In this document: in pieces, positions 1 to 36,839 of the stretch
How the letters are laid out: the number at the start of each line of letters is the position of its first letter
Numbering within the stretch: the stretch's first letter is position 1
Source: a virus
Length of the DNA: 36,839 nt
Strand: one strand, 5' to 3'
IMG/VR virus record: IMGVR_UViG_3300043353_000017
Span: 1-36,839 of that record
Made by a program: the position numbers and the translations under genes
The notes under the pieces: model-generated
The model's database searches: none
What the model saw: the letters and a program-made list of their open reading frames with translations, nothing else
Told to the model about the DNA's origin: nothing

Positions 1-17
1 TCAAGCGCGAGCAATGA
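1..17 (+). CDS. 3' end of an upstream gene (partial)
   Basis: The first bases read as the last codons of an open frame (Lys-Arg-Glu-Gln-stop) just before the ribosome binding site of the next gene. In podoviruses the gene at this place is usually the portal protein, but four residues are too few to identify it. This is an inference from position only. Confidence 0.35.
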
Positions 18-29
18 TGGGAGTACCAG

Positions 30-305
30 ATGGAAGCGCAGGACCAGAAATCCCGCCTCAGTAACTTCGAGGTTGAGGAGAAGGCGGCGGCGGCGGAAGG
101 ACTATTAAATAGTCCTGTGTTCAAATCGGCGATCGACGATATATATTCCAGAGCACTGGGAACACTGATAAGTGGAGATGTCGGTAGCTTGACAGCGGGG
201 CAGGCCCATGCTATGCTCAAGGCCATCACTGAACTCAAAGCTCAGTTAGAACAGTACATCGCCGACCATAAGGTAAGGCAGAAGTACAACAAAGGGGATA
301 AATAA
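30..305 (+). CDS. Conserved small phage protein upstream of the scaffold
   Basis: A 91-residue, mostly helical protein. A GGGAG Shine-Dalgarno precedes the ATG, and the stop overlaps the next start by one base (TAATG). The C-terminal half has a Val-Gly-Ser-Leu-Thr-Ala then Ala-His-Ala-Met-Leu-Lys pattern (about residues 52-65) that I recognise from short proteins between portal and scaffold genes in other podoviruses. Their function is not known to me; a head-completion or portal-accessory role is a guess from position. A promoter-like sequence lies inside the gene (189-217), over the codons of the conserved motif. Confidence 0.8.
   Translation: MEAQDQKSRLSNFEVEEKAAAAEGLLNSPVFKSAIDDIYSRALGTLISGDVGSLTAGQAHAMLKAITELKAQLEQYIADHKVRQKYNKGDK
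189..217 (+). promoter_or_regulatory. Putative sigma70 promoter inside the first gene
   Basis: TTGACA at 189-194, a 17-bp spacer ending in TGC, then TATGCT at 212-217. This matches the phage-wide promoter pattern (exact -35, 17 bp, extended -10). It would serve the scaffold gene 88 bases downstream. Caution: it lies over codons for a conserved protein motif, so a chance match cannot be excluded. Confidence 0.4.
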
Positions 306-1381
306 TGGCTGACGAACCTGTCTCGGCACCCGCTGGTTCTACCGTCGTTGAGATGGATTCTATGTTCCCCAATGTCCATGGGATCGAAGTCGACGACGAA
401 AGCCCCGCTAAGGGCGGTGGCGATGATGAACCCGATCCGGAGGTAAAGATCTATGGCAAAGATAGTAAGGCCGATCCAAGGAATCCTAGCGAAGAAGATG
501 GACCAGATAGCGACGGCGACGATGATGACGGGGAGGCAGGAGAGGACGAGTCCGACGACGGGGATGACGACGATAGAGCAGAAGAAGGGGAAGATCAAGA
601 GGAAGCCGCCATTCTCGCAAGGGAAGTCGAAGTCACCGTGGACGGGGAACCTGTAAAGGTATCCGTCAAGGAAGCCCTCGAGGGTTACGTTCGGACCCAG
701 ACTTTCCACCAGCGAATGAACCAGCTGGACGAGGCGAAAAAGATCGTTCGCCGCGCCGCTGCCGATGCCGTTCAGAATTATGAATACTCAATGAACGTCG
801 CCAAGCAGATGCAAGAGCATATGAAGGTGATGATTCCGCCCGAACCCAATTGGGACGAGGAATTTGCTAAGGACCCCGCTAAGGCGCGGGAACTACAGCG
901 TTACCACGAGAAGGCCAACGGCTTCCGCGCACAATTAAATGCACAGATGTCCGAAGCCCAACAAAAAATGGTGCAGTCGAACCAAGCCCAGCTGGCGGCT
1001 TTCGCTGAGGAAGAATCCGCCAAGTTCGAAGCTTCGAACCGCAAGAATTGGTCAGACCCCAAGAAGAAGGCAAAGGACCTCGTTTCGATGAGGAAGACTG
1101 GCCTTTCGTCCGGGTTCACCGAAGAAGAATTGTCGCAAGTGTACGACAGCAGAATGCTTCAGGTTCTCCTGAAGGCATCTAAGTACGATCGCATGATGGC
1201 CGCAAAGCCAAAGCCAGTCGTGACGAAGCCGCAAGGCAAGCCGATATCTCCGGGAGCGGGAAGCGCCAAACAGCGTACGGCTCAGAAGGGTGTATCTTCG
1301 GCAATGAAGAGGCTCAACCGCACCGGTAGCTTGAACGATGCTGCCGTTGTGTTCGATCAACTCATTGCGAGAGGTAGTTAA
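305..1381 (+). CDS. Capsid scaffolding protein
   Basis: A 358-residue protein just upstream of the major capsid gene, the usual place of the scaffold in this phage type. The first 100 residues are very acidic with Asp/Glu runs. A short beta-rich patch (EVTVDGEPVKVSVKEAL, from about residue 107) is followed by a long Lys/Gln/Ala-rich helical region with coiled-coil character (about 140-250) and a basic tail. This acidic, then helical, then basic layout is typical of scaffolds that guide procapsid assembly and leave before packaging. No protease motif was seen. The start overlaps the previous stop, and a GAGAGG site near its end serves the capsid gene. Confidence 0.8.
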   Translation: MADEPVSAPAGSTVVEMDSMFPNVHGIEVDDESPAKGGGDDEPDPEVKIYGKDSKADPRNPSEEDGPDSDGDDDDGEAGEDESDDGDDDDRAEEGEDQEEAAILAREVEVTVDGEPVKVSVKEALEGYVRTQTFHQRMNQLDEAKKIVRRAAADAVQNYEYSMNVAKQMQEHMKVMIPPEPNWDEEFAKDPAKARELQRYHEKANGFRAQLNAQMSEAQQKMVQSNQAQLAAFAEEESAKFEASNRKNWSDPKKKAKDLVSMRKTGLSSGFTEEELSQVYDSRMLQVLLKASKYDRMMAAKPKPVVTKPQGKPISPGAGSAKQRTAQKGVSSAMKRLNRTGSLNDAAVVFDQLIARGS

Positions 1382-1383
1382 AT

Positions 1384-2451
1384 ATGCCCGTTACAACTGG
1401 TGCTTTCACCACTTACGGAGCGAAGGGTAATCGCGAAGACCTTTCCAACTCCATCTACAACATCGATCCATTCGACACCCCCGTGATGTCGATGTCTCGC
1501 CGCCGCAACGCGAAGAATCGGACTTTCGACTGGCAGACCGAGAATCTCCCCGTCGTTGATCCGAACAACGCGCAGCTCGAAGGCTTCGTGAACGTCAATT
1601 CGGCGTCCACCCCGACTGCTCGTCTGACCAACGTCGCGCAGATCTCGAAGCGCGACGCGACCGTTTCTGGTTCGCAGGAAGCTGCCGACGCGGCTGGCAA
1701 GGGTTCCGAGCTTGGTCACCAGATGGCCATGGCTTCCAAAATCCTCAAGTCGGACATGGAAACCATCATGTGCTCGCGTCAAGCCCGTGATGACGGCGAT
1801 GCAACTACCCTTCCCCGCAAGACCGAAGCTATCGCTCATTGGCTTGGTCGCGCTAAAGACAAGCTCGGCGCTGCTGCCGGTGCTGTTATCGGTGTTACCG
1901 CTGGTCTTCCGGTTCTGGCTACCGATGCTTTCGCTGCCGTCGCGGGTGCTTCTCAGGTCGCTTTCACCGAAGTTATGGTCGGTGATGCGATGCAGAAGGC
2001 GTACACCAACGGCGCTTCGCCCGACAACCTTGTGGTCCCCCCGGCGATCAAGCGTACTGTCTCCACCTTCGACGGTCGGAATGGTTCGCAGATTCTCGTC
2101 GGCAAGACCGAAGTGGTCGCAACGGTGGACATCATCGCTACTGATTTCGGTCGCATCAAGGTCCTTCCGTCGCGTTGGGTCCCGGCTGACGTTTCGTTCA
2201 TTCTGGATGCGGATTTCCTTGCTACCGCGTTCTATCGAAACTTCAAGACGGTGCCCCTTGCCAAGATGGGCGATGCCGAAACCCGCATGATCCTGTGCGA
2301 GTGGGGCGTCGAAATGCGCAACCCGCTCGGCCACATCATGTTCAACGGTGTGAAGCAGGGTGCGGTTATCACGACGCTGGTCAGCCCGAACATGGTGAAG
2401 GCGGCGACTGCTCCGCACTCCACCGATATGCTGATCGACGACCGCAAGTAA
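1384..2451 (+). CDS. Major capsid protein, DUF5309 (SU10-like) type
   Basis: A 355-residue protein. The N-terminus has the pattern Thr-Thr-Gly-Ala-Phe-Thr-Thr-Tyr, then Asn-Ile-Asp-Pro-Phe-Asp-Thr-Pro-Val (about residues 27-35) and the Trp-Gln-Thr-Glu motif. These are hallmarks of the DUF5309 capsid family of phage SU10 and relatives, which have HK97-fold shells. It lies between the scaffold and a strong terminator and has even codon use, as expected for the most abundant virion protein. A GAGAGG Shine-Dalgarno sits just before the ATG. The family is assigned from recognised motifs, not a search. Confidence 0.9.
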   Translation: MPVTTGAFTTYGAKGNREDLSNSIYNIDPFDTPVMSMSRRRNAKNRTFDWQTENLPVVDPNNAQLEGFVNVNSASTPTARLTNVAQISKRDATVSGSQEAADAAGKGSELGHQMAMASKILKSDMETIMCSRQARDDGDATTLPRKTEAIAHWLGRAKDKLGAAAGAVIGVTAGLPVLATDAFAAVAGASQVAFTEVMVGDAMQKAYTNGASPDNLVVPPAIKRTVSTFDGRNGSQILVGKTEVVATVDIIATDFGRIKVLPSRWVPADVSFILDADFLATAFYRNFKTVPLAKMGDAETRMILCEWGVEMRNPLGHIMFNGVKQGAVITTLVSPNMVKAATAPHSTDMLIDDRK

Positions 2452-2467
2452 TCTTCCTCAATGTTAT

Positions 2468-2493
2468 CCTCCCCCTTAACTGGGGGAGGTTTT
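2468..2493 (+). terminator. Rho-independent terminator after the capsid gene
   Basis: An 8-bp perfect stem, CCTCCCCC / GGGGGAGG, with a 6-base loop is followed directly by TTTT. It begins 16 bases after the capsid stop codon. It would partly insulate the highly expressed capsid gene from the tail genes. Confidence 0.85.
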
Positions 2494-2512
2494 CCATTCA
2501 CGGGAGAGAACT

Positions 2513-2665
2513 ATGCCGAGTAAGACGCCCAAGCAGGCTCGTACAATGGCCGCTGCTGCGCATAACCCCAAGTTCGCCAAGAGCGTCGGGATTCCGCAGA
2601 AAGTTGCCAAGGAATTCAATAAGGCCGATAAGGGAACGGGCAAGATTCGGCCTAAGAAAAAATAG
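2513..2665 (+). CDS. Small basic conserved phage protein
   Basis: A 50-residue, Lys/Ala-rich protein. A GGGAG Shine-Dalgarno lies 7 bases before the ATG, and the TAG stop overlaps the GTG start of the next gene. The pattern Ala-Ala-Ala-Ala-His-Asn-Pro-x-Phe-Ala-Lys and Pro-Gln-Lys-Val-Ala-Lys-Glu-Phe (residues 13-36) is one I recognise from short proteins next to capsid or portal genes in many phages. The charge and the Lys-rich end suggest nucleic-acid or capsid-interior contact, but no function is known to me. Confidence 0.8.
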   Translation: MPSKTPKQARTMAAAAHNPKFAKSVGIPQKVAKEFNKADKGTGKIRPKKK

Positions 2666-4614
2666 TGGGCATATTTCCTGCGGATAGACCAAAGCCAGCG
2701 GGTCTGCTCGACATGGTTTATAACACCGGCACCGGTTTGTACCGGGATGCTGGTCGCGCTTTGGGTTGGTTCGCTCGACAGGCCGCTAAACCAGACGCGG
2801 AAGTTCAGTCCGATTTCCGAAATTTTGCTTCCGACATGGGGACGAGCTTAGCCTCCATCCCCGAGAAAGCGCTTGGCGCTTCAGCGGAAGCTACAACTTC
2901 CGGTGTATACAACCCCGCTCCAATCGTTGATGCAGCGATGCTTCCGATGGGCGGCCCCGCTGCCAAGGCGGGTGAATTTGTGCTTGGCGCGGGTGCCAAA
3001 AAGGCAACTCCTCTTTTGGGCGTTTTGCATGGGGCTGGTTCCCCCGATAATTTTAGTCTTTTGACGCATCCTCCTCCTACCCATGATTTGGGGGTGCACA
3101 CCGCTATTGCACCACCCATAACTACGGGCTACGCTCTTAAGCACGGGTCTGACCTTAATGCCTGGCCTTATGTAGTTAAGCCTGGGGAAGAGCCAAAAAT
3201 AGACTTTATGAGTAAGAAAAGATTTGATGACCCTGACGCTGCAGGGCCAAGGACTAAGCCCTATCTGTTAGACGCCGATGGAACAATGAAATTCCCGATA
3301 GACGCCGGGAAATGGAATGAGCCGTGGTCTGTTATAACGCCGATAGAAGACGAAATGAGGGCGGGTAAGCCTTACCCTAGAGGATTATTGGAAGATCTAC
3401 ACAATATATCTGGTTCTGACGAAATATGGCAGAGTCAATTTGGCCCCATGATGCAGGATAGGGGCATAAATCACTTATTTTATCCCCACGCGGGTAGTTG
3501 GAAACCCGATTCTTTTCTAACTTTCGATCCTAATAAACTGACACCCCGATATTCCCCCGAGGGGGTGAAACTTGCTGAGGAACGTGGGGTAGTAGAACCT
3601 AAGGGCCACATTTCAAGAAAAAATTGGCAAAGAGACCCCGATATCCCTTCCTATCAAGAAAAGCCGTGGGTAATGCCTAGGGGCGTTATGTATAAGCCCC
3701 AAGAAATTGAAACTTTAACTAGGGAACCTAAAAAGAATACGTTCCAATGGTGGGGTGACGATGCTCCTCCGTCCAAGGTTAAACAACTCCATGATGAAGA
3801 AGCGGCTCTGCAAGCTAAACTTATAGCTGACAAAAAAGCGGCTGTTGACAATGTCGCTGAGGGTAAAGAGCTATATAAGCAATACACCAGTGGCAAGATA
3901 ACAGAAGATCAATACCACGAGGCCCACAAAAAATTTATCAACCAACCCGGATGGACACAAAATTCTAATATGATACACCAAGCTAATAACAACAAAATTT
4001 ATGACAGTTACATGGAAGGTGCGATAACAAAAAGTGAATTGTTTAAACAATATCAAGAATACAATAAACTTGACGGTCCCCCAATCGGCGCTCATTTTAC
4101 TGGCGGCGGCAAAGGGAATGTGTGGATGAAAAATCCAGATCATCCAAGTTATGATGCTGGTGATCCCAGTGGTTTTAAACAATCCGCGACGTACAAAGCT
4201 AATCCTCATCTTTATGACACGCCAGCTGAAACGTTAAATAAATCCCCACCTCAAGGCGGGATGTCGCTGGCCGGGAAGTACGACAAGTTACTTAATGATT
4301 TGGATGACGGAATTATAACCAAAGCTGAGTATGACCAAGAGGTCAATAAGCTCCACGCACAAATACCCAATCAGTCATTGTCGTCCAGCGATAAAGCGAT
4401 AGCTGACATGGATGAGGCGCTTAAAAAGATAGACGAGGAACTGGCCAAAAAAGGCTTGGACAAGACTCAAAAGGCTGCCAAGGGAATTTTAGATCCAGAG
4501 GATGCACTGTTTGACTCCGCAAAGGATGCTAAGCTAAAGTCCGCTAAGTATAACGTTGATTGGGCGGCAGCGTTGGATTATTTCAAGAATTTTAAGAAAA
4601 AGAAATCCGATTAA
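2665..4614 (+). CDS. Large late protein with ADP-ribosyltransferase-like domain and SHOCT-like repeats
   Basis: A 649-residue protein with a GTG start fused to the previous stop (TAGTG). Residues about 1-115 are Ala/Gly/Pro-rich. Residues about 120-300 have the outline of a toxin-like ADP-ribosyltransferase fold: Leu-His-Gly near 121-123, a Gly-Val-His-Thr strand about 22 residues later, a Tyr-Ala helix, then a closing Asp-Ser-Phe-Leu-Thr-Phe-Asp strand near 282-288. From 400 on, three short Gly-x-Ile-Thr-x-x-(Gln/Glu/Leu) repeats (about 400-425, 443-468, 536-565) look like SHOCT modules. The segment from about 3050 to 4600 is visibly richer in A+T than the capsid and tail genes, a sign of separate origin. 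It may be a virion-carried effector or simply a structural protein; catalysis is unproven. Confidence 0.75.
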   Translation: MGIFPADRPKPAGLLDMVYNTGTGLYRDAGRALGWFARQAAKPDAEVQSDFRNFASDMGTSLASIPEKALGASAEATTSGVYNPAPIVDAAMLPMGGPAAKAGEFVLGAGAKKATPLLGVLHGAGSPDNFSLLTHPPPTHDLGVHTAIAPPITTGYALKHGSDLNAWPYVVKPGEEPKIDFMSKKRFDDPDAAGPRTKPYLLDADGTMKFPIDAGKWNEPWSVITPIEDEMRAGKPYPRGLLEDLHNISGSDEIWQSQFGPMMQDRGINHLFYPHAGSWKPDSFLTFDPNKLTPRYSPEGVKLAEERGVVEPKGHISRKNWQRDPDIPSYQEKPWVMPRGVMYKPQEIETLTREPKKNTFQWWGDDAPPSKVKQLHDEEAALQAKLIADKKAAVDNVAEGKELYKQYTSGKITEDQYHEAHKKFINQPGWTQNSNMIHQANNNKIYDSYMEGAITKSELFKQYQEYNKLDGPPIGAHFTGGGKGNVWMKNPDHPSYDAGDPSGFKQSATYKANPHLYDTPAETLNKSPPQGGMSLAGKYDKLLNDLDDGIITKAEYDQEVNKLHAQIPNQSLSSSDKAIADMDEALKKIDEELAKKGLDKTQKAAKGILDPEDALFDSAKDAKLKSAKYNVDWAAALDYFKNFKKKKSD

Positions 4615-4626
4615 TGTTCCGACTAC

Positions 4627-4655
4627 TTGACAACGAACCTAGGGCGTGGTACCAT
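4627..4655 (+). promoter_or_regulatory. Sigma70 promoter in the tail operon
   Basis: TTGACA at 4627-4632, a 17-bp spacer ending in GGCGTGG, then TACCAT at 4650-4655. The spacer end and -10 are the same as in the early promoter at 34449-34477. It lies in the short gap after the ADP-ribosyltransferase-like gene. The -10 box overlaps the ATG of the next gene (4654), so its transcripts would lack that start codon and would best serve the adaptor and later genes. Confidence 0.6.
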
Positions 4656-4962
4656 GACTGAACGTAAATTCGTTTATCAGAACGACGGCGCTGTGAAGCG
4701 CACGATGGTGTGGGAAGACGATGAACCCGAAACGGTCCGCGTCTACACGGAACAAGACCTAACGCAGGCCCTCGAAAATAATAAGATAATGAGGGAACTC
4801 CACCCTAGACGCTCCACTAATAAGTTGGTGGCACGAGGGGTGCCCGTCGCAGTCTACGAGAAATCCGTTCTCGAAGGTTGGGACAGCAAAGACTGGGCAC
4901 GTTGGCTCGACGACCCAGATAATGCGGCATTCCGAATTTGGCGCGGCAGGGTTGGTAAATAA
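4654..4962 (+). CDS. Hypothetical protein before the head-tail adaptor
   Basis: A 102-residue, strongly charged protein with several Trp residues in its second half. The ATG was chosen over an in-frame TTG at 4627 because that TTG lies in the -35 box and has no Shine-Dalgarno. The TAA stop overlaps the adaptor start (TAATG). I do not recognise a family. Position suggests a head or connector role, and coupling with the adaptor gene is likely. Confidence 0.75.
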   Translation: MTERKFVYQNDGAVKRTMVWEDDEPETVRVYTEQDLTQALENNKIMRELHPRRSTNKLVARGVPVAVYEKSVLEGWDSKDWARWLDDPDNAAFRIWRGRVGK

Positions 4963-5594
4963 TGGGCACATTTCTCACCGACAAATGCGTCGAAATCCGT
5001 AACTGGTTGGCGATAGGCGAGGACGTTTATCCGGACCCCGTTGTTACTGGCTGGATTCGCATGGCTGAGGAATATCTTTCGACTGCTCTCCGCGTCAAGC
5101 ACATGGTTCAGATTGACACCACCCTCGTGGTTACGGAGCGCGTGGCGTTGCCACTAGATTGGCAGGAAATTCGGCTGGTCCGTCGCTTGGATACGGGCGG
5201 CGTTTGTCGCTATCAGACCCCCGACACGTTTTACAACCCGGAATTTCCGGATGACCCAACGCCGCCGTTCAACACTCGAACCAGTCGTTACACCATCCTC
5301 GGCAACTACCTGATTATCAACGAGCCGAACGACAATGTAGACGTCGAACTGGCGTATTATCAGAATATCCCGCCGCTCACGAATGACGCCAACAATTGGG
5401 CGAATTGCTACCACCAGACCGTCTACACTCTCAAAATTCTGCACACCGCCGCGTTGTACGCGATCGAGGACCAGCGAGTGGAAATTTGGGACAAAGAAGT
5501 AGTCCGGATGGTCAACGGGATGAATGCGCAACACAAGATCGACATGGCGAGCGGTTCTGTGTTGATGCCAACAAGGAAGAAGTCGTTTGGCTGA
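4962..5594 (+). CDS. Head-tail adaptor (connector) protein
   Basis: A 210-residue protein. The N-terminus is helical (residues 5-45: a cysteine-containing helix, then Trp-Ile-Arg-Met-Ala-Glu-Glu-Tyr), followed by a beta-rich middle and a C-terminal helical part with Tyr-Thr-Leu-Lys-Ile-Leu. This is the layout of the adaptor proteins that form a ring under the portal in podoviruses (T7 gp11/SU10 adaptor type). It comes right before the fibre genes, as in those phages. The family is assigned from layout and general resemblance, so the exact homology is uncertain. Confidence 0.65.
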   Translation: MGTFLTDKCVEIRNWLAIGEDVYPDPVVTGWIRMAEEYLSTALRVKHMVQIDTTLVVTERVALPLDWQEIRLVRRLDTGGVCRYQTPDTFYNPEFPDDPTPPFNTRTSRYTILGNYLIINEPNDNVDVELAYYQNIPPLTNDANNWANCYHQTVYTLKILHTAALYAIEDQRVEIWDKEVVRMVNGMNAQHKIDMASGSVLMPTRKKSFG

Positions 5595-5865
5595 TGGGCG
5601 CAAATATGGCAGACTCGCTTATGGCCGATACAGCTACGATCTTTGGTCTTCGTGGAAGCCTATTCCGCCGGAGCCACCTGTCGACATTTGGGTTCCGATA
5701 CCGGGGCTTCCCCCGGATGGTTGGGGGCCTACTTACCCCCCGTTTAGTTGCAGCGCCCCCGATGTTTGGGTCGGCGTCGGGATGGCGGCGACTAATTGGG
5801 GGTCTGCACTTTCTACCCCAACCGAAATATGGGTACCAGTTACTAAACCGGTGTTGAATGGCTGA
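5587..5865 (+). CDS. Trp/Pro-rich small tail protein
   Basis: A 92-residue protein starting at TTG, 8 bases inside the adaptor end, with an AAGGAAG site upstream. It begins with a Gly/Tyr/Arg patch (Tyr-Gly-Arg-Leu-Ala-Tyr-Gly-Arg) and then has spaced Trp-x-Pro units. I recognise this layout from small proteins placed before tail fibre genes in podoviruses. The stop overlaps the next start by 8 bases. A competing ATG-started frame over the same bases encodes an Arg-rich product that looks less like a protein. Function unknown; probably tail-associated. Confidence 0.6.
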   Translation: MADGRKYGRLAYGRYSYDLWSSWKPIPPEPPVDIWVPIPGLPPDGWGPTYPPFSCSAPDVWVGVGMAATNWGSALSTPTEIWVPVTKPVLNG

Positions 5866-7552
5866 CGAGTATACCCCAAATCTTGGGTTAACGAAGCCTG
5901 ACGTCGGCTACTCCGACGATACTTGGGGTGAGAAGCTAAACATAAATTTTGATAAGATCGACGCCGCTATTAGTGGCTCCATTACGATACCGCCCGAATA
6001 CATTACCGAATCCGAATTGCCGGAATTGGTGGACGACCGCGTTGCGGCGCTGCTGCAAGCCGGGGCTAACGTAACCATTACGTACGACGACGCCGGGAAC
6101 AAAATCACCATCGCTTCCTCGGGCGGTGGAAGTGGCGGCGGAGTTTCCGTAACGATGTCGGTTGACCCACCTGCTTCTCCAGTGGCGGGCAATTTGTGGT
6201 TCGAAAGCGACACCGGCCTTTTGTATATCTATTATGTTGATCCCACTCCGAATTCGTATTGGGTGGCGCTAACCACATTGTCGGGCGGCGGGGGCGCTCC
6301 ACCTTCGGACACCAACCCATTGATGAACGGCGTTGCTGCCCCCGGTGTTGCAACGCTTTATGCGCGGGGCGACCATGTTCATCCAAGTGATACGTCAAAA
6401 GCATCGACAGCATCTGTAGCAGCGAAAGCTGATACTACTTATGTTGATACCCAAAATGCTCTTCGGCTATTGAAAACAGCTAATCTAAGCGATGTTGCTA
6501 ATGTCGTAACATCAAGGCAGAACATCTACGCCGCACCCTTTGATGCGATGGCGTACAACGGTATGCAGATCAACGGCTCGTTCGAAGTTAGCCAGGAACT
6601 TGGGACGACGGGCGTTACTCTTACCGGGACAGGTGGTGATGTCAAGCCGTGTGATGGTTGGCATGTGGTGGCTACTGCTGCGGGCGGCATGAATGTGACA
6701 GCGGCGCAGTTAACCGGCAATGGCGGTCAGTCAGCGACCGGCTCAGACTTGCGGGTAAATCCGGTTGCCGCATTCACGGCTCCGACAAATGGCGATCAGC
6801 TATATTTACGCCAGTCGTTGGAAGGCTATCGTGTCGCGCGATTGGGGTGGGGCGCGGGCGCGGCGCAACAGTTGTCTTATGCGTTCTGGATTTTCTGTTC
6901 GGCCGCAACAGCGGTCATCGCTACGCGCATAATGAACTCCGCCGCCACCCGCGCATTTTATCTGGAGCATGCGCTGGTGGGCGGCTGGAACTACGTGACC
7001 GGAACAATTCCTGTCGGTGACACGACAGGGGTGTGGCTGAAGACCAACGGCGTCGGAATGTATTTCGACATTTTGCTGGCGGGCAAGACAGCTTCGCCTG
7101 TTGCTCCGGGTAGCTGGACTTCCACGATTGCGGTTGCCACCACGGGAATGAACAATAACGCGGTATCTATAGCAGGTCAGGTCGTCGCTCTTGCGAATTT
7201 CATTGTTCTCCCCGGCCTTGAAGCACCATCCGCCGCGCGCTCGGCGTTGATCGTACGACCTTATGATCAGGAACTGCTGACGTGCCGCCGATACTGGCAA
7301 AGCAATTTTATTGCTGTTGATGTGCTAGGAACAATTGCAAGTCAGGTAGCGACTGTATCCATAAATTACGCACCGTCGTTGCGTAGTGCGCCTAGCACAC
7401 TTGTCGGAACGGCTCTGCTTTCTTCCAACTGTGCAGCCCCGGTATTTACGGCCGTCGCTGCTACGGCAAACTATGCACCGGCAACGGTGGTCGGTACGGC
7501 TGTTGGCCGGTTCTATTGGATGGGTACAGTTGTTTCTGACGCGAGGATTTAA
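5858..7552 (+). CDS. Tail fibre protein 1
   Basis: A 564-residue protein. The N-terminus (Pro-Asn-Leu-Gly-Leu-Thr-Lys-Pro, then Trp-Gly-x-Lys-x-Asn-x-Asn-Phe-Asp) is a known virion-attachment start of phage fibres and is shared with the collar protein at 9192. A Gly-rich hinge and a Gly-Asp-His-Val-His-Pro-Ser motif follow. From about residue 190 the C-terminal domain is parallel to the next gene (Lys-Thr-Ala-Asn-Leu-Ser-Asp-Val-Ala-Asn-Val-Val; Tyr-Asp-Gln-Glu-Leu near the end) and probably binds the host surface. The ATG lies inside the previous gene, and the stop overlaps the next start (TAATG). Confidence 0.85.
   Translation: MADEYTPNLGLTKPDVGYSDDTWGEKLNINFDKIDAAISGSITIPPEYITESELPELVDDRVAALLQAGANVTITYDDAGNKITIASSGGGSGGGVSVTMSVDPPASPVAGNLWFESDTGLLYIYYVDPTPNSYWVALTTLSGGGGAPPSDTNPLMNGVAAPGVATLYARGDHVHPSDTSKASTASVAAKADTTYVDTQNALRLLKTANLSDVANVVTSRQNIYAAPFDAMAYNGMQINGSFEVSQELGTTGVTLTGTGGDVKPCDGWHVVATAAGGMNVTAAQLTGNGGQSATGSDLRVNPVAAFTAPTNGDQLYLRQSLEGYRVARLGWGAGAAQQLSYAFWIFCSAATAVIATRIMNSAATRAFYLEHALVGGWNYVTGTIPVGDTTGVWLKTNGVGMYFDILLAGKTASPVAPGSWTSTIAVATTGMNNNAVSIAGQVVALANFIVLPGLEAPSAARSALIVRPYDQELLTCRRYWQSNFIAVDVLGTIASQVATVSINYAPSLRSAPSTLVGTALLSSNCAAPVFTAVAATANYAPATVVGTAVGRFYWMGTVVSDARI
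6433..6552 (+). repeat. Diverged direct repeat between fibre genes 1 and 2 (first copy)
   Basis: These bases are closely matched by 7808-7927 in the next gene, with most differences at third codon positions. Both copies encode the same fibre segment, so this is a duplicated module kept under protein-level selection. It marks the join between the different N-terminal parts and the related C-terminal receptor-binding parts. Confidence 0.75.
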
Positions 7553-9009
7553 TGGCCGCACTTGACTTCCCACCTTCGCCTACCCCCGGAACAGTGTACG
7601 GCAAGTATACTTGGGACGGCGATAAGTGGGGTATCACGCCGACTGCGGCTGGTGGTGGTATTACTCAAGCTGATGCTGATCTTCGCTATGTGGATGTCGC
7701 TGGCGACACCATGACTGGCCACTTGACGTTGCCGACAACGCCAGCAGCGGCGAATGCGGTGCGCAAAGATTACGTTGATACAGCGCTCGCTGGCACCGTT
7801 TCTCAAAGTTACGTTGATACCCAAGATGCTCTTCGACTGTTGAAAACGGCTAATCTGAGCGACGTCGCTAACGTTGTAGCATCGCGGCAAAGCATTTACG
7901 CCGCGCCGTTTGATGCGATGAGCTACAACGGACTGCAGGTGAATGGTTGCGCTGATGTCAGTCAGGAACTAGGCTTCGCGGGATTTACTTTGACAAGTGC
8001 AAACAACGCAAATTGGGCCTGTGATGGGTGGAAGGTTGGCATCGTCCAAGGCGCGGGCGCGGTGTCGTTTACGGCCAGTCAGGGGTCTAGCGGTGGGCTG
8101 GTCGGAATGTCGAACGCTGTTGTCGCCACGATCAATAACAGCAATTTCAACTTGGCCACCAACGGAGACTGCATCTACATAAGACACCAGATCGAAGGCT
8201 ATCGGGCAGTACGTCTTGGTTGGGGTACAGCAGTCCCAAATTCACTTTCCTATGGCATGTGGTTCCTCGCGCCGATAGCCGGGACATTCGGCATTCGCGT
8301 GTTCAATCAGGCATTTAACCGCACCTACTACATTGAGCATACGGTTCCGGTTGGGTGGTCGTGGGTTTCAGGAACTATCGCTGGCGAGACCAGCGGCACG
8401 TGGGTCACCAACAATGGCGTCGGGATATACTTCGATATCCTCGTCAGCGGCAAGGACGCTGCACCAGCAGCTCCGTCCAATGGCGTGTGGTCTACGGCTG
8501 CGATAAAAACCGCCACGACGGGCATGACCAATTTGATGGGCACATCCGGCAATCAAGCGCGGGTGACTGGGCTTATTCTGGTCCCCGGCAACGAGGTGCC
8601 GTCTGCGGCGCGTGCGATGCTGATTGCGCGGCGCTACGATCAGGAACTACCGCTGTGCCAGAGGTATCTACAAAAGATCGGGTTCGGCCCTGAGATAGCA
8701 GTGGGCGACGCCATCACTGGGGTTCAACATCCCGGCATCGCCGTTACAACCACGATCATTGGCATCATTAAACAATTTGTCGTTCCGATGCGCGCTGCTC
8801 CGACTACTACGACTTTCTATCGCGGGGTCAGTGGTGCGAGCGTCGGGAAATGGTCATACTACAACGGTGTATGGATCGACGCGGCCAGCATGTCCGTTAA
8901 CACCGTCGATACCAATCAGATCGGCATAAACATGAATTTTGCGGGCGGGCTTACGGCTGGCCTTTCCTTCACCACGCAGGGTGGTGCTCTACTGGACGCG
9001 AGGCTCTGA
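7552..9009 (+). CDS. Tail fibre protein 2 (paralogue of fibre 1)
   Basis: A 485-residue protein. The N-terminus differs from fibre 1: a short Pro-rich start with Tyr-Thr-Trp-Asp-Gly-Asp-Lys-Trp, then an Asp-Ala-Asp-Leu-Arg-Tyr-Val plus Gly-Asp-Thr-Met-Thr-Gly module (about residues 42-64), a common trimeric fibre repeat. From about residue 85 to the end it parallels fibre 1, including the Asp-Gly-Trp near 160 and the Arg-Tyr-Asp-Gln-Glu-Leu near 360. It probably provides a second receptor specificity or forms a mixed fibre. Its start overlaps the stop of fibre 1. Confidence 0.85.
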   Translation: MAALDFPPSPTPGTVYGKYTWDGDKWGITPTAAGGGITQADADLRYVDVAGDTMTGHLTLPTTPAAANAVRKDYVDTALAGTVSQSYVDTQDALRLLKTANLSDVANVVASRQSIYAAPFDAMSYNGLQVNGCADVSQELGFAGFTLTSANNANWACDGWKVGIVQGAGAVSFTASQGSSGGLVGMSNAVVATINNSNFNLATNGDCIYIRHQIEGYRAVRLGWGTAVPNSLSYGMWFLAPIAGTFGIRVFNQAFNRTYYIEHTVPVGWSWVSGTIAGETSGTWVTNNGVGIYFDILVSGKDAAPAAPSNGVWSTAAIKTATTGMTNLMGTSGNQARVTGLILVPGNEVPSAARAMLIARRYDQELPLCQRYLQKIGFGPEIAVGDAITGVQHPGIAVTTTIIGIIKQFVVPMRAAPTTTTFYRGVSGASVGKWSYYNGVWIDAASMSVNTVDTNQIGINMNFAGGLTAGLSFTTQGGALLDARL

Positions 9010-9011
9010 CT

Positions 9012-9179
9012 TTGAATCAGATTGTTGAAACAATTGTCAGGGATTTCAAACAGACGCCATTCCTGTTAGCGGTGCTGTTGATTAACACATTTGTGTTGAT
9101 AGGGTTTGCACTCACTTTGACACAAGTAAGCGAAGCCGTCGAGCGCCGCGATAGAATTCTGGAACGCTGCATCAAGTGA
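9012..9179 (+). CDS. Small single-pass membrane protein
   Basis: A 55-residue protein starting at TTG, too short for many gene callers. Residues about 16-38 form one hydrophobic helix (Phe-Leu-Leu-Ala-Val-Leu-Leu-Ile and onward), followed by an Arg/Glu-rich tail ending in Cys-Ile-Lys. It fills the gap between fibre 2 and the collar protein. Small membrane proteins at this place in other phages are sometimes annotated as holin-like. One transmembrane segment fits a pinholin or class III holin, but no endolysin is adjacent, so lysis is only a possibility. Confidence 0.6.
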   Translation: MNQIVETIVRDFKQTPFLLAVLLINTFVLIGFALTLTQVSEAVERRDRILERCIK

Positions 9180-9191
9180 TGCGAGGGTAAT

Positions 9192-10223
9192 ATGGCTGAC
9201 ACAACTACACCCAAATTGGGAATGATTAAACCAGAAGTTGGCGCATCCAACAATACGTGGGGCACCAAGACCAACGGCAATTGGGACATCATCGAATCTA
9301 AGATGGTGCGACAGTCCATTCAATGGACCATCACGACGGGTGATGATAACTCAGTTAGTACGGGCGGCCCGTTTCTTATCACTAGATATGGCAATGACGG
9401 GTTACGCATTGACGATCCAATTTTCATAAGCCGTCAAACCGGCGCGGTGGCACTTCCTGGAGTTCTTTTGGCCTCAACAGGTTCGTTTGCTGCCCCATCC
9501 ATATCTTTCGCGGGTGCTCCTGACATTGGATTTTATGGCGTTAATTACGCCGCGAAACAATTTGGCGTTGCTGGTCGCTTGGTTGGTGATGGTACAGTTC
9601 CCGCTGGCGCTATCATGGATTTTGCGATGCCTAATCCTCCCGCTGGTTGGCTTACGTGTGACGGTCAAGCGGTGTCGCGCGTTACTTACGCGCAGTTGTT
9701 TGCTAACATTGGCGGCACTTGGGGTGGTGGCGACGGAAGTACCACGTTCAATTTGCCTAATTTTCAGACGCGTTACAGGCGACACCGGGACAATTCACCA
9801 TCATACGCGAACACTGTGGGTACGTTGCAAACTCCGTGCAATTTAAGTCATTACCACAACGTTATCTACAACAGCAGTACCGGTTACACAGATCATTCTA
9901 TTGATCATTTACATAATTTAGGTGGTACGACAGGGCCGATGAACCGCAGTAACCCTCATAGCCATCCTTACACCATAGTTAATCAAGCTCAGCAGAAGCC
10001 TGCTGGAACTGGTCTCGGTGCTTATATTGACACTACAGGGTCGAATACCGGTAACACTGATATTAATCACGAACATGCTCTTCCAGCGACTACCGGTGCT
10101 TCGGATAGGGATTTGAACCATTACCACTCGTTTGGTTTCAACGTCAATACCGGAGGCGGGGCGGGCGACGGCAATGAAACTAGGCCATATTCGGCTACGG
10201 TTCTAACGTGCATCAAGACTTGA
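9192..10223 (+). CDS. Tail collar / short-fibre tip protein
   Basis: A 343-residue protein. It shares the N-terminal attachment motif of fibre 1 (Pro-Lys-Leu-Gly-Met-Ile-Lys-Pro, Asn-Thr-Trp-Gly). Residues about 135-200 are a phage tail collar domain: Gly-Ala-Ile-Met-Asp-Phe, Pro-Ala-Gly-Trp-Leu-Thr-Cys-Asp-Gly, and Phe-Asn-Leu-Pro-Asn. After it come five His-x-His motifs (His-Tyr-His, His-Leu-His, His-Ser-His, His-Glu-His, His-Tyr-His). Such motifs bind metal along trimeric fibre tips in T4 gp37. The protein probably contacts the host surface. A GAGGG Shine-Dalgarno precedes the ATG. Confidence 0.85.
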   Translation: MADTTTPKLGMIKPEVGASNNTWGTKTNGNWDIIESKMVRQSIQWTITTGDDNSVSTGGPFLITRYGNDGLRIDDPIFISRQTGAVALPGVLLASTGSFAAPSISFAGAPDIGFYGVNYAAKQFGVAGRLVGDGTVPAGAIMDFAMPNPPAGWLTCDGQAVSRVTYAQLFANIGGTWGGGDGSTTFNLPNFQTRYRRHRDNSPSYANTVGTLQTPCNLSHYHNVIYNSSTGYTDHSIDHLHNLGGTTGPMNRSNPHSHPYTIVNQAQQKPAGTGLGAYIDTTGSNTGNTDINHEHALPATTGASDRDLNHYHSFGFNVNTGGGAGDGNETRPYSATVLTCIKT

Positions 10224-10230
10224 GGCAGCG

Positions 10231-11739
10231 ATGATTCCCGTAGAATTCCCTCCGGGGGTAACAACTTTACTGTCTAGGTCTGCCAAGATATCCAATTGGC
10301 GGGACGCCAATCTTGTGCGATGGGATGACGGAACTACTCTTAAGCCGGTGGGTGGATGGGAACAGGTAGTCTTAACGGGGACATTCGCGTCTCGTATTCG
10401 ATACATGCATCGCTGGATAGCCCTTAATGGCATCGTATGGACTGCTTACGTATGCGAGCAACATTGCTACGTAGAATCAGGCGGGGCGCTGACTGATATT
10501 ACGCCTGCGGGTGGGATACCCGCTCCATCGGGCGACCAAGCCGGTTATGGTGAGTTGAACTACAGTACGGGCAATTACGGCGTGGATGTCCCCGGCGCGG
10601 TATCCACTTTGCAGAAATTCTCCCTAGTTTGGTCGGCGGACAATTGGGGTCAAGATCTGCTGGTGATGTGGAGTTACGAGGGTCACCTGTATAAGTGGTC
10701 CCCGACAACTCCGGGTACGAAATTAACGGCAGTAACCGGCGCTCCGGTAGCAAATCGGCAGTTTGTAATTACCCCAGAGCGTCACGTTATGCTGTTCGGG
10801 ATGGCTGGCGCATTCGGTGACATTGGGTGGTGCAGTCAAGAAGATATCACTGATTGGAATTTCGCCAGCACTACCAACACGGCGGGCAGTTACACAGTGG
10901 ACCCGTTATCGCCCATCGTAGCCGCGAGGTTATCTTCTGCTGGTATTCTGGTATTTTCTCCTGCGATGACGCACGTGCTGGATTATATCGGGTTGCCTTA
11001 CGTGTACCGCATTCGGCCCGTGGGTAAAGTGCCTATCCCAATATCCGCCGCTTCCACAGCGTCCATCCCCGAGGGCATCATTTGGATTTCGGTCGAAGGA
11101 TTTTGGCTATGGAATGGTAACACCGCTGACATTATCCCGTGTCCGCTTTGGGATTCCATTGCCGCTAGGATGGACTTCGGTAGGACCATCCGCGAAGCAT
11201 CCGTGGTGAGTATTGCGAGCCGAGGCGAAATATGGTGGTTCTGGGTGGACATTAGTTTGGGCCTCCAAACCAGCCGTTATGTCGCGTTGGACTACAGGTC
11301 CAAAGTGTGGATGCCGGGGTTCCTCAGCAGGACGTGCGGCATTACGTACGGTAATGACCGTAACCCGATAATGTCGGATGGAACTAGGGTGTGGAAGCAC
11401 GAGGTTGGGTTTACTTACCCCGAAGCATTGTTCATGCCATTTTTGGAGTCCCAGACTTTGAATGTGATGGGCGGCGAGAAATGGACTACCATCACTAAAA
11501 TACTTCCCGACATCATGGGGGATAAGACCGCTTTGGCTTTTTCGTTGATGAAAAATAACGATCGCTCCGTGTATTCTAAACAGACCCAATCGCCGCAGCG
11601 CACGGTGAATATACACGGTTGGGTGGATTTGCGAGAGACAGCGCGGGACCTTCGGTTGCGCATAGACATGATAAAAAACATCAATTGGAGTACTCTTGGC
11701 CCAATTATTTTTGACATGAAGCCGAGGGGTGGCAAATAA
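10231..11739 (+). CDS. Tail structural protein (stabilisation/nozzle type)
   Basis: A 502-residue, beta-rich protein with many Trp/Gly pairs (Trp-Asp-Asp-Gly, Gly-Gly-Trp, Trp-Ser-Pro), as in a beta-propeller. The start, Phe-Pro-Pro-Gly-Val-Thr then Trp-Arg-Asp-Ala-Asn-Leu-Val-Arg-Trp, resembles podovirus proteins labelled stabilisation or tail-tube protein. In T7-like tails the nozzle (gp12) is also a propeller protein, which makes that role plausible. Position after the fibres agrees with a tail role. A GAGG site lies just upstream of the ATG, and the stop overlaps the next start. Confidence 0.65.
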   Translation: MIPVEFPPGVTTLLSRSAKISNWRDANLVRWDDGTTLKPVGGWEQVVLTGTFASRIRYMHRWIALNGIVWTAYVCEQHCYVESGGALTDITPAGGIPAPSGDQAGYGELNYSTGNYGVDVPGAVSTLQKFSLVWSADNWGQDLLVMWSYEGHLYKWSPTTPGTKLTAVTGAPVANRQFVITPERHVMLFGMAGAFGDIGWCSQEDITDWNFASTTNTAGSYTVDPLSPIVAARLSSAGILVFSPAMTHVLDYIGLPYVYRIRPVGKVPIPISAASTASIPEGIIWISVEGFWLWNGNTADIIPCPLWDSIAARMDFGRTIREASVVSIASRGEIWWFWVDISLGLQTSRYVALDYRSKVWMPGFLSRTCGITYGNDRNPIMSDGTRVWKHEVGFTYPEALFMPFLESQTLNVMGGEKWTTITKILPDIMGDKTALAFSLMKNNDRSVYSKQTQSPQRTVNIHGWVDLRETARDLRLRIDMIKNINWSTLGPIIFDMKPRGGK

Positions 11740-11945
11740 TGATGAAAGTTCCGAACTTCGAAGACCCTGCGGTCACTAGATTCCTCGTCGAATATCTGCG
11801 GGAATCAGAGCGCACCGACAAGGATTACATGCGAGCCACCACTGGTAACAAATCACTGCTGTTATATTCGCCCAGCCTCAAAGTGTTTGAGATTAAAGTG
11901 AGCGACACCGGGGTTATTACGGCCACCAAGGTATCCGGGACATGA
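11739..11945 (+). CDS. Small hypothetical virion-operon protein
   Basis: A 68-residue protein linked on both sides by overlapping stop/start codons (TAATG before, ATGA after). It has an N-terminal helical part with Glu/Arg and a C-terminal beta-hairpin-like part (Lys-Val-Phe-Glu-Ile-Lys-Val, then Gly-Val-Ile-Thr-Ala-Thr-Lys-Val). No family is recognised. The tight coupling makes it very likely real and co-expressed with the tail protein. Confidence 0.75.
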   Translation: MMKVPNFEDPAVTRFLVEYLRESERTDKDYMRATTGNKSLLLYSPSLKVFEIKVSDTGVITATKVSGT

Positions 11946-12298
11946 TTATTACCGATAGCGCGATGATGAAGAAAATGCAGCGCGCGCTGAAAGAAGCCGG
12001 TGATCTGTTCACCTTGCAGGACATTTCCGCGATGTTGAAGAAGGGCACGGCGCAAGGCCACGTCGTTGGGGATACTTGGGCTATTACTCAGGTGCACGAA
12101 TTCCCCCTGAAGAAATCCGTCAACATCCTAGTGGTCGTCGGTGACATGAAAGATTCGCTAGCGCTGGAAGCCAAAATAGACACGTGGGCTAGGGGAATTG
12201 GGGCTGACGCAATTACTGCCGTTGGACGCGACGGATGGGATAAGTTCGTCGCCCCCGGTTGGAAAAAGACCGGCACAATGTACGCGAAGGAGTTGTAA
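11942..12298 (+). CDS. Conserved podovirus protein of unknown function
   Basis: A 118-residue alpha/beta protein. A helical N-terminus (residues 5-35) is followed by a strand (Val-Asn-Ile-Leu-Val-Val-Val-Gly, about 59-66), a helix, and a C-terminal Val-Gly-Arg-Asp-Gly-Trp...Gly-Trp-Lys pattern. I recognise this ending from small proteins near tail and internal-protein genes of other phages, where it is sometimes compared with acetyltransferase-like folds. No catalytic residues can be named. The start overlaps the previous stop (ATGA). Confidence 0.75.
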   Translation: MIITDSAMMKKMQRALKEAGDLFTLQDISAMLKKGTAQGHVVGDTWAITQVHEFPLKKSVNILVVVGDMKDSLALEAKIDTWARGIGADAITAVGRDGWDKFVAPGWKKTGTMYAKEL

Positions 12299-12299
12299 G

Positions 12300-13520
12300 A
12301 TGGGTGGCACAACCTCGACTACCAACACTTCGCAGCAGCAAAAAGTAGAGCTTCCTGCTTGGGTGGACCAAGCCTCGCAGGAAAACTACCAGATGGCGAA
12401 GGACGTGTCCGGTAGGCCACTGTCTCAGTATCAAGGCACACGTGTCGCTGATCCTTCGACCATGACCACCCAAGGATACGACCTTATTAAAAGCGGTGTT
12501 GGTGCTGCCAACCCTTTGATTGATAAAGCTACCGGAGCTTATGACACCGCCGGTTCGATGTACGGCAAAGCCAGTGGCGTGTTAGATGCCGCTAACCCAC
12601 TGTTCGGTGAGGCAGCTGGCATCTATCGCGGAACTGCTGGTGATTTGGACATCAACAAGTATCTAAATCCATACACCAGCGAAGTAGAGAGTAATGCAAT
12701 ACGCAACGCCAACACGTCGCTCACGCAACAAATGGCGAACAATGCATCCGCTGCCGAAAAGGCTGGCGCATTCGGTGGGTCCCGATTTGGGGTGCAGCAA
12801 GGTGTCGCGCAGGCGGAAGGTTCAAAAGGCATCGGCGATTTAACCGCCGCGTTGCGCAAAGCAGGTATCGATTTCGCCACCACCACAGCATTGCAAGACC
12901 GATCGGGCAAGCAAGCTGCTGCTGCTGGATTGTTAGGCACCGCGAGCGGCATGGGGCAACAAGCCGCTGGTTACGGAAATATTGGGGCTGGTTTTGGTAA
13001 TCAGGGCGCTGGTTATTTAAACAGTGCAGCTTCTAAGCTCGCAGCCAACCAACAAGATGTTACCAACTTGATGATGGGCGGGCAACAAGATTCGGCGCAG
13101 CGTCAGAAAGTTATCGACGCCGAAATGGCCAAGTTTGACGAAGCCAAAAATTACCCCGTCGAGCAGCTTAATATGCGTCTAGCTGCTTTGGGCATGTCGC
13201 CTTATGGCAAGACCACGACAGGAACCGGCACTTCCTCCACGGAAACCCCAATGGATTGGGCTACGACGGGGCTTGGCGTGCTTAAGACTATCCCGTCATT
13301 GGTTGCCATGTCGGATCGCAACACCAAGACCGACATCATCAAGTTGACCGACGGCGAAATTCCGTTGTACTCTTACCGGTACAAGGACGATCCGAAAACA
13401 TACCCGAAGGTGGTGGGGCCGATGGCGCAAGACATCGAGAAGAAGTACCCCAAAGCCATCAAGAAGGTGGGCCGGTACAAGACCGTCGACATTAACAACC
13501 TTATGGAGGTGTTGTCATGA
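12300..13520 (+). CDS. Virion protein with C-terminal S74 (intramolecular chaperone) domain
   Basis: A 406-residue protein. The long middle is Ala/Gly/Gln-rich and low in complexity, with repeated Gly-Ala-Gly and Asn-Pro-Leu units. The last 70 residues (337-406) form a short peptidase S74 domain: Met-Ser-Asp-Arg-Asn-Thr-Lys with the predicted Ser338 nucleophile, then Val-Val-Gly-Pro-Met-Ala-Gln-Asp-Ile and Val-Asp-Ile-Asn-Asn-Leu. S74 domains help trimeric fibres fold and then cut themselves off. Having one here, just before the internal proteins, suggests a trimeric tail-needle or internal-core part. The chosen ATG removes an unrelated upstream extension that overlaps the previous gene. Confidence 0.8.
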   Translation: MGGTTSTTNTSQQQKVELPAWVDQASQENYQMAKDVSGRPLSQYQGTRVADPSTMTTQGYDLIKSGVGAANPLIDKATGAYDTAGSMYGKASGVLDAANPLFGEAAGIYRGTAGDLDINKYLNPYTSEVESNAIRNANTSLTQQMANNASAAEKAGAFGGSRFGVQQGVAQAEGSKGIGDLTAALRKAGIDFATTTALQDRSGKQAAAAGLLGTASGMGQQAAGYGNIGAGFGNQGAGYLNSAASKLAANQQDVTNLMMGGQQDSAQRQKVIDAEMAKFDEAKNYPVEQLNMRLAALGMSPYGKTTTGTGTSSTETPMDWATTGLGVLKTIPSLVAMSDRNTKTDIIKLTDGEIPLYSYRYKDDPKTYPKVVGPMAQDIEKKYPKAIKKVGRYKTVDINNLMEVLS

Positions 13521-14170
13521 CACCTGAAGAATTCGCGGCGAAAATCAGGGCGGCTCGGGGCATTACCCTAACCGGCACGCCTGTTACTCCTATGCCGGAC
13601 CCAGCAACCCGTAGTTTCGCCGTCCCGCCTGTTATACCGCCCGCTGCTCCGGACGAGTCTGTCCGCACCGATGTGATACGAGCGCCGGGAGGGCCAGCTA
13701 CCGATCCCACCGCGCCCCCGGTCAACCTGTACCCTCACGGCAGGCCGCCGTTGGTGCCTCCTGTGGACCCACCTCCTGCAGCAGTAACAGCCCCCAGCCC
13801 ATCTGTTGCACGGGCAGCCCCTCCACCGGCCCGTGTCTTCCCGGTGGAGGGAACTGACCCAGTTCCTAATGCCCCTCCGGGTGTTTCGCTTACCTCTACC
13901 CCCGCTCAGAATCCTGCTTTGGGTTGGGCCGGAACGGTAGGCTTACCGGGAACTCCCGAGGAAGCTAAGGCATTCGATAAGGGTGGTGATTATCAGAAAA
14001 TGTTGGCCGGGATGGATGACATTGCCAAAGGTATGCGCCCCAAAGCTCCGGCTGCTAATCCGTTCCCAGTTATGACCGCTGAACAACCCAACAATCCCAA
14101 TCAGATGGCGGGGCAACTAATGGCGGCGTTGATGCAAAATAAGCGTGGCCTTACTCTGACAGGACGATAA
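13517..14170 (+). CDS. Proline-rich virion-operon protein
   Basis: A 217-residue protein coupled to the S74 protein by an ATGA overlap. Residues about 25-125 are extremely Pro/Ala-rich and probably disordered. The two ends echo each other: Arg-Gly-Ile-Thr-Leu-Thr-Gly near residue 14 and Arg-Gly-Leu-Thr-Leu-Thr-Gly at the very end. Pro-rich proteins at this place are probably part of the ejected internal proteins. No enzyme motif is visible. Confidence 0.7.
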   Translation: MTPEEFAAKIRAARGITLTGTPVTPMPDPATRSFAVPPVIPPAAPDESVRTDVIRAPGGPATDPTAPPVNLYPHGRPPLVPPVDPPPAAVTAPSPSVARAAPPPARVFPVEGTDPVPNAPPGVSLTSTPAQNPALGWAGTVGLPGTPEEAKAFDKGGDYQKMLAGMDDIAKGMRPKAPAANPFPVMTAEQPNNPNQMAGQLMAALMQNKRGLTLTGR

Positions 14171-14173
14171 GTC

Positions 14174-15736
14174 ATGGATATCGGCGAAATCATCCGGAAG
14201 TTGGTGGGCGGCGAAGATCCGAACGCTGCGATTATGGGTGCGCAAGGCGCGGCACCTCCGGGGCCTCCGCCCGTGCAGCAAGCGGCACCCCCGCCTCCGC
14301 AGCCAACTGCGCCTCAAGGTGCGGCGACACCGGTAACCAATCCAATACCGCCCGCTGCTCAACCGAAAGCCCTGCAGTCCCCTTCTGATTTGGCTAACAT
14401 GTATGTCGCGTTGATGGAGAAGAATCAAAACGCAGCGCGGCTGGATTCTGGTCTCAATCTTATCGCGGCGGGTCTGTCGAATAGTCCCACCAATCGTGCG
14501 GCGTTGATCGCTGCTTCTGGTCACGGCGGATCCGGTGGAATGTCCCTGTCGGCCAACGATATGATCAATTTCCAAAAGCAAGCTGACGCGCAGAAGCAAC
14601 AACTTATTATGCAGCAAGCGATGCCTGCACTTATGAAGCAGTATAAGCTTTCGCCTGCCCAAGCCCAAACTTTGATGGCATCCGGTCAGTTGGGCGAGGT
14701 AATTAAACATTACTCCACCGAAAATCTGGGTCAGGCAGATGATGCCGAAACCGGCCAAAAGATACTATTCAATCAGCGCACCGGAGAACCAATTGCGCGG
14801 CTCGGCGGTGAGAAGCCGGAAGAGGGCGTCTACGAAGATACACCGGAGGGTCGTAAGCTGGTTAGCAAGCGAATCCCCGACAGTGGCGTAACCGAACCTC
14901 TGGGATTGAAGCCCACCAACAATAAGCAGCAATTCGATGAGTTCAACGCTGCGCTGGTCGCTCAGGGTAAGCCTCCTATTAGTCCCGAAGACTTCCTCAA
15001 GATGTTGCACCCCGGCCAATCCGTGACCGTAAACAACAAAGACAACGCCCCATTCCAGGCTCCGGAAAAGGGTTACGACTACGTGCGTAACGCGGACAAC
15101 AGTGTTAAGGTTGGTCCGGACGGCAAGCCCACGTTATATAAGATTCCGGGCGGTTCTCCTGAGGAAGAAGCAGCGAATAAAGCCAAAGAGGAAGCTAAGA
15201 AGCTCACCGACGAGCAGAAGAAGGATCTCAAGACCAAAATCCACGCTAACCTCACTTCTACGGCGATCGGTTCTGCTGTCGACACGGCTTTGGGATTGGT
15301 GGATAAGCCGGGAGCCACCGGTTTCGGTTCCCGTTGGGCACGGTCACTTTCGCCTGGCGGAACACCGGCAGACAATATCGATGCCCAGTTGAGTTCTTTG
15401 AAAGCCAACGTGGCGTTGGAAACATTGAAAGGACTGCGCGAAGCTTCTAAAACCGGGGCATCCGGCCTTGGTGCAGTTACCGACTTTGAGCAGAAGATGT
15501 TGGCTAGCGTGTTTGGTCCTCTAGAGACTTATCAGAGCGGCCAGAACATCAAGCCTACTTTGGCTCGCATTAAGGCGGCAATGGAATTGCTGGCCACGGA
15601 CGACTACGACAATAAAACAGACCCCGCCGCTGCAACATCTAAGTTCATGAATGATCTCCATCGCAGGACGGATGAAATCCTCGCCGCAGATGTAAGCGGA
15701 AAAGGCCCAATTAAAGTACAAGTTAGACCGAGGTAA
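14174..15736 (+). CDS. Internal virion (ejection) protein candidate
   Basis: A 520-residue protein with a Pro/Ala/Gln-rich N-terminal third, a helical Gln-rich region (Ala-Asp-Ala-Gln-Lys-Gln-Gln-Leu and on), and a charged C-terminal helical part. An AGGACG Shine-Dalgarno lies before the ATG. Size, composition and place between the S74 protein and the next Ala/Gly-rich protein fit the large internal proteins that podoviruses eject with their DNA. No lytic transglycosylase or peptidase motif was seen. Confidence 0.65.
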   Translation: MDIGEIIRKLVGGEDPNAAIMGAQGAAPPGPPPVQQAAPPPPQPTAPQGAATPVTNPIPPAAQPKALQSPSDLANMYVALMEKNQNAARLDSGLNLIAAGLSNSPTNRAALIAASGHGGSGGMSLSANDMINFQKQADAQKQQLIMQQAMPALMKQYKLSPAQAQTLMASGQLGEVIKHYSTENLGQADDAETGQKILFNQRTGEPIARLGGEKPEEGVYEDTPEGRKLVSKRIPDSGVTEPLGLKPTNNKQQFDEFNAALVAQGKPPISPEDFLKMLHPGQSVTVNNKDNAPFQAPEKGYDYVRNADNSVKVGPDGKPTLYKIPGGSPEEEAANKAKEEAKKLTDEQKKDLKTKIHANLTSTAIGSAVDTALGLVDKPGATGFGSRWARSLSPGGTPADNIDAQLSSLKANVALETLKGLREASKTGASGLGAVTDFEQKMLASVFGPLETYQSGQNIKPTLARIKAAMELLATDDYDNKTDPAAATSKFMNDLHRRTDEILAADVSGKGPIKVQVRPR

Positions 15737-15740
15737 CGAT

Positions 15741-16877
15741 ATGCCAACCTATCCAGTGACTGGCTCTGATGGCAAACTGTATGACGTTGATGCTAACAGC
15801 CCCGAGGAAGCGGTGAAGGGGTGGCATGCTTGGCGTCAGCAACAGATCAGTGAGAACTACCAGAAGGAAGGCGATGCACTCCCCGAATGGGCAAAGCCAT
15901 TTCGGGCCATGAAAGATGTTGGCGTAATGGCCGCTAATACCATGACGGCTGGCCTCGCTGATAAGGCGTATGAGAAGATTACCGGCGACCCCGAAGAGAG
16001 AATGAAGACCCAAGCCATCAAAGACAGCATGGGTTGGGCTGGCACGGCATTGGACGCGGGGCTATTCGCTCGGGCTATTCCATCGGCGGTGCCCAAACTC
16101 GTCAAGTGGGCTGGCGGTGGTCCAGCCGCGCGGACGGTGGTCGGGACGACGGCTGCGGCGGGTGAGGGTGCGGGGTACGGTGCGGTGGACGCGTCGACGC
16201 ACGATCAGGACGTCGGGACGGGCACGATGTGGGGAGCCGGTGGGTCTGCCATTGGGCATCAAATAGGTAATGTACTGAATAAGGGGTATAAGTGGGCACG
16301 CGGCATTGATGATGTTCCGCCGGTAACCGTCAAAGTCCTGCCTAAGGGCCGCGATCCCACCAAGGCAGAAGTGGTGGAGGCCAAATTCCACCAAGCCAAA
16401 GAGCAGGCCAAACTAAGTGATGACCCATTGGCTACGCAGAAGGCCACCAGAGGTGTAGCTTCTAAGCTGGCCACGACGGTTGCTCCGGGGGCAAATCGAC
16501 CCATGATGTCTCCGGGAGAGATAGCCCTGCTGAACAAAATTGCCGCAGGCGACCCTGCCACCAATGCCACCCGAAAGATCGGTAGTTATTTGGATAACAA
16601 GATTATAGGCGCTACGGCTGGCATCGGCGCAAATCAAGCTGCTGGCCCCTTGGCCGGTATTCTAACTACCGGCGCATTTTCCGGCGCGGCCAATATAATG
16701 AAGCATATTTCGGCTGGCGGGACAGAGGAAGCACTCCAAAACCTCCGCCGAACCATGACGCGGACCAAGAAATACGTACCGCCTATTACGCCTGCGGAGC
16801 AGAATAAGCTCCGGCTGATGGGGATGAAGGGATTGCTGGATTATTCGGGCGTTGAGGACTTGGGGTACGACCCATGA
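15741..16877 (+). CDS. Ala/Gly-rich internal virion protein candidate
   Basis: A 378-residue protein. The N-terminus has a Tyr-Pro-Val-Thr-Gly-Ser-Asp-Gly-Lys-Leu-Tyr-Asp-Val start and an Asn-Ser-Pro-Glu-Glu-Ala motif, a small domain common at the front of phage internal proteins. Several Ala/Gly-rich stretches (about 115-160 and 290-325) could be membrane-seeking, as expected of ejected proteins that cross the cell envelope. A GAGGTAA site precedes the ATG, and the stop overlaps the next start by four bases. Confidence 0.7.
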   Translation: MPTYPVTGSDGKLYDVDANSPEEAVKGWHAWRQQQISENYQKEGDALPEWAKPFRAMKDVGVMAANTMTAGLADKAYEKITGDPEERMKTQAIKDSMGWAGTALDAGLFARAIPSAVPKLVKWAGGGPAARTVVGTTAAAGEGAGYGAVDASTHDQDVGTGTMWGAGGSAIGHQIGNVLNKGYKWARGIDDVPPVTVKVLPKGRDPTKAEVVEAKFHQAKEQAKLSDDPLATQKATRGVASKLATTVAPGANRPMMSPGEIALLNKIAAGDPATNATRKIGSYLDNKIIGATAGIGANQAAGPLAGILTTGAFSGAANIMKHISAGGTEEALQNLRRTMTRTKKYVPPITPAEQNKLRLMGMKGLLDYSGVEDLGYDP

Positions 16878-17227
16878 GGAAACGTAATTACGCCGAGGAT
16901 TTAAAGCTAGAACTGCAATCGCAACGGCGCGATGCAGAGCGTACTTACGAAGACGAAATTATGGCAAAATACACGCCATATTCCACCTTCAACAACGTAA
17001 ATCCTGGGTTCCAAGACAGACGCGAAGAACCATGGCCTTGGCATCCAATTCAAAGAAATGAGGAGTACAAAGGGGATTACTCGGTATCACCGTCATCGGC
17101 ATCCAATATTATGCGGCCTTGGTTGAACAATCCACCAGCGCCGACGCCTATGGGCAATAGTATGGGGCTTCAAGACATCATCAAGATGTTAGAGTTACAG
17201 CGCTTAATGGGCGGCGGGGGAAATTAG
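16874..17227 (+). CDS. Last gene of the late operon, hypothetical
   Basis: A 117-residue protein. The N-terminal 35 residues are charged and helical; the middle has aromatic and Pro residues (Pro-Trp-Pro-Trp-His-Pro). The C-terminal helix ends with Met-Gly-Gly-Gly-Gly-Asn. The ATG overlaps the previous stop (ATGA). Its TAG stop shares bases with the TAA stop of the helicase on the other strand, so the late and early transcription units meet here with no terminator between. Family unknown. Confidence 0.75.
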   Translation: MRKRNYAEDLKLELQSQRRDAERTYEDEIMAKYTPYSTFNNVNPGFQDRREEPWPWHPIQRNEEYKGDYSVSPSSASNIMRPWLNNPPAPTPMGNSMGLQDIIKMLELQRLMGGGGN

Positions 17228-18612
17228 CTCTTTTTGAAGTACGAGAACACCGCTTGGGCTATGTCCTCTTTAGCTTGGAGCGCTCTCGTGACACGACGAT
17301 CCAAATCAGTGCCCCAAACATCGACATATAAACAACTGTTAGCCGTTTGCCCGTGTCGGTGGATTCTGTCTTCGATTTGGCTCCGGTCGTCAAGAGAGTA
17401 AGAATTCTCGGCAAACACCATCGTGGAGCATCTATCCAAAGCTCCTTCCCCTCCAAGAAGAGTGTGACCATACTTTCCCGCTCTGGTTTGTACCAAGATA
17501 ACCCTGCATGCATCGTCATGATTGAACCGCGTCTTGTTGAATTGAATTTCCTCCGGGGACATACCACCCTTGATCATCGCGGGGAAGTAATCCTCCAAGC
17601 TCCGCAGCAGCAAGTGTGACGTATACCGGTGAATATACGGTACAACCACCTTGCCGTCTGTCTCTTCAATAATGTCGCGGACCAAGTTGAACCGGGGGTT
17701 GTCCTCCGGGGCGACGAGTTCCTCTATCCCGCCATCTTCTTTGATGATGAATCCGGATTGTATCTGGGCTAGCTTTATGTATTTCGTGATGAACGCATCG
17801 ACAGCCACATTCTGACTTTCGTCAAGCCAAAGTACAAAATCATCTTCCATGCTCTTGTACTGTGCTGCAAGCTTAGCTGGGAGTTGGTATTGCCGCGAGG
17901 TATACATCTTCGGCGGCAGATCGGTCCAATCTTTCTTGGAGGCTCGAAATATGAATTTCTCGATCTTAGCCGCAAGTAACTCTTCATTTTGGGTGCCCAC
18001 TACCTTCTTGGCTTTGAAACCGCCCATTTTGCAGAAGGTGGTCTTGAACGGGAAGTATTTTTCGCTGATCGCTCCGATGAACTTCATTTGTGCCCAAAGG
18101 TCGTGTGGGCCTTGGGTTACGGGCTTGCCGGACAAAATGCGCTTGTACGCGAAATACTGGGCCAACGCGAGCGCGGCCTTGGTCTGCTGGCTGTTATATG
18201 TCTTGATTTGCACCGATTCGTCCAGCACAATCATCGCGTCACGACCAGCTACAAATCTTCGGATGTAATTGAACGTGTCGTCCTTACGAATCGCCTCGTA
18301 GTTTATAACGAGCACCGGAGGTTTGTCGAACTGCTCCCGGAGGAACATGTCGTTGACCCAATCGTTACCGGATTCGAACAGGTGGACGCGGAAGTTCATG
18401 TTGTGCTTTTTGATTTCATCCGCCCACCCAGCTTTGAACGAATTGGGACACACCACCACCAATCGGGTTGCTTGCTTCGCCTCCACTAGAATCTGAAATT
18501 CGGTTAACGCCGTAAGTGTCTTCCCCAGCCCCATTTCCATGTAGTAAGCGAATCCGGGACGGTCATGCGCGCTTGTTAGCGCTTTCGCTTGTACTTCCAA
18601 AAGTTGGCTCAT
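17224..18612 (-). CDS. SNF2-type superfamily II DNA helicase/translocase
   Basis: A 462-residue protein with the full helicase motif set: a Q-like start Leu-Leu-Glu-Val-Gln, Walker A Met-Gly-Leu-Gly-Lys-Thr (K31/T32), motif Ia Val-Val-Cys-Pro near 53, motif II Asp-Glu-Ser-Val at 131-134 (a variant of DEAH), motif III Leu-Ser-Gly-Lys-Pro near 160, and motif VI at 409-422 with the His-Arg-x-Gly-Gln end typical of SNF2 proteins. It couples ATP hydrolysis to movement on DNA and probably serves replication or recombination. It is the last gene of the PurZ operon. No strong Shine-Dalgarno was seen, so it may depend on coupling to the small gene that overlaps its start. Confidence 0.9.
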   Translation of the reverse strand: MSQLLEVQAKALTSAHDRPGFAYYMEMGLGKTLTALTEFQILVEAKQATRLVVVCPNSFKAGWADEIKKHNMNFRVHLFESGNDWVNDMFLREQFDKPPVLVINYEAIRKDDTFNYIRRFVAGRDAMIVLDESVQIKTYNSQQTKAALALAQYFAYKRILSGKPVTQGPHDLWAQMKFIGAISEKYFPFKTTFCKMGGFKAKKVVGTQNEELLAAKIEKFIFRASKKDWTDLPPKMYTSRQYQLPAKLAAQYKSMEDDFVLWLDESQNVAVDAFITKYIKLAQIQSGFIIKEDGGIEELVAPEDNPRFNLVRDIIEETDGKVVVPYIHRYTSHLLLRSLEDYFPAMIKGGMSPEEIQFNKTRFNHDDACRVILVQTRAGKYGHTLLGGEGALDRCSTMVFAENSYSLDDRSQIEDRIHRHGQTANSCLYVDVWGTDLDRRVTRALQAKEDIAQAVFSYFKKS

Positions 18613-18742
18613 AATGCCAGCCTGCCCTGTTCTTTCGTGCCCAAACTTCGTTGTGAATATGTTGCGTTAACCTACTTTTCCAGTCCTTTCCGTATTTCTT
18701 CTTGAACCACCGTTGATCCGATTTTCTTATTTTTATTCGCAT
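18563..18742 (-). CDS. Small basic protein overlapping two genes
   Basis: A 59-residue frame that overlaps the end of the MazZ-like gene by 71 bases and the helicase start by 50. A strong AAGGGGTGG site sits just before its ATG. The centre, with Lys-Tyr-Gly-Lys-Asp-Trp then His-Ile-His-Asn-Glu-Val-Trp-Ala-Arg-Lys (about residues 16-37), has the Trp/Tyr/His content of a real folded protein and resembles short basic phage proteins. It also fills the only gap in the operon. It is under the usual length cut-off of gene callers. Function unknown; DNA or RNA binding is plausible from the charge. Confidence 0.55.
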   Translation of the reverse strand: MRIKIRKSDQRWFKKKYGKDWKSRLTQHIHNEVWARKNRAGWHYEPTFGSTSESANKRA

Positions 18743-19034
18743 GTTCCACCCCTTGCAGCCTCAACGCGATGTAGGCCAAGAATGCGAAGTTGGCCACGTC
18801 CATCAGTTCTATCAACGTGTTTTCGTTGTTTTTATCCTCGTAGAACTGATCCTTGAATTCCTCCACTTCCCCCTGCAATAAATTTAAGATTTTGGGGATA
18901 GTGGCGATCGTCGGGGTATCCTTGTGGCTGTTCTTGTCCAGCTTTTCGATCATGCCAGCGAAGAACAAACCCAAATGGATGGTGTACTTCTCCAGCGACG
19001 GAGGGACGTCCAGTGTAATCTCGTCATTCTGCAT
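18672..19034 (-). CDS. mazZ: MazG-like nucleotide pyrophosphohydrolase (MazZ-like)
   Basis: A 120-residue all-alpha protein. The MazG metal-binding pattern is complete: E56-x-x-E59, then E76-x-x-D79 followed by Val-Ala-Asn. Single-domain MazG proteins beside PurZ (MazZ in phage S-2L) split dGTP to dGMP, the substrate PurZ needs, and can also lower dATP. The gene overlaps the end of purZ by 11 bases and has a GAGGAAG site, so the two are coupled. The symbol is inferred from the motif plus its neighbour; a general housekeeping MazG role is the alternative. Confidence 0.8.
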   Translation of the reverse strand: MQNDEITLDVPPSLEKYTIHLGLFFAGMIEKLDKNSHKDTPTIATIPKILNLLQGEVEEFKDQFYEDKNNENTLIELMDVANFAFLAYIALRLQGVEHANKNKKIGSTVVQEEIRKGLEK

Positions 19035-20076
19035 AGATTGCTTCCTCTCTTAATACGTCGCTCACTTTGGGTCCCCTCGCCACGAGGAAATCAAAGTATT
19101 TGTTCATTGTTCCCTTGGCGGCGTTTAGGTCCTCCATTAGGCTGATCTGTTGTTCGCGATCCAGATAATCCATGTGACTGACGAACACGTAGTCCGGATC
19201 GTTGGCGTAGCAAGCCTCGTAGAATTGCTCCATGGAGAATGATGCGACGCGACGTACACGGTTGGTCACCGTCGTCCTTTCTTCCGCGACCCCCAGATTT
19301 TCCCAATTAGTCTCGTGCTGGTCCGAGTACCAACCTCCAGCAGAATACCCGTCAACGTCGCCAACACGAATAGGAAAGGTACGGATTGCCATGTAAGTAC
19401 GAGATAGGTGTCTAGGAGGAATTCGCGCATCGGCTAATCCTTGCATTACGGTGCACTCGCGACTCGTAACTTTCGGATAAAACTGTGAGTTGATACCAAG
19501 GCTAAACCCCTGCGACACCTCCATGAAGTAGGCGTTGCGCTCCGGCTTAATCCGGTGGTTAAGAATAGACACATTGTGAGCAATCAGACCCAGCGAATTG
19601 CCAGCGATAGCGTTGGGATCGCGCATAATTTTACGCATCAATGCCACGCCAGTTCCGCTCCGAGTCCCCGCCACTTGAGATATCGGGCCTATTTGTTCCA
19701 TCCTCCGGTCTTCATCGGTAACAATGGCGGCGTTGGGGTGCACGAAAATCTGAAGGTTGGGGAATTTCTCCGCCTCCTTCTTCAGAATGTCGCGGTCGAT
19801 TATTGCCCCCGCCGACAGGTAAGCGGGTATGTGCAACCCGGCGCAACGCATGTACACGCTGAACACGGGGAGTTGCTTGAGCACGATCTTCTCGTCGCCG
19901 TAATAGAACGTGTGCCCGCTGTTGGGACCCCCGCTGTAAATTGCGCCGCTGAATTTGCCTGCGTGGCCGTGCTTGATGGCTATTTCGGCAAGGTAGGCGC
20001 TGAGCGCCCCCTTTCCTGTTGAGCCGAACTGGCCGTCGACGACGCAATGAACGCCGTTGTACTTGAAGAGTCCCAT
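19024..20076 (-). CDS. purZ: PurZ, N6-succino-2-amino-2'-deoxyadenylate synthase
   Basis: A 350-residue adenylosuccinate-synthetase homologue, shorter than cellular PurA (about 430). The P-loop reads Gly-Gln-Phe-Gly-Ser-Thr-Gly-Lys-Gly (15-23): Ser19 stands where PurA has its catalytic Asp (GDEGKGK). This Ser is the known mark of PurZ, which joins aspartate to dGMP using ATP or dATP. Other PurA landmarks remain: Asn-Ser-Gly-His55-Thr, Gln-Gly near 189, Arg-Thr-Phe-Pro-Ile-Arg-Val-Gly at 232-239, and Arg-Val-Arg-Arg near 273. The GTP-specific Thr-Lys-Leu-Asp of PurA is Ser-His-Met-Asp (300-303), in line with a non-GTP cofactor. Host PurB would complete dZMP formation. The start overlaps the previous stop by one base (TGATG). 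Confidence 0.93.
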   Translation of the reverse strand: MGLFKYNGVHCVVDGQFGSTGKGALSAYLAEIAIKHGHAGKFSGAIYSGGPNSGHTFYYGDEKIVLKQLPVFSVYMRCAGLHIPAYLSAGAIIDRDILKKEAEKFPNLQIFVHPNAAIVTDEDRRMEQIGPISQVAGTRSGTGVALMRKIMRDPNAIAGNSLGLIAHNVSILNHRIKPERNAYFMEVSQGFSLGINSQFYPKVTSRECTVMQGLADARIPPRHLSRTYMAIRTFPIRVGDVDGYSAGGWYSDQHETNWENLGVAEERTTVTNRVRRVASFSMEQFYEACYANDPDYVFVSHMDYLDREQQISLMEDLNAAKGTMNKYFDFLVARGPKVSDVLREEAIYAE

Positions 20077-20495
20077 CAGCGTTTTCCATCCACAGATGAG
20101 GGTTCCGACGCCTGCACCTTACCCATTTCATCATCGTTACGAATGGGCTGCACTTTGGGCGAGGCTGGTTTCTGGTATGGCGTTGGATTGGGCGTCAACA
20201 TCGACGCGAGGGCGGTGTAACCAGCCCCGTCCACGAAATTGTCCATTGAATAACCGTAGACGCCGCGCGCGATTTTGGTCATGGACATCATAACTGCGAT
20301 GTCGTGGGGCTTCAATAGCACCTCTTCGCGGCTGGAGTAAGCGTGGCCGATGTACACGCTCCACAATTCGGCGATCATCTTGAATGACCGCTCGGTGTGA
20401 CCGTGTTCCTTGAGGCGGGACCGAATGGCATCACCAGCGTCGAGCAAGGTGCCTTCGGCGATTTCCAGCGGGGTGTCGCGTAGCTTCGGATTCAT
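20076..20495 (-). CDS. DUF6378-like protein in the PurZ operon
   Basis: A 139-residue, mainly helical protein. The conserved core reads Arg-Leu-Lys-Glu-His-Gly-His-Thr-Glu-Arg-Ser-Phe near 30-41, Leu-Trp-Ser-Val-Tyr-Ile-Gly, then Lys-Pro-His-Asp-Ile-Ala-Val-Met-Met-Ser-Met-Thr-Lys-Ile-Ala-Arg and a Tyr-x-Asp/Gly-Tyr end. I match this by eye to the DUF6378 family of phage proteins, which look like MazG-type all-alpha enzymes, though their activity is not known to me. Between the nuclease and purZ, it could be a nucleotide-pool enzyme. The C-terminal 40 residues are Pro/Ser-rich and probably disordered. The ATG overlaps the nuclease stop (ATGA). Confidence 0.75.
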   Translation of the reverse strand: MNPKLRDTPLEIAEGTLLDAGDAIRSRLKEHGHTERSFKMIAELWSVYIGHAYSSREEVLLKPHDIAVMMSMTKIARGVYGYSMDNFVDGAGYTALASMLTPNPTPYQKPASPKVQPIRNDDEMGKVQASEPSSVDGKR

Positions 20496-20887
20496 GTTGT
20501 GTCTTTCTGTGAGAAATAGTAGAGGGATAGTTGCTTGTAGAACGGGACGTCGCTCGTCGTTACCGAAAAGCAATCCCTGCGGTCGATAGTCATTTTGGGT
20601 TTGTGGAAGTAGTACACCCCGTCCTTGAACCCAATAACGACGGGGATTGCGTGGCCACCATCTTCGGCGGCTAATTTGATGCGTTGCAGTTCTATCAACT
20701 GCCTTGGCGTCGGGCCAAACACGTTGTCGCGGATCATCTTAACCTCGGCCATAAACACTGGTAGCCGGGGGAGGATAAGGATCATGTCGTAGGTGCCCAC
20801 CGAATACTGGTCTTCGATGCGGCGCGCGTAACCTCCACCTTCCTGCATCGACTTGACCATGTTTCGCTTGACATCAGCCTCTTTCAT
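20492..20887 (-). CDS. PD-(D/E)XK (VRR-NUC-like) nuclease
   Basis: A 131-residue protein. The active-site outline is D34, then E48-Val-K50 after a hydrophobic strand, with Gln63 in the next helix. A Gly-Gly-Gly-Tyr stretch lies before it, and Gly-Thr-Tyr-Asp-Met-Ile comes at 31-36. This is the compact PD-(D/E)XK fold seen in phage VRR-NUC and junction-resolving nucleases. It may process replication or recombination intermediates with the SNF2 protein further down the operon. Overlaps of 14 and 4 bases join it to its neighbours. Confidence 0.8.
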   Translation of the reverse strand: MKEADVKRNMVKSMQEGGGYARRIEDQYSVGTYDMILILPRLPVFMAEVKMIRDNVFGPTPRQLIELQRIKLAAEDGGHAIPVVIGFKDGVYYFHKPKMTIDRRDCFSVTTSDVPFYKQLSLYYFSQKDTT

Positions 20888-21077
20888 TTCTAATCCGTTC
20901 TAGCGCCTCGTCGCGGGCATCTTCGATCATCCCAATAGGGCACAGCGTAGTTGCGGTCATCGGCGTTTGCCCCATGTCGAAATTATGAGCTACGCAACGA
21001 CAGGCTGTTACCGCGTAGCCCCCGCCATACATGGTTGAACTAGAGTGGAACGGATAGAACTCGAAGCGGCACTTCAT
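20874..21077 (-). CDS. Small Cys/His-containing hypothetical protein
   Basis: A 67-residue protein with four Cys and two His (Cys3, Cys26, Cys28, Cys46 and nearby His) and a C-terminal Asp/Glu/Arg helix. The spacing does not form a textbook zinc finger. It starts at an ATGA overlap with the previous gene and overlaps the nuclease start by 14 bases. Family unknown; operon membership is firm. Confidence 0.7.
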   Translation of the reverse strand: MKCRFEFYPFHSSSTMYGGGYAVTACRCVAHNFDMGQTPMTATTLCPIGMIEDARDEALERIRNERG

Positions 21078-21289
21078 TCTTTAATCCCAGACTTTTCCCA
21101 CCACCATTCGGTGACTTCGAACATTCGGTTACCGTTCTCGTCCGGTTCGCTCATTGATACGATCTGCGACTTGGGGCACCAACATTCCTTTACGCTGCCC
21201 ATCGTCGGGATAACTAGGTATGCTTTGGCTGTCGTCACTTCGATCTTAGCCTCGAAATAGAAAACGGGGTCTCCTGGTCGATATGGCAT
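21074..21289 (-). CDS. First gene of the PurZ operon, small beta-rich protein
   Basis: A 71-residue product when read from the ATG at 21289. The core pattern Lys-Ala-Tyr-Leu-Val-Ile then Trp-Cys-Pro-Lys-Ser-Gln-Ile is one I know from short phage proteins of unknown role. The start is unclear: this ATG lies inside the -10 box of the operon promoter, so the promoter's own transcript would not carry it. An AGGAG site follows, but no ATG/GTG/TTG lies at the right distance. A downstream in-frame GTG (21238) or an ATC (21244, behind a GAGG) are alternatives. Confidence 0.7.
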   Translation of the reverse strand: MPYRPGDPVFYFEAKIEVTTAKAYLVIPTMGSVKECWCPKSQIVSMSEPDENGNRMFEVTEWWWEKSGIKE

Positions 21290-21316
21290 TTTAGCATGTC
21301 CCGTGCTGGCTGTCAA
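21288..21316 (-). promoter_or_regulatory. Promoter of the PurZ operon
   Basis: On the - strand TTGACA (21316-21311), a 17-bp spacer ending in TGC, then TAAAAT (21293-21288). The -35 is perfect, the -10 is extended, and the hexamer differs from TATAAT at one position. It lies just after the PEP-CTERM terminator, so it sets the start of the PurZ operon. Confidence 0.8.
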
Positions 21317-21325
21317 GGTATATTT

Positions 21326-21357
21326 CAAAAATTGCGGCGGGGCGTGAACCCCGCCGC
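21326..21357 (-). terminator. Rho-independent terminator after the PEP-CTERM gene
   Basis: A 9-bp perfect stem GCGGCGGGG / CCCCGCCGC with a 6-base loop is followed on the - strand by AATTTTT. It begins 7 bases after the stop codon of the PEP-CTERM gene. Confidence 0.85.
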
Positions 21358-21364
21358 TTTGATG

Positions 21365-22036
21365 TTACGCCAGACGGAGCTGACGCTTGCGGCGCATGGC
21401 AAGGCCGCCAATGCCGAAGAAGCCCGCGATCATCATAGCCCACGTCGAGGCTTCCGGCACCGCCGTTACTACCGGGATCGGGGATACGTCGAGGCGGAAG
21501 TGCTCGAAGTCAGTGATGTTGCTGCCAACGCCGACGAGGAAGATGTCAATGTCGGTAATTACCTCACCATTGACAGCGGTGAAGTCGTACCCATGCGGCT
21601 TGTGGATATCCAGTTGGAATGCCGCATCAGTCAGACTACCGAAGTTGAACGTCTCAGCGGTGCCGTCAGCCTTCACCGCATCCACCCGGATGAACACGCT
21701 GCCGCTGCCGTTCAGCGAGAAGATGTCGCGTGTGGTACCAAGCTGAACGGTGTCGGTACTGTCGAAAAGGGTGATGTCGAGATCGCGCGTGTTGACGATC
21801 TTGATGTCGTTCCCACTGGTGGCACTGGCGAACGAGCCGTTGCCTGAGAGGTCGCGGAAGCGGACGATCTCGTTATTCTGGCCATTGAGGTGACCGAGAA
21901 TGAGGCTGCCGTTAACGACAGTGGTGGACGTAACGACGTTGCCGGTGCTGCCAAGTCCAGTGGTATCAAGCAAAACATCGGCCTTCGCCGCCCCCGACAA
22001 TGCAATTAAAGCGGTGGTCGCAAAAAGTAGTTTTCT
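21365..22036 (-). CDS. Secreted protein with PEP-CTERM (PEPxxWA-type) sorting signal
   Basis: A 223-residue protein. Residues 1-20 are a signal peptide (Met-Arg-Lys, hydrophobic core, Ala-Lys-Ala cleavage site). The middle is beta-rich, with Asn/Asp/Thr and no Cys, and lacks a recognised enzyme fold. The last 31 residues are a PEP-CTERM tail: Val-Pro-Glu-Ala-Ser-Thr-Trp-Ala-Met-Met (193-202), a Gly/Phe-rich membrane helix, then Arg-Arg-Lys-Arg (215-218). In bacteria such tails are processed by exosortase. The ATG has a clear AGGAG site. Hairpins flank the gene on both sides and its style is bacterial, so it looks like a cargo (moron) gene for the cell surface. The third position is Ala instead of Pro, a variant seen in this sub-family. 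Confidence 0.9.
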   Translation of the reverse strand, partial: RKLLFATTALIALSGAAKADVLLDTTGLGSTGNVVTSTTVVNGSLILGHLNGQNNEIVRFRDLSGNGSFASATSGNDIKIVNTRDLDITLFDSTDTVQLGTTRDIFSLNGSGSVFIRVDAVKADGTAETFNFGSLTDAAFQLDIHKPHGYDFTAVNGEVITDIDIFLVGVGSNITDFEHFRLDVSPIPVVTAVPEASTWAMMIAGFFGIGGLAMRRKRQLRLA

Positions 22037-22069
22037 CATAGTATTCTCCTGATCAGGGATGGTGCGGAA

Positions 22070-22108
22070 TGCACCGCGCAAGGTCAGTCGCTGGCCTTGG
22101 GCGGTGCA
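22070..22108 (-). terminator. Hairpin between the polymerase cluster and the PEP-CTERM gene
   Basis: Arms at 22070-22083 and 22095-22108 pair as TGCACCGC / GCGGTGCA plus a further AAGG/CCTT part after one mismatch. It starts one base after the stop codon of the gene at 22109. There is no U-run, so it may be a weak terminator, a processing site or an operator. Confidence 0.5.
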
Positions 22109-22390
22109 TTAAGCCTCGTTATTGCCGCGAAAGCCGGGGAACACGTCGTCGTTCTCCTGCCGCGCGGGCGGCGTTTCACCCTCGCCTGCTGCGACATCAC
22201 TGTTTCGCAGACGCTCACCGGGATTGTGAGGCGCTTGTAATGGCGAGGGTGAATTCTGGTCGTTGTCTTTCGCCCACTGGATAGCCAATGCTTTCCACTC
22301 TGCGAGGGAGGTTTCCAGTTGTTCGATGCGGTCGCGCTGTTCAATTATCTTCGTACATAACCCGTCTATGGCTTCTAAATCAACGTTCAT
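22109..22390 (-). CDS. Small coiled-coil protein
   Basis: A 93-residue protein. Residues 5-42 form a Leu/Ile heptad coiled coil (Ile-Ile-Glu-Gln-Arg-Asp-Arg-Ile-Glu-Gln-Leu); the rest is Pro/Asn/Glu-rich and likely disordered. The ATG overlaps the previous stop (ATGA). I do not recognise a family; the product probably forms an oligomer. Confidence 0.7.
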   Translation of the reverse strand: MNVDLEAIDGLCTKIIEQRDRIEQLETSLAEWKALAIQWAKDNDQNSPSPLQAPHNPGERLRNSDVAAGEGETPPARQENDDVFPGFRGNNEA

Positions 22391-22749
22391 TTACATCTCC
22401 ATCCTCTGCCACGGATCACCTTACGCAATCCGTGGCGTTGACATATATCGCGTTCTACGTGGTGGCGACGTTTGGGTTTTTCCTCTTCGACCATCACAAT
22501 AGGCGGTATCGAAGGGGACACTATTTCGGTCTTGATTGACTTCGGTTCGGTGTCCATCAATGAGGCTGACTTCAGCGCGACCACCCTTACGGAGTCGCGC
22601 CAGTTTTCGTCGAACTGCTCCCCTTCGCTGGCGCTTGCAGTCGCCACGACAGTTTGAGGCACGTCATTTCGTGCCGCGAAGGTGAGCATCAGCGCGAACA
22701 GCGCCGATCCGCCGAAAACTAAGCCACTAATTTTCAATGGCTGTTCCAT
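22387..22749 (-). CDS. Small membrane-anchored protein with a basic Cys-containing tail
   Basis: A 120-residue protein read from the ATG at 22749. One N-terminal hydrophobic helix (about 8-25) acts as a signal anchor. A linker rich in Glu/Ser and Pro follows, then a C-terminal His/Arg/Cys patch (Arg-Asp-Ile-Cys-Gln-Arg-His-Gly-Leu and a closing Trp-Arg-Cys-Lys). I know similar Cys/Arg endings from short phage proteins. Its position and anchor could fit a periplasmic role, but it does not look like a spanin. Confidence 0.65.
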   Translation of the reverse strand: MEQPLKISGLVFGGSALFALMLTFAARNDVPQTVVATASASEGEQFDENWRDSVRVVALKSASLMDTEPKSIKTEIVSPSIPPIVMVEEEKPKRRHHVERDICQRHGLRKVIRGRGWRCK

Positions 22750-22873
22750 AGGTTTCTTTGATGTAAATGTTAACACACGGACCAAATGGCTCCCCTGTTT
22801 CGGCCATAATTTCCTTGATTCTGTCAAGGAGCCTATCAGCTTCAGCTTGCGGCATTGATTCACTATTCTTCAT
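22727..22873 (-). CDS. Short protein coupled to the DNA polymerase gene
   Basis: A 48-residue frame overlapping the polymerase end by 11 bases and the next gene by 23. It is a charged helix (Ala-Asp-Arg-Leu-Leu-Asp-Arg-Ile-Lys-Glu-Ile-Met) with a Cys-containing tail. An in-frame ATG at 22894 would lengthen it but has no Shine-Dalgarno. The overlaps support a real gene; the small size limits confidence. Confidence 0.5.
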   Translation of the reverse strand: MKNSESMPQAEADRLLDRIKEIMAETGEPFGPCVNIYIKETYGTAIEN

Positions 22874-24656
22874 ATTTGTCAAGTTTGTCTCCATAGCTGG
22901 CTTGTGCCCAATCTTTGCCGGACCCCAAACCGAAAGGAATAGGGACTGCAAGCTCGAGAAGTTCTGCCACATGTTCGATACTCCGAATTAGATCACGAAC
23001 GTCGTGTCCGGGATTACGTTGCCAGAGTAAACTGTCGTGGATAGTAAGTAGGATTTGAACATCGTCCGGGTAGGCATCTTCGTACTGACAGGCCCGGAGT
23101 AAACACATCTTGAGGTGTTCCCCTCCGCCGTTCTGAATGATTCTGGATACCGCACGGTATGCGAACCGTGGATCGTCCAAATAAGCTCTGCGCCCAAGTA
23201 GGGTCTTGACATAGCCGCGCCGCTTGAATACATGAACTGCCGTGTCCTGAAAGGTCTTGATGTGGGGGAAAGCGTCGGTGAGGAACGCGCGGTGCGCGTC
23301 ACGCGCTCGCTCGATGGGCCACCTCATGTGCCCCGCCAGCGTCGGCGGGGACATCATGGTGAGCATCCCCATCCCCAGCCGCTTTGCGGTATCGCGGTCT
23401 AGCCCTAGGACTTCTGACGCTCTATCGTGGATGTCCATTGTTCCACTACGGTATCCGTCGACGAGAGCAGGGTCACCCGAATAGTGAGTGAAGAGTCTAG
23501 GCTCTTGTTGCTTCGCGTCCGCTTCTTCGATAACAAACCCGTCGTCAGGGACGACAAGGCGTCTAACAACTCTTCCAACGTCAATGTTCCGTTTGGGGAA
23601 AGCTTGCAGATTAGGTTCGCTACACGAGAATCTGACACCGGCAACTCCGTAGTCGTCTGACTTGGATTGGTTGAGAACGGGGTGGACTCGTCCATTGACA
23701 TTGTGTGTGTCAATAAGGGGTGCGATAAAGCTATCCCGTGCCTTTTCGAGCCGTCTAACTGCAAGGATGGCTCCTCCGATTTCATTTGTTTCGAGCCACT
23801 TTTCTGTGAAGGAGAACGCCCCTCCAGCGGTACGGGAAAACTCGGTATCTGTGAAGCCATTTGAGCGATAGAGAGCCTCAACGGCTTTTGGCGACCGGAC
23901 GTTGAAGCCGGGGACAAAGACTTTAGATTTTTCCGCGATGGCTTCTTCAATTTCGCCTCCTACTCTTCCTGCGTATTCGCTGTCGATTTTAAGTCCTCGG
24001 GCGTGAATTCGTGCGACGTAGGGTAGCAAGTCGCATTCCAGCTGCCAAGGTTTCCGAAGTTCGTCAGCATCAAGGATTCTCTGTTGGGCGGCCCATAGTT
24101 CCAGCGTCGATATACCGTCACCTGTGGCATAATCAACGACGAGGGGGTGGTCTCCTTCAAGTCTCCAGAACTTTCCCATTTGCTTTCGGTCTGGGAGTCC
24201 CCCGAATCGTCGGGCGAGTTCGGCATAGAGCAAGTCCCCTTTCTTTGGTGTCACCTTGCGCCGTAAGCATGATTCGTCGAGGCTGTATCCTTGGGTGATG
24301 TCGCTGATGATCGCCTCGTTGATCATCGTGTCTTCCAGCGGACCCAACAGTTCTATACCATGCCGTAGACAAATACGTAAATCGAAGCCAAGATTATGAC
24401 CAACAGTCCGAAATAGAAGACGGCTGCGATCTCTAAAAGCACTAGCGAGAGCGCGCTCGAAGTCTTCTGCATTTGGGATATTGCCACCTCCTTCGTGGCG
24501 AACCGGGACATATATCGAATACTCCTCATTGGTAATGACGTAACCGCAGATCTTATCATGAACAGTCAATCCTGTTGTTTCGGTATCGAAAGCTATAGGT
24601 TTATAATGGCACCGCACCAAGTCGAGCGCGAGTTCCGGATTAATACATTGCTTCAT
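22863..24656 (-). CDS. Family A DNA polymerase with 3'-5' exonuclease (DpoZ-like candidate)
   Basis: A 597-residue protein. Exonuclease motifs are complete: D24/E26 (exo I), His-Asn-x-x-Phe-Asp92 (exo II), Tyr176-x3-Asp180 (exo III). Polymerase motif A keeps D380 and E385; motif B keeps R421 and K425 but the O-helix positions that are Asn-Phe-Gly...Tyr-Gly in Pol I are Gly428-Met429-Gly430...Thr433-Met434. Motif C is His540-Asp541-Ser542, with Ser for the usual Glu. No 5' nuclease domain is present. It replicates the phage genome. Given purZ nearby it may be a DpoZ-type enzyme favouring dZTP, but that is inference. Confidence 0.92.
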   Translation of the reverse strand: MKQCINPELALDLVRCHYKPIAFDTETTGLTVHDKICGYVITNEEYSIYVPVRHEGGGNIPNAEDFERALASAFRDRSRLLFRTVGHNLGFDLRICLRHGIELLGPLEDTMINEAIISDITQGYSLDESCLRRKVTPKKGDLLYAELARRFGGLPDRKQMGKFWRLEGDHPLVVDYATGDGISTLELWAAQQRILDADELRKPWQLECDLLPYVARIHARGLKIDSEYAGRVGGEIEEAIAEKSKVFVPGFNVRSPKAVEALYRSNGFTDTEFSRTAGGAFSFTEKWLETNEIGGAILAVRRLEKARDSFIAPLIDTHNVNGRVHPVLNQSKSDDYGVAGVRFSCSEPNLQAFPKRNIDVGRVVRRLVVPDDGFVIEEADAKQQEPRLFTHYSGDPALVDGYRSGTMDIHDRASEVLGLDRDTAKRLGMGMLTMMSPPTLAGHMRWPIERARDAHRAFLTDAFPHIKTFQDTAVHVFKRRGYVKTLLGRRAYLDDPRFAYRAVSRIIQNGGGEHLKMCLLRACQYEDAYPDDVQILLTIHDSLLWQRNPGHDVRDLIRSIEHVAELLELAVPIPFGLGSGKDWAQASYGDKLDKYEE

Positions 24657-24657
24657 A

Positions 24658-24795
24658 CTATCCCCAAGCTTGTCCTGCGTTCATCCAAAATTCTGCGGCC
24701 CATTCTCGATCTTCGTCTGACCAATCTTTAGTCAACTCGTCCCACCGCTTCTTGCCTTCTTCAAACCTCTTGCGGCGCTCTTCGTGGATGTTCAT
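24658..24795 (-). CDS. Short charged protein upstream of the polymerase
   Basis: A 45-residue helical protein rich in Glu/Lys/Arg and Trp (five Trp), with a GGAG Shine-Dalgarno 6 bases before the ATG. The stop lies one base before the polymerase ATG, so it is probably coupled to it. Family unknown. It could modulate the polymerase or just act as a leader gene. Confidence 0.65.
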   Translation of the reverse strand: MNIHEERRKRFEEGKKRWDELTKDWSDEDREWAAEFWMNAGQAWG

Positions 24796-24811
24796 ACAAT
24801 TCTCCAAAGAA

Positions 24812-24840
24812 GCAGGGGAGGCATTTTCGCCCTCCCCCGC
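24812..24840 (-). terminator. Probable terminator/attenuator before the polymerase genes
   Basis: A hairpin with a GGGGAGG / CCTCCCC core (24815-24821 with 24831-24837), extended by GC pairs, and TTCTTT following on the - strand. It sits between the ssDNA-binding-type gene and the polymerase leader gene and would lower polymerase expression relative to that gene. Confidence 0.55.
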
Positions 24841-24866
24841 AGTTGTCCCGTCAAGGATGACCGGGA

Positions 24867-25694
24867 TTAGAACTTACCCGATGATGCCATCTGTTCGTCG
24901 ACGGCGCGAGGATTGGCGTTGGTGACCTGTTCCTCATCTGCCTCGTCATTCGCGACCCAGCCACCCTTGCTGAACTGCTCGTACATGTCTTCGGTGATCT
25001 TCGCTTGCTCTGCAGTGGTGAATCCCGCTCCGGTGTAGGCGAAATTGAAGTAGGGTCCTTCGGCCCCCTTCTGCTGCACCGAACTGATGTCGTAGACTTG
25101 ACAGAAGTGGGGCACCGGCTTGGAGTCGATCCGCGACAGCAACTGCTGCATCGGCTTGACGCTGGAGCGGGTGTTAATCACCACAGATGGCGACAACTCA
25201 GGGTAGTCGATCAAGTGCCACAACATGTTGTACGTGAGGCTCGCCGCCGGGGCCGAATTTGGGTCACCCGGAATGCTGGTGCCGAATTGGTCCAGCCTGC
25301 TTTCGGCGACGGTGTTGGCCGTCTTGTACGTAACCGGGGTGGCTGATCCTTTCGGCTTCACAGTGAACTCCGCGTTGGCCGGGTCCCAATGCACTCCGTC
25401 CATCGCGCGGGCCAGAATACCCCGATCGTCGTTGCGCGGTGACCAAAGAACGTAGGACTTGCGGATGACGATGGGAACTGCCCGAATAGTGGGTCCCAAG
25501 TTCTGCTGCGCGATGGTGTGCCAAAACTGACCGGCTTTGGCCTCATCAAAATCAGTCAACTCAGGCGAAATAGCCTGCATCAGCTTGATCCGAGGGATGA
25601 TGCGATCAGAACTGTCCACGTTACCGATCTTGGTCTTGGCGTACTGTGCCAAGTGCGCGGGGATACCGCTGTTAGTCGTTGTCATGTCGTTCAT
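24867..25694 (-). CDS. Replication-associated protein, probable ssDNA-binding type
   Basis: A 275-residue protein with an acidic C-terminus (Asn-Asp-Glu-Ala-Asp-Glu-Glu-Gln near the end), as in many ssDNA-binding proteins. A core pattern Ile-Pro-Arg-Ile-Lys-Leu-Met-Gln-Ala (about 30-38) and Lys-Ser-Tyr-Val-Leu-Trp-Ser-Pro-Arg is one I recognise from phage replication clusters. The start with a GGAG site 6 bases upstream was chosen. The frame stays open to a GTG at 25790 that overlaps the previous stop, adding 32 residues. Its place between the primase and polymerase clusters supports a DNA-coating or recombination role, not proven by motif. Confidence 0.65.
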   Translation of the reverse strand: MNDMTTTNSGIPAHLAQYAKTKIGNVDSSDRIIPRIKLMQAISPELTDFDEAKAGQFWHTIAQQNLGPTIRAVPIVIRKSYVLWSPRNDDRGILARAMDGVHWDPANAEFTVKPKGSATPVTYKTANTVAESRLDQFGTSIPGDPNSAPAASLTYNMLWHLIDYPELSPSVVINTRSSVKPMQQLLSRIDSKPVPHFCQVYDISSVQQKGAEGPYFNFAYTGAGFTTAEQAKITEDMYEQFSKGGWVANDEADEEQVTNANPRAVDEQMASSGKF

Positions 25695-25786
25695 GTAGTT
25701 CTCCAATCCTAGTACCTGCTTCCAGGCGTTCATGTTACCGCTTGCTAACGCGGCATCTACGATGTGTGCTCGTGGTTCTACGCGTC

Positions 25787-25996
25787 TCACTCTACTGCTT
25801 CTAGTGCTTCGATCGCTGCTTGTACGATATCGATGCGGTTTGCGATTTCGTCGATTTTCGCCTGACGAGATTCAGATTCCTTCTCGCCTTGCTGCTCCTC
25901 CAGTTCGTCGTGTTGGGTCTGCATTTCTTCTTCGTATTGTTGCAGAGTAGTCATAGTGTCGCGTATTGACGCGTTGATCTCTTTAGCAGTAACCAT
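25787..25996 (-). CDS. Small coiled-coil protein of the replication cluster
   Basis: A 69-residue, almost fully helical protein with Glu/Gln-rich heptads (Leu-Gln-Gln-Tyr-Glu-Glu-Glu-Met and so on). The ATG overlaps the stop of the upstream gene (TAATG). It ends where the extended frame of the next gene could begin. Function unknown; it probably acts as an oligomer or partner of its neighbours. Confidence 0.7.
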   Translation of the reverse strand: MVTAKEINASIRDTMTTLQQYEEEMQTQHDELEEQQGEKESESRQAKIDEIANRIDIVQAAIEALEAVE

Positions 25997-26490
25997 TATT
26001 TCACCTTTGTGATCGAGGTATACGTCATTATGTTCGTTGTGAACGTTGGCACTGGAAGTTCCGTACCTTCTTCGTTCAGTTCCTTGGCCAGCGCACCAAG
26101 GGTCTGAGCGTTCACTGTCTCTTGGATCACGCCGCCGTGTTCGTTGGCGCGGAGCCACTCAAAACCAGCTGCCTTGTCGGGCATACTTGCCGACCAGCGA
26201 GTCCCAAGGGACACCCTGCCGACGCCTTCCACGGTGATGGTCTTGATTTGGTGCGCGCGGAGAACCTCCGGCACTTGTTCCCTTGATAGCTTTTCCTCGA
26301 TTTGGGCGAGGGCCTCGCGGGATTCCTTGATTAGCGCCGTCAACTGGCGGAGCTTATCATAGTGGCGGATTATTTCGATATGGTCGCCACTTTCGACTGC
26401 GTCTGTTGTCTCGTCCCTTACATCCCCAGCGAATTGGGTGAGGAGATTGCAGGCAGTACGCAAGTTTAGCTCGGTCGATTGTTTCATCAT
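25996..26490 (-). CDS. Conserved phage protein, coiled coil plus beta domain
   Basis: A 164-residue protein. Residues 1-75 form a helical coiled-coil region; residues 80-164 form a compact domain starting Lys-Thr-Ile-Thr-Val-Glu-Gly-Val-Gly-Arg-Val (about 84-94), with Phe-Glu-Trp-Leu and a Thr-Ser-Ile-Thr-Lys end. I know this layout from phage replication and recombination clusters, with no assigned function. A GAGG site fits either of two adjacent ATGs (26490 or 26487). A phage-type promoter lies 40 bases upstream. Confidence 0.75.
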   Translation of the reverse strand: MMKQSTELNLRTACNLLTQFAGDVRDETTDAVESGDHIEIIRHYDKLRQLTALIKESREALAQIEEKLSREQVPEVLRAHQIKTITVEGVGRVSLGTRWSASMPDKAAGFEWLRANEHGGVIQETVNAQTLGALAKELNEEGTELPVPTFTTNIMTYTSITKVK

Positions 26491-26529
26491 TACCTCGTTG
26501 TGCCGGGGCGTTATTGCTCCCGTAGAGAT

Positions 26530-26558
26530 AGCGTACCACGCCGCGCGGGCGCTGTCAA
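26530..26558 (-). promoter_or_regulatory. Sigma70 promoter of the ssDNA-binding/polymerase cluster
   Basis: - strand TTGACA (26558-26553), 17-bp spacer ending in GGCGTGG, then TACGCT (26535-26530). The -35 is perfect and the -10 is extended by TGG. The start codon lies 40 bases on. Confidence 0.75.
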
Positions 26559-26574
26559 TCCCCCTTTCAAATAC

Positions 26575-26614
26575 GTGAACGCCCCACCAAGAGGGATCTC
26601 GGCAGGGCGTTCAC
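26575..26614 (-). terminator. Hairpin downstream of the 142-residue gene
   Basis: A 10-bp perfect stem GTGAACGCCC / GGGCGTTCAC with a 20-base loop between the stop at 26669 and the next promoter. No clear U-run follows on the - strand (GTATTTG), so termination strength is uncertain. Confidence 0.55.
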
Positions 26615-26668
26615 ACCTGAATGATTAAACTCAAACCCGTTAGGGGACACCTTCCGGGCGTTTAACCA

Positions 26669-27097
26669 TTAGGCAGCGGCAGGTTCAGCTTGACTACCTG
26701 TGGAGGTCGCTTCCTGAGCCGCCTTGGCCGCACCCGTAAGGGCTGGCTTCGGCAGGTCGATGGCAACTTCACTTCCGTCGAGGCCGGTGGCCTTGCCGTT
26801 TTTGCGCACGATGGTCGCCAGCATGTTGCGTAGCGTCATTCGTGCACGTCCTTCGGCACCGTGGCGCTTTTCACCAACCTGTGCCTTGTAGTGGTCGACC
26901 TTCTCCTGCGGAACGCCATTGCTGGCGGTCAGTTCAAAGAACTTGTCGAAGCTGAAGTTACCCTCAACGACGCACTGTTCCTTGATGAACTTGGCGAGCG
27001 GATCTTCGCCGCCGTTCTTGTACCGGCCACTGTACTTGGACGGCACGATCGACTTCGTCTTTTTCACTTCCTCGGTCGCCTGCACTTCGTCAGTCAT
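26669..27097 (-). CDS. Paralogue 3 of the GR-x-RMT domain family
   Basis: A 142-residue protein with a disordered charged start and an Ala/Pro-rich end. Its core has Asp32, Cys42, Phe48, Ser-Asn-Gly-Val at 59-62 and Gly-Ala-Glu-Gly-Arg-Ala-Arg-Met-Thr-Leu-Arg-Asn at 80-91, followed by an Asn-Gly turn. The same pattern occurs in the products of 30507-31031 and 34600-35319. It has its own promoter and a strong AGAGGTGA site and could be abundant. I infer a small helical, possibly DNA-binding domain; no function is known to me. Confidence 0.75.
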   Translation of the reverse strand: MTDEVQATEEVKKTKSIVPSKYSGRYKNGGEDPLAKFIKEQCVVEGNFSFDKFFELTASNGVPQEKVDHYKAQVGEKRHGAEGRARMTLRNMLATIVRKNGKATGLDGSEVAIDLPKPALTGAAKAAQEATSTGSQAEPAAA

Positions 27098-27135
27098 TAG
27101 TCACCTCTTGGTTAGCGGGTTGATCCCGATGACTG

Positions 27136-27164
27136 ATCCTACCACAGCGACGGCTGGCTGTCAA
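27136..27164 (-). promoter_or_regulatory. Sigma70 promoter for the 142-residue gene
   Basis: - strand TTGACA (27164-27159), 17-bp spacer ending in TGG, then TAGGAT (27141-27136). It overlaps the stop codon of the upstream gene by a few bases and lies 38 bases before the ATG. Confidence 0.75.
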
Positions 27165-27364
27165 CCTAGCTTGAATATATCCTGGCTAGAAACTCGTCGA
27201 ACTATATATTCGTCCAAGGGTGCATTACCCATAACGTAAACTCCGCTCGCAGTGGCGATTACTACCAAGTCGCGGAATTTGGTAACCCCCAGAATTGGCG
27301 CTCCATCTGGGGGAGACCAAAAGAATTCTACATCCTGAACCGGCTGTTCTGGTTGCCGCGCCAT
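27161..27364 (-). CDS. Small beta-rich conserved phage protein
   Basis: A 67-residue protein that overlaps the end of the primase-helicase gene by 37 bases, with a strong AGGAG site. The pattern Ile-Leu-Gly-Val-Thr-Lys-Phe-Arg then Val-Val-Ile-Ala-Thr-Ala-Ser-Gly-Val-Tyr-Val-Met (about 24-46) reads like a beta-propeller blade or a short barrel and recalls other small phage proteins. Family unknown. The -35 box of the next promoter overlaps its stop codon. Confidence 0.7.
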   Translation of the reverse strand: MARQPEQPVQDVEFFWSPPDGAPILGVTKFRDLVVIATASGVYVMGNAPLDEYIVRRVSSQDIFKLG

Positions 27365-29865
27365 TGCTTTGCTCCTAGTAATTCGGATTCGTTGACGCCG
27401 AAGTCAGTAGGTTCGAACGAGAATCGGGATTCCAGCGGCACGCCTATTGCTAGGCTCATCATTTCGGTTAGTGTGCCTATCTTGTACTTGAACCGGTAGA
27501 ATTTGGCCCCGTCTTTCGCCCACTTCTCAATGACGCCAGCGCTGACGAACTCATCGAATACGTGGCGGGGCTGGACATAGCGAATGCGGGCCGAATCGCA
27601 GATGTCAGCCACCCGCTTGTTGAATTCCACCATGGTGAACGGTGCGCTTATATCGAGATCTTCCCAAATGCGTCCTTCCTCCACGATGTGTTTTGCAACC
27701 CTGCGAGGATAGGCCATATTGGATTCAACGATCTGGCTATCTGCTCCGCTTGAGTGGGTGACGTTCTCGATATTGTGGCGACTAACTTCCATAGTGTCGA
27801 AGATGTGCATGAAGTGCTCCTTGACATCCATACGACGGATAAAGCTGTTGAACTCATCAAAGAACGGCTTGAGAGTAACTGTCCATGATCTAAATTCATT
27901 TTCTGTCATCTTCTTGTAGTCTTTGTCGTAGGTCTTCATGTAAAATAACGCACGATCCTGCGTGTTCGCTTGACCTATGTTCATGTCCCATCGGTTACTG
28001 GCAAACACAACCCGAGCAAAAATACGATAAGTCCGCGCAGACTGGAACTTCTCCGCACCACCCATCCTGTCCGACCGGATCAACTTCTTGATTTCGTCTG
28101 TCGCCGCTTCGCTGTGGAATTTGGCCTCGTCGATAAACACAATCATCTTGTTGATGAAAGGCTCGACAGAGAACGTGCCTTCCAATATCTTTGGTGACGC
28201 GGAACCCCACTGGTTCTGAAATAGCTGCTCTAGGAAAATATTTCCAAAAAAGGATTTGCCGACACCCTGCCCACCCACAAACACTGGAGAAACCTGCTGC
28301 TTTTGCCCCGGATGTTGTACAGTCCATGCTATCCATTGCTTCAACCACTCTATTTGGGTCGTGTTGTCTTGGGACAGGTAGCCGAATAGTCGATCTATCA
28401 TCGAGTGACATTTCGCTATAAGAACTGGATCAATGTTCTTGGCCGGGAGAATTGGCCATCCGCGCCACGTGTTGAACATAGTTAGCGTGCCGGGGGTGTT
28501 ATCCTCGTCGTCCGAAATGACGTCACCAGATCGGCTTAAGCGAAATATAGAGCCGGGGCTGAAATCAGGGAATAAGTCCCTACCGCCGACGCGGCGTCGA
28601 AGTGGGCTAGTCTCAAACAGCCTGAACACAGGCTTCATCTTGCCCGCGACTTCCATCAAGTCATTTCGGTGTCGTCGATCTAAAGCGGCCCCGTCGTGGA
28701 CGAACCCGGAGGTAGTGTAGAATCTGTCTCTGTCGATGTAGTGGTCGTCGGTTTCATCGTAGATGTAACGATCTGCCATTTGGGTAAGTGGCGAGACATC
28801 GACACCTGGCATAAAAACCGTACGGAGCGCCATGATGGATTCCGTACCGATATCACCTTCCAAAGCTGGCCATCCGGGAATTTTTGCATCGGGATTGTTC
28901 TCAAGTTTCTTGATGGCGTCACGGAATACTCGCTTTCTCATGAAAGGTTCTTTATCGCCTAGCTCGCCGCACACGAAATCGAGCATGGATTCGGCTGTCT
29001 CTGGCGACCCAATCGGGCAGAACGTCCCGTTGCTTATCCCCTCGTTGTTGTTTATTCCTTGGGATTCTCGGACGAGGCGCGCAAGCCAGCCAGCGACCTT
29101 AGTAGCCAATTGTTGTCGCCCACCTTCGATCCAGTGCGGTTGGATAATGTATAAAAACGTTCCAAAAGCAATACCCGTGATGAGGGATTCGAAGCTGGCC
29201 TTACGGCTGGTGGTCGCGGCGATTTCGCCCACCGTGAGGGCAACTTTGCCTTCTTGGGTGTACCAAACCGATACATCGTGCTCTCCCGATTTAGTCTTGT
29301 GTATGTAAATACTCCCCGGCATAACTGTCTGCCTAGATTCTTTGATAGAGTTGGGTGAGTCACTTGAGAGCGGACCCATTGAACGTAATTCGCATTTGTA
29401 CCGCTTCCCACCCAGCTTGAATTCATTGGGTTCAAACTCCTTCATTTGGTCGTAGTTGTTCAGGTCTGTCTCGTTGAGTTGGACCATCATGTGACTCGGA
29501 ACACCGCGCGACAAACGCCCAAACGCGAACCTAGTGTCAATGCCTAGGAACTTGAACGCACTAACCATGCACCGATTGTAGGCGGGGTCTTCAGCGTCGA
29601 TGTCGACGTCCAACCAACCGAATTGGAGGTTGAAGCCCAAATTCAGCACACGCATATTGGAATTATCTATCCAATCCTGCAGGTTCGTGTCTCTGAATTT
29701 TCGCTTATACCAGTCGGTTGCGAACGGATTCTTGCCTGACATCTGCAAGAAGGTCGCGCCTACTTGGATGAAATTATTGTTTATCTGGGCAGTAATAGAT
29801 CGTTGTTGATTGATGAGCAGTTCGTCCGCGTTGTTGAACGCGAAGCCGCCCTTGATTTGTTCCAT
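27328..29865 (-). CDS. Primase-polymerase/helicase fusion (AEP primase plus DUF5906/D5-type helicase)
   Basis: An 845-residue protein that probably primes and unwinds phage DNA. The N-terminal third has archaeo-eukaryotic primase marks: Asp-Val-Asp-Ile-Asp at 86-90 and a Ser-x-His-type motif (Pro-Ser-His-Met-Met) at 123-127. The C-terminal half is a superfamily III-like ATPase: Walker A Gly-Gly-Gln-Gly-Val-Gly-Lys-Ser at 531-538, Walker B Val-Phe-Ile-Asp-Glu at 576-580, sensor Asn624 and Arg638 in Thr-Gln-Asp-Arg-Ala. The start at the second ATG was chosen for its GGGGAT site. It is the largest early gene and has its own near-consensus promoter. Confidence 0.88.
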   Translation of the reverse strand: MEQIKGGFAFNNADELLINQQRSITAQINNNFIQVGATFLQMSGKNPFATDWYKRKFRDTNLQDWIDNSNMRVLNLGFNLQFGWLDVDIDAEDPAYNRCMVSAFKFLGIDTRFAFGRLSRGVPSHMMVQLNETDLNNYDQMKEFEPNEFKLGGKRYKCELRSMGPLSSDSPNSIKESRQTVMPGSIYIHKTKSGEHDVSVWYTQEGKVALTVGEIAATTSRKASFESLITGIAFGTFLYIIQPHWIEGGRQQLATKVAGWLARLVRESQGINNNEGISNGTFCPIGSPETAESMLDFVCGELGDKEPFMRKRVFRDAIKKLENNPDAKIPGWPALEGDIGTESIMALRTVFMPGVDVSPLTQMADRYIYDETDDHYIDRDRFYTTSGFVHDGAALDRRHRNDLMEVAGKMKPVFRLFETSPLRRRVGGRDLFPDFSPGSIFRLSRSGDVISDDEDNTPGTLTMFNTWRGWPILPAKNIDPVLIAKCHSMIDRLFGYLSQDNTTQIEWLKQWIAWTVQHPGQKQQVSPVFVGGQGVGKSFFGNIFLEQLFQNQWGSASPKILEGTFSVEPFINKMIVFIDEAKFHSEAATDEIKKLIRSDRMGGAEKFQSARTYRIFARVVFASNRWDMNIGQANTQDRALFYMKTYDKDYKKMTENEFRSWTVTLKPFFDEFNSFIRRMDVKEHFMHIFDTMEVSRHNIENVTHSSGADSQIVESNMAYPRRVAKHIVEEGRIWEDLDISAPFTMVEFNKRVADICDSARIRYVQPRHVFDEFVSAGVIEKWAKDGAKFYRFKYKIGTLTEMMSLAIGVPLESRFSFEPTDFGVNESELLGAKQWRGNQNSRFRM

Positions 29866-29961
29866 GCTATCCCCGTGTTCCCCCAAGGAGCCGCGACAAG
29901 GAGGCTGGCCAGCCTTTACCCTAGTCGCGGCTTGTGCACAGGGGGATTTAGTGCAGCGAGG

Positions 29962-29990
29962 AGTATACCACGCCGCAGCGTGGCTGTCAA
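29962..29990 (-). promoter_or_regulatory. Near-consensus promoter of the primase-helicase gene
   Basis: - strand TTGACA (29990-29985), 17-bp spacer ending in GGCGTGG, then TATACT (29967-29962). It is the best match in the window. The leader to the start codon is about 90 bases, longer than at the other promoters. Confidence 0.85.
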
Positions 29991-30018
29991 GATTTTAACA
30001 ACTGTTCAGGGGACCGAA

Positions 30019-30158
30019 GGCGTACGGCCACGGGTGCGGTCAGCAGCGCCCCGCTATGTATGTAGCGGCCACCCCCAGCGGGCGCACCGCGTACCGTACG
30101 CCGGGGCGGGCGTACGGCCCCACGCGCGGGCGGGGCACCTGAACCGGCAGCCCCGCCC
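30019..30158 (-). other. GC-rich structured intergenic element with competing hairpins
   Basis: This gap holds no credible gene. A 9-base word occurs three times in alternating sense: GGCGTACGG at 30019-30027 and 30109-30117, and its complement at 30094-30102. The middle copy can pair with either partner, giving exclusive stems. Two more hairpins are visible: GGGCGGGGC / GCCCCGCCC (30128-30136 with 30150-30158) and CCGCTA / TAGCGG (30051-30056 with 30063-30068). It lies between the stop at 30166 and the primase promoter. It could be a structured RNA, an attenuator, or a replication origin; the strand is assumed from the flanking genes. Confidence 0.6.
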
Positions 30159-30165
30159 CTGGAAG

Positions 30166-30510
30166 CTAGTGAGATCGGATATTCTCACGGTTTAGTTCCA
30201 AGTCGTGGATCAACTCATCGCGCATCGAAACCATGAACTCACCGAGCCACACTTCGATGGGTGCTTTGCTGCCGTCATCTTCTCTGCCCGACATTCGGCT
30301 GGCCATTTCCATGATCATCAAGCTGATCAAATTCACCAGCGTATTGCGAGCCAAGTCGGGGTGGACCTTACTGGATTGTGCATCGTTGATCCAATGCATG
30401 TATGGCCGAAATATGGCGTCCAGCGAATCTACGGACACCGATTCGGCACCCTGATCCTTCATGATAACCATGAGCGAATCTACGTATTGAGTTACATCTT
30501 CGTCTGTCAT
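30166..30510 (-). CDS. Helical hypothetical protein
   Basis: A 114-residue, all-helical acidic protein (Met-rich helix near 64-73; Glu-Val-Trp-Leu-Gly-Glu-Phe near 86-92). The ATG overlaps the previous stop (ATGA). No domain is recognised. Co-expression with the RMF-like gene upstream is certain from the overlap. Confidence 0.75.
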   Translation of the reverse strand: MTDEDVTQYVDSLMVIMKDQGAESVSVDSLDAIFRPYMHWINDAQSSKVHPDLARNTLVNLISLMIMEMASRMSGREDDGSKAPIEVWLGEFMVSMRDELIHDLELNRENIRSH

Positions 30511-31031
30511 GCATGCTCCGTTTTCGGTTTGTATTTGTTTGCGGTGGTGGTAATCCAGTCGTAGTCCAATTGGTAGTCGTCGCCCATCCCTTCTGGCATA
30601 ATCAGCTTGCCGTTGTTAGCCAAGACGCGCTTGGCGAGTAAGTTCCGTCCCGTCATTCGTAGCCGACCCTGCCAACCCTTGTTCGTGCGGTTGTACTTGG
30701 ACAGATCGACTCCGTTCGCCGCGCAGATTGCCTCGAATATCTCGAGGTTCGTGCCCGCCTTGTTGACGCACACCGAATTGAGGAGGAGGGCAAGTGCGTC
30801 CCCGCAGTGGGTTGCGTGTCCCGACTCCGAATACAGGGCACGATACCGGTTTGTCACCACCGACCCTACTCTGGGCTTTGGGTGCTCTTCGTTGTAATCG
30901 GCTGCGGCGTCCCATTCGTCGTTCCACCTACCGAACTCAGGGTCTTGATCCAAATAAGGGCAGTCCCCTGCGAACCAGCCCTCTTTGTACGCTATTGCAC
31001 CGTCTGCTGGTATTCCGTTGATTCTATCCAT
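30507..31031 (-). CDS. RMF-like N-terminus fused to GR-x-RMT domain (paralogue 2)
   Basis: A 174-residue protein. Residues 14-45 match the ribosome modulation factor outline: Ala-Tyr-Lys-Glu-Gly-Trp-Phe-Ala-Gly, Cys-Pro-Tyr (24-26), then Trp...Trp-Asp-Ala. RMF inactivates host ribosomes by pairing them in E. coli. Residues 78-145 carry the family domain: Cys88, Ala-Asn-Gly-Val-Asp at 105-109, Gly-Trp-Gln-Gly-Arg-Leu-Arg-Met-Thr-Gly-Arg-Asn at 119-130. A promoter and GGGAG site lie directly upstream. An effect on host ribosomes is possible but rests on a short motif. Confidence 0.75.
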   Translation of the reverse strand: MDRINGIPADGAIAYKEGWFAGDCPYLDQDPEFGRWNDEWDAAADYNEEHPKPRVGSVVTNRYRALYSESGHATHCGDALALLLNSVCVNKAGTNLEIFEAICAANGVDLSKYNRTNKGWQGRLRMTGRNLLAKRVLANNGKLIMPEGMGDDYQLDYDWITTTANKYKPKTEHA

Positions 31032-31049
31032 GGTTGATCTCCCTGTGGT

Positions 31050-31078
31050 ATTTTAGCACATCACCCCCGGCCTGTCAA
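31050..31078 (-). promoter_or_regulatory. Sigma70 promoter of the RMF-like gene
   Basis: - strand TTGACA (31078-31073), 17-bp spacer ending in TGC, then TAAAAT (31055-31050). Only 19 bases separate the -10 from the ATG, with GGGAG between. The -35 touches the stop of the gene at 31079. Confidence 0.8.
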
Positions 31079-31666
31079 CTATAGCTTATCACTGATGTCC
31101 ATCTTGGCGTGGTTGAAACACCCTTGGCTAGTCCTCAGCGATTCATCGTTTCCGTGGAACCAGTCATCCGGCCATTCGCTGTCCAAATCCTGGTAGTACC
31201 AACCCGAAACAAGTATATTCTGAGCGGTGTTGGCTTCCATCCATTTGATTATGACGCGATGATCATAGTCGCAGAACTCATTGCGCATGGTGTGGACACC
31301 GGCCATTCGATTCGATTTCTTATTGTTCTCCTCCTTGGCTGTTATTTTGGTGGTTATTTTGGACGCAGCAGCATTAAGCATGTCTGTGTCCAAGTACTCC
31401 TTGAGAAAATTCTCCTTACCTAGGCGCAACTCTTCCTCGCGCACGTTCTTGTATCGTGGCGACTTTGGGTTGTGAATGTGGGTGATGGTTCTTCTATCCA
31501 CCCCGTACAATTCGGCCAGTGCCTCGCGCGTGCAACCCATGCGGTGTAATGCAAGAATTTCGCACCGCCTAGCGAAAGTCAGTTTGGCCTCGAACTTGCT
31601 GTTCGCAGCCTTGCTCGCCTCGACGGCAGCTTCTAACGCCCGCATCGCTTGTGTCAGTTCGTCCAT
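31079..31666 (-). CDS. Helix-turn-helix DNA-binding protein
   Basis: A 195-residue protein. Residues 32-66 form a helix-turn-helix of the resolvase/small-terminase kind: Ala-Arg-Arg-Cys-Glu-Ile-Leu-Ala-Leu, Gly-Cys-Thr-Arg-Glu-Ala-Leu-Ala-Glu-Leu-Tyr-Gly-Val, Arg-Arg-Thr-Ile. The C-terminal part has several Trp residues and charged loops. It probably regulates early promoters or binds an origin. A small-terminase role is less likely because it lies among early genes. The start is three bases from the upstream stop. Confidence 0.8.
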   Translation of the reverse strand: MDELTQAMRALEAAVEASKAANSKFEAKLTFARRCEILALHRMGCTREALAELYGVDRRTITHIHNPKSPRYKNVREEELRLGKENFLKEYLDTDMLNAAASKITTKITAKEENNKKSNRMAGVHTMRNEFCDYDHRVIIKWMEANTAQNILVSGWYYQDLDSEWPDDWFHGNDESLRTSQGCFNHAKMDISDKL

Positions 31667-31834
31667 TTATCTCTCCAGTTTCAGTTTGTGGATGGTCCAA
31701 TAAATGAAGTGATCCGAATCATCCTTGGAAGGACACTTCAATTTAAATTCAGCCGCCGCCTTCTGTGTCCGGAAGGCGGCGACAGGGTAGTCATTCTTGG
31801 TGACTACGTAAATTTCTAATAGTGTGCTTGTCAG
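31667..31834 (-). CDS. Short conserved protein with a CTG start
   Basis: A 55-residue frame missed by ATG-based calling. The only plausible start is CTG at 31834, overlapping the previous TGA (CTGA), with GAGGAG at 6-7 bases. The product (Leu-Glu-Ile-Tyr-Val-Val-Thr-Lys-Asn-Asp-Tyr-Pro-Val-Ala-Ala-Phe, residues 6-21, and Tyr-Trp-Thr-Ile-His-Lys-Leu near the end) has a clear beta-alpha-beta look and resembles small proteins in other phages. It ends directly before the ATG of the HTH gene, filling a gap of about 170 bases. Function unknown. Confidence 0.65.
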   Translation of the reverse strand: MTSTLLEIYVVTKNDYPVAAFRTQKAAAEFKLKCPSKDDSDHFIYWTIHKLKLER

Positions 31835-32826
31835 GTTAGTCTCCTCTTATCAGCGTCGATTTGACGCTCCAGCGAAATGTCATCCCCATCTTCGTAGCCT
31901 TGGTAGTAGGAACCAAGCTTGCGGCGTTCCTCCTCAGGGGTTGCTTTCTTGGTGCGCTGCCTGCCCGCCTTGGCCTTGTAGCGTTCCCACGCCGCGTCTT
32001 GGTCGGCTTTTTCTTTGGCCTTGCGGGCGGCGGCTTCCTCGGGGTGGGCCGCGTCGTATTCGTTCTGTTCGGCCAGTGCTTCGGCGGCTGCCTTATCGGC
32101 TGCTGCTTGCCTCGCTTCCCGCTCCTTGCGCTTCTGGGCGGAAGTGCCCATCGCCCAGCCCCAAAGGTGGTCGTTATTGAGGTCTTCCTCAGTGGAGATC
32201 ACGTCCGAAAGGACCAGCGCGTTCTCGGTGTAAATGCCCTGCGCCGCGTTGGTTTCCCGCGTAGCCTTCACTTTGGCTTCTTCCTCGCGCAGGCGCTGTT
32301 CGCGCAGCGTCCACATTCTGGACACCAGCCGCGACGTCACGCCTTCTCGGTAGGCGATCGCTTCCTTGATGAAGATCGACTTGCCGGGGCGGTTTTCCTT
32401 GACCCAATCGCGGGCTAAACGCTCGACTGCGTCCTGCAGGTATTGCGCCATGATGGTCGTAGAAATGACGTTCACCTTGCTGCCCAGCAGTTCGTGCTCG
32501 TACTGTTGGCCTGCCTTAAGACCTTTGATGAACCAGTACTTGCAGAAGTTCAGCTGCGCCGTCTGGTGCCATAAGTCGCGCTGCCAGCTGTAAAGCCCGC
32601 CGCGCAGGTTCTGCTTGTCGCGCGGCGCAAACGAGTTGGTCTCCTTGTTCACGTGGGCCAAATCAAGATTGTAAGCCTCGAGCAGTTCGCGTGCTTTGTT
32701 CGCCGCTGCCTCCGCTTGGTGCTCATTGTCGTTGTTCTTGGCCAGCGCCAACAGCTTTCGCACCTTTTCGATCACCGCGTCGGTCGCGGGGTCGAAGGTG
32801 ACGTCGTTCACTCGCATATTCATCAT
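31831..32826 (-). CDS. DUF2786-domain protein
   Basis: A 331-residue protein. The N-terminus (about 20-55) has the DUF2786 signature Lys-Val-Arg-Lys-Leu-Leu-Ala-Leu-Ala-Lys, Asn-Glu-His-Gln-Ala-Glu-Ala-Ala, Tyr-Asn-Leu-Asp. A Trp/His-containing region follows (about 75-170), then long Ala/Glu/Lys-rich helices (about 190-300). DUF2786 proteins are common in phages and bacteria; their activity is unknown to me. The start with AGGAG four bases upstream was chosen over an ATG that would overlap the promoter. Confidence 0.8.
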   Translation of the reverse strand: MMNMRVNDVTFDPATDAVIEKVRKLLALAKNNDNEHQAEAAANKARELLEAYNLDLAHVNKETNSFAPRDKQNLRGGLYSWQRDLWHQTAQLNFCKYWFIKGLKAGQQYEHELLGSKVNVISTTIMAQYLQDAVERLARDWVKENRPGKSIFIKEAIAYREGVTSRLVSRMWTLREQRLREEEAKVKATRETNAAQGIYTENALVLSDVISTEEDLNNDHLWGWAMGTSAQKRKEREARQAAADKAAAEALAEQNEYDAAHPEEAAARKAKEKADQDAAWERYKAKAGRQRTKKATPEEERRKLGSYYQGYEDGDDISLERQIDADKRRLT

Positions 32827-32856
32827 GTTGCTCCTGCGGGACCATCCCGCGCACGT

Positions 32857-32885
32857 ATTAAAGCATACTATCGACGCCCCGTCAA
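32857..32885 (-). promoter_or_regulatory. Sigma70 promoter of the DUF2786/HTH operon
   Basis: - strand TTGACG (32885-32880), 17-bp spacer ending in TGC, then TTTAAT (32862-32857). The -35 has one mismatch; spacing and extended -10 fit the series. The start codon is about 30 bases on. Confidence 0.7.
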
Positions 32886-32907
32886 TATGTTTTCCCAAAT
32901 AAAGGTA

Positions 32908-32980
32908 CCCCGGAGAGAAGGTGTCAACCCTTTGGTCCTCTCCGGGGCGATAGGCTACGAACGGAGCGGAACGTAGCCTA
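32908..32980 (-). terminator. Two tandem hairpins at the end of the zinc-ribbon operon
   Basis: Hairpin one pairs CCCCGGAGAG (32908-32917) with CTCTCCGGGG (32938-32947). Hairpin two pairs TAGGCTACG (32951-32959) with CGTAGCCTA (32972-32980). They begin 6 bases after the stop at 32987. On the - strand a T-rich stretch (CCTTTATTT) follows. The tandem layout suggests a termination or RNA-stability element. Confidence 0.65.
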
Positions 32981-32986
32981 CCAAAC

Positions 32987-33244
32987 TCAACGCTTTTGCT
33001 TTCTCATTACGGTTTGCCACGCTATTAACACGCGGGCCAGTTCTTCGTTGTTCTTGATGGTAAAATTCTCCGACGGGGTTGGCTTCCGTATCGCGTCGGG
33101 GAACGTGTCATCAAAAATGGCGAACGCGCCGCAGTCGAAGCAGAACGAAATATCACCGTTATCGGGGGTCTGCTCAGCATCTTCCACCCCGGCTGACATG
33201 TCGTGTTCAGCGCCGCAATTCCAGCACCGTGTCTTGAATTTCAT
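32987..33244 (-). CDS. Small zinc-ribbon protein
   Basis: An 85-residue protein with Cys-Trp-Asn-Cys (7-10) and Cys-Phe-Asp-Cys (35-38), a classical four-Cys zinc ribbon. A C-terminal helix follows (Asn-Glu-Glu-Leu-Ala-Arg-Val-Leu-Ile). The ATG overlaps the previous stop (ATGA). It may bind DNA, RNA or a host protein; no target can be named. Confidence 0.75.
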   Translation of the reverse strand: MKFKTRCWNCGAEHDMSAGVEDAEQTPDNGDISFCFDCGAFAIFDDTFPDAIRKPTPSENFTIKNNEELARVLIAWQTVMRKQKR

Positions 33245-33402
33245 TGCTTGTCCTCGTATTTCAGCGCGGTGTTCTCATCACCGTTGTCATCGAAGGGTGG
33301 ATTTGAGCAGAAGTAACAGATCACTTCCACTGGGATTGGAACGTGGCCCTTCAACACGCGGCCACATTGAACGCACACAGGAGTTTTGTACCTTTGCTTC
33401 AT
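33241..33402 (-). CDS. Very small zinc-ribbon protein
   Basis: A 53-residue protein, too short for many gene callers, with Cys10-Val-Gln-Cys13 and Cys29-Tyr-Phe-Cys32. ATGA overlaps link it to both neighbours. The first Cys pair lies in a Pro-Val-Cys-Val-Gln-Cys-Gly knuckle typical of zinc binding. Function unknown. Confidence 0.7.
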   Translation of the reverse strand: MKQRYKTPVCVQCGRVLKGHVPIPVEVICYFCSNPPFDDNGDENTALKYEDKQ

Positions 33403-33554
33403 TGCTTGTTCCTCCAGATCGCCACGACTATCCAGAACAGCATCGCCGCGCCGGTAATCATCAGTTTGCGCGCGTCCCCACTTGGGAATGCCTGCACGAG
33501 AAGGTACCCCGACAAGATAAGGGGGTAGAACAGCATTATTGCGCTACGAACCAT
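33399..33554 (-). CDS. Small membrane protein with two transmembrane segments
   Basis: A 51-residue protein: helix one about residues 6-23 (Ile-Met-Leu-Phe-Tyr-Pro-Leu-Ile-Leu), a short Gly-Asp-Ala-Arg-Lys turn, helix two about 32-47 (Ile-Thr-Gly-Ala-Ala-Met-Leu-Phe-Trp), and a basic end. Two helices with a charged loop is the class II holin layout, but holins are usually late genes near an endolysin, and this one lies among early genes. A superinfection-exclusion or host-membrane role is equally possible. It overlaps genes on both sides. Confidence 0.65.
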   Translation of the reverse strand: MVRSAIMLFYPLILSGYLLVQAFPSGDARKLMITGAAMLFWIVVAIWRNKQ

Positions 33555-33765
33555 AGTGGAACTCGTGTACTTCGAGGTCTTTGTTTATGGTGAAGTGTGT
33601 GTTGTTCGTGGCGGGGTGTCGAACTTGCCAATGTTCGTCAGCGAAATCCTGGCAGGCCAAGACGCAGTACGGTCGAACTTTGTAGTTCTTCTCAAATTCC
33701 TTCACGACGTTGCGAAGGAGGATGTCCATCGTGCTCGTCAGCGGGTTGGCTTTCGGCGGTTCCAT
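33544..33765 (-). CDS. Hypothetical early protein
   Basis: A 73-residue protein with an AGGAGGAC site upstream. It has a helical start (Ile-Leu-Leu-Arg-Asn-Val-Val-Lys-Glu-Phe) and a strand-rich end with three His. The end overlaps the membrane-protein start by 11 bases. No family recognised. Confidence 0.7.
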   Translation of the reverse strand: MEPPKANPLTSTMDILLRNVVKEFEKNYKVRPYCVLACQDFADEHWQVRHPATNNTHFTINKDLEVHEFHYGS

Positions 33766-33942
33766 TTAGTCCTCCTCGATTGGTTCATCTGCGTCGTACC
33801 GCTCGTGAATGTCTGAGCGGTATCGCTTCATCTTCTCTGCTTCGCACTTGTCGCAAGTGTAGCACAGGAAGATGCCGTACCCGTCGTGTTGCGCGTCGGG
33901 GAATTCGCCCGATCCGCACGGGCAGCGTAGAAGGCGTGCCAT
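33766..33942 (-). CDS. Cys-rich small protein
   Basis: A 58-residue protein with Cys7-Pro-Cys9-Gly-Ser-Gly near the start and Cys27-Tyr-Thr-Cys30-Asp-Lys-Cys33 further on, a likely zinc site. The tail is acidic. The Ser-Gly motif after the first Cys pair resembles the SEC-C type knuckle. It starts at a TAATG overlap and stops where the next gene begins. Function unknown. Confidence 0.7.
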   Translation of the reverse strand: MARLLRCPCGSGEFPDAQHDGYGIFLCYTCDKCEAEKMKRYRSDIHERYDADEPIEED

Positions 33943-34196
33943 TATTCCTCCACTAGGTTGGTTCTTTGGATGACGTAGTAACCAGCGTCGGTGTCGTCTT
34001 GGTCGACGAACGCGGTGGTATTGTCGTCCGACCAATCGAGGCCTTCCCACGGCGGGTCATCCTCGCTGCGGTACTCTTCGTACTCTTGCTTGGCTGTTTC
34101 ATCAACAGCTTTCTTTGCCGCGTCGTGCGATTTATACGCGAAGTAGAACGGCATGTAGTCGTTCTCTTGCATGTAAGCTACTGTCCAGATTTCCAT
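33942..34196 (-). CDS. Acidic hypothetical early protein
   Basis: An 84-residue protein rich in Asp/Glu, with a beta-like start (Glu-Ile-Trp-Thr-Val-Ala-Tyr), an Ala-Lys-Lys helix in the middle and a Tyr-Tyr-Val-Ile-Gln-Arg end. The alternation looks like a small alpha/beta fold seen in short phage proteins. TAATG overlaps on both sides. Strong acidity could mimic DNA, but this is only a composition argument. Confidence 0.7.
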   Translation of the reverse strand: MEIWTVAYMQENDYMPFYFAYKSHDAAKKAVDETAKQEYEEYRSEDDPPWEGLDWSDDNTTAFVDQDDTDAGYYVIQRTNLVEE

Positions 34197-34408
34197 TAGT
34201 CCCACCCTCGTTCTGCCTTGTCCGCGCAGGAATCGCACTGGTAACCCAAAGCCCGATCAGCCGGGGTAAGGCGATTCTTGGCCCCGCAGTTCGGGCACGG
34301 CAGGTTACGCGGGTTGGATTTGCTCGCCGCGCGTAAGGCGGAATTTCCGCCGGGGTCAGCGAAATGGATGCGGTCTTCGTAGTCGTCGTAGTCTTCGTCG
34401 TGTCCCAT
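34196..34408 (-). CDS. Zinc-ribbon protein, first gene of the early operon
   Basis: A 70-residue protein. The N-terminal half is acidic (Asp/Glu/Tyr); the C-terminal half has Cys-Pro-Asn-Cys then Cys-Asp-Ser-Cys, a zinc ribbon. A GGAG site precedes the ATG, and the phage-type promoter lies 41 bases upstream. It leads seven overlapping early genes. Confidence 0.75.
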   Translation of the reverse strand: MGHDEDYDDYEDRIHFADPGGNSALRAASKSNPRNLPCPNCGAKNRLTPADRALGYQCDSCADKAERGWD

Positions 34409-34448
34409 GTTATGCTCCGTGTTCAGCGCACTTGTCCGCGCCATGCGC

Positions 34449-34477
34449 ATGGTACCACGCCGCGCGTTTGCTGTCAA
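34449..34477 (-). promoter_or_regulatory. Sigma70 promoter of the seven-gene early operon
   Basis: - strand TTGACA (34477-34472), 17-bp spacer ending in GGCGTGG, then TACCAT (34454-34449). It is back to back with the + strand promoter 42 bases away. Confidence 0.8.
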
Positions 34478-34518
34478 GTATACTTTCTTGTTTCGCCAAC
34501 GGAACATAGGAAGGGGGA

Positions 34519-34547
34519 TTGACAGCACGCTGTCGTTGTGTTACAGT
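34519..34547 (+). promoter_or_regulatory. Divergent + strand promoter
   Basis: TTGACA (34519-34524), 17-bp spacer ending in TGT, then TACAGT (34542-34547). It drives the only + strand gene of the early region. The short shared gap between the two promoters is a natural place for a common regulator. Confidence 0.8.
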
Positions 34548-34599
34548 ACGGTTGGTCAGTCGACCAAGGCGCAACGCGCATAGCGAATGGAGAAGACAG

Positions 34600-35319
34600 A
34601 TGGCTAAGAGAGCACGCAAGCAGACCGAGGCGGAACGCGCAGCAGTTGATTCGGAGCGCGAATTGGCGCGCGAACATTCGGGTTACGACATGCCGACAGG
34701 CGCATTCGACCTGAACGAATCGATCGGTTCGGCGCAGGGCATTTCGAGCGGCGGCGAGCGCGAAGAATCGACGCAAGAGGCGATCGTCGGGCCAAACGTC
34801 ACCGTCGGTGAGTTCATCGATACGACGATAGAAGAGGCCGAGGAACGCGAACCCACCGAAGAGGATCACGAAATCGCGCGCGAAATCTACCAAGAGATGA
34901 ACGCCCCGCTGGACGCCGAAGTAGAGGAAGAATCCGCCGAAGAGGAGCCGAAGGAGAGCATCTCGGTGGTGAGGGACAAGTTCAAGGTGAAGTACATCGA
35001 GAACGCGCGGGCGCTGGGTGTTCCGGGCAAGGCAGCCAAGAGATCGAATTGGGACTGGCTGTCGCAGCAGCTTGCCACGTTCTGCCTGAATGATAAGCAC
35101 AGCATAGACATCGGAGCGTTTACGGACGTGCTGGATGCGAATGGGGTGGATCATTCGCGCTGGACCAACCGAAATCGGGGATGGGAAGGTCGGTTCCGCA
35201 TGACGGGCCGTGTCGCGCTGCAGAAGGTAGTGGCGAACGCGGGCGAAATCAAGTGGCCGAATGGCGAGCCGACCGCTGCCCCGGCTGAATTCATCGAAAA
35301 GTACAAGACCAAGGCGTAA
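34600..35319 (+). CDS. Divergent early protein with GR-x-RMT domain (paralogue 1)
   Basis: A 239-residue protein. The first 120 residues are charged and probably disordered, with a very acidic stretch (about 80-118). The C-terminal domain (150-220) has Cys162, Ala-Asn-Gly-Val-Asp at 180-184 and Gly-Trp-Glu-Gly-Arg-Phe-Arg-Met-Thr-Gly-Arg at 194-204, matching two other genes here. It has its own promoter and a strong terminator, so it is a one-gene unit. Codon use is very even (GCG/CGC-rich), suggesting high expression. A structural DNA-binding or regulatory role is inferred from number of copies and expression signs only. Confidence 0.8.
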   Translation: MAKRARKQTEAERAAVDSERELAREHSGYDMPTGAFDLNESIGSAQGISSGGEREESTQEAIVGPNVTVGEFIDTTIEEAEEREPTEEDHEIAREIYQEMNAPLDAEVEEESAEEEPKESISVVRDKFKVKYIENARALGVPGKAAKRSNWDWLSQQLATFCLNDKHSIDIGAFTDVLDANGVDHSRWTNRNRGWEGRFRMTGRVALQKVVANAGEIKWPNGEPTAAPAEFIEKYKTKA

Positions 35320-35333
35320 CGGCCCAGACACAG

Positions 35334-35392
35334 AAAAGCCCCGGTAACCGAAGGAATCCATATCAGGAATCCCAAGGCGACCGGGGCTTTTT
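35334..35392 (+). terminator. Bidirectional rho-independent terminator
   Basis: AAAAGCCCCGGT (35334-35345) pairs with ACCGGGGCTTTT (35380-35391), giving a 12-bp stem with U-runs usable on both strands. It lies between the + strand gene and the oppositely directed gene at 35397, so it ends both transcripts. Confidence 0.85.
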
Positions 35393-35396
35393 CGTA

Positions 35397-35567
35397 TTAT
35401 TGTTCGCGGGTTTTATTAGTGATGATGAACCCCGCCGCTTTCAACATTTCTTCCACCTCGCCCTCCTCCACGTTGTGGAAGGTCTCCGTTGTGGTCTTCC
35501 CGTCTTCTGTGATGGTCAGCGTTACGCTGCCATCCTTCCAGCTTATGTCGACTTTCTTCTTGCCCAT
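35397..35567 (-). CDS. Very small acidic protein
   Basis: A 56-residue frame, short but well supported: a GGAG site before the ATG, two bases after the stop of the upstream gene, and the shared terminator right after. Two beta strands (Lys-Val-Asp-Ile-Ser-Trp; Val-Thr-Leu-Thr-Ile) are followed by an acidic helix with Glu-Glu-Met-Leu-Lys-Ala-Ala-Gly-Phe. Family unknown. Confidence 0.65.
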   Translation of the reverse strand: MGKKKVDISWKDGSVTLTITEDGKTTTETFHNVEEGEVEEMLKAAGFIITNKTREQ

Positions 35568-35568
35568 G

Positions 35569-35817
35569 TTATTCTCCTTCGGGTTCGTGGTGGAACTCGT
35601 TGTAGGCGTTATGGTAGGCGAACTTCGCCGCCGCGTCGGTTGGGCTGTCGGCCCAGCATTCCAAACCGAAATGACGGTCAGTTGCGAAGACCGCCACGCC
35701 GTTTGGCATCAGGTAGCGAAAGACCATGCCTATTTCGTCTGATCTCTTCCTTAAGTCTTCCCTGTCCTCTTCGATCTGGATTTCGTTGCTGATTTCGTCC
35801 CAAGAATAGTAGTTCAT
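35569..35817 (-). CDS. Hypothetical early protein with Tyr/Trp/His
   Basis: An 82-residue protein with a charged N-terminal helix and an alpha/beta C-terminal part (Asn-Gly-Val-Ala-Val-Phe-Ala-Thr, Leu-Glu-Cys-Trp-Ala-Asp, and a Tyr-His-Asn-Ala-Tyr helix). A GGAG site and a phage-type promoter lie upstream. No family recognised. Confidence 0.7.
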   Translation of the reverse strand: MNYYSWDEISNEIQIEEDREDLRKRSDEIGMVFRYLMPNGVAVFATDRHFGLECWADSPTDAAAKFAYHNAYNEFHHEPEGE

Positions 35818-35850
35818 CGTTTGCTCCGTTTGGTTGGTGCCCGCGCCGGT

Positions 35851-35879
35851 ATCATAACACAGCGCGGGCTGCTTGTCAA
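35851..35879 (-). promoter_or_regulatory. Sigma70 promoter of the 35.4-35.8 kb pair
   Basis: - strand TTGACA (35879-35874), 17-bp spacer ending in TGT, then TATGAT (35856-35851). One of the strongest -10 boxes in the window; the ATG is 34 bases downstream. Confidence 0.8.
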
Positions 35880-35886
35880 GTGGTCT

Positions 35887-36138
35887 TCAATCGTCGGCCA
35901 AGTGAAGCCAATAGAGTTCGGTGCCTTCTGTGTTGTCCGCGTTCCACACCACCACGAAGTGGGGGCGCTGCGCGGGGTCTTTCACGACGTACGTAAACTT
36001 CGCGTTTATGTCTTCGTACCCGCCTCGGAACTGCTCTTTCAGCTTCGCTATGGCTTCTTCCTCCGTGGGTGCCCAAGCGATAAAGCCAATTCCGTCGCGG
36101 GGGTCGGGCGCTTCGTTGGGGATGAGATAAGCTATCAT
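35887..36138 (-). CDS. Hypothetical early protein
   Basis: An 83-residue alpha/beta protein: Met-Ile-Ala-Tyr-Leu-Ile start, a Glu-Glu-Ala-Ile-Ala-Lys-Leu-Lys-Glu-Gln-Phe helix, then strands with Phe-Val-Val-Val-Trp. The layout resembles other one-domain early proteins here (33942, 35569), so these may be distant relatives. One base separates it from the upstream stop. Confidence 0.7.
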   Translation of the reverse strand: MIAYLIPNEAPDPRDGIGFIAWAPTEEEAIAKLKEQFRGGYEDINAKFTYVVKDPAQRPHFVVVWNADNTEGTELYWLHLADD

Positions 36139-36139
36139 T

Positions 36140-36349
36140 TCACAGGTCCTTCTCTGCTTGATTTATCGCGTGGTGTGCGCTTGCGTCCGTCACGAATGCC
36201 TCGAGCGCGTGTAAGCGCCGGTTTATTAGCATCCAGAACAGTGTTTCCATATCCTCCTCGCTGGGTGATTCCACCTCGCGGTAGAACTGCTGGGCCAGTT
36301 GAAGTAGGCGAATGCGGGTCTGGTTGTTCTTGGCGTCTTGGTCGGTCAT
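36140..36349 (-). CDS. Helical hypothetical early protein
   Basis: A 69-residue all-helical protein (Ile-Arg-Leu-Leu-Gln-Leu-Ala-Gln-Gln-Phe-Tyr; Glu-Thr-Leu-Phe-Trp-Met-Leu). The ATG overlaps the upstream stop (ATGA), which fixes the start. No family recognised. Confidence 0.7.
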   Translation of the reverse strand: MTDQDAKNNQTRIRLLQLAQQFYREVESPSEEDMETLFWMLINRRLHALEAFVTDASAHHAINQAEKDL

Positions 36350-36663
36350 TGTTCTGCGTCCTTGCTCAGTTGTTCGTAGTAGGAAATGGGAGCGAAATCC
36401 TCGTCTTCCAGTTCCCTTTCGGTGCCGTCGTCTTCCACGCCCGCGATCCAGAAGCGCAGCGGCGGGTATTCGCCGGTCTCGCCCAAACGCTCTACTTCCG
36501 CGTTGGTCATCCCTTCGAGGGAGAAGAATCGGCCCTCCTCGCCCCATTCGAGCGGTGCGCCGCGTTGCCGCTCAGCGAAAGCCTGTCCCTGTTCAATCCA
36601 GCGAAATTCGGCTGGGGTTCCGACGGGGTCGCCGTCCTTATTCAGTTGAATGACTCTTATCAT
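36346..36663 (-). CDS. Acidic hypothetical early protein
   Basis: A 105-residue protein, rich in Glu, with Trp/Phe strands (Phe-Arg-Trp-Ile, Arg-Phe-Trp-Ile) and an acidic C-terminus. The start has a GGAG site and lies 41 bases from its promoter; a longer frame upstream has no such signal. First gene of its cluster. Confidence 0.7.
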   Translation of the reverse strand: MIRVIQLNKDGDPVGTPAEFRWIEQGQAFAERQRGAPLEWGEEGRFFSLEGMTNAEVERLGETGEYPPLRFWIAGVEDDGTERELEDEDFAPISYYEQLSKDAEQ

Positions 36664-36703
36664 GCTTGCTCCGTGTGTTGCGCCCGTCGCGCGGGCGTGC
36701 GCG

Positions 36704-36732
36704 AGTGGAGCACGACGCGGCGGGGCTGTCAA
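36704..36732 (-). promoter_or_regulatory. Sigma70 promoter at the right end
   Basis: - strand TTGACA (36732-36727), 17-bp spacer ending in TGC, then TCCACT (36709-36704). The -10 is the weakest of the series, but spacing, extended -10 and position fit. The remaining bases to 36839 hold no gene that I can support, only a short CCCCTG/CAGGGG hairpin at the very end. Confidence 0.65.
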
Positions 36733-36839
36733 GTATGCTTCGAGGCACGACGCAGCCAAGCGGGGCTGAAACAGCGCGCGGAACACGTTGTCCTGTGCAC
36801 TAGGTTCTCTACGTTCCCCTGTCTCTTTTTCTTCAGGGG

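Follow-up and report, generated by a model that had tools for sequence, protein, structure and literature searches.

The window, by which we mean the whole analysed stretch of 36,839 nucleotides of IMG/VR virus record IMGVR_UViG_3300043353_000017, carries on its minus strand a run of genes for an 84-aa ORF, a 67-aa ORF, a small nuclease, a DUF6378 protein, PurZ, a MazG-like enzyme and an SNF2-family helicase (Table 1). This order and the overlaps between the genes agree with the first-pass annotation of the sequence: the successive junctions overlap by 4, 14, 4, 1 and 11 nt, and a 59-nt gap precedes the SNF2 gene. The leading promoter proposed in that annotation was also recovered. Although the count of promoter-like sites across the operon region is at chance level, the hexamers of this one recur unchanged in 17 of 23 relatives, and an 18th comes close. 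The terminator-like hairpin lies directly 5' of it. The -10 box and the first ATG (21289) of the 84-aa ORF overlap, which leaves the true start of this ORF unsure. The DUF6378 gene most likely starts at 20495, where it is ATGA-coupled to the nuclease stop, rather than at the TTG at 20573. The family A polymerase gene upstream of the operon, like the absence of DatZ described below, had been overlooked in the first-pass annotation.

Table 1. Features of the PurZ operon and its surroundings in the window
Feature	Position	Strand	Evidence or remark
Family A DNA polymerase with 3'-5' exonuclease domain	22863..24656	-	upstream of operon
Strong intrinsic-terminator-like hairpin	21334..21357	-	10 pairs, 9 GC, T tail
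Sigma-70-type promoter TTGACA-17-TAAAAT, TG extension	21288..21316	-	recurrence in relatives
84-aa ORF (phrog_8389), OH p29 homologue	21074..21328	-	
67-aa ORF, only in some relatives	20874..21077	-	
Small nuclease	20492..20887	-	weak phrog_93 endonuclease match; OH p30 'putative nuclease'
DUF6378 protein	20076..20495	-	PF19905, 3.7e-18
PurZ, Ser19 (dGMP type), S300-H301-x-D303 NTP-base pocket	19024..20076	-	
MazZ-2-type MazG-like pyrophosphohydrolase	18672..19034	-	
SNF2-family helicase	17224..18612	-	PF00176, 3.5e-24

The window aligns with positions 118-37240 of a relative, G001 (44,426 bp with a 69-bp terminal repeat), and corresponds to about 83% of the genome. It thus represents most of the genome of a virulent, podovirus-type soil phage, which would make 2-aminoadenine (Z) DNA. 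MazZ-2, the DUF6378 protein, the nuclease, the SNF2 helicase and the family A polymerase accompany PurZ in more than 60 related IMG/VR loci, and likewise in Ochrobactrum phage vB_OspP_OH (OH), the nearest named relative, which electron microscopy shows to be a podovirus (PMC7139368). Homology and synteny give good support to the earlier proposal of a putative Z genome in a podovirus-like phage. Because podoviral Z phages are already known, namely phiVC8, ZP6 (PMC8515928) and OH, the last of which Czernecki 2021 (PMC8342488) mentions along with the MazZ-2 phages, this headline is not new in itself. What is new here is the switch in the PurZ pocket, the absence of DatZ and a separate polymerase group. 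No relative of the window-clade PurZ was found in the 84,980 bacterial and archaeal genomes searched, and there is therefore no prophage or direct host evidence.

The window PurZ matched PHROG 1211 (1e-51) and the NCBIfam PurZ model NF038379 (205 bits, 1.2e-60; best PurA model, 4e-37), and its best solved relative was phiVC8 PurZ (4e-42). The Ser19 that the first pass had noted in place of the catalytic Asp13 of PurA was confirmed, Ser being found in all 260 aligned rows. The dGMP-pocket residues of S-2L PurZ (N49, T132, Q190, R240 and V241; PMC8342488) are invariant here as N52, T138, Q189, R237 and V238, respectively. In the phylogenetic analysis against PurA and the known PurZ clades, the window protein grouped with phage PurZ, apart from PurA and PurZ0, and a single clade of the window sequences with PurZ0 and PurA was rejected (AU; P = 0.006). 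V238 corresponds to V241 of S-2L, the Val that excludes the 2'-OH.

The statement that this PurZ lacks the GTP-specificity motif of PurA did not hold. The stretch in question reads F-V-S-H-M-D, and its Asp303 aligns with the Asp of PurA (T-L-L-D) and PurZ0 (T-M-L-D); the ATP-type PurZ are the ones without this Asp. The pocket residues contradict the earlier ATP-type reading, and the assignment to PurZ rests on the other features given above, with no claim to the ATP-using subtype. An (S/T)-H-x-D pocket was found in all 35 distinct PurZ sequences of the window clade, with S-H-M-D instead of the N-F-x-N/Q adenine-type pocket in the window protein itself, whereas 122 distinct sequences from other PurZ carry N-(F/Y)-x-(N/Q) and one carries NFMD. 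When the clade is set against 38 sister PurZ, the four positions of lowest residue overlap include 300, 301 and 303. With the pocket columns removed, the monophyly of the SHxD sequences was moderately supported (UFBoot 64, SH-aLRT 91), and the set together with one NFMN row had support of 96/90. As judged from its nested position in the sequence tree, the pocket change arose inside PurZ. Since the guanine-reading S-H-x-D replaces the adenine-reading N-F-x-N/Q, GTP is the likely phosphate donor, and the window PurZ probably uses it, although Asp303 could have another role, such as the use of dGTP or a tighter contact to the N6-amino group.

DatZ, the HD-domain dATPase that lies beside mazZ in the standard Z-cluster, was found neither in the window, where the SNF2 helicase gene directly follows MazZ, nor anywhere in the 42-45 kb contigs of six relatives (G001, G003, G005, G006, G011 and G020), three of which (G001, G003 and G006) have terminal repeats; the same search detected DatZ in 17 other contigs. 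Among loci with at least 1.5 kb of downstream sequence, DatZ is present in 94 of the 107 NFxN loci versus 6 of the 27 SHxD loci, and it has been lost repeatedly in the window lineage. The loss of DatZ does not strictly go with the pocket type, because six SHxD loci keep DatZ, and the ATP-type pocket also occurs in some DatZ-less phages. In the place of DatZ, most SHxD loci have nothing and a few have HNH-like or small ORFs. No DutZ, DmtZ or DUF5664-like replacement was detected in the window or four relatives, and 20 further ORFs of the window showed no domain of nucleotide metabolism.

These distributions bear on an alternative that we regard as unlikely, namely that the phage is an ordinary Z phage with an ATP-using PurZ, in which S-H-x-D is a neutral or structural variant and the loss of DatZ is incidental. 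Such an explanation agrees with the nesting of the window PurZ among ATP-type PurZ and with the patchy occurrence of DatZ in both pocket types. However, 35 divergent sequences all keep the H and the D while the residue between them varies, the sharpest differences from sister PurZ fall on known base-contact residues, and an Asp beside adenine N1 would be unfavourable, to judge from the structures of S-2L PurZ and PurA. GTP as the donor is the reading that we prefer.

The window polymerase has two replacements in helix O (F762 to M and Y766 to T), and its group has Thr or Ser at the position of Tyr766. It lacks insertions 2 and 3 of DpoZ-2, has M/T in motif B where DpoZ-2 has L455/F459, and belongs to a group separate from DpoZ-2; a single clade of the two, with support of 46 in one tree, was neither supported nor excluded. 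Two members or close neighbours of the window and OH group are encoded on contigs that lack PurZ. Among the matches listed from a search with the polymerase itself, all four polymerases with Thr at the Tyr766 position lie on PurZ contigs, and the 74 relatives with Tyr at this position do not. Another possible reading is that, without DatZ, the phage DNA is a mixture of A and Z. We consider such partial substitution rather improbable, although the Z content of S-2L, which has an unspecific polymerase, is owed to DatZ (PMC8065100, PMC8342488) and DatZ has been repeatedly lost here. Against it, DpoZ of phiVC8 shows that a polymerase itself can discriminate about 30-fold (mid-points of 449 versus 15.6 uM; PMC8599892), and the window polymerase also carries a proofreading domain.

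The metal-binding acidic residues of MazZ are kept (E56 and E59 are invariant, and E76 and D79 are conserved in at least 90%), and its top Foldseek matches, with weak E-values, were 2p06 and the MazG-related 2yxh. The DUF6378 protein, a predicted four-helix bundle, is kept in nearly all relatives of the lineage. The identification of the latter as a MazG-type enzyme found no support, with neither a profile similarity to MazZ-2 nor a fold match in the PDB. That the DUF6378 protein is a replacement dATP hydrolase which permitted the loss of DatZ is doubtful. Each of the 35 SHxD loci encodes the protein, as does the DatZ-bearing lineage of OH, and a DUF6378-like protein lies two genes 3' of DatZ in Burkholderia phage Bm1. 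Nevertheless, besides the lack of similarity to MazZ-2 and to solved structures, DUF6378 is common in other phages and was not detected in the DatZ-less loci L108 and L119.

Taken together, we assign a probability of roughly 0.6 to a Z-genome phage with a GTP-type PurZ, in which A is excluded via the polymerase, possibly with MazZ-2 or DUF6378, and DatZ is dispensable. MazZ-2 would convert dGTP to dGMP, from which PurZ would form N6-succino-2-aminodeoxyadenylate with aspartate and, as the likely phosphate donor, GTP. Host enzymes would then complete dZTP, which the phage polymerase would insert. Because DatZ was lost repeatedly, the exclusion of A may rest on this polymerase, by its altered helix O and proofreading domain, and an action of MazZ-2 or DUF6378 on dATP might contribute. 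A reversion of PurZ towards PurA, making adenylosuccinate in a phage whose genome is not Z, is very improbable despite the restored Asp in the NTP pocket, the missing DatZ and a score below the curated NF038379 cut-off of 300 bits, given the Ser at the catalytic Asp position, the unchanged dGMP pocket, the retention of MazZ-2 and the PurZ-linked polymerase, and the rejected grouping with PurA and PurZ0.

Compared with known systems, OH shares the order polA - p29 - nuclease - DUF6378 - PurZ - MazZ-2 - helicase, and its PurZ and polymerase are 53% and 62% identical to those of the window, with homologous capsid and tail genes; however, in this Wolominvirus DatZ and p34 separate MazZ-2 from the helicase, and the pocket is of the ATP type (NFMN). 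The purZ-mazZ-datZ cluster of S-2L and phiVC8 likewise has adjacent PurZ and MazZ, the catalytic Ser and the dGMP-pocket residues, but the window differs from it in the absence of DatZ, in S-H-x-D instead of the N-F-x-N/Q pocket and in a polymerase that is not DpoZ-2. The PurZ0 actinobacteriophages (Wayne, Ghobes and HunterDalle) resemble the window in the guanine-reading Asp and the absence of DatZ, although the window PurZ lies outside their clade and no relative of their DutZ, DmtZ or DUF5664 was found there. Alteromonas podovirus ZP6 (Mareflavirus) also has PurZ, a MazG-like enzyme and a family A polymerase (PMC8515928), but has retained DatZ, and its pocket is NFCN and its polymerase a DpoZ-2.

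The window lineage breaks with the published account in two respects. In that account mazZ of PurZ phages is always flanked by datZ and purZ, whereas here DatZ has been lost repeatedly; and the evolutionary path leads from GTP-using PurA/PurZ0 to ATP-using PurZ, whereas here the guanine-reading Asp has returned. The importance of the donor base, and the ability of a selective polymerase to keep a genome adenine-free by itself, thereby become accessible to experiment. Tentatively, and with less than even confidence, the lineage may represent a further solution to Z-DNA replication besides the PurZ/DatZ/DpoZ-2 and PurZ0/DutZ/DpoZ-1 types. It would combine a GTP-driven PurZ that re-evolved within an ATP-using clade, no dATPase, and a polymerase with an adaptation of its own (Tyr766 to Thr) that excludes adenine alone. 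With Thr where nearly all sampled non-Z relatives have Tyr, the polymerases of this group are new candidates for research into DNA synthesis selective for Z, or for its engineering.

The idea that the nuclease and the helicase are adapted to Z-DNA found no support, as a Z-specific signal was seen in neither gene; the SNF2 helicase belongs to the phage DNA helicase family phrog_62.

The PurZ encoded in the window has Ser19 aligned with Asp13 of PurA, where all rows of the alignment (260/260) likewise have Ser, and it keeps the residues of the dGMP pocket defined from S-2L PurZ (PMC8342488). Our phylogenetic tree placed it inside the phage PurZ sequences, and its top match with a solved structure was phiVC8 PurZ. 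The NTP-base pocket of S-2L PurZ involves N305, F306 and Q308 (N297 in phiVC8), and a clash between the amide at position 308 and a 2-amino group has been described (PMC8342488). The corresponding residues of the window clade are Ser300, His301 and Asp303. Among the distinct PurZ sequences compared, 122 have the ATP-type pocket N-(F/Y)-x-(N/Q) (NFxN) and 35 have (S/T)-H-x-D (SHxD); the same stretch reads T-M-L-D in the GTP-using PurZ0 of actinobacteriophage HunterDalle and T-L-L-D in PurA, in which the pocket Asp (Asp333 in E. coli) reads guanine.

Columns 300, 301 and 303 belong to a set of just four in which the 35 window-clade and 38 sister PurZ sequences have hardly any residue in common. 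When the PurZ tree and the topology test were run without these columns, the window clade was still nested in PurZ, and its union with PurZ0 and PurA as one group was rejected (p-AU 0.006). The monophyly of the SHxD sequences was moderately supported. The nesting, together with this rejection, argues that the guanine-type pocket was regained inside the ATP-type clade, apparently in a single event. The simplest functional reading of the pocket is that GTP would be the phosphate donor of the window-clade PurZ.

DatZ, the dATPase of the standard Z-cluster, was not found in the window, although mazZ is reported to lie always between datZ and purZ (PMC8342488). In a search with HMMs made from known and newly found DatZ, 94/107 NFxN loci but only 6/27 SHxD loci with at least 1.5 kb of downstream sequence had the gene; the relatives are the best IMG/VR matches, a non-random sample, and the loci are mostly partial contigs. 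The whole-contig search found DatZ in 17/40 contigs, and nowhere on six window-clade contigs of 42-45 kb (G001, G003, G005, G006, G011, G020; terminal repeats in G001, G003 and G006, and nearly in G005) or on five with the ATP-type pocket (G027, G033, G034, G037, G039). Where present, DatZ lies between MazZ-2 and SNF2; in loci lacking it, this gap is short or filled by an HNH-like or small ORF. Parsimony on the PurZ tree required at least ten changes of DatZ, five within the window clade. No relatives of DutZ or DmtZ as a replacement were found in the window or four relatives. Most likely, DatZ is helpful yet dispensable in this lineage. On two other PurZ phage contigs, L108 (45 kb) and L119 (21 kb), no DatZ and no DUF6378 could be detected; these retain PurZ, the polymerase and a gene resembling MazZ-2.

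The window polymerase scored highest with the NCBIfam DpoZ model, yet with 243 bits against a cut-off of 500 bits, and it does not have insertions 2 and 3 of the phiVC8 type. In the trees, it formed one group with the polymerase of Ochrobactrum podovirus vB_OspP_OH (OH) and others (60 rows, SH-aLRT 100), separate from the phiVC8-type DpoZ-2 group (support 100); a sister relationship between the two was without support. In all 60 rows of this group, helix O has M, L or (once) Q in place of Phe762 and T or S in place of Tyr766; the corresponding residues of the DpoZ-2 core are L and F. Among the matches listed in an independent polymerase scan, Thr at the Tyr766 position was on PurZ contigs in 4/4 cases, and Tyr occurred in 74 relatives, none on PurZ contigs. 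A close relative inside the OH/window group (L285) has Asn there; PurZ was not found on its 41-kb contig, which perhaps represents a lineage having lost the Z pathway. This contig also has a DUF6378 gene. In phage 023Pt_psg01 (L276), the gene right after that of the family A polymerase carries the annotation phosphoribosylaminoimidazole synthetase, an enzyme of purine synthesis.

The first-pass annotation had described a promoter-led operon with PurZ, and the hairpin, promoter and near-overlapping gene chain were all present. The gene for the family A polymerase is found some 2.8 kb upstream of purZ, and the order polA, 84-aa ORF, nuclease, DUF6378, PurZ, MazG-like protein and SNF2 is lineage-wide, with occasional detection gaps.

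Positions of features in the window and in related loci
Sequence	Feature	Position	Strand	Remark
Window	Tandem tail-fibre-like gene pair	5858-7552, 7552-9009	+	Alike in middle parts
Window	Promoter	21288-21316		Hexamers found again in 17/23 relatives
Window	Hairpin	21334-21357		Ahead of operon promoter
Window	Gene chain after promoter			84-aa ORF, 67-aa ORF, nuclease, DUF6378, PurZ, MazG-like, SNF2
Window	238-aa protein	21365-22081	-	Between polymerase and PurZ operon
Window	ORF with shared motif	26669-27097	-	Related to OH p23
Window	ORF with shared motif	30507-31031	-
Window	ORF with shared motif	34519-35319	+
L007	HNH endonuclease-like ORF	11488-11856		At usual place of DatZ (MazZ-2/SNF2)
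L074	HNH endonuclease-like ORF	7490-7897		At usual place of DatZ (MazZ-2/SNF2)
L110	HNH endonuclease-like ORF	7282-7620		At usual place of DatZ (MazZ-2/SNF2)
L276	Synthetase gene	2424-3015
L285	Polymerase	8001-9746

The MazG-like protein is MazZ-2, as judged from OH-type homology, four conserved acids and a confident structure model (pLDDT 84.7), whose top Foldseek matches were 2p06 and the MazG-related 2yxh with weak E-values. DUF6378, found in each of the 35 distinct loci of the SHxD type and in most members of the OH lineage, is also frequent in other phages; its predicted four-helix bundle (pLDDT 85) had no match among solved structures. With gene identity, gene order, the pocket exchange, the DatZ absence and the polymerase group seen at the sequence level, we infer all enzyme activities of the proposed pathway: MazZ-2 would supply dGMP from dGTP, PurZ, probably using GTP, would form the succino precursor from dGMP, host enzymes would complete dZTP, and the polymerase would favour Z over A, possibly aided by its own proofreading domain.

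Since Z phages of podovirus morphology are already known (phiVC8, ZP6 and OH), the candidate Z genome in a podovirus-like phage, as first put forward, is ordinary. Within the literature searched (PMC8342488, PMC12884076, PMC8599892), the combination of a guanine-type pocket, DatZ absence and a non-DpoZ-2 polymerase is undescribed.

The window is one single IMG/VR virus record. Its relative G001 (44,426 bp, with a 69-bp direct terminal repeat) has a DNA identity to it of roughly 70-98%, depending on the block, and about 7 kb of G001, including the portal and terminase, is not in the window; the two diverge most in the tandem tail-fibre-like region. The closest named phage is OH (41,227 bp), a podovirus as seen by electron microscopy (PMC7139368), with identities of 72% for the capsid, 62% for the polymerase and 53% for PurZ.

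The 238-aa protein, an unusual cargo in a lytic phage, is strongly variable among relatives and weakly matches NF035944, the PEPxxWA-CTERM sorting signal. Sorting signals of this kind are typical of certain alphaproteobacteria, which gives a hint to the host. Three ORFs sharing a motif like G(W)xGRxRMTxRNxL...NG are apparently paralogues.

Follow-up and report, generated by a model that had tools for sequence, protein, structure and literature searches.

A family A DNA polymerase encoded by an uncultivated virus (IMG/VR virus record IMGVR_UViG_3300043353_000017; the whole stretch analysed, 36,839 nt, is called the window) very probably serves a Z-DNA system (Z, 2-aminoadenine), probably as the replicative PolA of the phage, judging from its residues and its gene neighbourhood. 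Its gene context puts it in the same system as the known DpoZ enzymes, and it probably falls into a third sequence class of PolA linked to Z, beside the phiVC8-like and Wayne-like DpoZ groups. We infer that it reads templates containing Z and prefers dZTP to dATP, and it is plausible that its O-helix residues cause this preference. The original prediction had suggested that changes in the O helix and motif C might tune base choice, for example for dZTP; the link to a 2-aminoadenine system is now well supported by a purZ gene 2.8 kb downstream of the polymerase on the same strand and by co-occurrence of the two genes throughout the clade.

The polymerase lies on the minus strand, which has the only open frame at 22863–24656 (the plus strand has stops) and which the original prediction had left unstated. 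Its assignment to family A was confirmed by matches to Pfam DNA_pol_A (4.6e-40), DNA_pol_A_exo1 (7e-9) and PHROG_17. An AlphaFold2 model (mean pLDDT 93.4) has the Klenow fold. The top Foldseek match of this model was 7pbk, which was absent among the 50 VIA-align matches listed; as judged from the predicted structure, fold comparison assigns the polymerase to no single PolA subgroup. The features discussed below are:

19024–20076, minus strand: purZ, 350 aa, with the signature QFGSTGKG (PHROG_1211, 1e-51, and alignment)
20076–20573, minus strand: DUF6378 gene, directly upstream of purZ (possibly MazG-like, judged by motif)
22863–24656, minus strand: family A DNA polymerase with 3′-5′ exonuclease, 597 aa (ATG start at 24656, stop ending at 22863)
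23031–23039, minus strand: motif C, His540-Asp541-Ser542 (HDS; alignment to Pol I)
23145–23147, minus strand: Ser504, equivalent to E. coli N845 (alignment to Pol I)
23349–23396, minus strand: O helix/motif B, residues 421–436, RDTAKRLGMGMLTMMS (alignment and model)
23358–23360, minus strand: Thr433, equivalent to E. coli Y766 and Bst Y714 (alignment to Pol I)
23370–23372, minus strand: Met429, equivalent to E. coli F762 (alignment to Pol I)
23502–23519, minus strand: motif A, Asp380-Glu385 (DAKQQE), with catalytic Asp and steric-gate Glu kept
24117–24131, minus strand: exonuclease motif 3, Tyr176 to Asp180 (alignment)
24162–24236, minus strand: E1/E2 exonuclease helices with an RKQM motif (24177–24188), matching R161/M165 of phiVC8 DpoZ
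24381–24383, minus strand: exonuclease motif 2, Asp92 (alignment)
24579–24587, minus strand: exonuclease motif 1, Asp24-Thr-Glu26 (alignment)

The hallmarks of family A were present in motifs A (D705, E710), B (R754, K758) and C (H881, D882) and in the exo I–III residues. Alignment to Pol I showed that the polymerase retains O-helix positions R754 (Arg421), K758 (Lys425) and G763 (Gly430), as well as the pocket and catalytic residues D705 (Asp380), E710 (Glu385), R668 (Arg342), Q849 (Gln508) and the catalytic Asp541. The same alignment bore out the proposed replacement of F762 and Y766 by Met429 and Thr433, and the neighbouring Asn and Gly had indeed changed (N761 to Gly428, G767 to Met434), as had A759 (Arg426) and I760 (Leu427). 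Motif C reads HDS rather than HDE, again as predicted. Arg426 for A759 and Ser504 for N845 are two extra changes that the prediction did not contain; E. coli N845 is reported to be a sensor of primer-terminal pair shape. Position 766, which bears on fidelity, stands out, with Thr in the window polymerase versus an aromatic residue in nearly all relatives. The exonuclease had been described as intact, and D24, E26, D92, Y176 and D180 are all in place.

The unusual O helix is shared by a large group of viruses. A polymerase search of IMG/VR recovered 66 loci (60–98% identical), and every one of the 66 covering the O helix had KR[LM][GAS]MG[MI]L[TS]MM, while every one of the 66 reaching motif C had HDS. 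PurZ-based searches brought in further loci, marine ones among them, with MTG, LTM or QTG at 762/766/767. Together, about 80 distinct related IMG/VR polymerases and that of Ochrobactrum phage vB_OspP_OH form one clade (the T766 clade). Among the 59 clade members less than 90% identical, position 433 (766) was Thr in 57 and Ser in 2, position 429 (762) was Met in 47, Leu in 6 and Gln in 6, and position 542 was Ser in 57 and Ala in 1. The Thr433 codons of 79 distinct proteins were ACC (22), ACG (21), ACT (21) and ACA (12). Since all four Thr codons are in use, the residue has been held while its codon drifts, and the near-even codon use combined with 57 Thr and 2 Ser among 59 members indicates that Thr/Ser at 766 is actively kept. 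Chance or an assembly artefact was excluded, because the motif turns up again and again, in dozens of contigs drawn from many metagenomes.

Throughout this clade the polymerase travels with purZ. Among loci found by the polymerase alone whose sequence continues for at least 3 kb past the gene, purZ was present in 47/47, and in T766-clade loci it begins 0.7–3.4 kb after the polymerase gene. In clade loci without purZ, the sequence ends shortly after the polymerase or was clipped there; for instance, L009 stops just short of where purZ begins in its relative L010. Two new full records (L327 and L348) both carried purZ. A pattern search of the DNA made without regard to purZ matched 108 stretches, and the 80 of these that were listed belonged mostly to the T766 clade; neither among these 80 nor elsewhere in the sample was a polymerase with Met/Leu/Gln762 and Thr/Ser766 seen that demonstrably lacked purZ. 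The original prediction would be refuted if its substitutions were common in related polymerases from phages without purZ. The combination of Met/Leu/Gln762 with Thr/Ser766 withstood this comparison, but HDS, Leu762 and Gly761 with Leu762 did occur singly in such phages.

Individual residues were therefore poor markers of a Z system. HDS was rejected as a specific signal, as it is found in most purZ-phage polymerases but also in the purZ-free L170 group (described below), which has Met766, and in Staphylococcus phage OPT-SC01 (L402, 143 kb), whose PolA has Phe766 and HDS with no purZ match. Change at N761/F762 was likewise discarded, given Gly761 with Leu762 in purZ-free HTVC023P and Leu762 in psg01-like phages (purZ was found in 0/80 psg01-like loci, only 18 of which have 4 kb downstream). 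Phe766 is not confined to Z phages, because OPT-SC01 has it without detectable purZ, and with Met766 in the L170 group this makes loss of Tyr766 alone non-diagnostic. As a strict purZ marker, Tyr766 loss was excluded by these two cases and by L306, a purZ phage whose T766-clade polymerase (4086–6092 of that locus) keeps Tyr766 and Asn845 with HDS. The L306 polymerase possibly reflects the ancestral state. The tree provided only 3 independent contrasts, too small a number for a sign test on them to reach significance, and the non-Z sample is modest. Six further purZ loci (L290, L291, L299, L300, L302 and L303) had no family A polymerase within 8 kb flanks; by analogy with S-2L, these phages may rely on a polymerase of a different kind.

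The PurZ protein of the window has Ser in place of the catalytic Asp of PurA, within the QFGSTGKG signature. Among solved enzymes it lies nearest to PurZ of phiVC8, S-2L and SH-Ab 15497; on NF038379 it scores 205, below the cut-off of 300. The adjacent DUF6378 gene was found in 19/19 purZ phages tested (16 above cut-off), and in 0/4 purZ-free L170-group phages and 0/14 control genomes; it is perhaps an additional, MazG-like gene of the Z cluster. Because its protein model is moderate (pLDDT 73) and has no PDB fold match, a MazG-fold enzyme is a motif-based guess. No DatZ-type dATPase (YfbR-like, PF12917) was matched, either in the window or in its 98% relative L002 (a 44 kb record), and a YfbR/DatZ-type protein was undetected in the purZ-bearing records L002, L005, L016, L053, L273 and L277. 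A YfbR-type gene is present in OH, L031, L061 and others. Other genes in the window are podovirus-like (head, tail and ejection genes, a helicase and a primase-helicase, the last 50% identical to that of phage OH). A protein encoded at 21365–22081 (minus strand) has a signal-peptide-like start and a PEP-CTERM-like end (a bacterial surface-sorting signal), with a sub-threshold Pfam match (20.1 bits versus 20.7); this end may hint at a sphingomonad-like host. None of the GTDB genomes searched for close relatives matched.

In a tree computed with the trait columns removed, the T766 clade had support of 100/100, with L306 as the lone member of its own branch, and the phiVC8-like group formed a second clade (100/100). 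The free tree set non-Z phage polymerases beside the T766 clade with weak support (89/79). On the curated DpoZ_1 model (NF038380) the window polymerase scored 243 bits against a cut-off of 500, compared with 332 for non-Z psg01 and 314 for R5C, and it had no match to DpoZ_2 (NF038381); these scores place it in neither curated DpoZ family by sequence.

Comparison with the two DpoZ groups gave a mixed picture. Phages have two DpoZ groups, one with PurZ0 and one with PurZ, according to PMC12884076. The phiVC8-like enzymes (PDB 7pbk; NF038380 phage_DpoZ_1; DpoZ-2 in that paper) are 28% identical to the window polymerase. In common with it, they are family A polymerases with the exonuclease active-site residues, a purZ neighbour, HDS, E1/E2 exonuclease helices with RK.QM and a replaced N845. 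They differ in having Leu762, Phe766, Asn767 and Gly845 where the window has Met, Thr, Met and Ser; the phiVC8 signature L455, F459 and G548 (Leu762, Phe766 and Gly845) was thus not found, and the alignment has gaps at finger insertions 2 and 3 of phiVC8 DpoZ. The Wayne-like enzymes (NF038381 phage_DpoZ_2; DpoZ-1) are similar in being PolA proteins encoded next to a PurZ-family gene and in having HDS, but are about 20% identical, have Phe762, Phe766, Gly767 and Asn845, and are partnered with PurZ0. Tyr to Phe at 766 is the sole characteristic change common to both DpoZ clades according to PMC8599892, and Thr/Ser at 766 is unmentioned in the accessible parts of PMC8599892 and PMC12884076. The proposed alignment with DpoZ proteins showed HDS in common with both groups and the E1/E2 residues in common with the phiVC8-like group; the Phe766 of both clades is missing from the window polymerase. 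The closest named phage is vB_OspP_OH (MT028492), with 62% identity in the polymerase and 53% in PurZ. It shares Met762, Met767, HDS, the location of purZ and the clade, but has Ser766 rather than Thr766, as well as YfbR-type (DatZ-like) and pyrophosphohydrolase genes beside purZ; the window lacks a YfbR-type gene.

The E1/E2 element is shared with phiVC8-like DpoZ. The window polymerase has modelled helices at 141–151 and 157–165 that include R157 and M160, and mutation of the corresponding E2-helix residues R161/M165 in phiVC8 DpoZ alters exonuclease activity (PMC8599892). The E2-helix motif FGG..RK(x)QM was present in most pattern-readable members of both the T766 clade and the phiVC8-like group, and was not found in psg01/R5C-type non-Z polymerases. 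This common motif speaks for kinship or a parallel need.

Polymerases of the phiVC8-like clade also occur without purZ. Six contigs (L170, L171, L172, L173, L174 and L219; several ∼40 kb) encode DpoZ homologues nested beside the BUCT555 polymerase, with the O helix RKELNLS[MI]IMGCG, N845A and HDS. On NF038380 the L170 polymerase scores 769 bits, which exceeds the cut-off. In the records searched, this L170 group had no purZ, YfbR or DUF6378 match, and positive controls did match. As a reference, we used 59 phiVC8-like polymerases with Leu762/Phe766, almost all of which come with purZ; 127 columns are conserved among them. The L170 lineage had changed 12/127 of these columns, 6 of the 12 in motifs B and 6, at positions 426, 433 (F to M), 434 (N to G), 500, 503 and 504 (G to A), which include 766, 767 and 845. 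The enrichment was significant for motifs B and 6 (Fisher; P = 9e-4), but since that set was picked after the list was seen, the fairer value is P = 0.013, obtained when motifs A, B, 6 and C are pooled. In four small control groups with purZ there were 0–1 such changes, and a deep sister group had 11, none at 766, 767 or 845. The L170 group therefore looks like a case of Z-cluster loss accompanied by change in the polymerase pocket. A second phiVC8-like polymerase with no purZ downstream (L218, 3431–5287) has Phe766, Asn767 and Ser, not Gly, at 845, and the gene after it resembles a P-loop nucleotide kinase. The evidence from purZ loss in the L170 group and L218 amounts to one or two events only.

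Work on Pol I enzymes suggests how position 766 could matter. In Pol I, Y766 and E710 form a hydrogen bond and shape the nascent-pair pocket; Y766A is a mutator, and Y766F resembled the wild type in simulation (PMC4882331). Simulations of Bst polymerase with a wobble G:T pair, not Z:T, have Tyr714 (766) clashing with the 2-amino group of the template dG; when residue 714 is Ser, it is hydrogen-bonded to this group 92% of the time (PMC12756729). Bst Y714S has been crystallised with a G:T mismatch (3hpo). These Klenow/Bst enzymes and their Y766S/Y714S mutants have a fold like the window polymerase, and Ser at 766 like OH, but the mutants are laboratory variants of enzymes that treat A and Z alike, whereas the window change is natural and comes with Met762 and Ser845. 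At position 845, N845A lowers selectivity (PMC3347538). Because Klenow, whose residues are the normal ones, makes no distinction between A and Z (PMC8342488), special residues would serve to exclude A rather than to accept Z. We picture Pol I Tyr766, bonded to Glu710, as a pocket wall beside the nascent pair and near the purine 2-amino group; Thr or Ser would remove the ring and set a small hydroxyl beside that group. The 2-amino group of Z could then donate a hydrogen bond to Thr433. Equipped also with Met762, Ser845 and an intact exonuclease that has the E1/E2 helices, the enzyme would reject weak A:T pairs or cut them out and would extend Z:T pairs. A pocket that expects a 2-amino group would suit all four pairs, since every base pair of ZTGC-DNA has one on its purine. 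The published contact lies mostly on the side of the template, so other residues may matter more for choosing the incoming dZTP.

The strongest form of this reading, a Z-selective class in which a small 766 hydroxyl directly checks the 2-amino group and which arose independently of both DpoZ clades, we regard as quite unlikely. A better prospect, though we consider it somewhat less likely than not, is that the T766 clade is a deep branch of phiVC8-like DpoZ (DpoZ-2) whose selectivity, inherited from a common ancestor, resides elsewhere than in the O helix, such as in the E1/E2 helices or the pol-to-exo switch. Joining the two clades was neither rejected nor established (AU test; P = 0.578), the joint tree being 3.5 log units better, and such kinship would fit the shared E2 motif and the single DpoZ group given for all PurZ phages in PMC12884076. 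The weak placement beside non-Z polymerases in the free tree points the other way, as do the missing insertions 2 and 3, Leu762, Phe766 and Gly845. In phiVC8 DpoZ itself, selectivity was not traced to one pocket residue, the sole crystal structure giving no single determinant (PMC8599892).

It is also conceivable, if rather unlikely, that the polymerase tolerates Z without selecting it, with PurZ and dATP removal setting the Z content and the O-helix change being lineage-specific drift of a permissive, lower-fidelity site, fixed once in the clade's ancestor. Klenow does not discriminate, nor is the PrimPol with which S-2L makes its Z-DNA selective (PMC8342488); the site of Klenow Y766S is more open and less accurate (PMC3121766); and the T766 clade is one evolutionary event, so its co-occurrence with purZ may be co-inherited. 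Drift accords poorly with the persistence of Thr/Ser across deep divergence and synonymous turnover, and the purZ-loss lineage altered these very positions; moreover, the YfbR/DatZ route of dATP removal seems absent from the window and several relatives. We consider it very improbable that the polymerase is unrelated to Z-DNA, purZ merely being carried in a genome that is ordinary or has another base change. Direct evidence of Z was not found for any T766-clade phage, and the purZ of OH has been read as ordinary nucleotide salvage (PMC7139368), but the catalytic Ser signature, the kinship of the window protein to true PurZ enzymes and the YfbR-type and pyrophosphohydrolase genes of OH all argue against this.

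Curated models at present miss the T766 clade and would name the purZ-free L170 polymerase DpoZ. The Thr/Ser766 clade, the Tyr-keeping L306 and the two phiVC8-like lineages that lost purZ form a natural variant series on DpoZ preference, and polymerases of the T766 clade would matter for laboratory Z-DNA synthesis.
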